This document shows positions 1 to 64,000 of a stretch of DNA of 64,000 bases, one piece after another (the first letter of the stretch is position 1; each line of letters opens with the position of its first letter). Source of the stretch: Limisalsivibrio acetivorans (GTDB taxonomy: Bacteria > Chrysiogenota > Deferribacteres > Deferribacterales > Geovibrionaceae). Under the pieces are notes generated by a model. It saw only the letters and a program-made list of their open reading frames with translations. It did not search any database and was not told where the DNA came from. A program made the translations under genes and the position numbers. The stretch is taken from contig NZ_ATWF01000001.1 in NCBI RefSeq assembly GCF_000421105.1, positions 2,181,407-2,245,406 on the forward strand, written 5' to 3'.

Positions 1-464
1 AGGATAATGATGTTGATGTAATATTCATCATGGTTGGCAATATCCTAAAGCATCCAATCATACATGCTCCAAAGTTAGGCGTTATAAACAACCACGCTGC
101 GCTTCTTCCCTCATCCAAGGGCGTTCTTCCCTACATTTGGAATATTGTTCAATCCGAACCCCACGGTCTTACTTTTCACAAAGTCGATGAGGGGATCGAT
201 ACCGGCGAAATACTCGCTCAAAAACACCTTGGAAGAAGCTATGGTTCCCTTATAGAGTTCTATCGTACAGTATTTTCAGAGTATCCCTCAATGGCTTTGG
301 AGGCTATAGAAAGGCTAAAAAATGAGGAATATGTTCCAAAGGACAGCTCGCTTCCGGACACCTACTACAGCTTCCCGGAAAGAAAGGATTTGTCTGTTTT
401 TAGAAAAAAGGGGGGTAAGATTGTACGTCTTAGTGATATTTTGGGAGGGTGGAAGGTTAGATGA
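1..464 (+). CDS. Sugar formyltransferase-like protein, 5' truncated by window edge
   Basis: The reading frame is open from base 3 and runs in from outside the window, so the N-terminus is missing. The visible part matches the catalytic half of the methionyl-tRNA/sugar formyltransferase fold. It has the N-x-H motif followed by LLP (NNHAALLP) and, about 40 residues on, the catalytic Asp in DEGIDTGEIL. These are the Asn-His-Asp residues that transfer formyl from N10-formyl-tetrahydrofolate. The neighbourhood is glycan synthesis, not def/fmt translation genes, so an amino-sugar N-formyltransferase is more likely than Fmt; this is inference. The stop codon overlaps the next gene's start by 4 bp (ATGA), which implies co-translation. 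Confidence 0.75.
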   Translation, partial: DNDVDVIFIMVGNILKHPIIHAPKLGVINNHAALLPSSKGVLPYIWNIVQSEPHGLTFHKVDEGIDTGEILAQKHLGRSYGSLIEFYRTVFSEYPSMALEAIERLKNEEYVPKDSSLPDTYYSFPERKDLSVFRKKGGKIVRLSDILGGWKVR

Positions 465-1351
465 GCTTTGCTGCAATCAATATCAACTACGATTCTCTAG
501 CCGAAGTCTACGGCTTCCCTGAAAACTATGAAGATCCTTCATATGGAGTGGTTCAGGAAAGGTTCCTTAGGTTTGCACAGGATTATGGTTTTAAGTACAG
601 CACATACCTGATCGATAAGGACGGGGAGTATAATTTCTCAAGAAAAGGTATGAAGCTATATGCTGAGGAAGGGCATGAGATAGGGAATCACACCTGGTCA
701 CACCCCCTTAGTCTTGGTTCATTATCCTACGATAGAGTTAAAGACGAGATAGAGAAGTCGCATAAGGCATTATTTGAGATAACCGGTGTTGAGCCAAAGG
801 GGTTTATTGCGCCGGGATGGTCTAATTCAAGCCGTGTTCAGAGCGTTCTCAAAGAGATGAGCTATAGTTATGACACATCCTCATTTCCCACACTCCTTCT
901 ATATCCCAGTATCGCAAAAATGCTATTGAATCATTTTGGGAGCCCAACCTTTAAGAATATTCTTATGAGAAAGGATTGGTTCAATCCGCTGTTAGGCAGG
1001 AGAGCCCCCTTTGTTAAGGATGGCTTGGTTACTATGCCCCTGCCCACTGCAAAGTTCCGGATGGCCTGCTGGCACACAACTGCTTTTGTTTTTGGGTGGA
1101 AAAGGCATGAAGCCCTCCTGAGAGATTGCCTTAAGAGGTACAAGTATTTCTACTATCTTGTTCATCCTGCTGACCTCCTCGCCCCTCAGGATTTGGACAG
1201 AACGAGAGGATGCAGTTTAGAAAGATCTCAGATCAGTATCGAGACCAAGCTCGATTATTTCAGACGTGCACTTGATGTAATATGCGAGTCGGGGAAAAGG
1301 CTGATCAGGATGGATGAAATGGCAGACCTAATCAGGAACGAAACAGTTTAA
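461..1351 (+). CDS. Polysaccharide deacetylase family (NodB-fold) protein
   Basis: This 296-residue protein has the NodB-homology layout. Near the N-terminus ININYD stands where the family's catalytic TFDD is usual. Around residue 75 NHTWSHP supplies the two metal-binding His (H-x-x-x-H). GFIAPGWS replaces the usual RxPY segment, and a late HPAD motif lies around residue 229. Family members remove N-acetyl groups or cleave related amides on surface glycans. The loss of one of the paired acidic residues in motif 1 means specificity or activity could be altered. No signal peptide is seen, so it probably acts in the cytoplasm or at the inner face of the membrane. It overlaps the formyltransferase gene by 4 bp. 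Confidence 0.75.
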   Translation: MSFAAININYDSLAEVYGFPENYEDPSYGVVQERFLRFAQDYGFKYSTYLIDKDGEYNFSRKGMKLYAEEGHEIGNHTWSHPLSLGSLSYDRVKDEIEKSHKALFEITGVEPKGFIAPGWSNSSRVQSVLKEMSYSYDTSSFPTLLLYPSIAKMLLNHFGSPTFKNILMRKDWFNPLLGRRAPFVKDGLVTMPLPTAKFRMACWHTTAFVFGWKRHEALLRDCLKRYKYFYYLVHPADLLAPQDLDRTRGCSLERSQISIETKLDYFRRALDVICESGKRLIRMDEMADLIRNETV

Positions 1352-1417
1352 TACACACTTCCATTTTTGCCTTACCCTGTGCTAGATTATTTCCTAAAAC
1401 TTCTTTCGGAGCAGGAT

Positions 1418-2023
1418 TTGGAAAGGAATCTAACCACAGAAACACATAAGGTGAGCGATCTGGAGCGAAGCTCCATAAAGGGGCACTCCCCTGCTGTAAT
1501 CTGGCTTACAGGGCTTTCCGGAAGCGGTAAGTCGACCATAGCCAGAGAACTGGATCATGCCCTTTTCAGGGATTATAAGGCCCATACCTTCGTTCTCGAT
1601 GGTGATAATATTCGTCAGGGGCTGAACAGCGATCTCGGTTTTTCCGATACGGACAGGAGTGAGAATATCCGCCGTATTGCAGAGGTGGCAAACCTGATGG
1701 CCAGTGCGGGACTTATCGTCATTACAGCCTTCATATCCCCCTTTGGGCGGGACAGGGATGTGGCGAGACGGGCCGCATCGGATAAAAACTTCTTCGAAAT
1801 CCACGTTAACTGCCCCCTTGAGGAGTGCGAAAAGCGTGACCCCAAGGGTCTCTACAAGAAGGCCAGAGCGGGCGAAATAAGGGAGTTTACAGGTATCGAC
1901 TCCCCATATGAGACCCCGTCAAAACCAGAGATAGTTCTTGATACAGATAAACTTTCCCCGGCGGAGTGTGTCCGGGTTATTATAGATGAACTTAAAAAGA
2001 GAAGGATAATCGATGCAGAATAA
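1418..2023 (+). CDS. cysC: Adenylylsulfate (APS) kinase
   Basis: It phosphorylates APS with ATP to give PAPS. The P-loop GLSGSGKST (residues 32-40) is preceded by [10 protein letters not shown], and the LDGDN, DLGF, SENIRR and [14 protein letters not shown] blocks of the family follow in order. I chose the TTG at 1418 because GGAG lies 6 bp upstream and it gives 201 residues, the usual CysC size. An upstream in-frame TTG at 1367 would add 17 residues but lacks a ribosome site. The 3' end overlaps cysD by 11 bp. Position next to a sulfotransferase gene suggests the PAPS is for sulfation; no PAPS reductase is seen in the window. Confidence 0.93.
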
Positions 2024-2906
2024 AGAGTTCAGCCACCTTGACGAACTTGAGAGCACGGCGATATATATCCTGCGTGAGGCCTACGCAAACTTCCGCAGTC
2101 TCGGTATGCTCTGGTCCATCGGCAAGGACAGCACCGTCATGCTGTGGCTCACAAGAAAGGCTTTCTTTGGCCATGTGCCCTTTCCGCTCATTCATATCGA
2201 CACCCACTATAAGATCCCCGAGATGATCGAGTTCCGGGATAACCTTGTGCGTGACTGGAAGCTCAGGATGTTCGTCGGGGCAAATAAGGAAGCTCTCAGA
2301 GGGAAACAGACCTTCCCCGATGGAGCTGTGGACAGGGTTACGTGCTGTAAGTATCTCAAGACAGAGGCCCTCGTCAAAACCATAGACGGAACCGGCGAGA
2401 GGGACTATTTCGACCATACAAAAGGTATGTACGTTCCAGACCCGAAACCGGAGCCATTCCAGGGGATAATCGCAGGCATACGGGCGGATGAGGAGGGCTC
2501 ACGCTCAAAGGAACGCTACTTCTCCCCCAGGAACACAAGCAGTTACTGGGATATATCCGAACAACCCCCCGAGTTCTGGAGCCAGTTCAAGACAGATTTC
2601 GCACCCGGAACCCATGTGCGCATCCACCCCCTGCTCGACTGGACCGAGCTTAACATCTGGGAATACATCAAGAGGGAGAGCATACCCGTTGTGCCCCTCT
2701 ATTTCTCCAGGAACGGGAAGCGATACCGCTCACTAGGTTGTGAGCCCTGCACAGGACCCATCGAGTCCGATGCCTCCAATGTGGATGAGATAATAGAGGA
2801 GCTTCGCTCCGGCAGGCTTTCAAACATAGCTGAGCGTTCGGGAAGGGCGCAGGATAAGGATGACGGCGGAGGATTGGAAACACTCCGCAAGGAAGGGTAC
2901 ATGTAA
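2013..2906 (+). CDS. cysD: Sulfate adenylyltransferase small subunit
   Basis: With CysN it makes APS from sulfate and ATP. The 297-residue protein carries the PP-loop motif [10 protein letters not shown] close to the N-terminus, then [15 protein letters not shown], and a C-terminal [13 protein letters not shown] segment typical of CysD. Length and motif order match the family. The ATG at 2013 lies inside the end of cysC, and the stop overlaps the ATG of cysN by one base (TAATG), so the three genes form one tight translational unit. The substrate-binding partner subunit is directly downstream. A dedicated role in supplying PAPS for surface glycan sulfation is inferred from the neighbouring sulfotransferase. 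Confidence 0.95.
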
Positions 2907-4546
2907 TGGCCGAGGGTGTTGTAAGCGTTGTATTTGCCGGACATGTTGACCACGGCAAAAGCACCATAGTGGGCAGGCTCATGGCGGATTCGGGAAACCT
3001 CCCCGAAGGTAAGCTGGAGCAGGTGCAGGACTGGTGTGAGAAGAACTCAAAACCCATGGAGTATGCCTTTCTCATAGATGCATTCAAAGCTGAGCAGGCT
3101 CAAGGGATAACAATAGACACCGCACGTGTCTTCTATAAGGGTGCACAGGGGCGCAACTTCCTTGTTATGGATGCCCCGGGGCACATCGAATTTCTTAAGA
3201 ACATGATCACCGGAGCCTCCCGTGCGGACGGTGCATTCCTCGTTATCGATGCCTCCGAAGGGGTGCGTGAGAACTCCCGCAGGCACGGATATATGGCCTC
3301 ACTTCTCGGTATACGCCAGATCGGCGTTGTTGTGAACAAGATGGACAAGGAGAACTACAGCGAGGAGATCTTCACAAAGATAAGGGATGAATACTTCCGT
3401 TTCCTCTCAAGCATAGGCGTTGAACCGATGTTTATCATCCCTGCAAGCGGGATAAACGGTGACAACGTATACAGAAAAAGTACTAATATGCCATGGTACA
3501 GCGGATATACCGTTGCCGAGGCGATGGAGCAGTATACCCGTATAGGCGATTATGCTGACAGACCCCTCCGCATGCCCGTTCAGGATGTGTACAAGTTCAC
3601 CTCCGAGGGGGATGAGAGGAGGATTCTTGCCGGAAGGATAACAAGCGGTGTCCTCAGGAAGGGGGACGAGATCCTCATAAGCCCCGAAGGGACAAAAACA
3701 AAAATCAAGAGTATAGAGACCTTCCCCGATGGTGAGCTTGGGTCTTCCGGATACATGGATTCCACAGGGTTTACCACCGAAGACCCTGTTTATGCAAGAA
3801 GGGGTGATATGGTCTCCCTCGCCGCAGAGGAACCTCCGATGGTTTCGGATACATTCAAGGCGAGCATATTCTGGCTCGGCAAGAAACCCATCGGTGTTGA
3901 CGGCAAGTTTACCTTCCGTCTTGGAAGCAAAAAGATAATCGGCAGGATCACAGATATTCAGCGTGTTATCGACTCCTCCGACCTTAACCACTCCAGCGAG
4001 CGAAAGGCCGTTGAGCGGAACGAGGTTGCCGAATGCATCATAAAGCTGGATGAACCGGCGGCCTTTGATACAGTGACCGATTTCCCGCATACAGGGCGTT
4101 TCGTTATGGTGCGTGATTATGAGATCATGGGGGGCGGAATCATCCTCGAACCCCTTTATGACGAAGAATCGGGTCCACGGGAGCAGGCCGGTTCCAGAGC
4201 GGAGGTATCCATTGCAGATCAGGGCTACCGTTTCGAAAAGATCGGGCATAAGGGTGCTATAATCGTGCTCACGGGGGGTATCTCCCGGCGAATCGGCGAT
4301 TATGAGGCTATGCTTATAGAGAGAAAGATGTTCGCCGCCGCAATAACGGGAAGCTCGGCGGATGCGGCAGTTCATCTTTATTCCGCTGGCTGTATTGTCC
4401 TTGTGAAGGAAGAGGATGCTGATATTGAGGGGGTGAGGGACCACTGTCTGGATATACTTGAGTTTGGCGGAGAGATACGTGAAGATATTGCCGAGGAGAT
4501 GGGGGAGCTGCTCTTTCTCCTTGGTGAGCTGGGGATATCCGAATAA
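2906..4546 (+). CDS. cysN: Sulfate adenylyltransferase large subunit (GTPase) with unusual C-terminal extension
   Basis: This EF-Tu-like GTPase uses GTP hydrolysis to drive APS formation by CysD. Visible G motifs are GHVDHGKST (about residues 11-19), DAPGH and NKMD, followed by the beta-barrel domains to about residue 445. At 546 residues it is about 70 longer than stand-alone CysN (E. coli, 475) and shorter than fused CysN-CysC (about 630-640). The tail, about residues 446-546, begins [11 protein letters not shown] like the start of an APS kinase domain. The P-loop is absent (GGISRRIGD in its place), and SAGCIVLV echoes the later SAGLIVIT block. I infer a shrunken, catalytically dead CysC domain. 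Its stop overlaps the next ATG by one base. Confidence 0.93.
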
Positions 4547-6123
4547 TGAAACATCTATTCTCTGTATTCATAGAGCGTTATGGCTGGAGTGGTCTCCTCA
4601 GTGTTTTGCTGAGTCCATTTATTGTAGCCGTTACGACACCCTTCAGGTTTCTCCAGGCAATCTGGAGCTGCCGTGTTCTGGCGGAGGGTCAGCTTAAAAG
4701 ATTCAACCGGTTTGGGCTTATAAGAGGCATAAACTCGCTTTTTTATTCTACTCAGGCTGTTAACTTTGAAAGATATGGACGATCAGGGACTTCTCCTATT
4801 CTTAGTGACGGAAAGTTTGAACTCTCACGTTTCTTTCAGGTGTCACTCCCTTCTCTGTATATAACGGAAAGGATGGGCTCTGCAGGGCCTCTTATGGGTA
4901 TGTTCGGGATGCTGTCCATGTTTATGCTATGGACAACAGAAGTGGACTCCGGAGTAGTTTTACTTGTAGTAACAGCAATAATGCTGAGCAGTATGTTCTA
5001 TGCCAACACATTTGAACTTCAAAACTATAACGCACTCGGATGGCTCTTCTTCCCTATGGGGCTATACGGGCTATACACGGGGAACTACCTGCTTGCCTCC
5101 CTCGGCTGGCTTCTGGTAAGTTTCGGGAGCTTTACTGCATGGGTCACGGCTGGAGTATTTACAGTCGTTGCCTCGATATCTTCGCTGTCACTGCTCCCTG
5201 CTGCTGCGTTTATTCCATCATCACTGAAGATTGCGACACATCTTCTTCCCCTTCTGAAGGCAGGCAAGATGAGAGAGCAGTTTGCCGATATCCTGAAAGG
5301 GCTAGGGGTGATCTCATCGAATGTGAAGTACAAAAGGGCAAAACAACCTTCAGTTGTAGCTAAAGCTGTTTATTATTTAGCACTTAACCTTCAGTTTATG
5401 GCTGTTCTGTATCTTACTGCCGGGAATTTTGACCCTCTCTTTACGGCGATGGCGGTACTCTTCTTTCTCAACTCGTCCACCTATATGAGGTATGGAGACA
5501 ACGCCTCTGCAATGGTTCCAACCCTTTGCCTTGGTGCAGTAATTACTATCCTGCATTTCAACCCAGCTTTATTTATCTCATTCATTATTCTGATAAATCC
5601 ACTTCCTTTTTTCCTTGAATTTAGCGAGGCCAAAGCCCCTCTCGTGATTGTTCCTGAACGCAAACCTTACAGAATTCACCGTATTAATGATTTTGTGGCA
5701 GATTTCCTTAGCCCTGTTAAAAGCGGTTCTCGGATTATATTTACCTTTGATGATCCTGATGGTGTTTACAACTCTGTTTTCTCTGGTCTACGTACATTAT
5801 ATGAAGCCTTCCTTTACTCTGCCGCCTTGAAGGATATCCATATGCTCCCAGATTGGTATCTCGTTTTCAAAAGCAACAACGATGATTCATTACCATCTTT
5901 CTGGGGGCGTGACATCCAGAGCATAAAGAAGAATATCGAAGATTGGAGTGCAGATTACTTTGTTTACCACACAAACAGCAGTATTGAAGACCCCCTTCCT
6001 TTTTCAGAATGGAGCATGGTGAGTTCGATTACTTTTGACAGGGAGCAGTTTCCTGAGATTTATGAGCATTACGGGGAAGAGCTCAGGTTTGTGTTGTATC
6101 AAAATAATGGTGCGAAAAGTTGA
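4546..6123 (+). CDS. Multi-pass membrane protein of unknown function between cysN and a sulfotransferase
   Basis: I do not recognise this 525-residue protein. Several long hydrophobic stretches between about residues 110 and 370 predict roughly eight to ten membrane segments. The last 140 residues are soluble and mixed-charge, with the FTFDDPDGVYNSVFSG segment just after the final membrane helix. The N-terminal 100 residues are amphipathic and contain two IERYG/FERYG repeats. Its ATG overlaps the cysN stop by one base, and its stop overlaps the sulfotransferase start, so it is locked into the sulfation operon. It might move sulfate, a sulfated intermediate or a lipid-linked glycan, but no transporter motif is visible and that is only position-based. 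Confidence 0.6.
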   Translation: MKHLFSVFIERYGWSGLLSVLLSPFIVAVTTPFRFLQAIWSCRVLAEGQLKRFNRFGLIRGINSLFYSTQAVNFERYGRSGTSPILSDGKFELSRFFQVSLPSLYITERMGSAGPLMGMFGMLSMFMLWTTEVDSGVVLLVVTAIMLSSMFYANTFELQNYNALGWLFFPMGLYGLYTGNYLLASLGWLLVSFGSFTAWVTAGVFTVVASISSLSLLPAAAFIPSSLKIATHLLPLLKAGKMREQFADILKGLGVISSNVKYKRAKQPSVVAKAVYYLALNLQFMAVLYLTAGNFDPLFTAMAVLFFLNSSTYMRYGDNASAMVPTLCLGAVITILHFNPALFISFIILINPLPFFLEFSEAKAPLVIVPERKPYRIHRINDFVADFLSPVKSGSRIIFTFDDPDGVYNSVFSGLRTLYEAFLYSAALKDIHMLPDWYLVFKSNNDDSLPSFWGRDIQSIKKNIEDWSADYFVYHTNSSIEDPLPFSEWSMVSSITFDREQFPEIYEHYGEELRFVLYQNNGAKS

Positions 6124-7052
6124 ATGAAATATTAAGAAGAATATACAACAAAACTATCTATAAGTCTTCTCCTCTTATCAGTTTAATTGAGAAGAAGCTA
6201 CTTGATAATTACGGCCACAGTGCCCAATATCCTCAGATATTCATTATCGGTTCTCCTAGAACAGGTTCAACTTTTCTTTATCAGTTACTGACTTCTTCAT
6301 ATAATGTTAGTTATATTGATAACTTTTCTGCATCTTTTCATAAAAATATCCTCATAGGATTACATCTAAGTAATCTTTTTTTTAATGATCGCCCTCATTC
6401 AGGTTTTAATTCAGAATATGGGAAAACAGTAGAAGGTGGTCCCAGGGGGCCAAATGAATGTGGTGACTTTTGGTATAATTGGTTAACAGAAAAACAGCAT
6501 GTAGCAGATGAGAGTACGCTAAATTCTGAAGAAATAGGAAAACTTAATGTTTACCTTAACAGCATGTCCAATATGTTTAGTAGACCTTTTATTTTTAAAA
6601 ACCTCAATGCAGGTTTACGTCTACGTATGTTAAAAATAAGTGCAGAATATCCTAAGTTTATTTTCATAAGGAGAAATATTTACGATACTGTCTTATCGAT
6701 TTTGAAAGGTAGAGATAAGGTTATGGGAAGCCAGTATGAATGGTTTAGTCTCAAACCGGAGGGCTACGAGAGTCTTTTAACAAAAGAGCCTTTAGAGCAG
6801 GTCACTGCACAGGTGGCTTTGATCGAGAAACGAATTATAAATGATCTCAAGCTTTATTGTGATACTCAATACATTACAATATTTTATGAAGATTTGTTAG
6901 ACAATCCTATTAAAGTGCTTGAGAAAATAGAAGATTTTACTGGCATAAAGCAGAGGGAAGGGCTTGTAATGCCTAAACCTGTTGACGGCAGAAAAGATCT
7001 AAGTAATGACTTTAAAAACAAAGTTGATTACTACTTGGAGAAATACAGGTAA
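6120..7052 (+). CDS. PAPS-dependent sulfotransferase family protein
   Basis: It would transfer sulfate from PAPS to an acceptor, presumably a glycan or glycolipid. Around residues 41-53 FIIGSPRTGSTFLY is the 5'-phosphosulfate loop (PRTGST). RRNIYDTVLSILKGRD near residue 185 is the 3'-phosphate motif with its Arg and Ser. FYEDLLDNP is a typical later family block. The TTG start at 6120 overlaps the previous stop (TTGA); the nearby ATG is out of frame. The gene is visibly AT-richer than cysC-D-N just upstream, which suggests separate acquisition. Co-location with a full PAPS-forming set strongly supports a real sulfation pathway. Confidence 0.85.
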   Translation: MNEILRRIYNKTIYKSSPLISLIEKKLLDNYGHSAQYPQIFIIGSPRTGSTFLYQLLTSSYNVSYIDNFSASFHKNILIGLHLSNLFFNDRPHSGFNSEYGKTVEGGPRGPNECGDFWYNWLTEKQHVADESTLNSEEIGKLNVYLNSMSNMFSRPFIFKNLNAGLRLRMLKISAEYPKFIFIRRNIYDTVLSILKGRDKVMGSQYEWFSLKPEGYESLLTKEPLEQVTAQVALIEKRIINDLKLYCDTQYITIFYEDLLDNPIKVLEKIEDFTGIKQREGLVMPKPVDGRKDLSNDFKNKVDYYLEKYR

Positions 7053-8009
7053 ATGGACCACCTTAATAAAGATCTATACCGAAAGCTTAGTGTTGAGGAG
7101 TCCGGATTCCGTATCTTCCAGAAAGGATGGTGGCTTGATGTCGCATGCGTTGAGGAGGATTGGGACGCTGTTATCAATGAGAATAACGGTCGGATAGAAT
7201 CTGCCTGGGCTCTCCCGTTTTACAGGAAGCATGGAAGAAAGGTCTATTCAAAACCGGCCCTGACTCAGTTTATAGGCCCATGGATAAGGCGTGAGAAAAA
7301 CCATACCGATGCCAGTTGGGAGAGCTACAGACTGAAAAAATGCGAGAGCTTTATTGAGAATATCCCCCCCTTCGATATTTTCCGGCATACTTTCCACTAC
7401 AGCTTTGATAACTGGCTACCCTTTTATTGGGAGGGGTTTGAGCAGACGACTCGATATACATATGTGATTGATTTGACCAATGAAGTTGAAGAAATTGAGA
7501 AACGGTTTGCCGCAAAGGTGCGAAGTGAGATAAGAAAAGCTGAAAGTAAGTGTAGGCTTGAAAGAGCTGATGATGTTGATCTTTTGTACAGTCTTGTAAT
7601 GAAAACCTATGAGCGACAGGGTATGCCCGCTCCTTATTCGAAAGAATTCTTGAAAAGGGTGTACGATGCCTGTATAGAGAATGATTCAGCCGAGATGTTC
7701 ATTGCTTATAAGGATCAGCATCCTGTGGCGGGGGCACTTTTTGTTCATGATTCCATGAGCTGTTATTACCTTGTAAGTGGCGCCGATCCTGAGTACCGAA
7801 ACAGCGGAGCAGGTTCCCTGATAATTCGAGAGGCTGTCAGGCATTATCACGGTAAGGTTGAGGAGTTCGATTTTGAAGGGTCTATGGATAAGAATATCGA
7901 AAGCTTCTTCCGGAGCTTCGGTTCTGTTCGTAAGGATTATTACAGTATATCCCGAATAGATTCTAGGTTGCTCAAGCTCTATTTCTTACTCAGAGACAGT
8001 CTTAGGTAA
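7053..8009 (+). CDS. FemAB/GNAT-like acyltransferase
   Basis: This 318-residue protein resembles the FemAB-like double-GNAT acyltransferases common in exopolysaccharide loci. Features include an aromatic N-terminal half (WLPFYWEGFEQTTRYTYVIDL), then FAAKVRSEIRKAE, and a C-terminal GNAT half with HPVAGALFVHDSMSCYYLVSGADPEYRNSGAGSLI, including the short acyl-CoA loop region. The acceptor cannot be told; an amino sugar, or an amino-acyl addition, is possible. It starts directly after the sulfotransferase stop (TAA then ATG). Its end overlaps the convergent flippase gene by 8 bp, leaving no room for a terminator. Confidence 0.7.
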   Translation: MDHLNKDLYRKLSVEESGFRIFQKGWWLDVACVEEDWDAVINENNGRIESAWALPFYRKHGRKVYSKPALTQFIGPWIRREKNHTDASWESYRLKKCESFIENIPPFDIFRHTFHYSFDNWLPFYWEGFEQTTRYTYVIDLTNEVEEIEKRFAAKVRSEIRKAESKCRLERADDVDLLYSLVMKTYERQGMPAPYSKEFLKRVYDACIENDSAEMFIAYKDQHPVAGALFVHDSMSCYYLVSGADPEYRNSGAGSLIIREAVRHYHGKVEEFDFEGSMDKNIESFFRSFGSVRKDYYSISRIDSRLLKLYFLLRDSLR

Positions 8010-9348
8010 TCCAAGCGAAATTAAGTTTTGTGTAAAACCATGTAAAGAGCAGTCCTGCAGTGATGCAAGTTGCAAGTATTCCATAGCGCCACTTGATCGA
8101 GTACAGCTTTCTTCCGAGTATTATCGATGTTATGTTGGCTGTGAGTAGGCCTATAGCTGTGGAATAGGCAGCACCTTCTATACCTATGGCTCTAATCAGA
8201 AAATAATTAAGAATCAGGTTCACAACGGTTCCGGTTGCGTATGAGTATAGGGTCAGATATGTTCTCCTGCTTGAGAAGAAACCGATACCGCTAAAGAGGT
8301 AAAACCCGTAAAAAACAGAGACCCAGCTGAGTATGCCAAGAACCTTCCAGCTTTCGAAATATTCAGGTGCGGCGAGAAGTTTTATTATAAAGGGGGACAA
8401 GGCTGTAAAAGCAATACTTAGCACAGAACCTGCAAGTATGTAGGCTGTAGACACATTTGAAAAGAATTTTGGTCCGTCATCTTTGTGAAGCATATCCATG
8501 GCAATTGGCCACACTGCCTTACGGAATACTTCAACAGAAACAATCATAATCGCAGAGAATCTTGCCGCTACGGCGTATATACCCACATCAGCAGAACTTA
8601 GCATATTCATTACAAACCAACGATCGCTGGCTCTCATTATCCACATCATAAGCCCTGCTGGAACAAGTGGGAGTCCGAATCTCAGCAGAATCCCCCAAAG
8701 CCTTACTTCAAATCTGCTCCAGTGCCTGTATTCTCTGGTAGCAAACCATCCGGTTATAAGGGCAGCAAATGAGCCGCACACGGATCCCCAGAAATATCCG
8801 GAAACACCCATATTCTTTACATAGCTGAAGTAGAGGATGAAGCCTATGTTTCCTAATGTTTGGAAAAGAGACAGCCCAATATACTGATACGGTTTATAAA
8901 TAAGTCTGAATATCTCGAGACTCTGATTAACAAGGTTTGCAAAAAAAATTGAAATAACAGCGATCAGTAGCAGTTTTACTTCGATATTCGTGTCGAAACT
9001 GAAGTCGATAATAAATGGAGACAGGGCAGAAACAACACCTATGATTAATACGCCGGAAACAAGTCTGTATTGAAGAACAGCGGTTGTTATATCTCTTATA
9101 TCATAGTTGTTTTTATTTTTGGCCTCCATGAAGTAGTAGCTTTGGGCTGAGTCCATTCCGGAATTCATGATTAAGGCTATGAAAGTTCCTATAATACTAA
9201 GCATCTCAATAGCACCAAACTGCTCGGGGGAGAAAATGCGTGTGTAAATTGGGAGTGTGAGAAAGGAGATAGCTTTGATAGAAACCATCCCGGCCCCGTA
9301 AACGGCGGAATCGGAAAGAAGCTGTTTATAAATTATGTTCTTTATCAT
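8002..9348 (-). CDS. Polysaccharide/oligosaccharide flippase, Wzx-like
   Basis: This 448-residue, almost wholly hydrophobic protein shows about 12-14 predicted membrane helices in the MATE/MOP arrangement. The N-terminal block SAVYGAGMVSIKAISFLTLPIYTRIFSPEQFGAIEM is the classic opening of polysaccharide-type flippases. It would flip an undecaprenyl-linked glycan from the cytoplasmic to the periplasmic face. It sits 24 bp downstream of an O-antigen ligase/polymerase gene on the same strand, as expected for a Wzx/Wzy-type pathway. No good ribosome site is visible before the ATG at 9348, so translation may be coupled or weak. Confidence 0.85.
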   Translation of the reverse strand: MIKNIIYKQLLSDSAVYGAGMVSIKAISFLTLPIYTRIFSPEQFGAIEMLSIIGTFIALIMNSGMDSAQSYYFMEAKNKNNYDIRDITTAVLQYRLVSGVLIIGVVSALSPFIIDFSFDTNIEVKLLLIAVISIFFANLVNQSLEIFRLIYKPYQYIGLSLFQTLGNIGFILYFSYVKNMGVSGYFWGSVCGSFAALITGWFATREYRHWSRFEVRLWGILLRFGLPLVPAGLMMWIMRASDRWFVMNMLSSADVGIYAVAARFSAIMIVSVEVFRKAVWPIAMDMLHKDDGPKFFSNVSTAYILAGSVLSIAFTALSPFIIKLLAAPEYFESWKVLGILSWVSVFYGFYLFSGIGFFSSRRTYLTLYSYATGTVVNLILNYFLIRAIGIEGAAYSTAIGLLTANITSIILGRKLYSIKWRYGILATCITAGLLFTWFYTKLNFAWIT

Positions 9349-9372
9349 CGACGAAAGGAGTGTTTGCCGTGT

Positions 9373-10503
9373 TCAGTGGGAGGTCTCATTTCTCTCCCCT
9401 GAGCCGATGGCGCTCCCCACGAGGAACATGCAGAACATCGCCACCTCCGAGTCGCTTAGGGTGTTCTCTGTAAGCCCGCAGATGAGGAATGCGGCAAGGA
9501 TAAACAGCGAGGCAAAGTGATAAGGGGAGCGGTTTACTACACCGAAGACTCTTTTAATTATAAGCCCCAGGAATGCGAGAAGTGAGGCGAAGCCCACTAT
9601 GCCGTGGAGCACGATATGCTGAATGTATGCGTTATGAGCATGGGCGACGGAGTAAACGTCCTGGGTGAGGTAATCGCGCACAACCTTGCTGAAGTTTTTG
9701 TAGCCCACGCCAAAGAGGGGCCTGTCCTTGAACATCTCCCACGATGCCTTCCAGAGCTCCAGCCGGTTACCGAATGATGTCATCCCGTCGCTGAGATCCT
9801 GGCTTAGCGACCATATAAACCTCTGTTTCATCGACGGGGAGAAGTATATGGCCACAACCCCTGCGGCAAGGACGATTATGGAGAGTGCAAGCCCCTTCCA
9901 GCGGAGTGTTGCAACGGCGATAACGGGGAAGATCGCCGCCAGGGTTAGTATGGGCATCCTCGAACCGGAGGCGAGCACAGCCGCAAACATAAGCAGAACC
10001 GTAACCATAAGATAGGCCAGTTCCTTCTTATCGTTCCAACCCTTTCTTAATATGAGTACTGCATTCATCGTTATAAGAATTGTAAGTACGTTGGCGAAGG
10101 TGAGGGGGTGGGAGTAGAACCCTTCTGCACGGAACTCACCCGCTACGAGAGTCTGATATAGCCCTGTTACGGATATTATCGCACCACCCAGTGCTGCACA
10201 GTAGTATATCCTTTTGAGGGTTGCGGTATCTTTTATGTAATAGATCCCTGCGAAGAGATAGAGAAATATCCAGTAGTTTGTTATCCCCTCCGCCGCCCGT
10301 AACTTATAAGGCCCGGCGATCACAGAGATAAGGCCTGTTATAAACATTACGCCGAGGGCTATCATAAGAGGATCCCTGCCGAGGGAGAAGTCCTTGTGCT
10401 TGTATGAGATGTATATCCAATAGAACAGCAGCCCGCCGAGGATTATCTGGGTGGAGCTGATGGAAACGGAGTGGGATATGCTGACCAGACACCACCAGTT
10501 CAT
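9373..10503 (-). CDS. O-antigen ligase/polymerase (WaaL/Wzy-type) membrane protein
   Basis: This 376-residue protein has about ten predicted membrane helices and a large periplasmic loop about two thirds along. That loop holds the Wzy_C-type sequence RLELWKASWEMFKDRPLFGVGYKNF followed by AHAHNAYIQHIVLHGIVG, the conserved block of the ligase/polymerase family. It would polymerise glycan repeats or attach them to lipid A core or another acceptor. The ATG at 10503 forms a 4-bp ATGA overlap with the stop of the upstream gene. A TTG at 10509 is possible but less likely. It forms one operon with the flippase and the WecG-type transferase. Confidence 0.85.
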   Translation of the reverse strand: MNWWCLVSISHSVSISSTQIILGGLLFYWIYISYKHKDFSLGRDPLMIALGVMFITGLISVIAGPYKLRAAEGITNYWIFLYLFAGIYYIKDTATLKRIYYCAALGGAIISVTGLYQTLVAGEFRAEGFYSHPLTFANVLTILITMNAVLILRKGWNDKKELAYLMVTVLLMFAAVLASGSRMPILTLAAIFPVIAVATLRWKGLALSIIVLAAGVVAIYFSPSMKQRFIWSLSQDLSDGMTSFGNRLELWKASWEMFKDRPLFGVGYKNFSKVVRDYLTQDVYSVAHAHNAYIQHIVLHGIVGFASLLAFLGLIIKRVFGVVNRSPYHFASLFILAAFLICGLTENTLSDSEVAMFCMFLVGSAIGSGERNETSH

Positions 10504-11216
10504 CTGCAAAGCCTCCTGAACTCCTTCATATCACGCAGGAAATGAAGGGCGAATCTTGAGTAGTTTGTTAGATAGCGTTTAAAAAGGTAAGGCTCGTCAT
10601 ATATTCTATACGCCCAGCGGAGGTTGTATCTGTCCGCCCAGTCGGGGTAGTATTTTATCCCCTCGGCTGTTTGGTGCAGAAAACCGCCGCAGGTATATCC
10701 GCACCCTGTCCAGCCTGAATCCTTAAGGTCTGCCAGATACTCCTCCTGCAAAGGGGCCCCCATGCCGCATACGACGATGTCTGCGCCTGAGTCCTTTATT
10801 CTTTCGAAGGACTCCTCTCTCTCGTTATCCTTGAAATAGCCGTTCCGGTAACCTGCTATCCGCAGTTCAGGGTAGCTGGCGGAGATCTTCTCAACTCCTT
10901 TTTCGATAACCCCGGGCTTGGCTCCAACGAAATATACGCTGAGTCCTTTCTCCGATGCCGTATGGAAAACCTCGGGGGCGAGGGAAGTCATATCGAAGCT
11001 TATCCGCTCCGCATCCTTAACTCCGGCCATGCGGAGAGCCTTTACCATCATTATACCGTCAAAGCAGATATGGTCAAACCTGGAGAGTAGTTCGGGATTA
11101 TCCCTGTGCACAACATAGGTGTGTGGGTTCAGAAAGGTTGTTATCCCCTCTGAGCATATCTCCCTGTTCTGCATGCGGTTCACTATAATATACGGCAGGT
11201 TCATGGTAATAGTCAC
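10500..11216 (-). CDS. WecG/TagA/CpsF family glycosyltransferase
   Basis: This 238-residue family-26 glycosyltransferase would add a sugar, often N-acetylmannosaminuronate or a hexose, to a lipid-linked intermediate. Visible motifs are TFLNPHTYVVHRDNPEL, FDGIMMVKALRMAG, SVYFVGAKPGV, and the hallmark VVCGMGAPLQEEYLADL where most members have GxGSPKQE. The start is a GTG at 11216; an ATG at 11204 would shorten it by four residues. It is the first gene of the minus-strand glycan operon and is divergent from the sugar-phosphate transferase at 11365 across a 148-bp gap that should hold both promoters. I see no clear consensus pair there. Confidence 0.85.
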   Translation of the reverse strand: MTITMNLPYIIVNRMQNREICSEGITTFLNPHTYVVHRDNPELLSRFDHICFDGIMMVKALRMAGVKDAERISFDMTSLAPEVFHTASEKGLSVYFVGAKPGVIEKGVEKISASYPELRIAGYRNGYFKDNEREESFERIKDSGADIVVCGMGAPLQEEYLADLKDSGWTGCGYTCGGFLHQTAEGIKYYPDWADRYNLRWAYRIYDEPYLFKRYLTNYSRFALHFLRDMKEFRRLCR

Positions 11217-11364
11217 TCGGCAAAAGCGTATTTAGCTGTTAATTGTATATACAGCCGCCCTTTTATACACCAGATTCATCGGCTGGTCAAAAGAATCGAC
11301 AATAGAGGCCAGTCGTGTTAAAACTTTATGTGGGCTATAAAAACAAGCGTGTGGGCTTAGAGTT

Positions 11365-12819
11365 TTGGTAAAGATTAGCAGGAAGAACTACCTGTACAGG
11401 AAGAATGCAAGTTTTGCCGTTCTTTTTGCGGCGGACATTATCTCTGTGAGCTTGAGTATGTATCTTGCTCACATACTTACCACTCTGCTCTTTTTGAGCC
11501 ACCTTCAGAGCTTCTTTCCCCCATCTGTGGAGAAGCGCTACCTCATTGCTCTTACCATAATCCTCATCGCTGTAGAAAGGCTGTATACGAAGAGACTCCC
11601 CCTGGCGGACGAGACAAAGCAGGTCTACCGTGCCGTTCTGGTGAGCGTCGCCATCGCCCTTTATACCCATCTCTTCCTTACAGCGGACTTTGCCTTTTCC
11701 ATAGCCTTTGAATCATGTGTTTTCGCCCTTGCCGGAATGTTTTTCATACCTGGTTTACGCTATTATGTGAAAAGGCTGCTTCATTATAGGGGTGTTTGGA
11801 AGGAGAATGTGGTTATCCTCGGTGCCGGTATTGCGGGTCAGCAGGCGGCGGATTGGCTGGAGAAGGATGATTTCCTCGGCTATAACCCCGTATGCTTCCT
11901 TGATGATGACCCTTCGCTTCACGGGAAAGATATTGACAACGGAGGGCGTAGCCTTAAGGTCCTTGGCCCCATAGGAAGCTTTAAGGAGCATATGACCCAG
12001 TTCGACAGCCAGACCGTGCTAATCGCCATCCCCACGCTTCCGGCGGAGAAGCTCACACAGCTTACCAACACCATACATAAACACGCCCGCAATATCCTGC
12101 TGATTCCCGAACTCAAAGGTATACCCCTTATGAGTATTGAGCCCCAGCATATCTTCAAGGACCAGCTCCTTATGCTGAACCTTAAGAACAACCTGAAATC
12201 GGGCACCAGCATGTTCATCAAGCGTGTTTTCGATTATCTCTTTGTACTGCTCAGTGCACCTGTGTTCCTTCCGCTGATGGTTATATTTACTGTGTTGATA
12301 AGGCTGGATTCCAAGGGACCCGCACTATTCAAGCAGGACAGGATGGGAAGACACGGCAAAAACTTCAAATGCTTCAAGTTCCGGACCATGTATGTAAACA
12401 GTGATGAGATCCTTGAAAAGCATTTGGCGGAAAACCCTGAAAAACGTCAGGAGTGGGAGGAGTACCACAAGCTCAAGGGGGACGACCCGAGGATAACAAG
12501 GATCGGTCACATACTCCGCAAGACATCACTCGATGAACTGCCGCAGATTTTCAATGTGCTCAGGGGTGAGATGAGCGTTGTTGGTCCAAGGCCTTATATG
12601 CCATCGGAAAGTGGAGATATGAAGGGATATATTAACGAGATCCTCACCACTTACCCCGGTATTACCGGCCTCTGGCAGGTATCAGGAAGGAACACCCTCA
12701 CCTTTCAGGACAGGGTCCAGCTCGATGCGTGGTATTCACTCAACTGGTCTTTCTGGCTGGATCTTCTGCTGGTGGCGAAGACTATACCCGTGGTGATATT
12801 CCGCAAAGGTGTATACTAG
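11365..12819 (+). CDS. Polyprenyl-phosphate sugar-phosphate transferase (WbaP/WcaJ type), initiating glycosyltransferase
   Basis: It starts a surface glycan by moving a sugar-1-phosphate onto undecaprenyl phosphate. The 484-residue protein has four or five N-terminal membrane helices, a Rossmann-like central domain (VVILGAGIAGQQAADWL, about residues 148-164), another helix, and a C-terminal catalytic domain. The last carries KRVFDYLFVLLSAPVFLPLM, FKCFKFRTM, TSLDELPQIFNVLRGEMSVVGPRP and YPGITGLWQVSGRN. The start is a TTG at 11365; no ATG lies close upstream in frame. It ends overlapping gspK by 4 bp on the opposite strand. A second, shorter enzyme of this family is encoded at 36641-37258. Confidence 0.92.
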   Translation: MVKISRKNYLYRKNASFAVLFAADIISVSLSMYLAHILTTLLFLSHLQSFFPPSVEKRYLIALTIILIAVERLYTKRLPLADETKQVYRAVLVSVAIALYTHLFLTADFAFSIAFESCVFALAGMFFIPGLRYYVKRLLHYRGVWKENVVILGAGIAGQQAADWLEKDDFLGYNPVCFLDDDPSLHGKDIDNGGRSLKVLGPIGSFKEHMTQFDSQTVLIAIPTLPAEKLTQLTNTIHKHARNILLIPELKGIPLMSIEPQHIFKDQLLMLNLKNNLKSGTSMFIKRVFDYLFVLLSAPVFLPLMVIFTVLIRLDSKGPALFKQDRMGRHGKNFKCFKFRTMYVNSDEILEKHLAENPEKRQEWEEYHKLKGDDPRITRIGHILRKTSLDELPQIFNVLRGEMSVVGPRPYMPSESGDMKGYINEILTTYPGITGLWQVSGRNTLTFQDRVQLDAWYSLNWSFWLDLLLVAKTIPVVIFRKGVY

Positions 12820-13736
12820 TTCTCCCAGCGCAGGATCTTATAGGGCTTGTCCCTTGTGGGCTTGAAGCTCATGATGGTACGCAGTCTTTCGGCGGCCTTC
12901 CCCTTCTCCGTGTACACGTCCACCACCACAGAGTATGAGGGGTATTCGTTCACAACCTCGGTCATTACCGTTCCCGCACCCGTAACATCCTCAATATCAG
13001 CGAGGGTTATCTCACCCTTCTCTTTCTTAACTCCTTTGAGATAGTCCACCTCCCGTTTGGAGAGGTTGAACATAACGCCGATGATCTCCGGCGGAGCAGT
13101 GGAAACGTTCAGCCTGCCGCCTAGGGCGACGATAAGGTTATCCTTAACCTTGTCGTAGGTTTCGTTATCAAAACCGCGTATAAGTCTAAGCTCCTCCACC
13201 GCCTGTATATCGAAGCGGTTTCTGGGGGTGTAGGGGAGTTTCTTCTCGAAGTTGTAGTAATGGCTCTCCGCACCGTTCATCTGATGCAGGTCATCGGCAT
13301 CCTTCCAATCGATGAGTGAGCTGTACATTATTGAGGCCTTGGATGGCTCGAATTCGTTGTAGAACAGCTTACTTATGGAGCTGTGGTCAAACGCCCAGAG
13401 GGGGAGCATTGCGCCTGTATCGAGCATTTCAACCTTTGAGTCAAGCATCGTGTTCTCCCGCCCGTCGAGATAATAGGTTTCATTGTCCACCGGTATCTTG
13501 CGTAGATCCCCTTCGAAATGGAAGTAGTTCTTTTCGAACTTGGCGGTGGCGGTGATGAATGCGAGGAGCTCCGGTATCGATTCAGCCTCGAATTTGGCGT
13601 GTATCTTGTCTCTCAGCATTTCGGCGGTGAGCAGAACATCCTTGGCGGAGCGGAGCATATATGCGGACACGGAGAGGGCGATGAGGGCGATAACCAGTAC
13701 AAAGATGATGGCAGAACCCCTTTCGTTGCGTATCAT
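12816..13736 (-). CDS. gspK: Type II secretion minor pseudopilin GspK
   Basis: The prepilin leader is MIRNERG with cleavage before SAIIFVLVIALIALSVSAYML. As in other GspK proteins, the +5 Glu of pseudopilins is absent. At 306 residues it has the family's large alpha-helical insert, and a C-terminal helix-hairpin-helix-like segment (GGRLNVSTAPPEIIGVMF, then EVDYLKGVKKEKGEITLADIEDV). GspK caps the pseudopilus tip with GspI and GspJ and limits its length. It is the last gene of the minus-strand operon and overlaps gspJ by 4 bp. Confidence 0.9.
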   Translation of the reverse strand: MIRNERGSAIIFVLVIALIALSVSAYMLRSAKDVLLTAEMLRDKIHAKFEAESIPELLAFITATAKFEKNYFHFEGDLRKIPVDNETYYLDGRENTMLDSKVEMLDTGAMLPLWAFDHSSISKLFYNEFEPSKASIMYSSLIDWKDADDLHQMNGAESHYYNFEKKLPYTPRNRFDIQAVEELRLIRGFDNETYDKVKDNLIVALGGRLNVSTAPPEIIGVMFNLSKREVDYLKGVKKEKGEITLADIEDVTGAGTVMTEVVNEYPSYSVVVDVYTEKGKAAERLRTIMSFKPTRDKPYKILRWEN

Positions 13737-14380
13737 TCAGCGCCCCCGTAGTGGTTCACCATATCCAGCTTTTCGTTGAACCCGCTTTTTATAGCGTAGA
13801 AGATCTCCCTTTCTCTGCCGTTCCTGTTGAAGGAGATCTTAACCAGTTCGGGGATTATCCCGTCGATCTCGTTCGTGCTGTTGTCACCCCATTCGTAAGT
13901 GAAGGAGATCTCAGAGACATCGTTGTAAACGGGGTATAGCTTTGTAGTCCTTTCCGGAAATTGAGGATTCTTGTAGGTGTTCACTTTATCATATACCGGT
14001 GCCTGACGTACGCTGAGGGTCTCTCCGTCCAGAAATATCTCTGTAACTGCAAGCTCTTCACCGAAGAACGGTTTTGCCGTCACAAACTTCAGACTTCCTC
14101 CAGTTCCATGGAAAAAATACTTGTTGTGCATGAGCCCGTCGTTTCCTCTTGCCTCATATATGTAATGGAAGGTGCTTTTTATGGAGTCACGCAGATAGGA
14201 TATGTGGGCTGTTTCCGGCTTGAAGGGTAGGTTTACCCTTGCGGCGGAGTTGAGATAATGACGAAAGGCATACGCAGAGAGGCCTATTATTATGGACATA
14301 ATAAGCACGGAGATAAGCATCTCTATAAGGGTGAAGCCCACCCTATTGGGACATGTTGATGATATCCGCACGTTTCTCAT
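13733..14380 (-). CDS. gspJ: Type II secretion minor pseudopilin GspJ
   Basis: The class III signal reads CPNRVG then FTLIEMLISVLIMSIIIGLSAYAF, with the Glu at +5. I place the start at the ATG at 14380 because AGGA lies 6 bp upstream. An earlier in-frame ATG at 14416 has no such site and would give an overlong leader. The mature part (about 200 residues) fits GspJ, part of the tip complex with GspI and GspK. It overlaps gspI by 38 bp and gspK by 4 bp, so translation is probably coupled. Confidence 0.85.
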   Translation of the reverse strand: MRNVRISSTCPNRVGFTLIEMLISVLIMSIIIGLSAYAFRHYLNSAARVNLPFKPETAHISYLRDSIKSTFHYIYEARGNDGLMHNKYFFHGTGGSLKFVTAKPFFGEELAVTEIFLDGETLSVRQAPVYDKVNTYKNPQFPERTTKLYPVYNDVSEISFTYEWGDNSTNEIDGIIPELVKISFNRNGREREIFYAIKSGFNEKLDMVNHYGGAE

Positions 14381-14759
14381 ATACCGTCCTGTAAAACTCT
14401 GTCTCCTGTCCGCCAACCGTGAGGTCTATCCGGTAGAGGTACATCTCAAAGGCTCCTTCATTCCGCTCGGAGACATCCGCCTGGGCGTAGTGGTAGTTCC
14501 TGTTGTTTGCCAGAAGGTTCACCTCTGCATCCCATTCAAAGCCGTTAAGCTCCCCCTGCATAGATTTGCCGTCACTCAGCTCGCCAGCCTCGATGGTGTC
14601 CTTGAGGGAGAGGGCTGTATTGTACAGCAGCTCGTATTTCTGCATGGCGGCGGCGCGGTCGAGGTAGATCTTGTAGGACATATTTGCAACGGCGATGGCG
14701 GCTGTGACCACAACCATGGCCACCAACACCTCCACGATGGTGAAGCCCTGTTTATTCAC
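14343..14759 (-). CDS. gspI: Type II secretion minor pseudopilin GspI
   Basis: The leader VNKQG is followed by FTIVEVLVAMVVVTAAIAVANMSY, a standard pseudopilin N-terminus with Glu at +5. I choose the GTG at 14759 because GGGGAGG sits 6 bp upstream, giving 138 residues. Frames extending upstream to 14939 only shadow gspH. GspI normally nucleates the GspI-J-K tip complex. It overlaps the end of gspH by 8 bp and the start of gspJ by 38 bp. Confidence 0.85.
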   Translation of the reverse strand: MNKQGFTIVEVLVAMVVVTAAIAVANMSYKIYLDRAAAMQKYELLYNTALSLKDTIEAGELSDGKSMQGELNGFEWDAEVNLLANNRNYHYAQADVSERNEGAFEMYLYRIDLTVGGQETEFYRTVYEKRADIINMSQ

Positions 14760-14970
14760 AGACAACCTCCCCATCCTCAAGGCGGCACTCGCTGTCCTTG
14801 GCGAATTCGTAGAAGAATACCTTTGTTTCATTGAACCGGACACGGTTCTCCTCAAGGTAGCGGTCGAACCTGTCGAGCGAACGTATACTGGCTGGGGCCA
14901 CGAGGGCAACTGCGGCGGTGAGTATCGCCATAACAACAAGGATTTCTATAAGGGTGAAGCCTCTTCTCAT
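14752..14970 (-). CDS. gspH: Short GspH-like minor pseudopilin
   Basis: This protein of only 72 residues has a perfect pseudopilin N-terminus: leader MRRG, then FTLIEILVVMAILTAAVALVAPASI with Glu at +5. Known GspH proteins have about 150-170 residues with a beta-sandwich after the helix. Here only about 45 residues follow the membrane part, ending CRLEDGEVVCE with two Cys that could form a small disulfide loop. It sits where gspH belongs, between gspF (1 bp away) and gspI (8-bp overlap), with no frameshift signature, so it is probably a genuine minimal form. The name rests on position. Confidence 0.7.
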   Translation of the reverse strand: MRRGFTLIEILVVMAILTAAVALVAPASIRSLDRFDRYLEENRVRFNETKVFFYEFAKDSECRLEDGEVVCE

Positions 14971-14971
14971 A

Positions 14972-16171
14972 TCAAACGCTAATATCGCTTATGCTCACAA
15001 CGGCAAGCATAATAGCCACAACGATTACGGCGATAAAAAGACCGAGGAGTACGATTACCGCAGGCTCCAGCAGTGTAAGCATACGGCTTACAGCGGTTTT
15101 GAAGTCCAGAAGGTATCTTTCGCCGAGGTTGCGGAATATTTCGGGGAGTCTGGCAGAGCGTTCACCCACGACAACGAGGGAAACCGCCTCGCCGGGTATC
15201 GCATCGCTGGTTGACCACACCTCGCTCACCCGCTTCCCCTTCTTTATCTCATCGGCGGTGTTCTTCATAACGCTTTCAAGCTCCGGGTTGCGCATACCTT
15301 TAGCGGTCATGCTGAAGGCTTTTGTGATCTCAACACCACCGCCGAGCATGGCGCCGAGGGAGCTGAATGCGCCGGAAAGCTCCATCTTGCGGGAGAGATC
15401 CCGCAGGTACGGGGTTTTATCCACAAGGTCTCTCAGTTGTCTTCTGAAGCCTTCGGTGCTTATGAGCCATCCCGAGAGGCCTATAATAGCGAGGAAGCCG
15501 ATTACGAATTCCTTCATATTGGCGTTTACCGCCTTGCCGAAATCTATGAGCAGTTTTGAGATGGCAGGAATCCTTGCCATCTCCGATTCATTGAATATGG
15601 ATGCAAACTTGGGGAGTATGAAAGCGGATATGAAGAAGACGGCCACAAGGCTCATCCCGAGCAGGAATGAGGGGTAGGCGAGTGCGGAGCGTATCTCCGC
15701 CATCATCTTCGATTTGAAGTCCGCATGCTCCATTACCGTTTTGAGGGCATCCGAGATGTCCCCCACCTCTTCCCCCACGCCTATGATATTAAGATAGAAC
15801 TCCTCGATGCGCAGTTCGTTCTCTTCGGCGGCGTTCTTGAGGGCTGTGGAGAAAACCTGCCCCTGCTTAAGGTATGTGAGTACATTCTGCCAGAAGGCGG
15901 AGGCGGCGGCGTTCTCTGTGTTCTTAACAACGATGCGCAGTGCCTCGTCTATCTTCATTCCGGCGGAGAGGAGGTAATAGAGCCTCTCCACACCTTCGTG
16001 GAAGCTCTTCTTGTTGAGCCTACCCTTGCTGCGGCTCTTCTCTTCCTTTATCTCGGTGACGATGATCCCCTGGGAGCGCATCTCCTTCACAAGGGAGGCT
16101 TCATCACCCGCATAAGTGCCGGAGACCTTTTCGCCCCCGTCCTTGATCCCCTGATAACGGAGTATTCTCAT
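14972..16171 (-). CDS. gspF: Type II secretion inner-membrane platform protein GspF
   Basis: This 399-residue protein has the two repeated cytoplasmic helical domains and three membrane segments of the GspF/PilC family. FYLNIIGVGEEVGDISDAL and VVVGERSARLPEIFRNLGERY are the paired G-E motifs of the two repeats. LAYPSFLLGMSLVAVFFISAFILP is the first membrane block. The N-terminal RYQGIKDGGEKVSGTYAGDEASLV segment is also typical. It links the GspE motor to the pseudopilus. The stop lies 1 bp before the gspH ATG, and the start overlaps gspE by 4 bp. Confidence 0.93.
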   Translation of the reverse strand: MRILRYQGIKDGGEKVSGTYAGDEASLVKEMRSQGIIVTEIKEEKSRSKGRLNKKSFHEGVERLYYLLSAGMKIDEALRIVVKNTENAAASAFWQNVLTYLKQGQVFSTALKNAAEENELRIEEFYLNIIGVGEEVGDISDALKTVMEHADFKSKMMAEIRSALAYPSFLLGMSLVAVFFISAFILPKFASIFNESEMARIPAISKLLIDFGKAVNANMKEFVIGFLAIIGLSGWLISTEGFRRQLRDLVDKTPYLRDLSRKMELSGAFSSLGAMLGGGVEITKAFSMTAKGMRNPELESVMKNTADEIKKGKRVSEVWSTSDAIPGEAVSLVVVGERSARLPEIFRNLGERYLLDFKTAVSRMLTLLEPAVIVLLGLFIAVIVVAIMLAVVSISDISV

Positions 16172-17817
16172 TGAACAACCCGCAGAATCTCATCCAGAGA
16201 TGTCTTACCCTCGGCGTATTTAAGCAGTCCGTCCTCGATCATCGTTCTCTGGTTTACGGCATGGAGATCGCTGAAGGAGGGATCCTCCTGAAATGCGGCG
16301 GCGAGCTGCCGGTCGAAGGGGGCTATCTCGCTGATAACCATACGCCCTTTATAGCCTGTTCCGCCGCAGTGGGCACAGCCCTTCCCTTTCATCGGGTTAA
16401 AGCTCCCTGCAAAACCGGAGTTTTCTATGATCCTGTCTATGTCGTAGATCCTTCTTGCCTCATCGGCGCCGGGATCCTTCTCTGCACAGTTGGGGCATAC
16501 CCTTCTGACAAGCCTCTGTGCCATGAGCCCTACGAGGGACGCCTTGACAAGGAAGTAGTCCACACCCATGTCTAGAAGCCTTGTGACAGCGGCCAGTGCG
16601 GAGTTTGTATGGAGCGTGGATAGAACGAGGTGGCCTGTGAGTGAAGCCTGTATGGCGATCTCTGCGGTCTCTTTGTCCCTGATCTCGCCGACCATTATAA
16701 TATCTGGGTCCTGACGGAGTATACTTCTGAGTGCATTGCTGAACTTGTACCCAATCTCCGGCTTTACCTGGATCTGGTTGATACCACTGAATTCGTACTC
16801 CACCGGATCTTCCACGGTGATTATTTTGACATCCTCACCGTTCAGACGGTTGAGAACAGAGTAAAGCGTTGTTGTTTTACCGGAGCCCGTGGGTCCTGTG
16901 GTGAGAAATATTCCGTTGGGCTTTGATGTAACCGTTTCGATGATCTGCCTGTGGTCGGCGTAGAAGCCGAGGCTGTCAAGGGAGTAGTCCAGATTATCCT
17001 TTCCGAGCAGACGAAGCACGAAGCTTTCCCCGTGCTGGGTGGGTACGGAGGAGGCTCTGATATCGATCTCCTTCCCCGCTATCTTCATGGATATCCGCCC
17101 GTCCTGCGGGAGCCGGTTCTCCGCTATGTTCATGCCGGAGAGTAGCTTTAGCCTTGTTATCACAGCAAGCTTCAGCCTTAATGGAACAGTCTCCACATGG
17201 TGCATGATGCCGTCCACACGGAAGCGGACAACCATGCTGTTCTTGAGTGATTCGTAGTGGATATCCGAGGCATTCTGCTCCATCGCCTTATTCATGAGTG
17301 TATTCACCAGCTTAATTACAGGGGCCTCGGAGGCGAGTTCCTTGAGCCTGTCCACCTCGTCGTCGATATCAAGGACAAGGTTTGTACTGCTCTCTATCTC
17401 CGTCTCCTCCACCATGGCGGCGAGACGGTTTATGTTCTCCTCTCTGGTGAGTACGATCTCATGGCGTTTGCCGGTTACCGTTTCGATGAGGGAGAATATC
17501 TCCATCTGGAGCGGTTCGTTTGTGAGGGTTTTGATTCTTCCGTCGTTTTCGGATACGGGTATGATCCCTGTGCGCACGAGGATCTTCCAGTCCACCCCTG
17601 TGTCATAGGGGGTGAGACCGTCTATGTCCTTTGCGTAGGTGAGGCTGAGCTGTTCAGCCAGTGAAGTGAGGAGCTGTTCCTCGGTGATCGTCCCCATATT
17701 CATCAGTATGGTTCCGATCTTTCCGCCGTAGGATTTCTGCACCTCAAGGGCCTTGTCTATATCCTCAACGGTGCATGCGTTTCGCTCTGTTAGTATCTCG
17801 CCGAACAGCTTTTTCAT
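16168..17817 (-). CDS. gspE: Type II secretion assembly ATPase GspE
   Basis: It is the hexameric ATPase that powers pseudopilus extension. The 549 residues comprise an N-terminal MshEN-like domain (LTERNACTVEDIDKALEVQ, residues 9-27), a linker, and the motor core. Visible motifs are GPTGSGKT (308-315), the Asp-box segment ITVEDPVEYEF, Walker B IMVGEIRDKETAEIA, the His box LSTLHTNSA, and a tetracysteine zinc motif split as CPNC and CAHC. The zinc motif is typical of GspE. It overlaps gspF by 4 bp and lies 3 bp from gspG. Confidence 0.95.
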   Translation of the reverse strand: MKKLFGEILTERNACTVEDIDKALEVQKSYGGKIGTILMNMGTITEEQLLTSLAEQLSLTYAKDIDGLTPYDTGVDWKILVRTGIIPVSENDGRIKTLTNEPLQMEIFSLIETVTGKRHEIVLTREENINRLAAMVEETEIESSTNLVLDIDDEVDRLKELASEAPVIKLVNTLMNKAMEQNASDIHYESLKNSMVVRFRVDGIMHHVETVPLRLKLAVITRLKLLSGMNIAENRLPQDGRISMKIAGKEIDIRASSVPTQHGESFVLRLLGKDNLDYSLDSLGFYADHRQIIETVTSKPNGIFLTTGPTGSGKTTTLYSVLNRLNGEDVKIITVEDPVEYEFSGINQIQVKPEIGYKFSNALRSILRQDPDIIMVGEIRDKETAEIAIQASLTGHLVLSTLHTNSALAAVTRLLDMGVDYFLVKASLVGLMAQRLVRRVCPNCAEKDPGADEARRIYDIDRIIENSGFAGSFNPMKGKGCAHCGGTGYKGRMVISEIAPFDRQLAAAFQEDPSFSDLHAVNQRTMIEDGLLKYAEGKTSLDEILRVVQ

Positions 17818-17820
17818 CGT

Positions 17821-18246
17821 CTATTCCCAGTAGGAGACGTCCTGATTCTCCCGCTCCCCGCCTTCTTTGCCGTCCGCACCGAGGGTGTAGAGCTCGAAGG
17901 GGCGGTCGTTTTCACCAGGCGCCTCGTAATGGTACTCCCCCCCCCAGGGATCGCCGTTTACCGGTTTGGGGAGGTAGGGTCCATCGTATTTTTCGAGATC
18001 ACCCGGCTTCGTCCATAGTATTTCCAGCCCCTCTTCGGTGGTGGGGTATCTCCCCACATCGAGCCGGAAGGCATCAAGGGCTGTGCTTATCATCTCAATC
18101 TGCGCCTCGGCGGTTCTTGTCTGGGATTTGCCAAGCTGTTTGAAAAGCTTGGGAGCAACGAGGGAGGCCAGCAGGGATATGATTATCATAACCACCAGCA
18201 CCTCTATAAGTGTGAAACCTCTTCTGTCGGTTTTCTTGCGGAGCAT
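17821..18246 (-). CDS. gspG: Type II secretion major pseudopilin GspG
   Basis: The leader MLRKKTDRRG is followed by FTLIEVLVVMIIISLLASLVAPKLF, with Glu at +5. The 141 residues match the major pseudopilin size, and YPTTEEGLEILW, DPWGGEYHYEAPG and LGADGKEGGE are the conserved GspG blocks that include the calcium-binding loop. It is the first gene of the minus-strand operon. The 149-bp divergent gap to 18396 contains a TATAAT-like hexamer on the minus strand near 18271-18276 but no convincing -35 partner. Confidence 0.94.
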   Translation of the reverse strand: MLRKKTDRRGFTLIEVLVVMIIISLLASLVAPKLFKQLGKSQTRTAEAQIEMISTALDAFRLDVGRYPTTEEGLEILWTKPGDLEKYDGPYLPKPVNGDPWGGEYHYEAPGENDRPFELYTLGADGKEGGERENQDVSYWE

Positions 18247-18395
18247 GTATATACCTCTTCTGTCTTTATTATAATCGTACCTGATACCTATAACCGATAT
18301 GGGGCGGGCTCATCAACAAAAATCGCTAAAACTTCTTTTATTCGCAAGTTAATGAACTTTACAGTACACCCGATATTCTGTATTAATAGGTCGCT

Positions 18396-19373
18396 ATGGT
18401 AAAGTTTATAGGCAGATATATCCAAACACTTAGTGCCGGGGATACCTATTTCGCCTCTGCGGAACTCCCCGAGAAGCTCAAGCTCTCTTCGCATCTAGTT
18501 ATGCTGAACTACGGTGAGCTCTGCCCCTTTACCCCCGAAGGTGTAGTTTATACTACTATAGATGACAGACTTCTCATCTGGTTCACTCGTATTCCTCTCC
18601 AGAGCGGAAAAATTCATATCCCCGAAGGGTGGGCGATGTGTTCATCCCTCAAAGGGGGGGATGCGGTTGTCATCGGCAGGGGTGAAGGCTCGGCGGTCTG
18701 CGTTGTGCGTGAGGGGAGGATGGTTTCCCAGATGATGAAGCCCCCCATGCGGAGTGACGAAGAGCTTGCAGAGCTCCTCACAAGGGAGCATTCCCTCAGG
18801 GAGCCCTTTATCATAGAGTCCAACGGCGATTATGAGATCACATTCTCCGATATATATACATTCGCCAGAACCCAGCTGGATTTTTCCAACTATTTCCGCA
18901 AGCTTGCCGCAGATTCCGTTATGCCCCTGATAGTTCTTTTTGCCGTTCTTTCTGTGGGGGATATTGCTGTATCGTCCTACATTAACAGCCGCGAGGAGTC
19001 TGTTAGCGAAGAGCTGAAGGAATACAGGAAGATGAATCTTCCCATCAGGGCGGATGTGGATGAGGCTAGGGCGAAGCTCGGGCGATGGGAGGATTTTAAT
19101 AAGCTTGTTCAGTTTTCCTCCCGTATCGGTGAGTACATGAACGCCATAGCATCCGCAACGAATGAGCTCAACGGCAGGCTTGAACTCATCGACTATGCAG
19201 GGATCTCCATCACCATACGCATGCAGTGCTCCTCGGCGAGTGACTTCATCGAAAAGTTTCAGGACACGGGAGCATTCTATGAGGTTAAGGTAAATTCCGC
19301 CGTTCCGGACAGGGATAATCCCTCAAAGGTTAATATCAATGCCCAGCTACTTCTGGCGGAGGCTCAGCAGTGA
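18396..19373 (+). CDS. gspL: Type II secretion GspL-like inner-membrane protein
   Basis: The 325-residue protein has a soluble N-terminal half of about 175 residues and one membrane segment at about 178-200 (SVMPLIVLFAVLSVGDIAV). A coiled-coil stretch (EESVSEELKEYRKMNLPIRADVDEARAKL) and a C-terminal ferredoxin-like domain like that of GspL/PilN follow. GspL recruits GspE to the membrane and binds GspM. The sequence is divergent and the assignment relies on architecture plus position before gspM, gspC and gspD. The ATG at 18396 begins the plus-strand operon; the next gene overlaps by 4 bp. Confidence 0.7.
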   Translation: MVKFIGRYIQTLSAGDTYFASAELPEKLKLSSHLVMLNYGELCPFTPEGVVYTTIDDRLLIWFTRIPLQSGKIHIPEGWAMCSSLKGGDAVVIGRGEGSAVCVVREGRMVSQMMKPPMRSDEELAELLTREHSLREPFIIESNGDYEITFSDIYTFARTQLDFSNYFRKLAADSVMPLIVLFAVLSVGDIAVSSYINSREESVSEELKEYRKMNLPIRADVDEARAKLGRWEDFNKLVQFSSRIGEYMNAIASATNELNGRLELIDYAGISITIRMQCSSASDFIEKFQDTGAFYEVKVNSAVPDRDNPSKVNINAQLLLAEAQQ

Positions 19374-19897
19374 TAAACCGTAAGACACTCATCTTCACCG
19401 CACTCCTCGCCTTCTATGTAATGTATGTGAACCCGCTTATTCAGGAATCCGCAGGAACCGTTTCCTCCGCTAATATTAAGAAGCGCACCCTTGTGCGTGA
19501 AAAGGCTGTATACGAGCACAGGGAAGAGGCCAAGGAAAAGGCGAAGGAACTTATAGAGATAAACAGGCAGAACGAGCAGATGTTCTACTCCGCCGAGAGT
19601 ACGGCGAGCATGGACTTTACAGGCATGCAGACACTCATGCGCAAGTTTGCTCAGGACAACGGGTGTTCATACAAGAATGCCATGTGGGCGGAGCCTATCC
19701 CGCAGGACTGGTACAGCGTCCTCTCCATGCAGGTTATCGTGGAATGTCCCCCTCAGGGGTTTCCCAGCTTTATAAACAGTATTACAGGATACGAGAAGCT
19801 TCTTACCATAGATACCATGATGGCGGCAAAACCGAGGAAGGAGGACCATCTTGTTTTCCGCGGCTTTGTATCCGGCTATAAGCTGAGGTCGGAATGA
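19370..19897 (+). CDS. gspM: Type II secretion GspM-like protein
   Basis: This 175-residue protein has one N-terminal membrane helix (TLIFTALLAFYVMYVNPLI), a charged coiled-coil stretch (HREEAKEKAKELIEINRQNEQ) and a C-terminal ferredoxin-like periplasmic domain. That is the GspM/PilO plan. Its GTG start overlaps the gspL stop by 4 bp (GTGA) and its end overlaps the following gene by 4 bp. GspM stabilises GspL and spaces the inner-membrane platform. Sequence similarity by eye is low; architecture and operon position carry the call. Confidence 0.65.
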   Translation: MINRKTLIFTALLAFYVMYVNPLIQESAGTVSSANIKKRTLVREKAVYEHREEAKEKAKELIEINRQNEQMFYSAESTASMDFTGMQTLMRKFAQDNGCSYKNAMWAEPIPQDWYSVLSMQVIVECPPQGFPSFINSITGYEKLLTIDTMMAAKPRKEDHLVFRGFVSGYKLRSE

Positions 19898-20436
19898 GGG
19901 ATATAAAGAAGCACGCCGTTCTTTACGGCATAGCGGCCGTTATTGCGATATATCATTTTATATCCGTCTTCCCCAGTTTTGCGGAACCGGAGCAGAAACG
20001 CCCCGATCTCCTGGATATGAACCCCCCCGTTGTACAGAAGCAGGGTGAGAAATTTACCTATGAGGACTACGGAACGCTCTGGGGTATTGCAAAAGCACCG
20101 GTAGAAGAAGAAAAGACAGAGGAAGTTGTTGATAAAGTCAGCCCTGCCGAAAGCTTCTTCCTTGAGAAGAACGGTACGCGGTTCCGTATTGCCAGTGAGA
20201 TTGATGAGAGCTACTATTGGGAGCTTTACGGCATTGCCGATTCAAGGGCAGGTAGCTTTGCCATATTCAGCAACCCTTCACCGGAGAGCCGTGGGTTCAA
20301 GGCGGCGGACGAGGGTGAGTACCTTGAGAAGAATCTATTGATAAAGAGGATCCTGGGAAGCAGGGTCTTTGTGGAATATACAAAAGACAGCAGTGTCTGG
20401 GAGCTTAAGGTTCTCAGTACGGAGGTTATGAGATGA
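19894..20436 (+). CDS. GspC-like clamp protein of the type II secretion system
   Basis: This 180-residue protein has an N-terminal membrane helix (AVLYGIAAVIAIYHFISVF), a proline- and acid-rich linker, and a small beta domain. WELYGIADSRAGSFAIFSNP and IKRILGSRVFVEY resemble the homology region of GspC that docks on the secretin's N0 domain. It lacks the PDZ or coiled-coil end of classical GspC, so it is a minimal version. The stop overlaps the secretin start by 4 bp, supporting a partnership with it. A PilP-type role is an alternative reading of the same fold. Confidence 0.65.
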   Translation: MRDIKKHAVLYGIAAVIAIYHFISVFPSFAEPEQKRPDLLDMNPPVVQKQGEKFTYEDYGTLWGIAKAPVEEEKTEEVVDKVSPAESFFLEKNGTRFRIASEIDESYYWELYGIADSRAGSFAIFSNPSPESRGFKAADEGEYLEKNLLIKRILGSRVFVEYTKDSSVWELKVLSTEVMR

Positions 20437-22562
20437 TAAACGGCAGAAGGATCGCTGTTTTTACCATATGCGCCCTTTTCATTGTTTTGGCCGGATGTAC
20501 TACGGCGAGCGAGAAGAAGGTTCGGGGTCCTATATTCAAGACAGCCTACGAGAAAGCGAGGGTCAATAAGGCTGAGGTTGAGAATACCTTTGCCGATGAT
20601 GAGGCTCCCCAGACCGAAGAAGAATTGATGGAAAGAAAGAAGGATATCGTTGAGGTTCCCACTCTGATGGAAGGGTATTCCGGCGGAGCTGTTTTCGTTG
20701 AGAACACCAGCTACGACGCCACAGAGCTAAAGCTCCCCTCCGGCGACGTGAATATTTCCGTTGATGACATACCTGTTAAGGAATTCATTATTACCGTTTT
20801 CGGTGATATTTTCGGCGTTACATATAATATGGATCCCGAAGTAGAGAAGATTAATAAAGGTATCACACTCCAGATGACCGAGAGCATGGAGAGTGACGAC
20901 TTCATGAACCTCGTTGTGGAGCTGCTTAAGAGGCACAATGTTGATGTAGAGATAAACAACGGAGCGTTCTTTTTCAGCAGAGGGAGAGGCAACTATCAGG
21001 CAGAGCCGGAGAAGCCCCTCGTTATTATTGGAAAGGATCTCCCTGTCGGACTCAATCCGCATACAATGGTAACACAGGTGATTCCGGTGCAGTACATAAA
21101 CCCTGATTACTATAAGTCATTTATACAGAAGCATGCCCTTGGCTTTGGCTCTAAAGTGGATACTGTTCCAGGAACAAAGACCATGATGATCACCGATAGG
21201 CTCTCAGACGTGAAAAGAGCTGTAAAGCTTGTGGAGGCATTCGACAGGCCCCAGCTTTTCGGCAAGAAGACAAAGCTTTACTACTTCGATAATATGTTGC
21301 CGTCTGAATTTAAAGTGGAAATTGAGAAGATCCTTAAAACCCAGGGCTATGAGATTGCAGAAAGCGGAAACGACCCCGGTGTACTGTTTATACCAATTGA
21401 TAGAATAGAGGCACTCCTTGTGGCCTACAGCAATGATAAATGGAACGAGACCATAAACTTCTGGAAAGAAAAACTTGATAAAGAGGTTTTTACAGGGGAG
21501 AAGAAGCGTCTCTTTGTATATAAGCCCAAGAACAGGGACGCCGAAAGTCTGCGCAGTGTATTTGAATCATTGGTCAGCGGGGCAAAAACACCCAGGCCTT
21601 CTGCTCAGGATAACCAAGAAGAGACTGCGAGTGTTAAAAGCAATGAAGGATCGGTGGAGCTTAAGGATTTTAGTATAAGCATCTCCGTGGACGAGGGGAG
21701 AAACCAGCTACTCATCTCTGCCACGCCTGCCGAATACAAAGAGTTTCTGCGTGTTGCGGAAAAGCTGGACTCACTCCCGAATCAGGTCCTTGTTGAAGTG
21801 ACCATCGCCGATGTAACGCTTACCGATGCATTGCAGTATGGAATAGAATGGTACCTGAAACAGAGCGGCGATTTCAACGGTGCTATCCAGACCATGGGAG
21901 GGCTTGGTGTAGGCGGAGCAGGTCTTGTCTACAGTGCGGCTAATGAGTCCGGTTATTTCAAGACGCTCATGAACGCCTTTGCTGAGAATGACCTAATTAA
22001 TGTCATTTCAACCCCACATATTCTGGTCCTTGACGGCAAGAATGCCAGTATAAATGTTGGTACCGAGGTGCCTGTTGTTACTTCGGAAACCTCAGCAGGC
22101 GACCTCGGAGGTACTGATAATAACCCCACAATTGTTAGAAATGTTCAGTACAGGAGTACAGGGGTAAGCCTTAGTGTTACTCCAGTTGTGAACTCCGACG
22201 GGTTTTTAACTATGACAATCTCGCAGGAGCTGAGCGAGGCGCAGAGCAACAGTACATCAAGCATTGACTCCCCGATAATCCTGAACAGAAGCATTCAAAC
22301 AGAGGTAAATCTTAAGTCCGGCGAGACAGTTCTCCTGGGTGGTCTTATAAGAGAAAACGAAAGTGAATCAATGAACAAGATACCCCTCCTTGGAGATATC
22401 CCCATTCTGGGGCATTTATTTAAGGTTCAGTCTATGTCGAAGCAGAAAACAGAGTTGATCATTCAGATAACACCGTATATACTTTCTCAGGCTGATGATG
22501 TAAGAAACATCGCCGATGCAGTGGAAAAGGAGTTTGAACTCATTAATCGTGAAGAGAGGTAA
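20433..22562 (+). CDS. gspD: Type II secretion outer-membrane secretin GspD (lipoprotein)
   Basis: It forms the outer-membrane gate. The 709 residues begin with a lipoprotein signal ending IVLAGC (Cys22), which is not general for GspD and suggests self-piloting to the outer membrane without a GspS. The N0 domain (VNISVDDIPVKEFIITVFGDIFGVTYNMDP) and N1-N3 repeats follow. The C-terminal secretin core includes VLVEVTIADVTL, VISTPHILVLDGKNASINVGTEVPVVT, and SGETVLLGGLIRE with IPLLGDIPILGHLF. It overlaps the gspC-like gene by 4 bp and is last in the plus-strand operon. No terminator is visible before the promoter of the surface-protein gene. Confidence 0.95.
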   Translation: MINGRRIAVFTICALFIVLAGCTTASEKKVRGPIFKTAYEKARVNKAEVENTFADDEAPQTEEELMERKKDIVEVPTLMEGYSGGAVFVENTSYDATELKLPSGDVNISVDDIPVKEFIITVFGDIFGVTYNMDPEVEKINKGITLQMTESMESDDFMNLVVELLKRHNVDVEINNGAFFFSRGRGNYQAEPEKPLVIIGKDLPVGLNPHTMVTQVIPVQYINPDYYKSFIQKHALGFGSKVDTVPGTKTMMITDRLSDVKRAVKLVEAFDRPQLFGKKTKLYYFDNMLPSEFKVEIEKILKTQGYEIAESGNDPGVLFIPIDRIEALLVAYSNDKWNETINFWKEKLDKEVFTGEKKRLFVYKPKNRDAESLRSVFESLVSGAKTPRPSAQDNQEETASVKSNEGSVELKDFSISISVDEGRNQLLISATPAEYKEFLRVAEKLDSLPNQVLVEVTIADVTLTDALQYGIEWYLKQSGDFNGAIQTMGGLGVGGAGLVYSAANESGYFKTLMNAFAENDLINVISTPHILVLDGKNASINVGTEVPVVTSETSAGDLGGTDNNPTIVRNVQYRSTGVSLSVTPVVNSDGFLTMTISQELSEAQSNSTSSIDSPIILNRSIQTEVNLKSGETVLLGGLIRENESESMNKIPLLGDIPILGHLFKVQSMSKQKTELIIQITPYILSQADDVRNIADAVEKEFELINREER

Positions 22563-22626
22563 AATTCACTTGCAAAACTGCACAGTAAACAACATTTATT
22601 TGATATGTGTCAGGGGATAAAAAAGA

Positions 22627-22655
22627 TTGACAATAGGATAAACGTTGTTTACGAT
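22627..22655 (+). promoter_or_regulatory. Sigma-70 promoter for the surface-protein gene
   Basis: A consensus -35 (TTGACA, 22627-22632) is spaced 17 bp from a -10-like TACGAT (22650-22655, 4 of 6 matches). Transcription would start near 22662 and give a leader of about 160 nt. It lies just after gspD, so the surface protein can be expressed independently of the secretion operon. Confidence 0.6.
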
Positions 22656-22714
22656 TAAAATTAACTGTTACATGATCCATGTAATATGCAGGGGATTAAA
22701 GAATGGGATTCTAC

Positions 22715-22723
22715 AGGAGGTGA
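22715..22723 (+). promoter_or_regulatory. Orphan full-length Shine-Dalgarno sequence in the leader
   Basis: AGGAGGTGA is a nine-base match to the 16S rRNA 3' end, about 100 nt upstream of the true start at 22824. No ATG, GTG or TTG lies at a workable distance; a GTG overlaps the motif itself. The true gene has its own AGGAGG (22811-22816), 7 bp before the ATG. It may be a ribosome standby or mRNA-stabilising site. Confidence 0.4.
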
Positions 22724-22823
22724 GCCGCTCTGAAATAAACTGGAAGCATTGGTTTAATTTTTTGTGTCTCATTTAAAGTAGGAAAACTAAGAAAAAAGAC
22801 TATAACTTTTAGGAGGATGTTTT

Positions 22824-24536
22824 ATGGACTTCAGAAAAATTGCTGTCGGCACAGCAGCCACTTGCCTCTTCGCAAGCTCTGCTTTCGCCGGTACAATCGG
22901 TTGTATTGAGCTCTACAAAGGCTCAGAGGCCGTTAGTACAACTCTTAGCCAGTACTCTGGCGCAGATTGCACAGGCGTTACTAACACAAACAAAGAAGTT
23001 AAGGTAGCTTACGAGCTTACAGATGACCTCGATCTTGACTTCTCAGACTTCGATGGTACTGGAAACGGTGACTCTGTTGTTGGCGGTGCTGCTGCTACAG
23101 ATGCTGCTGACGATCTTACAATCGTGTATATCCCCACTACGGATATTCCCTCAGGCTCACTCATCACTATGAAGCTTGCAGGCGCTACCTTCAACGAAGG
23201 CGGTACTCTTTACCTTCTTAAGGATGAAGATCCCGGTTCTCATGCAGCTGGTGATGACGACCTTGAGTCTGTAGCTTCTACTGACGGTGCTACTACTGAT
23301 ACAGACACTATCACTTTCGTAACTAAAGCTGGCGTAACTATCGATGCTGGTACAAGACTTGTAATCTCTTCCACTGAAGACACTGCTGGAAGCGATGACA
23401 ACGCTGACTACACTAACCTTGACATCAACATCGACAACGATGGATGTACTACTCCCGGTTCCACTGACAGCGTAACCCTTCAGGTTGAGTCAACTGTTAC
23501 TGACGGTGGCGGCGGATACTCCATCGCTGGTGCTGCAACTGCTGCAACAAAGATAGTTGATATCTCTGCCCAGTTCGACATATTCTACGGTCTCAGCGAC
23601 AGTGACGCTACTTCTGCTGAGGTAGATGTTGAAGCTACTACTCCCAGAACACTTTTCGTTCAGGATACAGCCACTGCTCTTGATGACGCCAGCACTCAGT
23701 TTGCAAACTATGAGTTTGTAACTGTGGACAACGCTGCTCTTCTTGACCAGGCTATAACAATCACCAACGATGACAATGTAGGTATGTCTTTCACACCTTC
23801 ACAGAATCTTGGAAGCTTCATGATTGTTAACCTCTTCGACGGTGTTGACAAGACTGGAAACCCCGATACTTTCGACACTGCAATCAGTGATGACGCTGCA
23901 GAGACTGATTTTGCTGTAAACGGTACAGAGTATGTATTCGACCTCAGCAACTTCACCAGAGGTGCAGACGATGTAACTGACTTCGACAGCACTGGTGGAA
24001 ACGAAGATGACGAAGTATACGTTCTTTTCGGTACTGACAACACAGACGAGACTATGGACTACGGTTACACTGTAACTGCTGGTTACCAGATCGATTTCAA
24101 CGACGCTGACGGCGAACTTGACCACTGCGCAGATTCTATCAGAACATTTGATATCGATATCAACGGTGCGGTTCTCAAGGTTCCCTACATGTTCAACACT
24201 GCTTCTAACTGGGTACGTATCTCTAACGAAGACGCAGAAGCTGCTGACATGTACATCGACATCTTTGACGAAACTGGCAACAACAAGCTCACTAACCTCC
24301 AGGTATCTGGAACAGAGCAGGTTCCCGCAGTTTCTTCCGTAGTTGTAAGAGCTAGCGATATCATCGCTGCTGCAATGGCTGCAGACCCCACTTACACTAT
24401 GACAAACGACAGATTCTTCGCTACATTCACAATTACTTCTCCCAAGGACAAGGTTCACGGCGTAGCTGTTCAGGCTATCCCCGGTGGAGTAGACAGGGTT
24501 ATCCCCGTTCTCGACCAGAACAACTGGGCTCAGTAA
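22824..24536 (+). CDS. Secreted acidic surface protein, S-layer-like
   Basis: A 22-residue signal peptide (RKIAVGTAATCLFASSAFA) precedes a mature protein of about 548 residues. It is very rich in Asp, Thr, Ala and Gly with very few Lys or Arg, as in S-layer and other crystalline surface proteins. At least four Cys remain after cleavage, so disulfides are possible. Two N-x-T sites (Asn366, Asn376) could be glycosylated. Codon use is strongly biased (GCT, ACT, AAC, GAC), the ribosome site is perfect, the leader is long and the terminator strong. All of this points to very high expression. No known domain is recognised and no surface-anchoring module is seen. Position right after gspD suggests it may be a type II secretion substrate; that is inference. 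Confidence 0.75.
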   Translation: MDFRKIAVGTAATCLFASSAFAGTIGCIELYKGSEAVSTTLSQYSGADCTGVTNTNKEVKVAYELTDDLDLDFSDFDGTGNGDSVVGGAAATDAADDLTIVYIPTTDIPSGSLITMKLAGATFNEGGTLYLLKDEDPGSHAAGDDDLESVASTDGATTDTDTITFVTKAGVTIDAGTRLVISSTEDTAGSDDNADYTNLDINIDNDGCTTPGSTDSVTLQVESTVTDGGGGYSIAGAATAATKIVDISAQFDIFYGLSDSDATSAEVDVEATTPRTLFVQDTATALDDASTQFANYEFVTVDNAALLDQAITITNDDNVGMSFTPSQNLGSFMIVNLFDGVDKTGNPDTFDTAISDDAAETDFAVNGTEYVFDLSNFTRGADDVTDFDSTGGNEDDEVYVLFGTDNTDETMDYGYTVTAGYQIDFNDADGELDHCADSIRTFDIDINGAVLKVPYMFNTASNWVRISNEDAEAADMYIDIFDETGNNKLTNLQVSGTEQVPAVSSVVVRASDIIAAAMAADPTYTMTNDRFFATFTITSPKDKVHGVAVQAIPGGVDRVIPVLDQNNWAQ

Positions 24537-24560
24537 TTAGTAGCTAAGACCAGATATTTT

Positions 24561-24592
24561 AAAAGGCCCCGCTTTTTGCGGGGCCTTTTTTT
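24561..24592 (+). terminator. Strong intrinsic terminator of the surface-protein gene
   Basis: The stem AAAAGGCCCCGC pairs with GCGGGGCCTTTT around a five-T loop and runs into a T tract. It lies about 25 bp after the stop codon. Confidence 0.92.
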
Positions 24593-24663
24593 ATGCGGAA
24601 TTTAACTATTTTTATTCAAGTGTTTCTTTGCGATACTGATTTTAGTCAGCATCCCTTATCGAA

Positions 24664-24681
24664 TGTACTGTACCGTCAAGA
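24664..24681 (+). repeat. Left terminal inverted repeat of the IS256 remnant
   Basis: It shares the core GTACCGTCAAGA, inverted, with 25464-25481; 16 of 18 positions match across the pair. Confidence 0.75.
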
Positions 24682-24732
24682 AAGTTTCGTAAAATCACTT
24701 TTGCCGTTTGGTATTATACAGCTATCCAGCGA

Positions 24733-25436
24733 CTGAATCCGTTTCTAATTCCTCTGCTTCATTAAAATACTTCATACTCATATAACGTTTTGTTCCTCAC
24801 TGAGTCCCAGCAGCATGACGTAATCTAGCACACACCAGCACCAGGGCTGAATTGCCGTCAGGGAAAGTTCCAACCACATGTATTCATCGCCGTATCTACC
24901 TGCTAAGCCGCTCAATCACGTTATTCGTCCTAATTTTGAGAAAGTAAGCATAAGGAAACGTCATATAGGCCAAAATCTACTCTATGCTGTGTTCAAAATT
25001 TTTAACAAATACTCTTTGTTTCAACCTCGAAGCTTCGGTGTAACAGCCTTAAACTTCTCTAAGGCATGAATGGCTTTAAGCATAGCTGCCAAAGCTCTCA
25101 CCTTAGTTCTAGGTGTAACCGAAAATACATCCCTGTAAAAATGAACCATACAGCGATGGTACTTGGCATACAAATAGACTTCACTAAGTGCATCAACAGG
25201 CCCAAGGCACTTATCTCCGATAAAAAGCTGAACACCCTTTAAACCTCGTTCGTTAAGATCACAGAGGAAGTTTCTCAAAATCTCCTTATTTTCCTTCATT
25301 CCTCCTGATGCACCGATTACGTGATGTAACCTTCTTCATTTACATTTATTGCCATTAGTACATCAATGTTATCCATATGAACCACCCTAGTTACGTTGAG
25401 GTATATACCATCCAAAAGACGGATAGCTACACTCCA
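24733..25436 (-). pseudogene. IS256-family transposase pseudogene
   Basis: Pieces of one transposase appear in three frames. First, 25436 to about 25320 gives LLDGIYLNVTRVVH and then INVNEEGYI, including the first catalytic Asp, and ends at a frameshift and stop. Second, 25299-25021 gives ERGLKGVQLFIGDK and YHRCMVHFYRDV, the second catalytic region. Third, after another frameshift, ILAYMTFPYAYFLKIRTNN-VIERLSR continues to HVVGTFPDGNSALVLV, with in-frame TAG and TGA stops. This is the family's C-terminal ERLNREIRRR / VVGxFP region. The gene is dead; any mobility would need a transposase in trans. Confidence 0.85.
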
Positions 25437-25463
25437 GCTTCATGTTCTGTCAATTGTTAGTTG

Positions 25464-25481
25464 TCTTGACGGTACTATACA
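25464..25481 (-). repeat. Right terminal inverted repeat of the IS256 remnant
   Basis: On the minus strand it reads TGTATAGTACCGTCAAGA, matching the left repeat except at two positions. Confidence 0.75.
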
Positions 25482-25578
25482 GATAGATAATTGTGGAAGA
25501 ATCGATATACTCACATTGAGAAGAACTACGCGCTAAGTTATGGTGTTGTTTGTATCATAAATAGTAGTAGTTGTAGAA

Positions 25579-27594
25579 TCAATGATGGATGCGTTTATAA
25601 ACCTTGGTATAAGGGTATCCGTTTGTAACCAGACTGAAGTTTGATTTATCGTAATTACCTAATATATACATCTGAATGAGCTGTGAATTGAAAACGTAGT
25701 CATGCATCAGCATTACATTGTAAACCTTTTCTCCATTTATCAGCATAAACACCATATAGTAACCTTCATCCCAGTCGAAATCTTTTCGTCCTGCAACTCC
25801 GTCAGAATTGACAAAAACATTGCTCATAATTTTAGCAGAACCGTTAATGATACCATTCCGCATGTCAACTTTTAGAGCCCCGCAGGTTAGCTCATCCTCT
25901 GCTGTCGGTTTGCAACGTAAATGTGAGATAAGAGGGCTACCGGAGTCCGTTTGCCCCCAGTTTGCCATGTGCTTCATTGACGGTGTTTTATGTAGCATAT
26001 CTTCAGACAAGAAAAGATAGTAGTCAGAGTTGTCAGATTGATAGCTTGTTATATAATCTTCGTAGCTTTCCAGACTATTAAAAGTTTCATGTGCTGTATA
26101 TACTCCCTTAAGGCCATTGTCATAAACATAGTCAAATATGGACAATGCATCACTCTCATTGTCATTCATAATTGCTTTTGCAATTAAATTGGTCACAGGT
26201 TTGGAGTGTGTTCCGGGATCGATGAAAGTCTTGGACTGCTGTAAATCTTGAAGCATATATCCATTTCCCCACCAGGAGAAGACTGGTTTGTTATTAAGCT
26301 CAGTTGTAAGTATTGCTGTATCGAGTATTTCACTCAATAATGCTGGTTTGTTGTATGTGATCGTCCAGGAACTAGAAAATGGAGTAAGCACCAATAGAAT
26401 TAATGCAGGTAGTGTTGAAAGATGTTTAAATAGCTCGTGGGGATGGTAGTTGTTATACAGCCATCTTCCTGCCAAAAAGAATAAGTATGCAAAACCGGAA
26501 CCAGCAAAGATAGTTGCATACATAGAAAAACGAATCCCCACAAAGAATGTCATGAGGGAAAGTATTAGGATTGGAAGCATCAGCAGGGTCCTCTTACGTT
26601 CAAATATGAACAATAAAATTGTGCCTATGAAGCCGGGTATTGCAATCGATGCAAACTCAAAAACTGCTCTGGATGTTTTTAAGAAGTCCAGCTGTTTGAG
26701 CTCATTGATAGTTGATGAAGAGGATGGAAAAATAAAGCGGGCTGTATCAGCGCTTGGAGTCTCAGATGTTATTATAAAGTTTCTCAAGGTATACATTATG
26801 TCAGTAATGCCGGCCAAAAAGAAGTGCGGACCGGATGACACAAGGAATAGTACAGTGCTTACTGTGATCATGCGTATGTTGGATTTATTCACAAATAATG
26901 CAGCAATTAGAGAGAATGAGAAAAACAACTGCATACTCGGATGGTTATACCAAAGGATATATAAATACATTGAAACACCAGCAACAATAGCAAGAAGATA
27001 TTTAATAAGTTCCTTTCTTTGTAAAACCAATTCAGTAAGAATGTATGCCACAAGTACAGGGAAAAACAGGTTCAGAATATCAGTATCAACCCTGCCGAAG
27101 CTTGTTCTGATGGTGTATTCAAAACTGGTCGCTGTTACAAGTGCACCGGCAAATCCTATTAAAGGCAGACCAATGCGTACGAATAATAGAATAATTGGAA
27201 TAACAGCTAAGGCGGGAAAGTAGGTCTGCATCCATATGCCTGCATTCCAGACGCTCATGCCGGATATAGACGAGATCTTTGCCAGCATTATGCTGATAAG
27301 AGGGACTCTTTCAGGATATTTTGAGCCCGTGGGGTAGAGCCGTTTAGTGTCAGGTTCTCCTGCTTTATAGGTACCTTCTTTCAGTTCGTTTGCGTACCTT
27401 GTCCAGTAGTGGGCATCAAGGGTTGTAAATGAAGGAAAATCAAGTTGAGTCATAAAGCGCTCTCTGTGTTCCCCCATAGCTTTATTATACTGCTTAACCC
27501 TCATTCCTGTTCCGATAGAATACGCAATTACTATCATCAGAAACACGGCGATTACTTTGAATGATTTATTCTCAGAGAGTGCTTTGATATCCAT
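25579..27594 (-). CDS. PglB/STT3-type oligosaccharyltransferase with variant WWGNG motif
   Basis: This 671-residue protein has about 13 predicted membrane helices followed by a periplasmic domain from about residue 415. Family landmarks occur in order: an acidic residue in the first loop (LDAHYWTRYANELKEGTY, Asp60), the DTD motif (RTSFGRVDTDIL, 170-172), the TIxE-like TINELK (Glu298), GIRFSMYA (Arg355), and WWGNGYML (441-445) followed by TFIDPGTHSKPVTNLIAKAIM. Bacterial PglB has WWDYG and DGGxH at these points. It would move a lipid-linked glycan to Asn of exported proteins. The changed motif leaves activity or sequon choice open. The gene is AT-rich and lies between the IS remnant and a divergent glycosyltransferase. 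Confidence 0.8.
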   Translation of the reverse strand: MDIKALSENKSFKVIAVFLMIVIAYSIGTGMRVKQYNKAMGEHRERFMTQLDFPSFTTLDAHYWTRYANELKEGTYKAGEPDTKRLYPTGSKYPERVPLISIMLAKISSISGMSVWNAGIWMQTYFPALAVIPIILLFVRIGLPLIGFAGALVTATSFEYTIRTSFGRVDTDILNLFFPVLVAYILTELVLQRKELIKYLLAIVAGVSMYLYILWYNHPSMQLFFSFSLIAALFVNKSNIRMITVSTVLFLVSSGPHFFLAGITDIMYTLRNFIITSETPSADTARFIFPSSSSTINELKQLDFLKTSRAVFEFASIAIPGFIGTILLFIFERKRTLLMLPILILSLMTFFVGIRFSMYATIFAGSGFAYLFFLAGRWLYNNYHPHELFKHLSTLPALILLVLTPFSSSWTITYNKPALLSEILDTAILTTELNNKPVFSWWGNGYMLQDLQQSKTFIDPGTHSKPVTNLIAKAIMNDNESDALSIFDYVYDNGLKGVYTAHETFNSLESYEDYITSYQSDNSDYYLFLSEDMLHKTPSMKHMANWGQTDSGSPLISHLRCKPTAEDELTCGALKVDMRNGIINGSAKIMSNVFVNSDGVAGRKDFDWDEGYYMVFMLINGEKVYNVMLMHDYVFNSQLIQMYILGNYDKSNFSLVTNGYPYTKVYKRIHH

Positions 27595-27663
27595 AGTTAA
27601 TCCTTGTTTTGCTTAGTTTGATTAGATATTATCGAAGCAGTTAAACTGCATACGGGATTATAG

Positions 27664-28878
27664 ATGAATTTTTGGCTCTTGCAAACAGGAGAACCCCTTC
27701 CGATAAAATCGGGCAACAGAAAGATAAGAACGGCTCTGCTCGCTGAAGAGCTTATCAGCAGGGGGCACTCTGTAACATGGTGGTCCAGCAGGTTCGATCA
27801 TATAACCAAAGAATGGATTGGTGATGATACTTCAGTAGAATACAATGGAATAAGCTACCGGCTCCTTGAGGGTTACGGATATAAAAAGAATATCTCACTC
27901 AGACGATTCAGAGACCACAGGAAAGTGGCTGCGGACTTCCGTAAAAGAGCCCTAACAGAAGAAAAACCGGACCTGATTCTTGCATCAACACCAGCCTACG
28001 ATCTTGCCCATGAAGGGGCTAAGTATGCATATAAACGTGAGATCCCCCTGATAGTCGATATCAGGGATGAATGGCCTGATATATTTCTGAGCTACCTTCC
28101 AGAACCACTAAGACCGATTGGCAGGCTTGCGCTGTATAAGGATTCTGCAATGCTTCGGCACACACTAGCCCACGCCGACGGTCTTGTTAGCATGATGGAA
28201 GAGATGCTTGACTGGGGGCTTGGGAAATTGAACCGCAGCAGGAGAGAAAGCGACCGGGTCTTTTACCTTGGCAGCAGGGCTGTTACCGTACCATCAAACA
28301 CTCCTGATAAACTGAAAAGAATCGAGAAGAACGTGGGGAAGTGCTTCATCGCCTCATATGTGGGAACGTTCAGTGCAAATAATGATCCTTCGGATATTAT
28401 AAAGGCAGCACATTTGATGAAAGATGAGCCTGTGCTTTTTGTAATGGGGGGTGACGGTGACATGCGTGAATCCCTTGAAAAAGATGCAGCCGGGCTTGAT
28501 AATGTTATATTTACGGGCTGGCTGAATGAGCTGGAGATGGCAAAACTACTCTCATGGAGCGCATGCGGAATAACAACCGCTCCGGCAAAGAGAAGTGCTT
28601 TCCCAAATAAGGTATTTGTCTATCTATCGTTTTCTCTGCCCTTGATATCAGCCTGGCATGGTGAGCTCAGGGACTTAATTGATAAAGAAAGTATAGGACT
28701 AAACTTTGAGCCGGGGCATTGTGAAGAGCTGGCAGGATGCATTAGAAAATTTATGGATGAAAAAACGAGAAATCGCTTTTCCTCCAATGCTGGAAATATA
28801 TTCAAAGAACGCTTTGATGCCGATAAGATTTACTCCGATTATGCGGACTATCTAGAGGAAATTGCCAATGAGCGATAA
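27664..28878 (+). CDS. Family 4-like glycosyltransferase
   Basis: This 404-residue GT-B enzyme is of the WbuB/WcaI type. Its N-terminal half starts MNFWLLQTGEPLPIKSGNRKIRTALLAEELISRGHSVTWW and includes LIVDIRDEWPDIF. The C-terminal half holds YVGTFSANNDPSDIIKAAHLM, FMGGDGDMRESLEK-like sequence and TAPAKRSAFPNKVFVYLSFSLPLISA, the donor-binding E/PxK-type region. Donor and acceptor cannot be read from sequence. It is divergent from the oligosaccharyltransferase across a 69-bp gap and overlaps the next gene by 11 bp. Confidence 0.85.
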   Translation: MNFWLLQTGEPLPIKSGNRKIRTALLAEELISRGHSVTWWSSRFDHITKEWIGDDTSVEYNGISYRLLEGYGYKKNISLRRFRDHRKVAADFRKRALTEEKPDLILASTPAYDLAHEGAKYAYKREIPLIVDIRDEWPDIFLSYLPEPLRPIGRLALYKDSAMLRHTLAHADGLVSMMEEMLDWGLGKLNRSRRESDRVFYLGSRAVTVPSNTPDKLKRIEKNVGKCFIASYVGTFSANNDPSDIIKAAHLMKDEPVLFVMGGDGDMRESLEKDAAGLDNVIFTGWLNELEMAKLLSWSACGITTAPAKRSAFPNKVFVYLSFSLPLISAWHGELRDLIDKESIGLNFEPGHCEELAGCIRKFMDEKTRNRFSSNAGNIFKERFDADKIYSDYADYLEEIANER

Positions 28879-29635
28879 TTTTAATGAGATAACCGAAGTA
28901 CCCGGACTTCAAGCGAGTGTAGAACAGCTCCAGAGGCTTTATCAACGTTACCGTTTTGCTGTTGAAAACACAGAAGGGCCTGTACTTGAAGCGGCCTGCG
29001 GCTCCGGAATAGGGCTGGGCTACCTTGCGGAAAAGCTTGGGCGGGCTGATGGTTGCGACATCGATAAGGAGAACCTCCGCATTGCATCTGAACTGCACAG
29101 GGATAATGAGTCCGTTGAGGTCTTCGAGTTCGATGCATGCAGGCTCAGGGAGATAGATAAGGAATACGGGCTGATAATTCTCTATGAGGCTGTATATTAT
29201 CTTGATGATATAGAGAGTTTTATATATGGAGCAATGGAGAAGCTTAAAAAAGGTGGCTGGCTCATTATCTGTTCGGTGAACCCTGAATGGAAGGATTTCC
29301 ACCCATCCCCTTATGCTAGGCGATATTACACAGCGGCGGAACTGGCTGCGTTTGCCGGGAAGTATTTCAGCACTGTTGAAACATATGGAGCTTTCCCCTC
29401 TGCCCCTGCCGGAGCAAAGGACAGGGCCTTCTCCGTGCTTAAGCGTGGAGCAACAAAGATGAACCTTATTCCTGGCAGTTTACGTCTTCGAACCTATCTT
29501 AAGAGGATCTTTATGGGCGAGCTGAAGCCGATCCCTGAAGCAGTTACAGACAATATGATCGATTACGAACCACCCGTACCGTATATCGGCGGGGACGAGT
29601 ACAAGATAATATATATGGCAGCACAGAAGGACTGA
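28868..29635 (+). CDS. Class I SAM-dependent methyltransferase
   Basis: The SAM-binding motif I is VLEAACGSGIGLGYLAEKLG (about residues 38-57), with the acidic motif II residue in GCDIDKENL and post-motif LIILYEAVYYLDD. The 255 residues fit a methyltransferase fold with a C-terminal addition. I start at the ATG at 28868, not the TTG at 28862. Tight linkage to glycosyltransferase and transketolase genes suggests it methylates a sugar in the glycan. A role on a lipid-linked intermediate or an alternative substrate cannot be excluded. Confidence 0.8.
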   Translation: MSDNFNEITEVPGLQASVEQLQRLYQRYRFAVENTEGPVLEAACGSGIGLGYLAEKLGRADGCDIDKENLRIASELHRDNESVEVFEFDACRLREIDKEYGLIILYEAVYYLDDIESFIYGAMEKLKKGGWLIICSVNPEWKDFHPSPYARRYYTAAELAAFAGKYFSTVETYGAFPSAPAGAKDRAFSVLKRGATKMNLIPGSLRLRTYLKRIFMGELKPIPEAVTDNMIDYEPPVPYIGGDEYKIIYMAAQKD

Positions 29636-29639
29636 ATCA

Positions 29640-30419
29640 ATGGATATGAAAGAGATATGCTCCCGGGCACGACTCGGGATACTGGACATGATCTATAAAA
29701 CCGGTGGACCTCATATAGGCTCATCTTTTTCCATGGTGGAGGCGCTGGCTGTTCTCTATTTCAAGGTTATGGATTTTGGAGAGAACAGGGACAGGTTTCT
29801 GTTGAGCAAAGGGCACGCATGCCCCGGGCTCTATGCGATACTCCATCTGAAAGGCTTGCTGAGCGATGAGGACATCGAGGGGTTTGCAGTGAACGGAGGC
29901 ACCCTTGAACAGCATCCGATGATCGATACTGCAAAGGGTATAGAGGCGGCCACGGGCTCCCTCGGGCACGGTCTTTCGCTCGGTAACGGTATGGCACTTG
30001 CGGCGAAGCACGACAGTAGCCCGTCCAGGGTATTTGTTATGCTGGGGGATGGAGAGCTGAACGAGGGAATGGTGTGGGAATCCGCATTATTTGCCGCACA
30101 TCACAAGCTTGATAATCTGACTGTAATGATAGACAGAAACAAGATTCAAGCCCTTGGGGATACCGAGGATGTTCTGGTTCTTGAGCCCATTGAGGATAAG
30201 TGGAAAAGCTTCGGCTGGGATGCTTTACGTGTAGACGGACATGATATGGACGCCGTTGAATCTGCACTCAACACGAATCGGAACGGAAAACCCCTTGCCA
30301 TAGTGCTGGATACGGTTAAGGGGAAGGGTGTTTCTTTTATGGAGGATAAGCTCCTCTGGCACTACAGGGCGCCGGATGATGATGAATACACTAAGGCAGT
30401 TGAGGAGCTTCAAGTATGA
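29640..30419 (+). CDS. Transketolase, N-terminal (thiamine diphosphate-binding) subunit
   Basis: This 259-residue protein equals the PP domain of transketolase. LLSKGHACPGLYAILHLKG and GSLGHGLSLGNGMALAAK precede the ThDP/metal motif LGDGELNEGMVWESALFAAHHKLDNLTVMIDRN. The stop overlaps the next ATG by 4 bp, and the next gene encodes the Pyr domain, so together they make a split transketolase. Split forms are often found in bacterial sugar and secondary-metabolite clusters, not in central metabolism. A role in making an unusual sugar by two-carbon transfer is inferred from the location. Confidence 0.9.
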   Translation: MDMKEICSRARLGILDMIYKTGGPHIGSSFSMVEALAVLYFKVMDFGENRDRFLLSKGHACPGLYAILHLKGLLSDEDIEGFAVNGGTLEQHPMIDTAKGIEAATGSLGHGLSLGNGMALAAKHDSSPSRVFVMLGDGELNEGMVWESALFAAHHKLDNLTVMIDRNKIQALGDTEDVLVLEPIEDKWKSFGWDALRVDGHDMDAVESALNTNRNGKPLAIVLDTVKGKGVSFMEDKLLWHYRAPDDDEYTKAVEELQV

Positions 30420-31336
30420 GGAACGATTTTTTCAAAAGGCTCCACGAACATTTTGCCGACAACACCGATACATACCTGTTAACAGGGGATCTCGGGTTTG
30501 TGTTGTTCGACCCTTTTCGTGATACGGACCCGAAAAGGTTCATAGACGCAGGAGCGGCCGAGGCGAATATGGTGGGAACAGCGGCAGGGCTCGCCCTGTC
30601 GGGCAAGAAGGTTGTCTGCTACTCCATCACCCCATTTCTCACCATGCGGGCATTCGAGCAGGTACGGCTCAATCTGGCTCTGCACAATGCGGATGTGAAG
30701 CTCGTCACTGTGGGGGGCGGATTCACCTACGGATTCGAAGGCTACACCCACTTCGGTTTTGAGGACCTTGCATTAATGGCCTCCCTGCCAAACATGCGAA
30801 CCTTTGCTCCGGCGGACACCACGGATGCTGTTAACCTGGCGGACTGGTGTATGCAGGACAACGGGCCGGCATATATACGGCTTGGAAGGCAGGCTGAGGA
30901 GAGTATATATGAGCTGGAAACACCCTTCCTATCGGGAAAAGCAGTTCATCTCAGAAAGGGGACGGACGGTCTTATAATTGCCACTGGCTCCATGGTGCAG
31001 AGTGCTCTGCAGGCGAGGGAAATCCTCTCAGAAGAGGGTATAGACGCAGGGGTTCTCTATGTGCACACGCTTTCACCCTTTGACAGTGAGGGGGTGGCTG
31101 AGATAGCAGGGAGGTATCCTGCGGTTGTTACTGCCGAGGAGCATAATCTTCTCGGCGGTCTCGGCAGTCAGGCGGCACAGGCACTCCTTGAAGCGGGGAA
31201 AGCCCCGAGGTTTAAGATGATCGGCATAGAAAACTACGACCGTAATCTTATAGGCGATGCTGAGTATCTGCGTGAGCGGTACGGTTTATCTGGTACAAAC
31301 ATCGCAGAAACGTTAAAGAAACTAATAATTAAGTAA
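30416..31336 (+). CDS. Transketolase, C-terminal (pyrimidine-binding) subunit
   Basis: The 306 residues carry the Pyr domain (RFIDAGAAEANMVGTAAGLALSGKKVV, with the Glu that contacts ThDP; MRAFEQVRLNLALHNADVKLV; GFTYGFEGYTHFGFEDLALM). The C-terminal transketolase domain follows (GLIIATGSMVQSALQAREIL, VVTAEEHNLLGGLGSQAAQALLE). It pairs with the subunit encoded just upstream (4-bp overlap). All parts of a working enzyme are present across the pair. Its neighbour downstream is a sugar aminotransferase, 12 bp away, which again suggests a sugar-building role. Confidence 0.9.
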   Translation: MRNDFFKRLHEHFADNTDTYLLTGDLGFVLFDPFRDTDPKRFIDAGAAEANMVGTAAGLALSGKKVVCYSITPFLTMRAFEQVRLNLALHNADVKLVTVGGGFTYGFEGYTHFGFEDLALMASLPNMRTFAPADTTDAVNLADWCMQDNGPAYIRLGRQAEESIYELETPFLSGKAVHLRKGTDGLIIATGSMVQSALQAREILSEEGIDAGVLYVHTLSPFDSEGVAEIAGRYPAVVTAEEHNLLGGLGSQAAQALLEAGKAPRFKMIGIENYDRNLIGDAEYLRERYGLSGTNIAETLKKLIIK

Positions 31337-31348
31337 CAGGATAAAGAT

Positions 31349-32446
31349 ATGGAAGTTCGCTTTTTCGATTACCCAAAGCAGTTCGGCATAGATGCAGAAA
31401 ACTACGAGAGAATTATCATGGAAACCCTCCGGAAGGGTGCATACATACTTGGGGCTGAGCTTGAATCCTTCGAGCGGAATCTGGCGGAGTATGTGGGCGT
31501 TAAGCATGCGGTGGGCGTCAACAACTGCACAGATGCCATACTCATCTCCCTTCTTGCGGCTGGTGTCGGGCCCGGGGATGAGGTCATAACCGTTTCCCAC
31601 ACCTTTGTGGCCACTGTGGAGGTTATCAAATTCACAGGAGCCGAGCCGGTTCTTGTGGATATCGGCGAGGACAGGTGCATGGATGTCAGCAAGGTTGAGG
31701 AGGCTATAACTCCTAAAACTAAAGCGATAGTGCCCGTTCAGCTAAATGGGCGCATCATGAAAGGGATGGATAATCTTATGGAGATTGCGGAGAAGCATGG
31801 CCTTTCCGTTATCGAGGATTCATCCCAGGCCATTGGCGCAGAGCTTAACGGCAAAGGCGCTGGCTCCATAGGGCTAACAGGCAACTTCAGCTTCTACCCC
31901 GCCAAGGTTCTCGGAGCCTTCGGTGATGCGGGAGCTATCACCACCGATGATGATGAGATAGCCGAAAAGGCGAAGCTTCTGCGAAACCACGGCCGTGCGC
32001 CCAGCGGCGAGATAGTTATGTGGGGGCTTAACAGCCGTCTGGATAACGTCCATGCCGCTATACTCGACTATAAGCTCACCAGGCTGGATGAAAATATTGA
32101 GAAGAGACGTGTATTAGCAAAGATCTACCACGATAAACTGAAAGGAATAGAGCAGCTGGTGCTCCCCGCCTATGACGGTGACGGACACCGTGATGTTTTC
32201 CAGAACTATGAGATTGAGGCGGAGAACAGGGAGACGCTGGAGAAGTATCTGGCTGATAAAGGTATCCAGACACCCCGCCAATGGGGTGGCAAGGGGGTCC
32301 ATCAGTTTGAGAAGCTCGGGTTTGATGTCTCCCTGCCGAGAACTGAGCTGTTCTTCAGCAGATGCCTGCTTCTACCCCTTTATCCCGAGCTTGAGACGGA
32401 GAAGGCGGAATATGTCGCAGACACCATAGCCGGATTCTATGCCTAG
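31349..32446 (+). CDS. DegT/DnrJ/EryC1 family sugar aminotransferase
   Basis: This 365-residue PLP enzyme would aminate a keto-sugar nucleotide, normally with glutamate. It has the N-terminal GAYILGAELESFERNLAEYVG and VNNCTDAILISLLAAGVGPGDEVIT phosphate-binding blocks, the Asp of VIEDSSQA (157), and the Schiff-base Lys186 in SFYPAKVLGAFGDAG. The 3-amino transferases WbpE and FdtB are the closest remembered types. The oxidoreductase and acetyltransferase encoded at 37255-38963 could act before and after it. It ends in a convergent 4-bp overlap with the next gene. Confidence 0.9.
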   Translation: MEVRFFDYPKQFGIDAENYERIIMETLRKGAYILGAELESFERNLAEYVGVKHAVGVNNCTDAILISLLAAGVGPGDEVITVSHTFVATVEVIKFTGAEPVLVDIGEDRCMDVSKVEEAITPKTKAIVPVQLNGRIMKGMDNLMEIAEKHGLSVIEDSSQAIGAELNGKGAGSIGLTGNFSFYPAKVLGAFGDAGAITTDDDEIAEKAKLLRNHGRAPSGEIVMWGLNSRLDNVHAAILDYKLTRLDENIEKRRVLAKIYHDKLKGIEQLVLPAYDGDGHRDVFQNYEIEAENRETLEKYLADKGIQTPRQWGGKGVHQFEKLGFDVSLPRTELFFSRCLLLPLYPELETEKAEYVADTIAGFYA

Positions 32447-33204
32447 TCTATAACTGCGAATCCCACGTAAGGGTCGAAGTCGCAGCGCTCAAGGCGCAGG
32501 TTGTTTATGCCTATACTGTCCAGAAGTGCAAGGGTTTCGCCGGGCCAGAGCGGATTGTCCAGTTCGTCAAAGGCTATGACAGACCCTTTGGGCATCCTTG
32601 GCACAAAGTGTTCAAGGGCAACCTTTGTGGGCTCATAAAGATCAAAGTCCATAAAGAGAAGGCTCACAACCGTGTGCGGGTTTTCTTCCAAGAACTTTGG
32701 GATGCTCTCTTCCGCCTTGCCTGGCACGAAGCGCATCTTTTCCATATGGCCGAGGAAGCGGTTTTTGTCGAAGGCACCTTTCAAATCCTCTAGCTCTTCA
32801 AGGGCGTGGGAGGCGAGGTCACCTTTTTCGGGTGTGCCGAGGGATGTTTTATCCTGCTCGGATATAGTAGGAAAACCCTCAAAGGTGTCGAATCCGTATA
32901 TCCTTCTGGTGAGGTTGTTCGGCTCCAGTATCTCGCTGAAATGTCCCCAGCTGAACATGCCAAATCCTTTGAAAACGCCGCATTCAATGATAGAACCCTT
33001 AACATTCAAAACTCTTTTAAAAATCTCATAGCGTGCGAGGAACTTGGTCATATCCTGCCTGCGGACGTATTTGGGGAAGTGTCTCAGCTTCGTTTTTGTA
33101 TCATCCTCTGAGGATTCAAATATTCTTTGATAATCCTCCACAGCCTCCGCCTCGCGGTTGGTTGCAAAGGGGTTTTCCTTGGTGAGTTTATTTTTACCCG
33201 GCAT
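32443..33204 (-). CDS. TylF/MycF-like O-methyltransferase
   Basis: This 253-residue protein resembles the macrocin O-methyltransferase family, metal-dependent enzymes that methylate sugar hydroxyls. GSIIECGVFKGFGMFSWGHF is the SAM-binding block, IYGFDTFEGFPTI the following family motif, and SLLFMDFDLYEPTKVALEHF the metal-binding acidic region. Members of this family are common in O-antigen and glycosylation clusters. The gene stands alone on the minus strand. It is convergent with the aminotransferase (shared CTAG at the stops) and divergent from the gene at 33295. Confidence 0.82.
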   Translation of the reverse strand: MPGKNKLTKENPFATNREAEAVEDYQRIFESSEDDTKTKLRHFPKYVRRQDMTKFLARYEIFKRVLNVKGSIIECGVFKGFGMFSWGHFSEILEPNNLTRRIYGFDTFEGFPTISEQDKTSLGTPEKGDLASHALEELEDLKGAFDKNRFLGHMEKMRFVPGKAEESIPKFLEENPHTVVSLLFMDFDLYEPTKVALEHFVPRMPKGSVIAFDELDNPLWPGETLALLDSIGINNLRLERCDFDPYVGFAVID

Positions 33205-33294
33205 TGTAAACCTCTTTTAATATCTGTAAAACAGAACAAATTTTAGCATAATATTGTATCTTGCTGAATACAATTATTACGAATATGATTCATT

Positions 33295-34569
33295 ATGTTC
33301 AAGATTACAGCACCCGAAGGAATGAGGGAAGAGAGAGAATACATTTGTTTTGTTCTTTTTACAGAGATGCTGAGGGCACCTTACACCTTGGAGTTACGTT
33401 CTGACTGTGAAAAGTGGACTATTGCAGATGCAGGTCGCTCCCTTTCTTTCGATGACAGTTTCCTTCCACTCTTAAAGGATAAAGGTCTCGAAAGTAGTGA
33501 GATTTTGCCGGACCAGCTCATAAGCATAGACACGGAATACGGAAATATTTGTGGACTTTACGGTTCCGGCGATTCCTCTGGTAATACACTAGGCATTGAT
33601 ATTTTCGGTTCCGCCTTCTTCATGCTGACACGTATAGAGGAGATGCAGGAGACTGTGGAGGACAAACACGGCAGGTTCCAGCTCAAGAACTCAGTAGCAG
33701 AAAAGCTTGGGGTATATCACAGGGCTCTTGTGGATGACTATACGGCTTTTCTTGCATCATATTTTGATCTTAGTAAGCCTGAGCGAATTACAGAGCTTAC
33801 CCACGATATAGATTATCCTTACTGCTACGGACTGAACTCTTTTACATTTAAGAATACATTTGCACCTGCAAAAAGAGGGGATTTACAAGCTGTTGTTAGA
33901 AATATTTATGATATATCAACGGTTATCGCCGGCAGAAAGAAGGATCCCTTCGACCGTTTCGACAGCTTTATGGACATAGCTGAAGAGTTCGGTAAAAGAG
34001 CGGTCTTCTTCTTCATGACAGGGGGAAAAGGGGAGTATGATCCACCTTTTAATACAAAGCATGATAGAAGAGTGAAGCGGATTATTGAGCATGTGAAGGA
34101 GAGGGGGCACGAATTAGGCATACATTTCTCTTACAACGCAGATATTGAAAACCTTTACAGAAGTGAGAAGGATATCCTCGAGAATATTGTAGGTGCTGAA
34201 ATAACGAAATCAAGGAATCATTTCCTTCGTTTTTCTGTACCAGAAACATGGCGGAAACTTGAGGATGCCGGGATAAGTGAGGATTATACCTGCGGTTTTG
34301 CTGAAAAACCCGGCTACCGGTGCGGTACAGGCAAACCTTATTCGGTTTTTGATGTTGAGCAAAGACTGATGCTCCGGCTTCGTGAGCACCCCCTTTATCT
34401 GATGGATGCTACTGTTACATCGTATATGAGGTATTCTGAAAAGAGATTATTTGAGTATATCGAAGAAAGCAAAGCCACATATGGAGGCGGTTCTTTACTT
34501 TGGCACAATTCATCCAAGCTTTCCGCAGATACTTATTACAAAACAGTTTCTAAGATTGACAGGGAGTGA
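33295..34569 (+). CDS. Polysaccharide deacetylase-like protein with N-terminal extra domain
   Basis: The first 155 or so residues form an alpha/beta extension (LIGxSI-type LISIDTEYGNICGLYGSG, FGSAFFMLTRIEEM) that I know from deacetylase-like proteins of polysaccharide loci. The NodB-like part has THDIDYPYCYG in place of TFDDG and GHELGIHFSYN as the second metal motif. An MTGGKGEYDPPF segment lies between them. It would act on a surface glycan or a peptidoglycan-like substrate, but a true catalytic activity is not certain. It is followed by two glycosyltransferase genes with close spacing. Confidence 0.75.
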   Translation: MFKITAPEGMREEREYICFVLFTEMLRAPYTLELRSDCEKWTIADAGRSLSFDDSFLPLLKDKGLESSEILPDQLISIDTEYGNICGLYGSGDSSGNTLGIDIFGSAFFMLTRIEEMQETVEDKHGRFQLKNSVAEKLGVYHRALVDDYTAFLASYFDLSKPERITELTHDIDYPYCYGLNSFTFKNTFAPAKRGDLQAVVRNIYDISTVIAGRKKDPFDRFDSFMDIAEEFGKRAVFFFMTGGKGEYDPPFNTKHDRRVKRIIEHVKERGHELGIHFSYNADIENLYRSEKDILENIVGAEITKSRNHFLRFSVPETWRKLEDAGISEDYTCGFAEKPGYRCGTGKPYSVFDVEQRLMLRLREHPLYLMDATVTSYMRYSEKRLFEYIEESKATYGGGSLLWHNSSKLSADTYYKTVSKIDRE

Positions 34570-34572
34570 CGT

Positions 34573-35610
34573 GTGAAGATTCTCTACGTATGCGAAAGAG
34601 ATTTACAGGACAAAACCGGAGTTAGTAAAAAAATTGTAGATCAGGCATCCTTATGGAAAAAGTTAGGCCATGAGGTTGATTTATATTCAATCTATTCTCA
34701 CACTTGGCAGACTCTGGATTCCTTTGTGTCCACAGCCTCTGGTGAAAAATATAGATATGGAGTTTTTGGAAGGGGATTGAACCTAAAGGACGCCCTCAAA
34801 GAAGGCGACTGGGATATTGTCTATCTCCGGTATCATTTTTACGTACCATTCCTTAAACAAGCTTTAAAAAGATTTAAGGTTGTAATGGAAATTAATGCTG
34901 ACGATAGAGAAGAGTACGATTTATCCGGGAGATCTTTCGGGGTCTACAACAGAGCAACAAGAAATCTTGTATTAGATATACCTGACGGGTTTGTATTTGT
35001 TACGGAAGAACTTAGAGACAGATTTAAACATGAAGCAAGAAGTCTTGTACTTGGGAACGGTATAAGTGTCCCCGACCCATTGAATATTCAAAATGAAGGA
35101 CAAAGACCAAAAGCAGCATTTATTGGAACGCTGAAACAGCCATGGCAGGGCACCGATATTTTGCTTAAGATTGCACAGCAGATTCCCGAGTGTGATTTCC
35201 ATATAATCGGTGGTGAAGGTGATAGTAAGGCAAACATATTTTATCACGGGTTTATGAGTGAACCCGAGGACCTTTTGTCCGGTTGTGATGTTGGCTTCGG
35301 GACATTGGCATGGATAAGGAAGGGGCTGAAGGATGCGTGTACTCTTAAGGTAAGGGAGTACCTTTCGCTTGGGCTTCCTGTTGTATATGCATATAATGAA
35401 GTGGATCTTTCCGGCGAAGAACCCTTTGCATTAAAACTCGGCCACTACGAGGAGGATATCCTTTCCTCTATAGAAGAGATAAAAGCCTTTTTACACAAAG
35501 CGCATATGAACAATGAGTTGCGCAGGCAGGCCCATGAGTTTGCCAAAAATAATTTGGATGTATCCGTAAAGGAGAAGAAACGTCTTGAATTTATGGAGAG
35601 TCTTTTGTGA
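34573..35610 (+). CDS. Glycosyltransferase (GT-B fold)
   Basis: This 345-residue protein starts at a GTG (34573) with AGGGAG a few bases upstream. The N-terminal half runs KILYVCERDLQDKTGVSKKIVDQASLWKKLGHEVDLYS. The C-terminal half has KAAFIGTLKQPWQGTDILLKIAQQIPECDFHIIGGEG and LKVREYLSLGLPVVYAY, the nucleotide-sugar binding region of family 4/1 enzymes. Donor and linkage cannot be predicted. The gene is AT-rich and overlaps the next glycosyltransferase by 4 bp (GTGA). Confidence 0.8.
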   Translation: MKILYVCERDLQDKTGVSKKIVDQASLWKKLGHEVDLYSIYSHTWQTLDSFVSTASGEKYRYGVFGRGLNLKDALKEGDWDIVYLRYHFYVPFLKQALKRFKVVMEINADDREEYDLSGRSFGVYNRATRNLVLDIPDGFVFVTEELRDRFKHEARSLVLGNGISVPDPLNIQNEGQRPKAAFIGTLKQPWQGTDILLKIAQQIPECDFHIIGGEGDSKANIFYHGFMSEPEDLLSGCDVGFGTLAWIRKGLKDACTLKVREYLSLGLPVVYAYNEVDLSGEEPFALKLGHYEEDILSSIEEIKAFLHKAHMNNELRRQAHEFAKNNLDVSVKEKKRLEFMESLL

Positions 35611-36640
35611 AAATTCTGTTTGTTGGTGATGCTTCTTCTATCCATATAAAAAAATGGGTGGACTACTTTGACAAAAAGTATGAAACCATTATCTGCACAT
35701 TCAGCAGAGAGAACAAAACCGATTGCGAATATGTTTATTATCTTGGTGACAGGGAAGTGAGCGTGAAAGGAGGAAACTACCATTACCTCAAAGGAATACC
35801 TGAGCTCAGGCGTATTATCATTAGAGAAAGGCCGGATGTCCTTAATGTTCATTTTTCTTACAGTATGGGGCTGGTGACATCACTTGCCAATATTGGAACA
35901 GGTATCCCTATGACTGTCGTCTGCCATGGGAGCGATATCCTTGCACCGCCTTTACCGGGGATAATGAAACATGTTAACCGGTTTGTCCTTAAGAGAGCCG
36001 AGTATGTGTTTGCTGTTTCCAGACAGATATCCGTTGCCGTAAGGGATCTTGTGCCGAGTTTAGCAGTATTTACCGGCCAGTATGGCATTGAAACAGAAAA
36101 GCTGATGTCGGAGAAGGTCAGGGATACCGATATTATTTCAAACAGAGCTTATGTGCCTAATTCGCGCATAGATGACATACTCCATTCTTTGGGTAAAGAC
36201 CAGTTTGGTGGGAAAAAGATATTCGTAGCACTGCCACATATATCGGATGAACGTTTCGATATAATTCAGAATGAAAACCCGGGTATAGATTTCGTGAAAT
36301 ATATCAATCATGGAAACCTGCTTGAAAAGCTCGGTCGAACTAAGGTCTACGTGAGCGCAACTATGTCGGACGGTACATCCCTGTCCCTTCTTGAAGCGAT
36401 AGGATCGGGGTGCTTCCCTGTGGTTAGTGATATACCCTCAAACCGAGAGTGGATCAAGCACGGTGTGAACGGTTACCTATTCAACAACTATGATGATTTC
36501 GAAAAGTATATTGGCTTGGCATTGAATGATGAAGCATTTCGGGAGAGTGCCGCAGAATACAATAGAAAGCTTATCCTTGAGCGTGGAGATTATAAAACGC
36601 AGATGAAAAAAGTGGAGGATATTCTTCTTTCCCTCTCCTC

Positions 36641-36644
<4 letters not shown>
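35607..36644 (+). CDS. Family 4-like glycosyltransferase
   Basis: The 345-residue GT-B protein begins KILFVGDASSIHIKKWVDYF, with DVLNVHFSYSMGLVTSLANIGTGIPMTVVCHGSDILAPP in the N-terminal domain. VYVSATMSDGTSLSLLEAIGSGCFPVVSDIPSNREWI at the C-terminus is the E-x7-E donor-sugar motif region of GT4 enzymes. The start is a GTG overlapping the upstream stop. It ends in a 4-bp convergent overlap with the sugar-phosphate transferase gene on the other strand. It should extend the same lipid-linked glycan as the preceding gene's product. Confidence 0.85.
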
Positions 36645-38959
<2,315 letters not shown>

Positions 38960-38963
<4 letters not shown>

Positions 38964-40816
38964 GAACCCTCCTTTGGGGAACCTTTGTAGAACGGGACAA
39001 ACTCCCTCAGTGTATTCTTTAAGACCCCCGGTGTTCCGGCGGACTCCTTTATCCTATTAAGCATGAGTTCCATCTCCTCTGCGGTTTTCGGTTTATCCTT
39101 TTTGGCTGTCCAGATCTTATGGTGTCCGGTTTTGGATGTACCTTCCTCTGCGGTGAGGAGCTCTTCAAAAAGCTTCTCTCCCGGCCGTAGCCCGGTGAAC
39201 TGTATATCTATATCGGTGTATGGTGTCAGGTTGTTGAGGCGGATAAGGTCCTCCGCAAGCTTCACTATGCTGACCGGTTCCCCCATCTCAAGGACAAAGA
39301 CCTCCCCGCCGTTCCCCATCTCAGCCGCCTGAAACACAAGAAGCACCGCTTCGTTGATGGTCATAAAGTATCGCTTCATATCCTTATGGGTTACGGTTAC
39401 CGGTCCCCCTCTTTTTATCTGCTCAAGGAAGATGGGCACTGCGCTTCCACGACTCCCCAGTACGTTTCCGAAGCGTACACTCATGAAGGAAGTGCCGGAA
39501 TCCGTACTGAGACTGGAGCAGATCTCCTCCGCCATGCGCTTGGTTGCGCCCATGATGCTTGTGGGGTTAACCGCCTTATCCGTTGATATATTAATAAACT
39601 TTTCAACACCAAACTCCGAGGCGAGACCTGCCATTGTGCGGGTTCCGAATATGTTTGTTTTAACAGCCTCTTCGGGAAACTCCTCCATAAGGGGGACATG
39701 CTTGTAGGCTGCCGCATGGAACACGATATCTATGGGGTATGTACTGAAGAGCTTTCTTAACTTTTCGGTGTCCTTTACATCGCATACGAAGGGCACAAAA
39801 TCCACGGAAGAGCCGGACAGTTTGTCGGATATGTCGTAGCCGAGATAGAAAAGCTCAGTTTCGTCTATATCCAGTGCAATAACCCTGCCGGGGTAAAAGC
39901 TCAGCAGCTGCCGGACTATCTCAGAGCCTATGGAGCCTCCGGCGCCGGACACCAGTACACTCTTGCCTTCGATGAAACGCCCGATGCTGTCTTTGTCCAC
40001 GTTTACCGTCTGGCGTGAGAGGATATCTTCGATGTTGATATCGTGGAGCTGTTTGGTAAGGTTTGTGTTCTCATCAATATTCGCCATATTCTGTACGATC
40101 TTGATCTCCCGCACACCAACGTAGTGGAGTTGGTCGTAGAGCTTTCGTATCATGTTATGGGATGCGCCGGATATGGCGATTATAGCAGTGCTCACTGAGT
40201 TTGTTCTGCAGTAGTCCGATACCTGCTCAAGGTTACCTTCAACGGGTATGTTGTGTATCTTTGTTTTGTATTTCTTCCTGTCATCATCGAAGAAGGCTAC
40301 GGGGTGTGTATCACTGCTGGAGTAGCGCATAAGCTCGGATGCTATCCTTTCTCCAGCCTCTCCGGCACCTATGATAACTGCCTTTTTACCCCCTTTGCGG
40401 AACTTGAGCACTTCGTAGTAGAAGCGTTTGGAGACCCTGAGCGTTGTTATAAGGAAGAATGTGAGGAAGAAGTCGATGGCTATAACGCCTAGCGGTGCAT
40501 AAAGCCCAGAGTTATAGCGGTAGAAGAGGAGGTTGAGAAAGAGCAGAGCCGATGTGGAGGCTACACTCGCAAACAGGATGCCGGAGGCCTCCTTAAAGCC
40601 TACGAATCGCCAGCTTATATTATAACCGAGAAATATGTGGAGCATGACGATCTTTACTGCAAGGCTTATAAAGAGCCAGACAGGGAACATGTTCCGGTAT
40701 TCAGGCAGAAGGTGTGCGTTGAAGCGCAGAAAGAAGGCAAGATACAAAGATACGGCTATGAGAATGGAGTCTGAGAGCAGGAAAAATGCGTATCTTCTGA
40801 GATTGCTGAAATTCAT
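38960..40816 (-). CDS. Membrane-bound nucleotide-sugar 4,6-dehydratase, WbpM/PglF/CapD type
   Basis: The 618 residues have four N-terminal membrane helices, a first Rossmann domain (AVIIGAGEAGERIASELM), and a C-terminal short-chain dehydrogenase domain (VLVSGAGGSIGSEIVRQLLSFYPGRVIALDIDETELF). Later blocks are HAAAYKHVPLMEEFPEEAVKTNIFGT and STDKAVNPTSIMGATKRMAEE, with the SMK-type triad typical of large dehydratases. It would convert UDP-GlcNAc to the 4-keto-6-deoxy form. I use the ATG at 40816, which has AGGA 6 bp upstream and a promoter before it; upstream in-frame codons to 40915 would overrun that promoter. First gene of the operon. Confidence 0.92.
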
Positions 40817-40865
40817 CGGCTGTCCTGTGCAGCGGCGGGTTATGCCGGTATTATTAAAGTTGTCA

Positions 40866-40894
40866 ATTGTATATAAATTGGCTCTGCAATTCAA
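40866..40894 (-). promoter_or_regulatory. Likely sigma-70 promoter of the amino-sugar operon
   Basis: On the minus strand, TTGAAT (40889-40894) and TACAAT (40866-40871) are separated by 17 bp. Transcription would start about 43 nt before the dehydratase ATG at 40816. Confidence 0.45.
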
Positions 40895-40962
40895 TAGTAC
40901 ATTATATCCGGCCATAAGTCCTGGGTTTGCTTATTTTTATATCAATATGGATTCCAAGATGT

Positions 40963-40991
40963 TTGATTTGTTAGATTCTGAGTGATAGAAT
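40963..40991 (+). promoter_or_regulatory. Likely sigma-70 promoter of the chemotaxis operon
   Basis: TTGATT (40963-40968) and TAGAAT (40986-40991) are 17 bp apart. Initiation near 40998 rules out the upstream GTG at 40982 as the start of the first gene and fits an ATG at 41009 or 41024. Confidence 0.5.
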
Positions 40992-41023
40992 ATAGTTTAC
41001 AGAGGTATATGGAGATTCGCCTT

Positions 41024-42448
41024 ATGCGGGATATTAATATATTGATTGTGGAGGACAATCTGGAAAGCAGGATCCTCCTTAAGAGAGTTTGCGGGAAGTT
41101 TTCAGCAGTATCCGTTTACGAAGCGGAGAACGGCCTGAGTGGCGTCCGGATTGCGGAGGAAACCCGCCCGGACATTGTGCTCATGGATTACATGATGCCT
41201 GAGATGGACGGACTGCAGGCTACAAAGAGGATATGTTCCCTCTACACCGATGCCGCAGTGATAGTTATCACAGCGGACACCACAGAGGAGACGGAGGCTA
41301 GGCTTCTTGATGCTGGTGCAATTACATATCTTAACAAGCCTGTCCGTGTTGCTAAGGTCAGCAATATTATCAAGAATTTCATCGAGCTTATACGAAACAG
41401 AGAGGAGGGTGACCTCCCCAAAGAGAGCGAGTTTGAAAGCCTTAAGAAAAGGCTTTTCCGGATAAAGAGCCACGAGGGGCTTGTGAGCTTCACAACCTTT
41501 CTGAGCAAGGTCTTTCATGAGTCAGGGCTTAAGAAAGGGCGCTCCTTTCTTTCGGTCTTCAATCTGCTGTATGACTATTTCGACCGCATTATAAGCGCAG
41601 ATATGTCCGTTGAGGCGGCTGTGCTCTATGATGAGCGCAACCTTGTTGTTATCCTTCCAGACGTAGCCGAGTCTTTCTCCAAGCTTACCTCCAGCGCCTT
41701 TTACTCACTTGTTAAGGATAACGTTGAGCGTGTCGGGGATGATGTCCGTATAACTGTCACTCGGGAGCATGAGGAGAGTCTGCCCCCCGTGGAGCCTGTA
41801 GCTCCGTCAGAGGAAAAGGTAGACAAAACCGAAGAGCATGTCCAAGAGGAAGAGCCCGTTCAGGAGGAGCCCCCTGTATATGAAGAGCCTAAGCCGGATG
41901 CCGAGTTTGTATCGAATAAATCAGCCTTTGACGATACACTAGAAGAGAGCCGTGCTAAACTGCTTAGGAGAACACACACAACGGCCAAGAGTGCCGCAGA
42001 ATACGTTGCTTCTCTGCCTGAAGAAGTGCTTCTTGATATTGAGGTTCTGGAGGAGCAGAGTGATGCTCTCTACACTGCGATATACAACTTTGAAGGCAGC
42101 TCAAGCCGTGAAGAGCTGGGAAATATTATTAATGTATTGCTCAGTTATTCAAAAGTCATAAATTATTTAAAGGAGTTTGCAGGTATTGGTCTTTCTCTCG
42201 CGGATCTTGCTTCGTTTCTGGACAGTCTCAACCCCGATGAGCTCTCCGCTGATGATAAGTCCAAGCTGGTTCTCCTCCTTTTCGAACTTGAATCTGACAT
42301 TGCTGCATGGCGCACAAATATATTTATAGACAGAGAGGCCAGGGATATACACTACCTGGACAGCTCTCTTTACAGCACATCCCTCCAGCTGCAAATGGTT
42401 TTCGGCGGCGGAAGCGGAGGGGACGAGGACGATATCGAGTTCTTTTAA
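41024..42448 (+). CDS. Response regulator with receiver, long acidic linker and C-terminal helical domain
   Basis: Residues 4-120 form a CheY-like receiver (INILIVEDN; phosphorylatable Asp55 in VLMDYMMPEMDG; the Lys of YLNKPV). A middle region of about 120 residues shows no known output domain. An acidic, Pro/Glu-rich linker (about 245-300) follows, then a helical domain and the tail GGDEDDIEFF. No DNA-binding or enzymatic domain is seen, so it probably works by protein contacts in the chemotaxis system. GGAG lies 9 bp before the ATG at 41024; an in-frame ATG at 41009 is possible. It heads the che operon. Confidence 0.8.
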   Translation: MRDINILIVEDNLESRILLKRVCGKFSAVSVYEAENGLSGVRIAEETRPDIVLMDYMMPEMDGLQATKRICSLYTDAAVIVITADTTEETEARLLDAGAITYLNKPVRVAKVSNIIKNFIELIRNREEGDLPKESEFESLKKRLFRIKSHEGLVSFTTFLSKVFHESGLKKGRSFLSVFNLLYDYFDRIISADMSVEAAVLYDERNLVVILPDVAESFSKLTSSAFYSLVKDNVERVGDDVRITVTREHEESLPPVEPVAPSEEKVDKTEEHVQEEEPVQEEPPVYEEPKPDAEFVSNKSAFDDTLEESRAKLLRRTHTTAKSAAEYVASLPEEVLLDIEVLEEQSDALYTAIYNFEGSSSREELGNIINVLLSYSKVINYLKEFAGIGLSLADLASFLDSLNPDELSADDKSKLVLLLFELESDIAAWRTNIFIDREARDIHYLDSSLYSTSLQLQMVFGGGSGGDEDDIEFF

Positions 42449-42491
42449 AGAATAGATTAAAGATTTATTATACACTCAAGGAGTTTACCTG

Positions 42492-42875
42492 ATGAAGAAA
42501 GTTGTATTTGTGGATGACAGCAGGTCTATTATTGCAGTGCTGGAGCTTACTGTGAAGGATCTTGTCAGCAAGGGTCAGCTTCAGGCCAAGTCTTTCCTGA
42601 ACCCTGCTGAATTCCTTCAGAAGGCCCAGAACGGCGAGGTTGATTTCGATCTTTTGTTTGTGGATATAAACATGCCGCAGATGACGGGTTTGGAGCTTAT
42701 TTCAAGGCTTAAGCAGGACTCAAGGTTCCGCCAGAAGCCTATCCTGGTGCTCACCACAGAAACCTCAGCAGATATGAAGTCAAAGGGGAAGGCGCTTGGC
42801 GTTACAGGCTGGATAACAAAGCCCTTTCAGGACCAGATTATACTCAAGGCAATAAAGAAAATACTGGGGGTTTAA
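42492..42875 (+). CDS. cheY: CheY-like single-domain response regulator
   Basis: This 127-residue receiver has the acidic pair in VVFVDDS (Asp8-Asp9), the phosphorylation site Asp58 in LFVDINMPQMTG, the Thr of LVLTTE and the Lys of GWITKPF, so all catalytic residues are present. It is the likely output of CheA phosphorylation to the flagellar or pilus motor. It lies 43 bp after the long regulator and 1 bp before cheW. Other receivers in the window belong to the long regulator and CheB. Confidence 0.92.
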   Translation: MKKVVFVDDSRSIIAVLELTVKDLVSKGQLQAKSFLNPAEFLQKAQNGEVDFDLLFVDINMPQMTGLELISRLKQDSRFRQKPILVLTTETSADMKSKGKALGVTGWITKPFQDQIILKAIKKILGV

Positions 42876-42876
42876 G

Positions 42877-43392
42877 ATGAGCAGCGAGGAGATCCGTACA
42901 GCTACCAAGATGGAAAAGATGGAGCGTTACCTTACATTTGAGCTCGGCGGTGAGCATTACGGAGTAAACGTTCATTGCGTAAAAGAGATAATCGCAATGA
43001 TGAAGATAACCTCCGTTCCGAACGTACCCGAATATATCAAGGGCGTTATAAACCTCCGGGGCCAGATAATCCCCGTTGTGGACATGCGGCTTAAGTTCAA
43101 TCTCCCCAAGATGGAGTATACGGCACAGACCATAATAATCATCGTTCTCATCGGCTCCGGCGAGGATGATTCGGAGAAGACCCAAGTCGGTTTCATTGTG
43201 GATGCCACCAACGAGGTTCTCCCCGTCACCCATGACAAGCTTTCAGCACCCCCCAAGTTCGGCACATCCGTGGACACAGATTTCATCGACAGCGTATACC
43301 AGAATGAGGACCGGGTTGTCATGATGATAGATCTTCAGAAGATCTTCAGCGAAGAGGAGCTTCTCTCCATGGAAACTAATGCAAGCAGGTGA
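42877..43392 (+). CDS. cheW: Chemotaxis coupling protein CheW
   Basis: This 171-residue single CheW domain links chemoreceptors to CheA. YLTFELGGEHYGVNVHCVKEII, VPNVPEYIKGVINLRGQIIPVVDMRLKF and VGFIVDATNEVLPV are the conserved blocks, including the NLRG motif. A C-terminal helix of about 25 residues (DRVVMMIDLQKIFSEEELLSME) is usual. It overlaps nothing upstream, and its stop is 4 bp before the next start. Its partners CheA and a receptor are encoded in the same region. Confidence 0.94.
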   Translation: MSSEEIRTATKMEKMERYLTFELGGEHYGVNVHCVKEIIAMMKITSVPNVPEYIKGVINLRGQIIPVVDMRLKFNLPKMEYTAQTIIIIVLIGSGEDDSEKTQVGFIVDATNEVLPVTHDKLSAPPKFGTSVDTDFIDSVYQNEDRVVMMIDLQKIFSEEELLSMETNASR

Positions 43393-43396
43393 TGCC

Positions 43397-43651
43397 ATGG
43401 AAATAGTTGACGGAATACTTAAGGTAAGCCCTTCCATGGAGTTTAACGACATCAAGGAACTGGGTGCCTTTCTTATGGAACATATAGATGAGATCAAGCT
43501 TGTTGAGCTTGATAAAGAGCCCCTTGAAAACTCGGCTCTTCTCTCCATTCTCCTTGCGTTTAAGAAGGAATCCGGGAATGTTTCCATACCGGTGCTGGAG
43601 GGCGAACAGGTAAGGCTTGAGGGTGTCGGCAGGATGGCTGTGCGCTACTAG
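43397..43651 (+). CDS. Small STAS-like protein in the chemotaxis operon
   Basis: This 84-residue protein alternates strands and helices in the order expected of a STAS fold (GILKVSPSMEFNDIKELGAFLMEHIDEIKLVELD, then ENSALLSILLAFKKESGNVSIPVL). The Ser of ENSALLSIL sits where STAS proteins carry the phosphorylated Ser. Similarity is weak. The ATG at 43397 is preferred to one at 43379 because AGG lies 7-8 bp upstream and it avoids overlap with cheW. Position between cheW and cheA suggests a modulator of the signalling complex; function unknown. Confidence 0.6.
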   Translation: MEIVDGILKVSPSMEFNDIKELGAFLMEHIDEIKLVELDKEPLENSALLSILLAFKKESGNVSIPVLEGEQVRLEGVGRMAVRY

Positions 43652-43674
43652 GCCTTTAGCTGAGGGAGAACAAA

Positions 43675-45957
43675 ATGTCTGATGATAAGAGACAGCAGAT
43701 AATTCATATATTTATTGATGAGGCCTCCACCATCGTTGAGGAGGTTTCCCTTGCCCTTATGGAGCTCGAGAGCGACCCTTCGGACAAGGATATAATTAAC
43801 AGCATTTTTCGGGGCATCCATACCCTTAAGGGGAGTGCAAACTCCTTCGGCTTTACACGAATAGGCGGATTTGTCCACCATTTCGAAGACCTTATGGATA
43901 TCTACCGTTCCAGGGACGAGGCGATCAACGAGGAGGAGCTGGAGCTGTTGTTTTCGGCCTTCGATGTCGTCAAGGAAGTTCTGGAGATGGAGATAAACGA
44001 AACCGAAGGCTATCCCGAAAACTACGACTACTGGATGGAACGTATCAAGCAGGCAGTTGAAGGTGGCGGAGCGGCTCCCGTAGAGGGTGCGCCGGAAGTG
44101 GTTGAAGAGTCCCAAGAGGTATTGGATATAGTGGCAGAGTCTAAGTATGATACGGCACCTCTTAAGCCGCTGGATATCGCCGCAATGCCGGAGGATGCGA
44201 GATACGAAGCGGTTCAGAGATTTGAAGAGGGGGAGAACGTTTATCTTATCCGCCTCATCCTCGAGGATGACATATACTTCCGCGGCTACAACCACACTAT
44301 ACTTATCAAGCTAATCTCCGAAACCCTTGGCGTTATCATCTCCGTTTGGGATATGACAAAGGTTCCCCCCATTGAGATGTACGATCCGGAGGTTAACTAC
44401 ATAACCTGTGTGACCGTTTTAGCCAACGGGCCTGCCGATATGGAAGAGGTTGATGATGTATTCGACTTCACCGTTGAGGAGACCGAAGTTCAGATCCGCC
44501 AGTTAAGCAATGCGGATATGGATACTCTGCGAAAGAGCAGTGAAGAGCTTTTGGAGATGGAGGACCCGGAGGATAAGGGTCCTGAGATCATCGTTCCCGC
44601 CAGTGGAGAGGCTCCTGACCTTGAGATAAGGGAGGAGAGTGCAGAGACCCCTGAATCCGTTGATGAGAAGCCGCCAGAGCCCGCAAAACCGGCAGAACCG
44701 CCTAAACCAGTTGAAAAAAAGGGAGAGCCTGCAAAGGATGATGGCGGGAAGAAGCCTAAGAAGAAGCCCTCCTCGCACCACAGCTTCATAAGGGTGGAAT
44801 CCGATAAGATCGACGACCTCTTTGATGTAGTGGGCGAGCTTGTCATAAGCCAGTCCTTCCTCTACCAGAACCAGAAGATCAGGGATATCGGCGACCCGGA
44901 GATCGCAAGGAACCTTGAGGCGCTGGCCAAATCCACAAGAATGATCCAGAACAAGGTGATGTCTCTGCGGATGGTTCCCATTCGGGACACCTTCAACAAA
45001 ATGCGCATGGTTGCCAGAGACGTATCCAAAAAGACCAGCAAGGATATTGAGCTTAGTATAAAGGGTGAGGAAACGGAGATAGACAAGACGATGGTCGATG
45101 CCCTCTCCGAGCCTTTGGTTCATATGATAAGGAACTCCATAGATCACGGTGTGGAGACGGTTCAGGACCGCATAGCCGCAGGGAAGTCACCCAAAGGGCA
45201 TGTGCATCTTGAGGCGTACCACCGGGGCGGAAATATCGTCATAGAAATTGGTGATGACGGAAAAGGTATCGATAAAGAAGTAATAAGACAGAAGGCTATC
45301 GACAGGGGCGTTATCAAAGAGGATGACAACCTGACAGATAATGAGATTATAAACCTCATCTTTGATGCGGGCTTCTCCACTGCCAAGGAGATCAGTGATG
45401 TCTCAGGTAGGGGTGTCGGGCTTGACGTTGTGCGCAGTTCCATCGAAAACCTGCGCGGTAAGATCGAGGTGAGCTCCGAGAAGGATGAGGGGAGCGTGTT
45501 TAAGCTGGTTCTTCCGCTCACCCTTGCTATTATCGACGGCCTTGTTGTGCAGATAAATGACGAAACATTCATTATACCCACCCTTACGGTTATCGAGTCT
45601 TACCGTCCGAAAAAGGCCGATGTTAATCAGGTAAAGGGGCAGGGTGAATTTGTTAATTTCAGGGGAGAGATGCTCCCCATTCTGAAGCTTAAGGAGATTC
45701 TCCATATCGAAGGGGAGCCCAAGCCTGCCTATGAAGCGACTCTCATATGCCTTGAGCATGAGAGAGGTAAGTTTCTGGCACAGGTGGACGAGCTCGTGGG
45801 GCGCCAGCAGGTTGTTATCAAGAACCTCGGCTCCTTCCTTGAGAGTGCGAAGAACTTCTCCGGCGGTGCAATCCTTGGTAACGGCGAAATATCTCTGATT
45901 CTGAATGTTGAGCACATGCGTGAGCTTTTGGACAGGGATCTGAAGATTGAGCCCTGA
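43675..45957 (+). CDS. cheA: Chemotaxis histidine kinase CheA
   Basis: The 760 residues comprise a P1 phosphotransfer domain with His49 in GIHTLKGSA and a middle region of about residues 160-275 that may be P2-like. A Pro/Lys-rich linker (about 315-360) and the P3 dimerisation helices (VESDKIDDLFDVVGELVISQSF) follow. The P4 kinase core carries the N box MIRNSIDHGVE, EIGDDGKGID and GRGVGLDVVRSSIE, and a P5 CheW-like regulatory domain ends the protein. All catalytic motifs are intact. It phosphorylates CheY and CheB. The cheR start overlaps the last codons by 11 bp. Confidence 0.95.
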   Translation: MSDDKRQQIIHIFIDEASTIVEEVSLALMELESDPSDKDIINSIFRGIHTLKGSANSFGFTRIGGFVHHFEDLMDIYRSRDEAINEEELELLFSAFDVVKEVLEMEINETEGYPENYDYWMERIKQAVEGGGAAPVEGAPEVVEESQEVLDIVAESKYDTAPLKPLDIAAMPEDARYEAVQRFEEGENVYLIRLILEDDIYFRGYNHTILIKLISETLGVIISVWDMTKVPPIEMYDPEVNYITCVTVLANGPADMEEVDDVFDFTVEETEVQIRQLSNADMDTLRKSSEELLEMEDPEDKGPEIIVPASGEAPDLEIREESAETPESVDEKPPEPAKPAEPPKPVEKKGEPAKDDGGKKPKKKPSSHHSFIRVESDKIDDLFDVVGELVISQSFLYQNQKIRDIGDPEIARNLEALAKSTRMIQNKVMSLRMVPIRDTFNKMRMVARDVSKKTSKDIELSIKGEETEIDKTMVDALSEPLVHMIRNSIDHGVETVQDRIAAGKSPKGHVHLEAYHRGGNIVIEIGDDGKGIDKEVIRQKAIDRGVIKEDDNLTDNEIINLIFDAGFSTAKEISDVSGRGVGLDVVRSSIENLRGKIEVSSEKDEGSVFKLVLPLTLAIIDGLVVQINDETFIIPTLTVIESYRPKKADVNQVKGQGEFVNFRGEMLPILKLKEILHIEGEPKPAYEATLICLEHERGKFLAQVDELVGRQQVVIKNLGSFLESAKNFSGGAILGNGEISLILNVEHMRELLDRDLKIEP

Positions 45958-46765
45958 ACTCAGCCGAAGGGAGTATGAAAACTTCCGTGAACTCATCTTT
46001 GACCGGGTAGGTATAAGGCTTGGTGAGCAGAAGGGGCAGCTTGTTAAAAGCAGGCTCTCCAAGAGGCTTCGGGAGCTTAACCTGCGCACATTTTCGGAAT
46101 ACTACGATTATGTTGTGGAAGATGATACCGGCTCAGAGATCCTCACGCTCACCTCGGCGATTACAACGAACGTCACCTCTTTCTTCCGTGAAGGATCCCA
46201 GTGGGAGTTTCTTAAGGCGACCCTCCCCAGGATCATCGGAACAAAGACGAACAGGCGTTTCAGGGTGTGGTCTGCAGGTTGCTCCAGTGGTGAGGAACCC
46301 TACAGCGTGGTTATATTCCTGATGCAGAACCTCCCCAACCCCTCCGCATGGAATATAAGGGTACTCGCCACGGATATCTCCGAGAAGATCCTGAAATCGG
46401 CGATGAAGGGGGAGTATACGGGGGAAAAGCTCAAGAACGTCTCCGAGATGGGGGCTAAGAGGTTCTTCAACAAGAGAAGAGGCGAGGATATCTACCGTGT
46501 TGCGGATGAGGTTAAGGATAAGGTCCTCTTTCGTTCCTTCAACCTTGTACACGGAGATTACGGCATAGTTAATAAAACCTTTGACCTGATCTTCTGCAGG
46601 AATGTGATGATATATTTTGATGAAGAGACAAGAAGATACGTTGTGCAGAGCCTTGCCTCAAAGCTTGTTTCGGGGGGATTCTTCTTCCTGGGGCATTCGG
46701 AAAGCCTGCATAAGATGAACTGCGGGCTCAGCCCGGCGGCTTCTTCGATATACATAAAGAAATAA
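45947..46765 (+). CDS. cheR: Chemoreceptor glutamate methyltransferase CheR
   Basis: This 272-residue enzyme uses SAM to methylate receptor glutamates. The N-terminal helical part is SRREYENFRELIFDRVGIRLGEQKGQLVKSRLSKRLRELNL. The catalytic part includes ITTNVTSFFREGSQWEFL, RVWSAGCSSGEEPYSVVIFL (SAM motif), VLATDISEKILKSAMKGEYT and FDLIFCRNVMIYFDEETRR. It starts at a TTG inside the end of cheA, so translation is coupled. Counterpart CheB is encoded downstream. Confidence 0.95.
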   Translation: MSPELSRREYENFRELIFDRVGIRLGEQKGQLVKSRLSKRLRELNLRTFSEYYDYVVEDDTGSEILTLTSAITTNVTSFFREGSQWEFLKATLPRIIGTKTNRRFRVWSAGCSSGEEPYSVVIFLMQNLPNPSAWNIRVLATDISEKILKSAMKGEYTGEKLKNVSEMGAKRFFNKRRGEDIYRVADEVKDKVLFRSFNLVHGDYGIVNKTFDLIFCRNVMIYFDEETRRYVVQSLASKLVSGGFFFLGHSESLHKMNCGLSPAASSIYIKK

Positions 46766-46776
46766 CGGGGGTACCC

Positions 46777-47661
46777 ATGGACTACCGAGACCTCGACAAC
46801 GATACACTGCTGGGTGAGCTTGCCAGAAGGCTCAAGGAGGGGGAAGGCTCCTCCACAGAGATGAAGAATATGATGCGCAGGCTCGAGCAGATGAACGACA
46901 GGCTGATGAAGGCGGAGGAGAACAAGAGCAAGTTTATGTCCCTCGTCCGCAATAACTTCAACAACCCCATATCGAGCCTGATGAACCTGTCTAAAAGCCT
47001 CTCCATCCATGCGGACAGTGAGGAGACCAAGGGGATTGGGAGTACACTGTATTATGAGTCGTTACGCCTTAACTTCCAGGTAAACAACATAATTACAGCC
47101 GCAGAGATAGAGGCGGGAACCATTGTGCCTTATATCGGGAGTCTCAGCCCAACGGCTGTGATGGAGCAGGTTAAGGAGTTTCTCCACTTCCTCTTTATGG
47201 AGAAGAATATCTCCATGGAGTGGGAGGAGAATCTATCCGGTGAATTCTATCAGGATAAGGAGCTTGTCTACCTTGCTGTGGCGAATGCTATCCACGTTAT
47301 CGGCGATGCCGCAGACGAGGGGGGGAGCGTGAAGGTAAGTTTTGCAGGAGACGGGGAGAGTATCTCTGTAACTGTGAACTACACAGGAACCTTCCTGAGC
47401 AACGAGCATGCTGAGAGATCCTGCACACTATGCTCTGCGGAGACCGCCGGCGGGCTTGAGGTAAACGGAAATACCCTTGAGATATGCCTTGTTCGTGAGC
47501 TCACCTCATTCCTTATGGGTGGGGTGGAGTCCGCCATGAAGAAGAGCGGTATGGAGATAGTTTTAAATATACCTAACGTGGATGCCGATAAGGCTATGGC
47601 CTACGGTGATGACATGAACGAATTTTTCTTTGATGAGGAAGAAGGTTTTGACGAGTTCTAA
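46777..47661 (+). CDS. Degenerate histidine kinase-like protein (pseudo-kinase)
   Basis: The 294 residues have an N-terminal coiled coil (LARRLKEGEGSSTEMKNMMRRLEQMNDRLMKAEENKSKF), a HisKA-like helical hairpin and a HATPase-like C-terminal region. The HisKA motif SHELRTP reads RNNFNNP (residues 58-64), so the phospho-accepting His is Asn59. The N box is weak (ANAIHVIGDAA) and no DxGxG loop is seen. It should be unable to autophosphorylate and may be a scaffold or sensor. The C-terminus FFFDEEEGFDEF is acidic and aromatic. It lies between cheR (11-bp gap) and cheD (29-bp overlap). Confidence 0.7.
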   Translation: MDYRDLDNDTLLGELARRLKEGEGSSTEMKNMMRRLEQMNDRLMKAEENKSKFMSLVRNNFNNPISSLMNLSKSLSIHADSEETKGIGSTLYYESLRLNFQVNNIITAAEIEAGTIVPYIGSLSPTAVMEQVKEFLHFLFMEKNISMEWEENLSGEFYQDKELVYLAVANAIHVIGDAADEGGSVKVSFAGDGESISVTVNYTGTFLSNEHAERSCTLCSAETAGGLEVNGNTLEICLVRELTSFLMGGVESAMKKSGMEIVLNIPNVDADKAMAYGDDMNEFFFDEEEGFDEF

Positions 47662-48142
47662 AGGGCTTGATCCTAAAAGACCAAAGATTTACATCCATGC
47701 GGGTCAACTGCATGTGACCAATGAAGAGGTTTATATAAGCACAGTTCTGGGCTCATGCGTGGCGGTCTGTCTTTTCGACAACGTTAAGCGGGTTGCGGGT
47801 ATGAACCACTACCTCCTCCCCCTCTGGAACGGTGAGGGGCTGAAGAGCTTGAAGTACGGCAATGTCAGTATAAAGAAACTCATAGAGTCCATGGAGAAGA
47901 AGGGGGCGAACAGGATGGTTCTCGTTGCAAAACTGTTTGGCGGCGCAAGCCCCCAGAAGCTTACAAATGAAGGCCTTATGATAGGCGAGAAGAATATAAC
48001 CGTGGCCAAGGACCACCTTGCAAAGGAGGGTATCAAGGTTGTTGCAAGCGATCTTGGCGGCTTCAAGGGTAGAAGGATACTTATGGACTCCCGTACAGGG
48101 GGTATCAAACTTAAATACACCAGCCGTGACGAGGCTGAATAG
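47633..48142 (+). CDS. cheD: Chemoreceptor glutamine deamidase CheD
   Basis: It deamidates receptor glutamines. The 169 residues carry STVLGSCVAVCLFD with the catalytic Cys, the His of GMNHYLLPLW, and the Thr/Ser region KLFGGASPQKL; GRRILMDSRTGGIKLKYT ends the protein. I take the ATG at 47633; a TTG one codon earlier is also open. The start overlaps the preceding gene by 29 bp. CheD and CheB are the last two genes of the operon. No CheC is encoded in the window. Confidence 0.92.
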   Translation: MRKKVLTSSKGLDPKRPKIYIHAGQLHVTNEEVYISTVLGSCVAVCLFDNVKRVAGMNHYLLPLWNGEGLKSLKYGNVSIKKLIESMEKKGANRMVLVAKLFGGASPQKLTNEGLMIGEKNITVAKDHLAKEGIKVVASDLGGFKGRRILMDSRTGGIKLKYTSRDEAE

Positions 48143-48157
48143 AATTCGGAGAAGAAC

Positions 48158-49195
48158 TTGGCCATAAGAGTTTTAGTTGTTGACGACAGCGCTACCGCAA
48201 GGGCGATGATAACGGATGTTCTGAGCAAGGACAGCCACATAGAAGTTATCGGGGCGGCACCCGATCCATACGTAGCAAGGGATATGATCGTAAAGCATAA
48301 GCCCGATGTTATCTGTCTGGATGTGGAGATGCCCCGCATGGACGGCATAACCTTCCTGCGCAAGATAATGCAGCATATGCCGACCCCCGTTGTAATGGTT
48401 TCTTCCCTTACGAAGAAGGGTGCTAAGGTTACCCTTGATGCTCTGGATGCCGGTGCTGTGGACTTTGTCTCAAAGCCCCATATGCACATATACGACGGCA
48501 TCGGCGAGATGGAAAAGGAGCTCATTGAGAAGGTTAAGAATGCTGCCCATTCAAACCTTAAAAAAACCATCGCCGCCATCAAGCAGACGCCGAAGAAGGA
48601 GATAACAACCGCCCTCGGAGAAACCACAAACAAGGTTATCGCCATCGGTGCTTCAACGGGGGGAACGGTTGCCCTGCAGGAGGTGCTTACGGTACTCCCC
48701 CCAAACTCGCCGGGGATAGTTATCGTACAGCACATGCCCCAGAACTTCACAGCCGCCTTTGCCGAAAGGCTGAACGACCTTTGCCGCATTGAGGTACGAG
48801 AGGCTAAGCATGGGGATATTGTCGGTGTGGGCACTGCTCTGATCGCTCCGGGAGAACTCCATATGGTTGTTAAAAGAACAGGCGGGAGATATTACGTTGA
48901 GGTGGGTACAGGCAAGAAGGTCAGCGGACACAGGCCTTCGGTGGATGTACTTTTCAACTCAGTTTCAAAGTATGTGGGGAGCAACGCCGTGGGTGCTATC
49001 CTCACAGGGATGGGCTCCGATGGTGCAAAGGGGCTTCTCAAGATGAAAAATTCGGGTGCGAAGACAGTCGCCCAGGACAGCCAGTCCTGCGTGGTTTACG
49101 GTATGCCTAAGGTCGCCGTCGAGCTTGGAGCGGCGGATTATGTGGAATCACTCAGAGATATACCGGAGAGACTAATGGAGCTGGTCTCCAAGTGA
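48158..49195 (+). CDS. cheB: Chemotaxis protein-glutamate methylesterase CheB
   Basis: The 345 residues have an N-terminal receiver (VLVVDDSATARAM; Asp in CLDVEMPRMDG) and a C-terminal methylesterase domain. The catalytic triad blocks are IGASTGGTVALQEVL (Ser), IVQHMPQNFTAAFAERL (His) and LTGMGSDGAKGLLKM (Asp). It removes receptor methyl groups and is activated by CheA. The start is TTG at 48158, with GGAG 6 bp upstream; no in-frame ATG fits. No terminator is evident after it; the next promoter begins about 80 bp on. Confidence 0.95.
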   Translation: MAIRVLVVDDSATARAMITDVLSKDSHIEVIGAAPDPYVARDMIVKHKPDVICLDVEMPRMDGITFLRKIMQHMPTPVVMVSSLTKKGAKVTLDALDAGAVDFVSKPHMHIYDGIGEMEKELIEKVKNAAHSNLKKTIAAIKQTPKKEITTALGETTNKVIAIGASTGGTVALQEVLTVLPPNSPGIVIVQHMPQNFTAAFAERLNDLCRIEVREAKHGDIVGVGTALIAPGELHMVVKRTGGRYYVEVGTGKKVSGHRPSVDVLFNSVSKYVGSNAVGAILTGMGSDGAKGLLKMKNSGAKTVAQDSQSCVVYGMPKVAVELGAADYVESLRDIPERLMELVSK

Positions 49196-49278
49196 TGAAA
49201 CGCCCAATTGATGTTGGTTATGAGTGTTTAAGGGTGTATGATTCAATATGTTTAGCTTTATTGAAAAACCCTTGCATA

Positions 49279-49308
49279 TTGAAACCCTTGGAAGGATATT
49301 AATATAAT
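49279..49308 (+). promoter_or_regulatory. Sigma-70 promoter of the PilZ gene
   Basis: TTGAAA (49279-49284) and a perfect TATAAT (49303-49308) lie 18 bp apart, placing the start of transcription near 49315, about 24 nt before the ATG at 49339. Confidence 0.55.
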
Positions 49309-49338
49309 GATGAAAAGAAGATACAAGGTGGAGAGAGT

Positions 49339-50346
49339 ATGCTTAGCAGTTATAAGTTGACTGAGGCGGAGTTTAAGGAAGTCTTTCGCAAGAGATACGT
49401 ACAGCTCACAGGTCTGGAACCCGATGGTTCAGTTCTCAATGCAGCCAGCAGTTTTTATCGCACTTACAGTGCTGATTCCTCCAGTATTCGTGCATCCGAT
49501 GTGTATTCAAAGACCCTTGAAAAACTTGGGGAGAGCGGCAAAAGCTTCGCCCCTGCTTTTATTGCCTCCGTTTCAGATATACTCGCCTCCTTCCTTGAGA
49601 ACGCCGGTGAAGAGCCGGAGCAGAACAGGGACACAATCCTCTCTATGCTGGACCTTGTTAAGATAAATGATACCAGTTATGAGGACTATGCGGAGAAGTC
49701 CTCCGAAGCTATGGAGCTTTTCCAGTTCCTCCGCAATCAGGATACTCCCCCAAAGCTTATGAACACATATAAGGGTCTGCGAATCTTCCACGCTGCCGAG
49801 TTTGCAGAGATTCGTCAGGACTGCGTTGTAATGAAAGTGCACAGGCACCAGGCTGTTGCCCTTAACAACGAAGGCTATACAAGCTTTACCCACAAGCTTC
49901 TCCCTCAGCAGATCTCTGCGAAGGTTCGTGAGGTTGATCTTAACAGTTGTACAGCTGTTCTGGACAGGTTTGTTGTTATGAAAAAGCCCTTCGACCGCAG
50001 GAAGATCTTCCGCCTCCAACCAAAAAGTACCCTTAAGGCGAAGCTGTCTGTGGAGGGGAAGCAGGCTGTGAGCTACATCGAGGATGTATCCCTCAGGGGG
50101 CTTTCACTCAATCTCGATGAAAACGCTGTTCAGGGCTATTCCCATATAACCATAACCTTCTCACTTCCCGTTGAGGACGGAACCGACATCTCCCTCAGAG
50201 GGAAGGTTAAGTATATATTCTGTGAAAAGGTGTGTAAGCTGGGTGTGGAAACATATCCGGATCCAGCCACAGAAAGGGTTATAAAGAACTATCTACTCAT
50301 GAGAAAGGAAGAGCTCGAGAAGGAGCTTGAAGAGAAAACAGCCTGA
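49339..50346 (+). CDS. PilZ-domain protein (probable cyclic-di-GMP receptor)
   Basis: The 335 residues comprise a novel N-terminal helical region of about 210 residues and a C-terminal PilZ domain. The two ligand motifs are intact: RKIFR in FDRRKIFRLQP (RxxxR) and DVSLRG ([DN]xSxxG). They normally bind cyclic-di-GMP. It would tie second-messenger level to motility or receptor activity, given its place between the che operon and a chemoreceptor gene. GGAG lies 5 bp before the ATG. The N-terminal region is not recognised. Confidence 0.82.
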   Translation: MLSSYKLTEAEFKEVFRKRYVQLTGLEPDGSVLNAASSFYRTYSADSSSIRASDVYSKTLEKLGESGKSFAPAFIASVSDILASFLENAGEEPEQNRDTILSMLDLVKINDTSYEDYAEKSSEAMELFQFLRNQDTPPKLMNTYKGLRIFHAAEFAEIRQDCVVMKVHRHQAVALNNEGYTSFTHKLLPQQISAKVREVDLNSCTAVLDRFVVMKKPFDRRKIFRLQPKSTLKAKLSVEGKQAVSYIEDVSLRGLSLNLDENAVQGYSHITITFSLPVEDGTDISLRGKVKYIFCEKVCKLGVETYPDPATERVIKNYLLMRKEELEKELEEKTA

Positions 50347-50445
50347 TATGTTCTCGGTGTTTATCTCTAATAAGAATACAAGTTGGCCGGACTTGTTAAC
50401 ATTACACAAGCGGCAAAAATTTTTAATTATTACGGAGGCTGTATA

Positions 50446-52431
50446 ATGAAAGGCTTTACTCTGTCCGTAAAGATTGCAATGGGCTTTACGATACTCATTG
50501 TGATCTCACTTATCCTTGGAGGGATTGCGGTTAAGAACATGACCAATGCGCGGGACATTTCGAATGTGCTATCTCAGCAGTATGTGCCCGAGGTGGAACA
50601 GTCCAACGGTCTTGAGCGTAACTCGCTTATGACTATGTATAGCATCAGAGGCTACAACTATACTGCAAGGGCTGAGTTCCTTAAGCAGGGAAGGGATTAC
50701 CTTAAAGAGGTGCACAAGTTCATCGCTGTGGGGGAGGAGCTGGTTCAGAAGCATCCTAATCTTGTTAAGCTTAAGGAACAGCTTGGTGAGGCAGTGAACG
50801 CAGTTGAAAAGTACGAGGAACACCTGCAGGAGATGGTCCAGGTTAACCAGAGCATTGATGAAGCCAGAATTCAGCTTGATACCAATGCCGCTATCTACAT
50901 GAAGAATACGGGCGACTTTCTCACTAACCAGAACGAGAGCGCAAAAAAGGAATATTATAGCGGAGCAACACCCGCCGAGAACACGGAAAGGCTTACCAAG
51001 ATAACCCTTATCAACGACATTATCGATGTTGGAAACGCCGCAAGGATCGATGTTTTCAAGGCCCAGGCGGACAGGGACCCCGAGTTTCTCAGCTCAGCAC
51101 TTGATAATCTACAGATAGCATACGGTAAGGTAGAGGAGATCCGCAAATACACAAGACAGGCCGCCGATATAGAGAGGCTCAACCGGATTGTTGAATCAGC
51201 CAACAGCTACGGTGACGCTATCAGGATACTTCAGGAAGCCTACAAAACCTTCCGTGAGACAGCCGTCCACCTCGAAGATGCTGGTAATATTGTTCTTGGT
51301 GTATCCCAGAACATCGCTGAGGCGGGGCTCACAAACACTATCAGTCTTGCAGGTGACGTTCAGACAAGCCTATCTACCTCCTCAAAGGTGATGATATACG
51401 GTCTTATTGCAGCTATTGTCATCGGCATAATTGCCGCACTCCTCATTATCAGGAGTATCACAAAGCCGATCACTGCATCTGTAAGGATGATATTTGATGC
51501 AAGCTCCCAGGTTGTGGCCGCTTCCGATGAGATATCCACATCCTCATCCCAGCTTGCCGATGGTGCCAGTGAGCAGGCGAGCAGTGTGGAAGAGGTTAAC
51601 GCCACCACAGAGGAGGCAACCTCCGTTAACGAGCAGAACTCCGAAAACACACGTGAAGCGGATATCCTTGCCAAGAGCTCCAACCAGTCCGCAAACGAGG
51701 GTAATGTTAAGATTCAGAACCTTATGAAGTCCATGGAAGGTATAACCGAGGCATCCCAGAGGATCGCCAAGATCATCAAAACCATCGATGAAATAGCCTT
51801 CCAGACCAACCTCCTCGCACTCAATGCTGCAGTTGAAGCGGCCAGAGCGGGTGAGCACGGCCTCGGTTTCGCGGTTGTTGCCGATGAGGTGAAGAACCTT
51901 GCCCAGCGTTCTGCCACAGCTGCAAGGGAAACAGCGGACATTATCGAGCAGGCGATAGAGCAGATCAAAGAGGGTAACCAGATCGCACAGGACACCAACG
52001 AGGCGTTCCAGGATATCCTTGATAAAACAAAGAAGACCAGCGACCTTATAAGCGAGATCGCCGTATCCATCCGTGAGCAGACCGAAGGCATGAACCAGAT
52101 CTCCGTAGCCATGGGCTCCATCGATCAGATAACCCAGCAGAACGCCGCAGGAAGTGAAGAAGCGGCCGCAGCCGCAGAGGAGCTTAATGCCCAGGCTGTT
52201 TCAATGATAAGCAGTGTGGAAGAGATTGCGAAGATGGTTGGTCTTGAGCTTAAGGCGGACCAGATTAACACCGGCGGCTCATCCAAGCAGAAGCCTAAGA
52301 TGCTCGAGAGCAAAGGTGGTAGTGGCAAGAAACAGCAGGCTCCCAAGAAGGAGGCGAAGAAGGCCAAGAAGAAGGATGACGATCCCGAAGATGTCCTTCC
52401 CCTTGACAGCGATGACCTCCACGATTTCTAA
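50446..52431 (+). CDS. Methyl-accepting chemotaxis protein
   Basis: The 661-residue receptor has an N-terminal membrane helix (SVKIAMGFTILIVISLILGGIAV), a periplasmic helical sensor of about 290 residues, a second helix near residue 325 (IYGLIAAIVIGIIAALLII), and a short HAMP-like segment. The signalling domain contains the hairpin tip EIAFQTNLLALNAAVEAARAGEHGLGFAVVADEV. A Lys-rich linker ends in DVLPLDSDDLHDF. It should signal through the adjacent CheW/CheA. I use the ATG at 50446, with GGAGG 8 bp upstream; upstream in-frame codons have no ribosome site. A terminator follows. Confidence 0.93.
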   Translation: MKGFTLSVKIAMGFTILIVISLILGGIAVKNMTNARDISNVLSQQYVPEVEQSNGLERNSLMTMYSIRGYNYTARAEFLKQGRDYLKEVHKFIAVGEELVQKHPNLVKLKEQLGEAVNAVEKYEEHLQEMVQVNQSIDEARIQLDTNAAIYMKNTGDFLTNQNESAKKEYYSGATPAENTERLTKITLINDIIDVGNAARIDVFKAQADRDPEFLSSALDNLQIAYGKVEEIRKYTRQAADIERLNRIVESANSYGDAIRILQEAYKTFRETAVHLEDAGNIVLGVSQNIAEAGLTNTISLAGDVQTSLSTSSKVMIYGLIAAIVIGIIAALLIIRSITKPITASVRMIFDASSQVVAASDEISTSSSQLADGASEQASSVEEVNATTEEATSVNEQNSENTREADILAKSSNQSANEGNVKIQNLMKSMEGITEASQRIAKIIKTIDEIAFQTNLLALNAAVEAARAGEHGLGFAVVADEVKNLAQRSATAARETADIIEQAIEQIKEGNQIAQDTNEAFQDILDKTKKTSDLISEIAVSIREQTEGMNQISVAMGSIDQITQQNAAGSEEAAAAAEELNAQAVSMISSVEEIAKMVGLELKADQINTGGSSKQKPKMLESKGGSGKKQQAPKKEAKKAKKKDDDPEDVLPLDSDDLHDF

Positions 52432-52453
52432 AAACCAATTTATATAAAGTGAT

Positions 52454-52487
52454 AAAAGCCCCTGTTTTCTGAGCAGGGGCTTTTTTT
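52454..52487 (+). terminator. Intrinsic terminator after the chemoreceptor gene
   Basis: AAAAGCCCCTG pairs with CAGGGGCTTTT around a nine-base loop and is followed by a seven-T tract, about 22 bp after the stop codon. Confidence 0.92.
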
Positions 52488-52537
52488 GTCATGAACAACA
52501 TATAACCCTTCACGTTCTACTCTAAAGCTGAGTTAAT

Positions 52538-52554
52538 TGTGCAGATACTGCACA
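52538..52554. promoter_or_regulatory. Operator-like perfect palindrome upstream of the efflux operon
   Basis: TGTGCAG-ATA-CTGCACA is a perfect 7-3-7 inverted repeat, 146 bp before the efflux operon's first ATG. The half-site TGTGCAG recurs at 52566-52572. This is the size and symmetry of a dimeric repressor site (TetR/MarR-like), but no regulator gene is adjacent. Confidence 0.45.
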
Positions 52555-52699
52555 TACGGGCAGAATGTGCAGGCTTGTATGTGCTTGAAAGTTAGAGAAT
52601 CGAGGTTTCCTTAAAGGCATAGTATTTGTTATATACAGGTATGATGGCATGTTTTATCTGCCTGCATTTGATATGATTTAAAGTGATTTAAGGTGGAGA

Positions 52700-54142
52700 A
52701 TGATTGAAAGTTCAAAAGAACGCTCCCTGAGAGGAGCAGGTATATACCCCCTACTCTTTTTTATCCTCTTTCTGAGCGTTTCCTGCGGAGTGAAAAATCC
52801 GGCGGAAACACTTCCCGGCGGAGAGCTTCCCGAGAGATACTCTATGTACAGTGAATCACCGGAGTTTGAGCTCGGTTGGTGGGAGAGCTTTGGGAGCGAA
52901 GAGCTGAACTCGCTAATGGAAGAGGCCTTTGATGAAAATCTTACCCTTGCTGAATATTGGGCAAGGCTCGAGCAGGCGAAGCAGAGCGCTGTCAAGGCGG
53001 GTGCGAACCTTTACCCCTCTGTCACAGGGAATGCGGAGGCTTCACGCACCGAGCGGGATACCGAACTCGGCGGCTATTCCAATTCCGAAGAATATCGTAT
53101 AGGCCTCAGCATGAGCTACGAAGTGGATATCTGGAACCGTGTCGAGGCGGGGAAAAGGTCAGCCGGACTCAGCTATGAGGCCAGCCGTGAGGATCTCAGG
53201 GGAGCGATGCTTAGCATCTCTGCCCAAATCGGAGAGAACTGGGTAAGTCTTATCTCCGTAAGGAGGCAGATTGCGGTTATGGAGGATCAGCTGGAATTGA
53301 ACAAGAAGCTGTTGAGGCTTGCCGAGCTACGTTTTGAGAATGCCCAGGCGGACGCTCTGGATGTTTACCAGCAGAGACAGACCATCGAAGGTATCAACGC
53401 AAGGCTGGTTCCCCTTCGTGCCCAGGAGAGGCTCTATCTTAACCAGATAGCCCTTCTTCTCGGCAGGGCAGGTGCATCCGGGCTTGATATTAAAAGCAGT
53501 TCCTTCCCAGAGATATCAGAAACCCCTGAAGCAGGCATACCTTCAGAGCTTCTGGCGGCAAGGCCTGATATTCGCTCCGCAGGGCTTAAGCTGAAGTCTG
53601 CCGAATGGGCAGTTACAGCGGCCAGGGCGGACAGGCTTCCGAAGCTGAGCATATCCGCCTCCGGTTCATACTACGGTGCGGAGCTTGCCGATATCATGGA
53701 TAACTGGGTGGCTAACCTTGCGGCAAATCTTGCAGGACCGATCTTTGACGGTGGAAGGCGCAAAGCGGAGGTGCTAAGGGCTGAAGCGGCGGCGGAGGAG
53801 CGTATAGCGAGCTATCGCAAAGCTGTTGTCACAGCATATAAAGAGGTGGAGGATGCCCTCATAAACGAGAGGCGCTATCGTGAATCCCTCGAGACGCTCC
53901 AGAGGCGGATAGAGCTATCAAGCAATACAATGCGTGAGGCGAGAAGGCAGTACATCAACGGAGCGGGCAACTTCCTCCCTGTGCTTAACGAGGAACTGAA
54001 TATGATCGGCTATCTGCAGGATCAGGTGAGCACCAGAGCGGATGTGATAAAAGCGAGAATTAACCTGTACAAGGCACTTGGTTGCCGGTGGGACAAAGAA
54101 TATATAAATGACGAAAACGGGGCGGACAAAGATGAGCAGTAA
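52700..54142 (+). CDS. Outer-membrane efflux lipoprotein (TolC/NodT family)
   Basis: The 480 residues start with a lipoprotein signal (IYPLLFFILFLSVSC, Cys29). They carry the two repeated helical-barrel segments of outer-membrane factors, for example LAEYWARLEQAKQSAVKAGANLYPSVTGNAEAS and RPDIRSAGLKLKSAEWAVTAARADRLPKLSISAS. NLAGPIFDGGRRKAEVLRAEAAAEERIASYRKAVVTAYKEVEDAL is the strongly conserved late block. It forms the outer-membrane channel for the RND pump encoded downstream. Its end overlaps the adaptor gene by 11 bp. Confidence 0.92.
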   Translation: MIESSKERSLRGAGIYPLLFFILFLSVSCGVKNPAETLPGGELPERYSMYSESPEFELGWWESFGSEELNSLMEEAFDENLTLAEYWARLEQAKQSAVKAGANLYPSVTGNAEASRTERDTELGGYSNSEEYRIGLSMSYEVDIWNRVEAGKRSAGLSYEASREDLRGAMLSISAQIGENWVSLISVRRQIAVMEDQLELNKKLLRLAELRFENAQADALDVYQQRQTIEGINARLVPLRAQERLYLNQIALLLGRAGASGLDIKSSSFPEISETPEAGIPSELLAARPDIRSAGLKLKSAEWAVTAARADRLPKLSISASGSYYGAELADIMDNWVANLAANLAGPIFDGGRRKAEVLRAEAAAEERIASYRKAVVTAYKEVEDALINERRYRESLETLQRRIELSSNTMREARRQYINGAGNFLPVLNEELNMIGYLQDQVSTRADVIKARINLYKALGCRWDKEYINDENGADKDEQ

Positions 54143-55385
54143 GAATTATACAGAAGAGGCAAAGATATCCGGAGACACACCTGTACCGAAACGTTCCATT
54201 CTCCAGCGGTTGCTTGCCATTGGAATAATAGCGGCTCTTATCGTCGGAGGCTTTCTTACGGTTCGTTTTCTGGTTACCAATAAACCCGTGGCGAAGAAGC
54301 GTCCCCCCCAGAAGATGAAGACCCTTGTGGAGGCAAGCCCTGTTATTGCATCGGATGTGAAGGTTATGATCAACGGGTACGGTACTGTGAAGCCCGCCCG
54401 TAAACTGAACCTCTCCCCCCGTGTGAGCGGAAGGGTCGAATGGGTCAACCCGTCACTTAAGCCCGGCGGAACCCTCAAGAAGGGTGAGGTACTCGCTGTT
54501 ATCGATGATACAGACTATAAGCTAGAGGTGCAGAAGGCGGAGATAGCGTTGCGAAAGGCTCAGGCGGATCTCGAGATAGAGATGGGGCGTCAGAAGATCG
54601 CCCAAGAGGAGTGGGAGCTTCTCAAAGAGGAGACGGGTCCGGCTGAAAGATCACCCCTCGCACTAAGGGAGCCCCAGCTTAAACAGGCAAAGGCCGCAGT
54701 GGAAAATGCCGAGGCGGATCTTGCCAAAGCGAAGCTAAACCTTTCCCGCACAAGGGTGAATGTTCCATTTAACGCTGTCGTGCTGGAAGAGAGTACAGAG
54801 GTAGGCTCTCAGGTTTCAGCTTCCACAGCTGTCGCCTCTCTGGCGGGAACCGATGAGTTCTGGGCGGAGGTCTCCATACCTCTGGACAGGCTCGACTGGT
54901 TCGATATACCCGATGCCCATGTTAACATTCGCCTGACCGGAACGAATACAAAGGCGAACTATGAAGGACGGATAGTTAAGCTACTCAGCGAACTGGAGTC
55001 GGACGGCCTTATGGCAAGGCTTCTCATCGCCGTGGAAGACCCCATGGGGCTTGACAGCGGCAGGCCACCACTCCTTGCCGGAAGCCACATAAAGGCGGAG
55101 ATAGAGGGGAGGGAGCTTGTTAATTCAGTCAAGATTCCCCGCAGGCTCGTTGTTGACAACAGCAAGGTATACATAGCAATGCCCGATAACACGCTGGATA
55201 TACGAGAGCTGGATATTATCTGGAAGGATCCCGAGTGGGTTTACGCCAGAAACACCTTCGATGAGGGGGAGCGGATAATAACCTCACGTGTGGCCTCTCC
55301 TGTGCATGGAATGCCCCTTATGTTTGAAGGGGAGAGCACTCAGGCGCCTCAGAAGAAAGGAAAGGGAAGAGAAAATGCCGAATAA
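54132..55385 (+). CDS. RND efflux periplasmic adaptor subunit
   Basis: The 417 residues have one N-terminal membrane helix (LLAIGIIAALIVGGFLTVRFLV). A split lipoyl domain follows (GTVKPARKLNLSPRVSGRVEWVNPSLKPGGTLKKGEVLAVIDDTDY and LNLSRTRVNVPFNAVVLEESTEVGSQVS), with an alpha-hairpin between the halves, then beta-barrel and membrane-proximal domains. This is the HlyD/MFP adaptor plan. It bridges pump and outer-membrane channel. I take the ATG at 54132 instead of 54108. It overlaps both neighbours by 11 bp, so the three genes form one operon. Confidence 0.92.
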   Translation: MSSKNYTEEAKISGDTPVPKRSILQRLLAIGIIAALIVGGFLTVRFLVTNKPVAKKRPPQKMKTLVEASPVIASDVKVMINGYGTVKPARKLNLSPRVSGRVEWVNPSLKPGGTLKKGEVLAVIDDTDYKLEVQKAEIALRKAQADLEIEMGRQKIAQEEWELLKEETGPAERSPLALREPQLKQAKAAVENAEADLAKAKLNLSRTRVNVPFNAVVLEESTEVGSQVSASTAVASLAGTDEFWAEVSIPLDRLDWFDIPDAHVNIRLTGTNTKANYEGRIVKLLSELESDGLMARLLIAVEDPMGLDSGRPPLLAGSHIKAEIEGRELVNSVKIPRRLVVDNSKVYIAMPDNTLDIRELDIIWKDPEWVYARNTFDEGERIITSRVASPVHGMPLMFEGESTQAPQKKGKGRENAE

Positions 55386-58300
55386 CGGGATCAAGAAAGG
55401 CCCCATAGCATGGATGGCCGGAAACTCCGTTGCGGCGAACCTTGTCATGCTCTTCCTCCTTGTGGGCGGAATTATAGTCGGCTTCGATATCAAACAGGAG
55501 GTCTTCCCCGAGTTTGAGATAGACCGTGTAACCGTAACCGTAGGTTATCCCGGTGCAAGCCCCGAAGAGGTGGAGAAGGGCATCATACTCCCCGTTGAGG
55601 AAGCTATACAGGGTATCGACGGCATAGATGAGGTAACCTCCACAGCCAGCGAAGGGAGCGGGCGTGTTGATGTCGAGGCTGTTAAGGGTACGGATCTGGA
55701 CCAGCTCTCAACGGATATAAAGAACGAGGTGGACCGGATAACATCCTTCCCCGAGGATGCCAATGAGCCCAGCGTTATCATACGCTCCCGAAAGCGTGAG
55801 GTTGTCAGCGTTGTTATCTACGGCGAGCAGAGCGATATGGTTCTGCGTGAAACGGCGGAGATGATCAAGGACAGCCTTCTGCAGTCCGACGGCATAACCC
55901 AGGTTGAGCTTGAGGGTGAAAAGGCCTTTCAGGTGAAGATTGAGATCCCTTCGGAAAAGCTAAAAACCTATGGGCTAACCATCGCCCAGATAGGGCAGAA
56001 GATACAGAACGCATCCATAGATTTACCCGCAGGCAGCATCGACACCTCCTCCGGTGAGGTTCTGGTGCGTATGCAGGAACGGCGTGACTACGGGGATGAA
56101 TTCGCCGAGATACCCATTATCTCCGGTGCAGACGGCAGTGTCCTTACCCTTGGCGAGATAGCGGATATTGATGACAGTTTCAGTGAATACGACATGCAGT
56201 ACCGCTATAACGGAATGCCCTCTATTTCCATTGAGGTATACCGCATAGGGAACCAGACCCCCATCGAGGTATCCGATGCTGTTAAGGAGGTCGTTGAGGA
56301 GTTCAGGCAGACCCTCCCCGGGGGGCTGAATATAGACCTTATGAACGACCGTTCCATCATATTCAAGCAGCGTGTGGATCTGCTCCTCAAGAACGGTTAT
56401 ATGGGACTTATCCTTGTATTTATCCTTCTCGGGCTCTTCCTCGAGGCGAGGCTTGCTTTCTGGGTAACCCTCGGCATCCCTGTCTCATTTATAGGCTCCC
56501 TGCTCATACTCCCCTCCATGGGGGCGAGTATCAACATGGTCTCCCTCTTCGCCTTCATCGTCTCCCTCGGTATCGTTGTGGATGATACCATCGTGGTTGG
56601 GGAGAACGTCTATAGTTACCGGCAGAAGGGCTATTCCTTCCGGGAGGCGGCGGTGCTGGGTGCGCGTGAGATAGCCATGCCCGTAACATTCAGCGTTATC
56701 ACAAACATGGTCACCTTCATGCCGATGTACTTTGTCCCCGGCATTATGGGTAAGATATTCATGTATATACCGATAGTGGTTGTGTCTGTTTTTGCCATAT
56801 CACTCATCGAGGCACTTTTCATACTTCCCGCACACCTTGCCCATCAGAGAGAATCCTTCTGCAGCCGGCCTATGCAGTGGCTGGCGGACAGGCAGACCTC
56901 GTTTAGCAACGGTTTCAGCTCGCTGGTTAAGAATGTGTACGGACCATCCCTTAAGATCGTTCTGCGATACAGGTACGTGAGCATAGTTCTTGCATCTGTC
57001 ATTCTTGTGGTTACCTTCTTCTATGTGAAGACCGGAAGGATGGGCTTCTCCCTATTTCCAAGAATAGAGTCTGATTACGCCTACGCCTCTGCAACCCTCC
57101 CTTACGGAGTTCCCTTCAATGAAACACAGGCCGTTTATCAGAAAATGATGGATTCGGCAGAGAAGGTTATCTCAGAGGTAGGGCGAGAGGGTCAGGTTAA
57201 GGGCATTCTCTCACTAACCCAGGGGAACACCACTTGGACCATGGTGGAGATGACACCCCCCGATGAGAGGAAGATCTCCACATCTGAATTCATAAAGAGA
57301 TGGCGCAAGGCTACGGGGGATATACCGGGGCTTGAAACCATGCAGTTTAAGTCGAACATGGGTGGGCCCGGTTCCGGCGCAGCACTCACGGTGGAACTGC
57401 GGCACAGGGATGTGAATATACTGGAGGCGGCCAGCGCAGAGCTTGCCGATGGGCTTAGCTTCTTCCCCATTGTTTCGGATATTGATGACGGCTTTGCCAA
57501 CGGTAAGGAGCAGATAGACTTCAAGCTCACCGATGAGGGCTACCGCCTCGGCTTTACGCCGCAGTCGGTGGCAAGAGAGATACGCTACGCCTATTTCGGC
57601 TATGAGGCGATAACCCAGCTTCGCGGGAAGAACGAGGTGGATGTCTATGTCCGTCTTCCGGAGAAGGAGCGGGAGAGCGAGTATTACCTTGAGGAGATGC
57701 TCATAAAGTCACCCTCGGGAACCTTTGTTCCGCTGAAGAATATTGTCGATATGGAGCGGGGAAGGGCGTATACGAGCATCAAGCGGCGTGACGGCAGGCG
57801 GGTTAACTCCGTTACGGCGGAGGTCACTCCCGAAAACCAGACGCCGCAGGTTATGGCAAAGATAACACAGGATGCTCTACCTGCGCTTATGGATAAGTAT
57901 CCCGGACTCAGCTACGGCTTCTCCGGTAAACAGGAGAGCCGGCAGGAGAGCTTTCAGGCACTCGGCAAGGGTATGATTCTGGCGATGATAATCGTCTATG
58001 CACTCCTTGCCATACCATTCAGAAGCTATTTCCAGCCAATTATCATCATGATAAGCATACCATTCGGCATGGTGGGGGCTGTGGCGGGGCATCTTATTAT
58101 GGGCTACAGCATGAGCCTTACCAGTGTGTTCGGAATAGTTGCTCTATCCGGTGTTGTGGTGAACGATTCCCTTGTACTTATAGATTTTGCGAACCGGCAG
58201 GTGAGGGAGGGCTCAACGCCTTATTCCGCCATTGTGAATGCGGCGATCTCACGTTTCCGCCCGATTATGCTTACAACGCTTACAACCTTTTTCGGGCTGC

Positions 58301-58482
58301 TTCCGATGATATTCGAAACATCACTACAGGCAAGGTTCCTTATACCTATGGCCCTTTCCCTCGGCTTCGGTATAGTTTTTGCAACGGGTATTATCCTTGG
58401 GCTTGTGCCTGCGCTTTATATGATATTAGAGGATATCAAGAAGGGTTTCCGGTGGGTCTTCGGTTCGCCGGATGGTGCATAA
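55375..58482 (+). CDS. RND family efflux transporter, inner-membrane pump
   Basis: The 1035-residue pump has the RND plan of two sets of six membrane helices and two large periplasmic loops. Early conserved sequence is VTVGYPGASPEEVEKGIILPVEEAIQGIDGIDEVTSTASEG. The proton-relay acids are in SLGIVVDDTIVVGENVY in TM4. The second half carries MILAMIIVYALLAIPFRSYFQPIIIM and FGIVALSGVVVNDSLVLIDF. Sequence type points to the HAE1-like group, but substrate cannot be read off. The ATG at 55375 lies in the end of the adaptor gene; in-frame codons upstream to 55288 are within that gene and lack a ribosome site. Confidence 0.94.
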   Translation: MPNNGIKKGPIAWMAGNSVAANLVMLFLLVGGIIVGFDIKQEVFPEFEIDRVTVTVGYPGASPEEVEKGIILPVEEAIQGIDGIDEVTSTASEGSGRVDVEAVKGTDLDQLSTDIKNEVDRITSFPEDANEPSVIIRSRKREVVSVVIYGEQSDMVLRETAEMIKDSLLQSDGITQVELEGEKAFQVKIEIPSEKLKTYGLTIAQIGQKIQNASIDLPAGSIDTSSGEVLVRMQERRDYGDEFAEIPIISGADGSVLTLGEIADIDDSFSEYDMQYRYNGMPSISIEVYRIGNQTPIEVSDAVKEVVEEFRQTLPGGLNIDLMNDRSIIFKQRVDLLLKNGYMGLILVFILLGLFLEARLAFWVTLGIPVSFIGSLLILPSMGASINMVSLFAFIVSLGIVVDDTIVVGENVYSYRQKGYSFREAAVLGAREIAMPVTFSVITNMVTFMPMYFVPGIMGKIFMYIPIVVVSVFAISLIEALFILPAHLAHQRESFCSRPMQWLADRQTSFSNGFSSLVKNVYGPSLKIVLRYRYVSIVLASVILVVTFFYVKTGRMGFSLFPRIESDYAYASATLPYGVPFNETQAVYQKMMDSAEKVISEVGREGQVKGILSLTQGNTTWTMVEMTPPDERKISTSEFIKRWRKATGDIPGLETMQFKSNMGGPGSGAALTVELRHRDVNILEAASAELADGLSFFPIVSDIDDGFANGKEQIDFKLTDEGYRLGFTPQSVAREIRYAYFGYEAITQLRGKNEVDVYVRLPEKERESEYYLEEMLIKSPSGTFVPLKNIVDMERGRAYTSIKRRDGRRVNSVTAEVTPENQTPQVMAKITQDALPALMDKYPGLSYGFSGKQESRQESFQALGKGMILAMIIVYALLAIPFRSYFQPIIIMISIPFGMVGAVAGHLIMGYSMSLTSVFGIVALSGVVVNDSLVLIDFANRQVREGSTPYSAIVNAAISRFRPIMLTTLTTFFGLLPMIFETSLQARFLIPMALSLGFGIVFATGIILGLVPALYMILEDIKKGFRWVFGSPDGA

Positions 58483-58515
58483 AAAAAGGGGAACCTGTTC
58501 GGGTTCCCCTCTTTG
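58481..58515. terminator. Bidirectional terminator between the efflux operon and dnaJ
   Basis: GGGGAACC (58488-58495) pairs with GGTTCCCC (58502-58509). Seven A's on the left give a T tract for the minus strand (dnaJ), and CTCTTTGTTTCT on the right serves the plus strand. Confidence 0.88.
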
Positions 58516-58534
58516 TTTCTGAACTATATAGTTT

Positions 58535-59662
58535 TCAGCTGAAAAACTGCTTCATTCTGTCCCAGATCGATTTCTCCGATTTGTAGGTTTCCTCGGAGGT
58601 CTCCTCGTCGAATTTCTCAAGTAGTATCTTCTGATCCTTGGTGAGCTTTGTGGGGAGAACCACCTTAAGATCAACGTACATGTTGCCTATGCCGTAGCCC
58701 TGAACATCGGGAACCCCTTTCCCTTTGAGGGTTATGCGGTCGCCGGGCTGTGAACCAGCCTTGATCTTGATGTTCTCTTTCTCCTCAAGGGTGGGTATCT
58801 CCAGCTCCTTGCCGAGGATTGCATCGGTAAAGGATATGGGTAGCTCAAGGAAGATATCACGCCCCTTTCTCTGGAAAAGCTTATGGGGCTTAACCTTAAC
58901 CACGAGGAAGAGATCGCCGCTTGGTCCGCCGTGCTGCCCCTCGTTACCTTCGCCGGTGATGCGGATAGTCATGCCGTCCTCAATGCCTGCGGGGATCTTC
59001 ACGCTGAGCTTCTTATGCTGACGCTTTGCTCCGTCACCACGGCATTCACGGCAGACATCCTTGATCTTCTGGCCTGTACCGCTGCATGTGGGGCAGGTTT
59101 GGGATATGGCGAAGAACCCTTGACGGTTCTGTATGGTTCCTGCACCTCCACATCGGTCGCAGGTTTCCATGCCGTCCGGCTCTGCTCCGGTTCCACCGCA
59201 TCGGTGGCAGTTCACCACCCGGGGTACGGATACCTCAACGTTGGTACCGAAAACGGCCTCTTCGAACTCGATCTCCTGGGTAAGCTTGATGTCGCTCCCT
59301 CTGGTGGGGCGTTTCCTGCTTCTGGAACGTCCGGCGGAGCCGAAAAAATCGCCGAAAACATCGCCGAAGAACTCCTCGAAGATCGTTTCCGCATCGTATC
59401 CGCCGGCACCACTAGCACCGCCGCCACCGCCGAATCCGTTGTTGTCGAAGACTCTGCCGTACTGATCGAACTGCGCCCGTTTTTGGGGATCGCTCAGCAC
59501 CTCATAGGCTTCGCTCATCTCACGGAACTTGTTTTCGGCCTCCTCATCCCCGGGGTTTCTGTCGGGGTGATACTGCATGGCTAGCTTGCGGTAGGCCTTC
59601 TTTATCTCTGCATCGGAGGCGTTTTTGTTAACCCCCAGAATCTCGTAATAATCCTTGGACAA
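58535..59662 (-). CDS. dnaJ: Chaperone DnaJ (Hsp40)
   Basis: The 375-residue co-chaperone stimulates DnaK ATPase and delivers clients. It has a J domain with HPD in [12 protein letters not shown], a Gly/Phe-rich segment with a long Gly run, the four CxxCxGxG zinc repeats ([32 protein letters not shown]), and the C-terminal substrate-binding domain. The start is TTG at 59662, with GGGAG 7 bp upstream; no closer ATG exists. It lies downstream of dnaK but is separated by a terminator, and it has a likely promoter of its own. Confidence 0.95.
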
Positions 59663-59698
59663 GGTTCAACTCCCTTATTTTTGGACTCAATCTGGACA

Positions 59699-59726
59699 AA
59701 ATTACAGAAATCAGCTTAACTTTCAA
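59699..59726 (-). promoter_or_regulatory. Possible promoter of dnaJ
   Basis: On the minus strand TTGAAA (59721-59726) and TAATTT (59699-59704) are 16 bp apart, directly after the dnaK terminator. The -10 is weak. Confidence 0.35.
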
Positions 59727-59728
59727 GC

Positions 59729-59756
59729 AAAAAAAGGGGGAGAAAGCCTCCCCCCT
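59729..59756 (-). terminator. Intrinsic terminator of the hrcA-grpE-dnaK operon
   Basis: On the minus strand a GGGGGAG/CTCCCCC stem with a five-base loop is followed by seven T's. It lies 20 bp after the dnaK stop and separates dnaK from dnaJ. Confidence 0.85.
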
Positions 59757-59775
59757 GTTATAACTGTATGGACAA

Positions 59776-61707
59776 TTACTTCTTGTCTTCGTCCTTAACT
59801 TCTTCGTAGTCTGCATCAACTACATCTTCATCCTGGCCTGCATCAGCCTGTTCTGCACCGGGCTCTTCCTGCTGTGCACCCGCTTCTGCTCCGGCATTCT
59901 CAGCCTGAGACTGCTGATAGAGGATCTCTGCAAGCTTGTGGGATGCGTTGGTGAGCTTCTCCACAGCTTCTTTGATCTTGTCGGCATCCTCGCCGTCCTT
60001 AACTTCTTTCAGCTCATCAAGGGCTGTCTGGATGTTTCCTTTGGTTTCGTCATCCAGCTTTTCGCCGTGCTCGGAGAGTGACTTCTCGGTGGAGTACACA
60101 AGGGTATCCGCCTGATTGCGGATCTCGGCAAGCTCCTTCTTCTTCTTGTCGGTGTCTGCGTTTGCTTCTGCATCCTTAACCATCTGATCGATCTCATCTT
60201 CGTTGAGACCGGAGCTGGGAGTAATCTGGATGCTCTGCTCTTTGCCCGTTCCCTGATCCTTGGCGGAAACGTTGAGGATACCGTTTGCGTCTAGGTCAAA
60301 GGTTACCTCGATCTGGGGCATTCCTCTGGGTGCAGAGGGGATTCCCACGAGGTCGAAGCGGCCGATGGACTTGTTGTCCGCCGCCATCTCACGCTCACCC
60401 TGGAATACGCTGATGGTAACGGAGGTCTGGTTGTCCGCCGCTGTGGTGAAGACCTGGCTCTTGCGTGTGGGGATAGTAGTGTTTCTGGGGATGATCTTTG
60501 TCATCACGCCGCCGAGGGTCTCGATACCGAGTGAAAGGGGTGTTACATCGAGGAGAAGTACGTCCTTAACATCTCCGCTGAGAACCGCACCCTGGATAGC
60601 AGCACCTATGGCCACAACCTCATCGGGGTTGATACCTTTATGGGGAGCCTTTCCGAAGAACTCTTCCACCTTCTTCTGTACGAGAGGCATCCTTGTCATA
60701 CCGCCGACGAGGATAACCTCGTTGATATCGGATGATTTTGAACCCGCATCCTGGAGCGCCTTGCGGCAGGGTTCGAGGGTCTTCTCCACGAGATCGCCCA
60801 CGAGTAACTCAAGCTTGCTTCTGGAGAGCTTGACCACAAGGTGCTTGGGACCTGTGTTGTCTGCGGTGATGAAGGGGAGGTTGATCTCCGTTTCGAGGGA
60901 TGAGGAGAGCTCATGCTTAGCTTTCTCCGCAGCTTCCTTAAGACGCTGGAGAGCCATCTTGTCTGCGCTGAGGTCCATACCGTTTTCCTTCTTGAACTCC
61001 TCAAGGAGGAAGTCAACGATCCTCATATCGAAGTCGTCACCGCCGAGGTATGTGTCGCCGTTGGTGGACTTAACCTCGAATACGCCGTCGCCGAGCTCGA
61101 GTATGGAGATATCGAAGGTACCGCCGCCGAGGTCGTAAACAGCGATCTTCTCATCGTTCTTCTTGTCAAGACCGTAGGCGAGGGCAGCCGCAGTGGGCTC
61201 GTTTATGATTCGCTGAACGTTGAGTCCGGCGATCTTTCCTGCGTCCTTGGTGGCCTGACGCTGGGCGTCGTTGAAGTATGCGGGAACGGTGATTACCGCA
61301 TCGGTAACGGTTTCGCCTAGGTAGTCCTCCGCTGTGGATTTAAGCTTCTGCAGAATCATTGCAGAGATTTCCGGGGGAGCGAACTTCTTGTCCTTAACGG
61401 ATACCCATGCGTCGTTATTATCCGAGGGCACTATATTGTAGGGGAGAACCTTTTTGGCCTTCTCCACTACGGGTGCATCCGCCTTACGGCCGATGAGTCT
61501 TTTAATACTGAAGATTGTGTTCTCAGGGTTTGTGATAGCCTGTCTTTTGGCAAGCTGTCCCACAAGCCTGTCGTTGTCAGTGAATGCCACAACAGAGGGT
61601 GTTGTGTTTGTTCCTTCTGAGTTGGGGATAACCTTGGGCTGTCCCCCTTCCATAAAGCAGACCACAGAGTTTGTTGTTCCGAGGTCGATTCCTATTACTT
61701 TACCCAT
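59776..61707 (-). CDS. dnaK: Chaperone DnaK (Hsp70)
   Basis: The 643 residues have the N-terminal ATPase domain ([55 protein letters not shown]). The interdomain linker is [19 protein letters not shown], followed by the substrate-binding beta domain and the helical lid. The C-terminal tail ends [13 protein letters not shown], close to the EEVKD-type tail usual for bacterial DnaK. It refolds proteins with DnaJ and GrpE. It lies 25 bp after grpE in the CIRCE-controlled operon. Confidence 0.97.
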
Positions 61708-61732
61708 AAAATGTCCTCCTTCTATTCCTTAA

Positions 61733-62278
61733 TTATTTCTTGTTAACTTTAACTTTTACAGGTCTTATAACCCTGCCGTTGAGGGTGTATCCCTTCTGCA
61801 TGATGAGTGTCACCGTGTTGGGAGGATACTCATCTGTATCATCAAGCATCATTGCTTCGTGGAAATTGGGATCGAATTCATCACCTTCCTTAAGCTTAAT
61901 CTGCTCAAGTCCGTGCTTTGCGAGCGCCTCCTTCATCTGCTTAAGGGTAAGCTCCACACCTTCACGGAGGGGGTTTTTATCCTTGGGATCACCATGCTGG
62001 AGCGCCATCTCAAGATGGTCCATAACAGGCAGCAGGCTCTCCATAATCTTGGTGCCGGCGTACTTGGTTCTGTCCTCCATCTCTTTGGCTGTGCGCTTGC
62101 GGAAGTTATCAAGCTCCGCATAGGCCCGAAGCTCACTGTTCTTCGTCTCTTTGATATCCGATTCGAGATTTTCAATCTTCTCTTTCAGCTCAGTGAGTTC
62201 ATCCTTCTCCCCTTCGGTCTGTTCCTCGGGGGTTTCATAGTTGTCATCGATGGTTTCATCAATCCTTCTGTCGCTCAT
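61733..62278 (-). CDS. grpE: Nucleotide exchange factor GrpE
   Basis: The 181 residues have an acidic N-terminal stretch, a long dimerising coiled coil (ELTELKEKIENLESDIKETKNSELRAYAELDNFRKRTAKE), and the C-terminal beta domain (EFDPNFHEAMMLDDTDEYPPNTVTLIMQKGYTLNGRVIRPVKVKV). It releases ADP from DnaK. Genes on each side, hrcA 20 bp upstream and dnaK 25 bp downstream, complete the standard heat-shock operon. Confidence 0.96.
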   Translation of the reverse strand: MSDRRIDETIDDNYETPEEQTEGEKDELTELKEKIENLESDIKETKNSELRAYAELDNFRKRTAKEMEDRTKYAGTKIMESLLPVMDHLEMALQHGDPKDKNPLREGVELTLKQMKEALAKHGLEQIKLKEGDEFDPNFHEAMMLDDTDEYPPNTVTLIMQKGYTLNGRVIRPVKVKVNKK

Positions 62279-62298
62279 CCGTACCTCGCAAAAATCTA

Positions 62299-63333
62299 TT
62301 ATTCAGAAAGTTTTTCCAACATTTTAGTTATGAGTACCGAGGTGTAGTCCACCACGGAAACAACCTTCGGGTAGCTCATTCTTTTGGGGCCAATTATTCC
62401 GAGGGAGCCGACTATCTGCCCCCCTCTGGTGTATGAGTTGGAGACGAGCCCCATCTCGGCTATCTCCTCTTTGCCTATCTCGGAGCCGACGAAGATCTGC
62501 ACACCCTTCTCTCTGGTGCATCTGTCCAGCAGTTCGCCGAAGAAATGCTTCTCCTCAAAGATGCTGTAGAGCTCTTTGAGCTTCTTGACATCCGTAAACT
62601 CAGGCATCCCGAGAACGTTTGATGTACCTTCAACGTATATCTCCGTACCGAAATCCTCGTTGCTAAATATACGGTTGCCGATGTCGTAGATGTTGGTGAA
62701 GAGGTTATCCATCTTCTCCTTCTTCTCCCGCATGTCATCTAATATGTGCAGGCGAACTTCCTGGAGCGATTTGTTCTGGAAATGCTCGTTAAGGTAGTTG
62801 CTTGCACGGACAAGGGCGGAAGGATCCACCGGCTTTTCCATATCCAGCAGAACGTTGTGCACTATCCCGCTTTTGGTTACTATGATTGCAATAACCGTGG
62901 TGGGGTTGAAGGGGAGAAACTCTATATGCTTGAGGTGCATGGTGTTTAGCTTGGGGGTAACGACGAAGCCGATGGAGTTTGTGAGCTTGCTCATCTTCTG
63001 GCTCACACCCTTGAAGAAATCGTTTACGCTTGAGGGAGCGTTTCTATCCATAAAGTTTTCGACCAGATCGTCCTCGATGGAGCCGAAGGTTACGAGCTTG
63101 TCGATGTAATATCTGTAGCCGGAATCGGAGGGTACACGCCCTGCGGAGGTGTGTGGCTGTTCGATGAGCCCTTTTTCCTCAAGGTCGCTCATGATGTTTC
63201 GTATAGTGGCCGCACTAAGACGGAGAGGGCCGCTCTTTGATATGTATCTGGAGCCCACAGGTTCGCTTGTTTTAACGTATTCTTCGATAATTGTTTTGAG
63301 TACCGATTCTTCCCTTTCGTTAAGGAAGCTCAT
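62299..63333 (-). CDS. hrcA: Heat-shock transcription repressor HrcA
   Basis: The 344-residue repressor has an N-terminal winged helix (REESVLKTIIEEYVKTSEPVGSRYISK and LSAATIRNIMSDLEEKGLIEQPHTSAGRVPSDSGYRYYID) and a C-terminal GAF-like and dimerisation region with GSLGIIGPKRMSYPKVVSVVDYTS. It binds the CIRCE element just upstream and so represses its own operon until heat shock draws off GroEL. It is the first gene of the operon. Confidence 0.96.
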   Translation of the reverse strand: MSFLNEREESVLKTIIEEYVKTSEPVGSRYISKSGPLRLSAATIRNIMSDLEEKGLIEQPHTSAGRVPSDSGYRYYIDKLVTFGSIEDDLVENFMDRNAPSSVNDFFKGVSQKMSKLTNSIGFVVTPKLNTMHLKHIEFLPFNPTTVIAIIVTKSGIVHNVLLDMEKPVDPSALVRASNYLNEHFQNKSLQEVRLHILDDMREKKEKMDNLFTNIYDIGNRIFSNEDFGTEIYVEGTSNVLGMPEFTDVKKLKELYSIFEEKHFFGELLDRCTREKGVQIFVGSEIGKEEIAEMGLVSNSYTRGGQIVGSLGIIGPKRMSYPKVVSVVDYTSVLITKMLEKLSE

Positions 63334-63401
63334 TAAAACCGACCCCTTTTATGTTTTTTCTGCCAAGGTTTATATCGTTTTTCCCTTTGCTCTCTATGCT
63401 G

Positions 63402-63428
63402 TTAGCACTCCTTTATGTCGAGTGCCAA
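63402..63428. promoter_or_regulatory. CIRCE operator (HrcA-binding site)
   Basis: TTAGCACTC (63402-63410), nine bases, then GAGTGCCAA (63420-63428). Only one position departs from the consensus inverted repeat TTAGCACTC-N9-GAGTGCTAA. It covers the predicted transcription start of the hrcA operon. Confidence 0.95.
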
Positions 63429-63433
63429 TCATA

Positions 63434-63462
63434 ACAATATGACTTGAGCCGGTTCATGTCAA
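63434..63462 (-). promoter_or_regulatory. Sigma-70 promoter of the hrcA-grpE-dnaK operon
   Basis: On the minus strand a consensus TTGACA (63457-63462) and TATTGT (63434-63439) are 17 bp apart. Initiation would fall near 63427, within CIRCE, so HrcA binding would block polymerase directly. Confidence 0.7.
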
Positions 63463-63537
63463 GCGGTTTTCATAAAATCATTGAAAGATATTTTGTATCA
63501 ATGGGATGGATGTTACGGCGTCTTACAGGGATGCAAC

Positions 63538-63561
63538 AAAAAAGGGGAGCATTAGCTCCCC
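63538..63561 (-). terminator. Intrinsic terminator of the aldolase gene
   Basis: GGGGAGC and GCTCCCC pair around ATTA. On the minus strand the stem is followed by six T's, about 20 bp after the aldolase stop codon. Confidence 0.85.
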
Positions 63562-63580
63562 CGGGTATTTATTTTATCTT

Positions 63581-64000
63581 TCAGGCTCTGCCGGCGGAGC
63601 CGAGAACCTTCTCGCATTTGTGCTTGTAAAGCTCTACCAGTTCGCTTCTCGCGGGGCCGAGGTATTTTCTGGGGTCGAACTCATCCGGTTTGTTCCAGAG
63701 GGTTTCACGAACCTTGGCTGTGAAAGCGAGGCGGCCGTCGGAATCGATGTTGATCTTGCAGACAGCGCTTGCTGCCGCCTTCCTGAGCTGTTCCTCGGGG
63801 ATTCCCACTGCGCCGTCCAGCTTGCCGCCGTACTTGTTAATAGCGTCAACGTATTTCGGCATAACAGAGGATGCGCCGTGGAGAACGATGGGGAAACCGG
63901 GGAGCCTTCTCTCGCACTCCTCTAATATATCGAAACGCAGAGGGGGAATCTCTTCGCCCTCTTTGATCTTGAATTTATATGCACCGTGGGATGTTCCGAT
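63581..64000 (-). CDS. fba: Class II fructose-bisphosphate aldolase, 3' part
   Basis: Only the C-terminal 139 residues are inside the window. The frame enters from the right edge with IGTSHGAYKFK, then FPIVLHGASSVMPKYVDAINKYGG (the HGxSS metal/substrate region), and KAAASAVCKINIDSDGRLAFTAKVRE (the NIDTD-type substrate motif). These are class II zinc-aldolase blocks. It splits fructose-1,6-bisphosphate in glycolysis or runs in reverse in gluconeogenesis. The metal-binding N-terminal half lies outside the window. It is followed by its own terminator and has no link to the heat-shock genes. Confidence 0.93.
   Translation of the reverse strand: MGTSHGAYKFKIKEGEEIPPLRFDILEECERRLPGFPIVLHGASSVMPKYVDAINKYGGKLDGAVGIPEEQLRKAAASAVCKINIDSDGRLAFTAKVRETLWNKPDEFDPRKYLGPARSELVELYKHKCEKVLGSAGRA

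Follow-up and report, generated by a model that had tools for sequence, protein, structure and literature searches.

A PglB-type oligosaccharyltransferase with WWGNG in place of WWDYG, encoded near a type II secretion system in Limisalsivibrio acetivorans

The pilin oligosaccharyltransferases (OSTs) of Acinetobacter are O-linked enzymes of the PglL/Wzy type, whose fold is unrelated to that of PglB/STT3. One of the two OSTs of Acinetobacter is reportedly devoted to the type IV pilin (Harding et al. 2015). The PglL and RbmD enzymes of Vibrio cholerae, also of the O-OTase type, influence the output of the type II secretion system (T2SS), an effect that is genetic (PMC6901666). Helicobacter pullorum contains a second divergent PglB, PglB2 (23% identity between the two), which showed no N-OST activity in the tested hosts and keeps the WWD motif, and the part of the source covered mentions no link of this enzyme to a T2SS (PMC6025236). 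In PglB, the Asp and Trp residues of WWD bind the hydroxyl group at position +2 of the acceptor (PMC7226087), and inactive clones of Campylobacter jejuni PglB were found to carry the D459V, D459N (with S492C), Y460N and G476D substitutions (PMC3527161). In the literature searched, which covered few subscription papers, neither a PglB/STT3 enzyme lacking the WWD Asp nor a PglB linked with a T2SS was found to be described, and novelty is therefore provisional.

The window analyzed here, a stretch of 64,000 nucleotides of the Limisalsivibrio acetivorans genome, contains at positions 25579-27594 of the reverse strand an ORF with an ATG start and no internal stops that encodes a PglB/STT3-type OST of 671 amino acids. 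The codons at 26260-26274 (reverse strand), read directly from the DNA, are TGG TGG GGA AAT GGA, and residues 441-445 are WWGNG, with Asp443 replaced by Gly and Tyr444 by Asn, which bears out the substitution of WWDYG proposed by a previous sequence-only reading of this DNA. Both the N-terminal membrane domain and the core domain of the enzyme score above the Pfam cut-offs (STT3, PF02516, 62.2 bits, 8.6e-17, cut-off 24.5; STT3-PglB_core, PF21436, 24.2 bits, 5.1e-5, cut-off 23), which places it in the PglB/STT3 family (GT66), and its score with the NCBIfam PglB equivalog NF050801 is 116.2 bits, below the cut-off of 1300. The AlphaFold2 model, obtained with 28 homologues (mean pLDDT 88, pTM 0.87), confidently predicts a whole-length PglB fold including the C-terminal domain, and its nearest solved structure is C. 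lari PglB (5ogl, TM 0.81/0.77).

The structural alignment with the C. lari and C. jejuni PglB enzymes (5ogl, 3rce, 6gxc; 18-19% identity) revealed equivalents of D56, R147, D154, D156, E319, R375 and the two WWD Trp residues. The mapped catalytic set (D60, R163, D170, D172, E298, R355, W441 and W442) is complete, and the first six of these residues take part in metal, amide and donor binding. The family landmarks listed in the sequence-only reading could be confirmed (the acidic first-loop residue is D60, and the others read D170-T-D172, T-I-N-E298 and G-I-R355-F), and the random decay of other catalytic residues that this reading had considered as contrary evidence was not observed. In contrast to the Campylobacter enzymes, the window OST lacks the WWD Asp that binds the +2 Ser/Thr (Gly443), carries Asn at the Tyr of WWDYG, and contains DPG instead of DGG. 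The latter change lies in the DxGxH-like segment claimed to follow the motif, which is indeed present but not unaltered, since residues 458-463 (26206-26223, reverse strand) read IDPGTH, with Pro replacing Gly460 in an otherwise conserved DGG segment. The place of the bacterial MxxI motif opposite WWD is occupied by S-E-D-M-L-H-K, similar to other Deferribacterota, and the residue set of Campylobacter is different.

To place these substitutions among homologues, 120 sequences including the window OST were aligned, including Deferribacterota, Desulfurellales, Campylobacterota and another phylum. Position 443 in the other 119 sequences is Asp in 113, Ser in three, Asn in one and a gap in two, and the loss of Asp443 is not a chance event because nearly all homologues keep this residue. 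No other sequence has Gly at this position, so that the search for homologues sharing WWGNG yielded none with this exact motif but did yield three Asp-less enzymes reading WWSEG, all from one genus of the other phylum (genomes G872, G873 and G874). The window OST and these three WWSEG enzymes are the only ones of the 120 that replace the Asp by a residue other than Asn, and also the only ones that contain Pro460 (IDPGTH and FVDPGSQ, respectively). All 35 non-redundant relatives examined, the majority of them from Deferribacterota and Desulfurellales, have Asp443 and Gly460; in the 51 Deferribacterota genomes searched, the other full-length PglBs in which the motif was read all keep WWD, with Y, F or D as the next residue, and all aligned members of the Campylobacterota sample (30 sequences) are WWDYG. 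No orthologue of the window OST was found among the 51 genomes of its phylum, nor a close one in any other genome searched, and no relatives were found in the viral contigs and plasmids searched.

Some other variants were observed in this set. The PglB of Denitrovibrio sp. BM701 (L071:9876-11873) reads WWDDG, a Tyr to Asp variant that is unique in the set, and in three Calditerrivibrio-type genomes (L077, L078 and L079) a pair of PglB genes lies in tandem, each encoding WWDFG. In L064 (at the D170 equivalent) and in L117-L119, the first Asp of DxD is changed to K or R with an intact WWD, i.e., a change of the metal site. Moreover, short STT3-like proteins of 530-590 amino acids are encoded in eight Geovibrionaceae genomes (L072:7879-9504, L080:8365-9981 and L083:7328-9088, and also L038, L039, L041, L042 and L043), and they are the sole PglB-like protein found in seven of the eight. 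All of them have lost the first Trp of WWD (QWDNG, LWDNG, VWDNG, GWDHG or HWNYG) but keep the other catalytic residues, and the three tested score below Pfam detection.

As in H. pullorum and Acinetobacter, the window OST belongs to a genome with two OSTs. The second enzyme, encoded on contig C2 (G000:C2), also has 671 amino acids, is 28% identical to the window OST and contains an intact WWDYG, and its gene adjoins an aminopeptidase gene and is distant from glycan genes. The presence of this canonical enzyme implies that ordinary N-glycosylation need not depend on the window OST, but it is silent on what the window OST does. A second WWDYG enzyme carrying all N-glycosylation had been regarded as an argument against the earlier proposal; such an enzyme does exist, which bears out half of that argument.

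The genes near the window OST encode a T2SS and the synthesis of a lipid-linked glycan. The T2SS cluster comprises, on the reverse strand at 12816-18246, the genes for GspK, two minor pseudopilin-like ORFs, GspF, GspE and GspG (17821-18246), and, on the forward strand at 18396-22562, an ORF at the GspL position with no family match (18396-19373), a weak GspM match (19370-19897), an ORF without assignment (19894-20436) and the GspD secretin (20433-22562). This T2SS is flanked by lipid-linked glycan genes at 8002-12819 (a Wzx-like flippase, a Wzy/O-antigen-ligase type protein, a WecG-type glycosyltransferase and a WbaP-type priming transferase, the latter adjoining GspK), and glycan biosynthesis genes are also found at 27664-40915, beyond the OST as seen from the T2SS (GT4 enzymes, methyltransferases, a DegT aminotransferase, a small sugar-phosphate transferase, an acetyltransferase and a PglF/WbpM-type dehydratase). 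The OST gene lies 7.3 kb from gspG, 3.0 kb from gspD and 1.0 kb from a gene encoding a secreted or surface protein of 570 amino acids (22824-24536, forward strand). The window OST lies by a pseudopilin gene, and the pilin-dedicated OST of Acinetobacter is a fitting precedent; the V. cholerae PglL and RbmD proteins are likewise glycan-transferring enzymes linked to T2SS output but without a PglB fold. Between the surface protein and OST genes there is a decayed transposase fragment, IS256-like by eye (24900-25500, reverse strand), and the GC content of the OST gene (39.5%) and of the adjoining intergenic stretch (39.1%) versus that of the window (48.3%) is compatible with a foreign origin.

The position and the signal-like N terminus of the surface protein make it a candidate T2SS cargo and a candidate acceptor. 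It has no family match, its relatives in 80 genomes are restricted to a paralogue from L. acetivorans itself and a protein of the WWSEG genome G872 that matches weakly (E 5.6e-4), which is no more than suggestive, and only the C-terminal beta domain of its model has fair confidence, the remainder being unusable. The two N-x-T sites described previously, N366 and N376, are present and lack an acidic residue at -2, but they are fewer than the 5.7 sequons expected from composition and provide no evidence of glycosylation. The idea of a sequon-rich acceptor is therefore not supported, and nothing specific supports N366 and N376 as targets of the OST. Sequons occur in GspD and GspK as well. The lack of a sequon in the GspG of this system was also discarded as a special feature, since most ordinary GspGs have no sequon either and this lack is not diagnostic.

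The link between the OST and the T2SS is not restricted to the window. Each of the three WWSEG OST genes immediately precedes gspG and gspE, followed by gspF if the contig, which ends within 5 kb, extends that far, whereas the window OST is not directly adjacent to gspG. The GspG and GspE proteins of the window are 66-68% and 62-65% identical, respectively, to those encoded beside the WWSEG OSTs, which are their closest relatives found. Other matches to the window GspG are those of G147 (62%, partial at a contig end) and G864/G865 (53-56%), while 62 ordinary GspGs, including that of the second T2SS of the same genome on C2, are at most 48% identical to it. In the GspG tree the sequences of the window, the WWSEG genomes, G147 and G864/G865 form a clade with support 100/99, within which the window and the WWSEG genomes are grouped with 97/91, and we propose the name T2SS-b for the distinct lineage of T2SS defined by this clade. 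An OST gene is present within 10 kb of GspG in five of seven T2SS-b loci versus one of 62 others (Fisher 1e-5), or in three of four T2SS-b lineages when the linkage is counted by lineage (p 3e-4). In the other two T2SS-b loci, GspG is accompanied by a gene for a WbaP-type priming transferase, so that every T2SS-b locus seen adjoins a lipid-linked glycan gene. Both a T2SS of this clade nearby and loss of the WWD Asp together with DPG, which define the T2SS-b-associated OST group proposed here, are found in the window. The T2SS-b-linked OST of G147 keeps WWDFG; thus, linkage to the T2SS does not require the loss of Asp, and a loss common to all T2SS-b OSTs was rejected.

An OST tree built without the motif columns places the window OST beside the Deferribacterota/Desulfurellales enzymes and the WWSEG enzymes within the group of the other phylum. 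Forcing the four Asp-less OSTs together costs 79 lnL units, also with the motif columns removed, and a single inherited family was rejected by the AU test, a test that is limited by long branches. The window OST has one of the longest branches (1.8-2.05), which makes its exact place in the tree unsure. Nevertheless, the aligned sequences favor separate losses of the Asp in the window and WWSEG lineages, so that the change appears to be parallel, and the shared Pro460 looks like a compensation or co-adaptation. The parallel change beside the same kind of T2SS suggests a secretion-linked glycosyltransferase with altered targets rather than a random error.

Taken together, these data are best explained if the window OST is a second, specialized PglB-type OST of T2SS-b with altered acceptor recognition, a reading to which we assign a probability of roughly one-half (about 0.48). 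According to this proposal, the enzyme would act in the periplasm, where a glycan carried by undecaprenyl diphosphate would be transferred to one of the components or cargo proteins of T2SS-b. The pocket for the +2 Ser/Thr would have been rebuilt by the replacement of Asp with Gly, of Tyr with Asn and, in the next loop, of Gly with Pro, with the catalytic residues kept, and would no longer select Ser/Thr at +2; hence the enzyme should use sites that are not necessarily N-x-S/T, and the canonical C2 enzyme may serve the ordinary sequons.

The main rival, that the window OST is inactive and decaying after the canonical WWDYG enzyme took over its role, and that its likeness to the WWSEG enzymes is coincidental, appears rather unlikely but accounts for several observations. 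Besides the canonical paralogue, the long branch, the adjoining IS256-like remnant and the lack of an orthologue within the 51 genomes of the phylum, the window OST departs from the consensus more often than any of its relatives, at seven of the 32 positions that are near-invariant; three of the seven departures sit in the motif loop, a clustering that is not significant (p 0.10). Moreover, the three changed positions correspond to D459, Y460 and G476 of C. jejuni PglB, and mutation of these residues in inactive clones makes a loss of activity on N-x-T substrates the default expectation, a normal activity of the window OST on N-x-T peptides being unlikely. On the other hand, all 671 codons are intact, the mapped catalytic residues are kept and the fold is confidently predicted, and the match of the enzyme to the consensus rises steadily from 19% in the least conserved columns to 78% in the most conserved ones, which is a sequence pattern indicative of constraint. 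Furthermore, the identical Gly to Pro change and the same T2SS neighbor occur in an independent lineage that is under purifying selection: dN/dS is 0.081 for the closest WWSEG pair (G873/G874) and 0.21-0.23 for more distant WWSEG pairs, with dS near saturation, while the canonical OSTs from the genus of the WWSEG enzymes give 0.126. The alternative posed by the sequence-only reading, an inactive enzyme or one with a different acceptor, was the right frame and is partly supported, the support for a changed function coming from outside the window.

It is less probable still that the window OST is an intact pseudo-transferase that regulates T2SS-b or glycan assembly, or that it hydrolyzes the donor or uses a non-protein acceptor, without N-glycosylation. 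The retention of donor and metal residues alongside a changed sequon-reading pocket would fit such a role, as would the surroundings of the gene, a locus for a lipid-linked glycan that includes a Wzy/ligase-type gene of its own, and the loss from the WWSEG enzymes of the D-M-x-x-K segment close to the acceptor pocket. However, the two residues that in PglB hold the amide of the acceptor are present both in the window OST (D60 and E298) and in the WWSEG enzymes, an indication that an amide acceptor has been retained. Finally, an ordinary N-x-S/T OST that tolerates the substitution and modifies the same acceptors with no new specificity, the two Trp and their neighbors being sufficient, is very improbable, since the Asp is otherwise near-invariant and its substitution inactivates characterized PglB, even though both Trp are kept, the PglB Trp also bonds the +2 hydroxyl and the surface protein, GspD and GspK all contain sequons.

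The specialized role proposed for the window OST could extend to a class of T2SS-dedicated OSTs of the PglB fold that have repeatedly dropped the WWD Asp and glycosylate T2SS components or cargo off N-x-S/T, a generalization that we consider doubtful at present. If such a class is real, evolution would have produced a PglB that chooses its acceptors independently of the sequon. The WWD Asp is the basis of the N-x-S/T rule, and natural enzymes selected without this residue but with the catalytic machinery would show the role of the Asp and its possible replacements, the canonical enzyme of the same genome allowing a clean comparison. The link to one T2SS lineage also suggests a specific place for the substrate hunt, and an OST of this kind could provide a glycoengineering enzyme free of the sequon.
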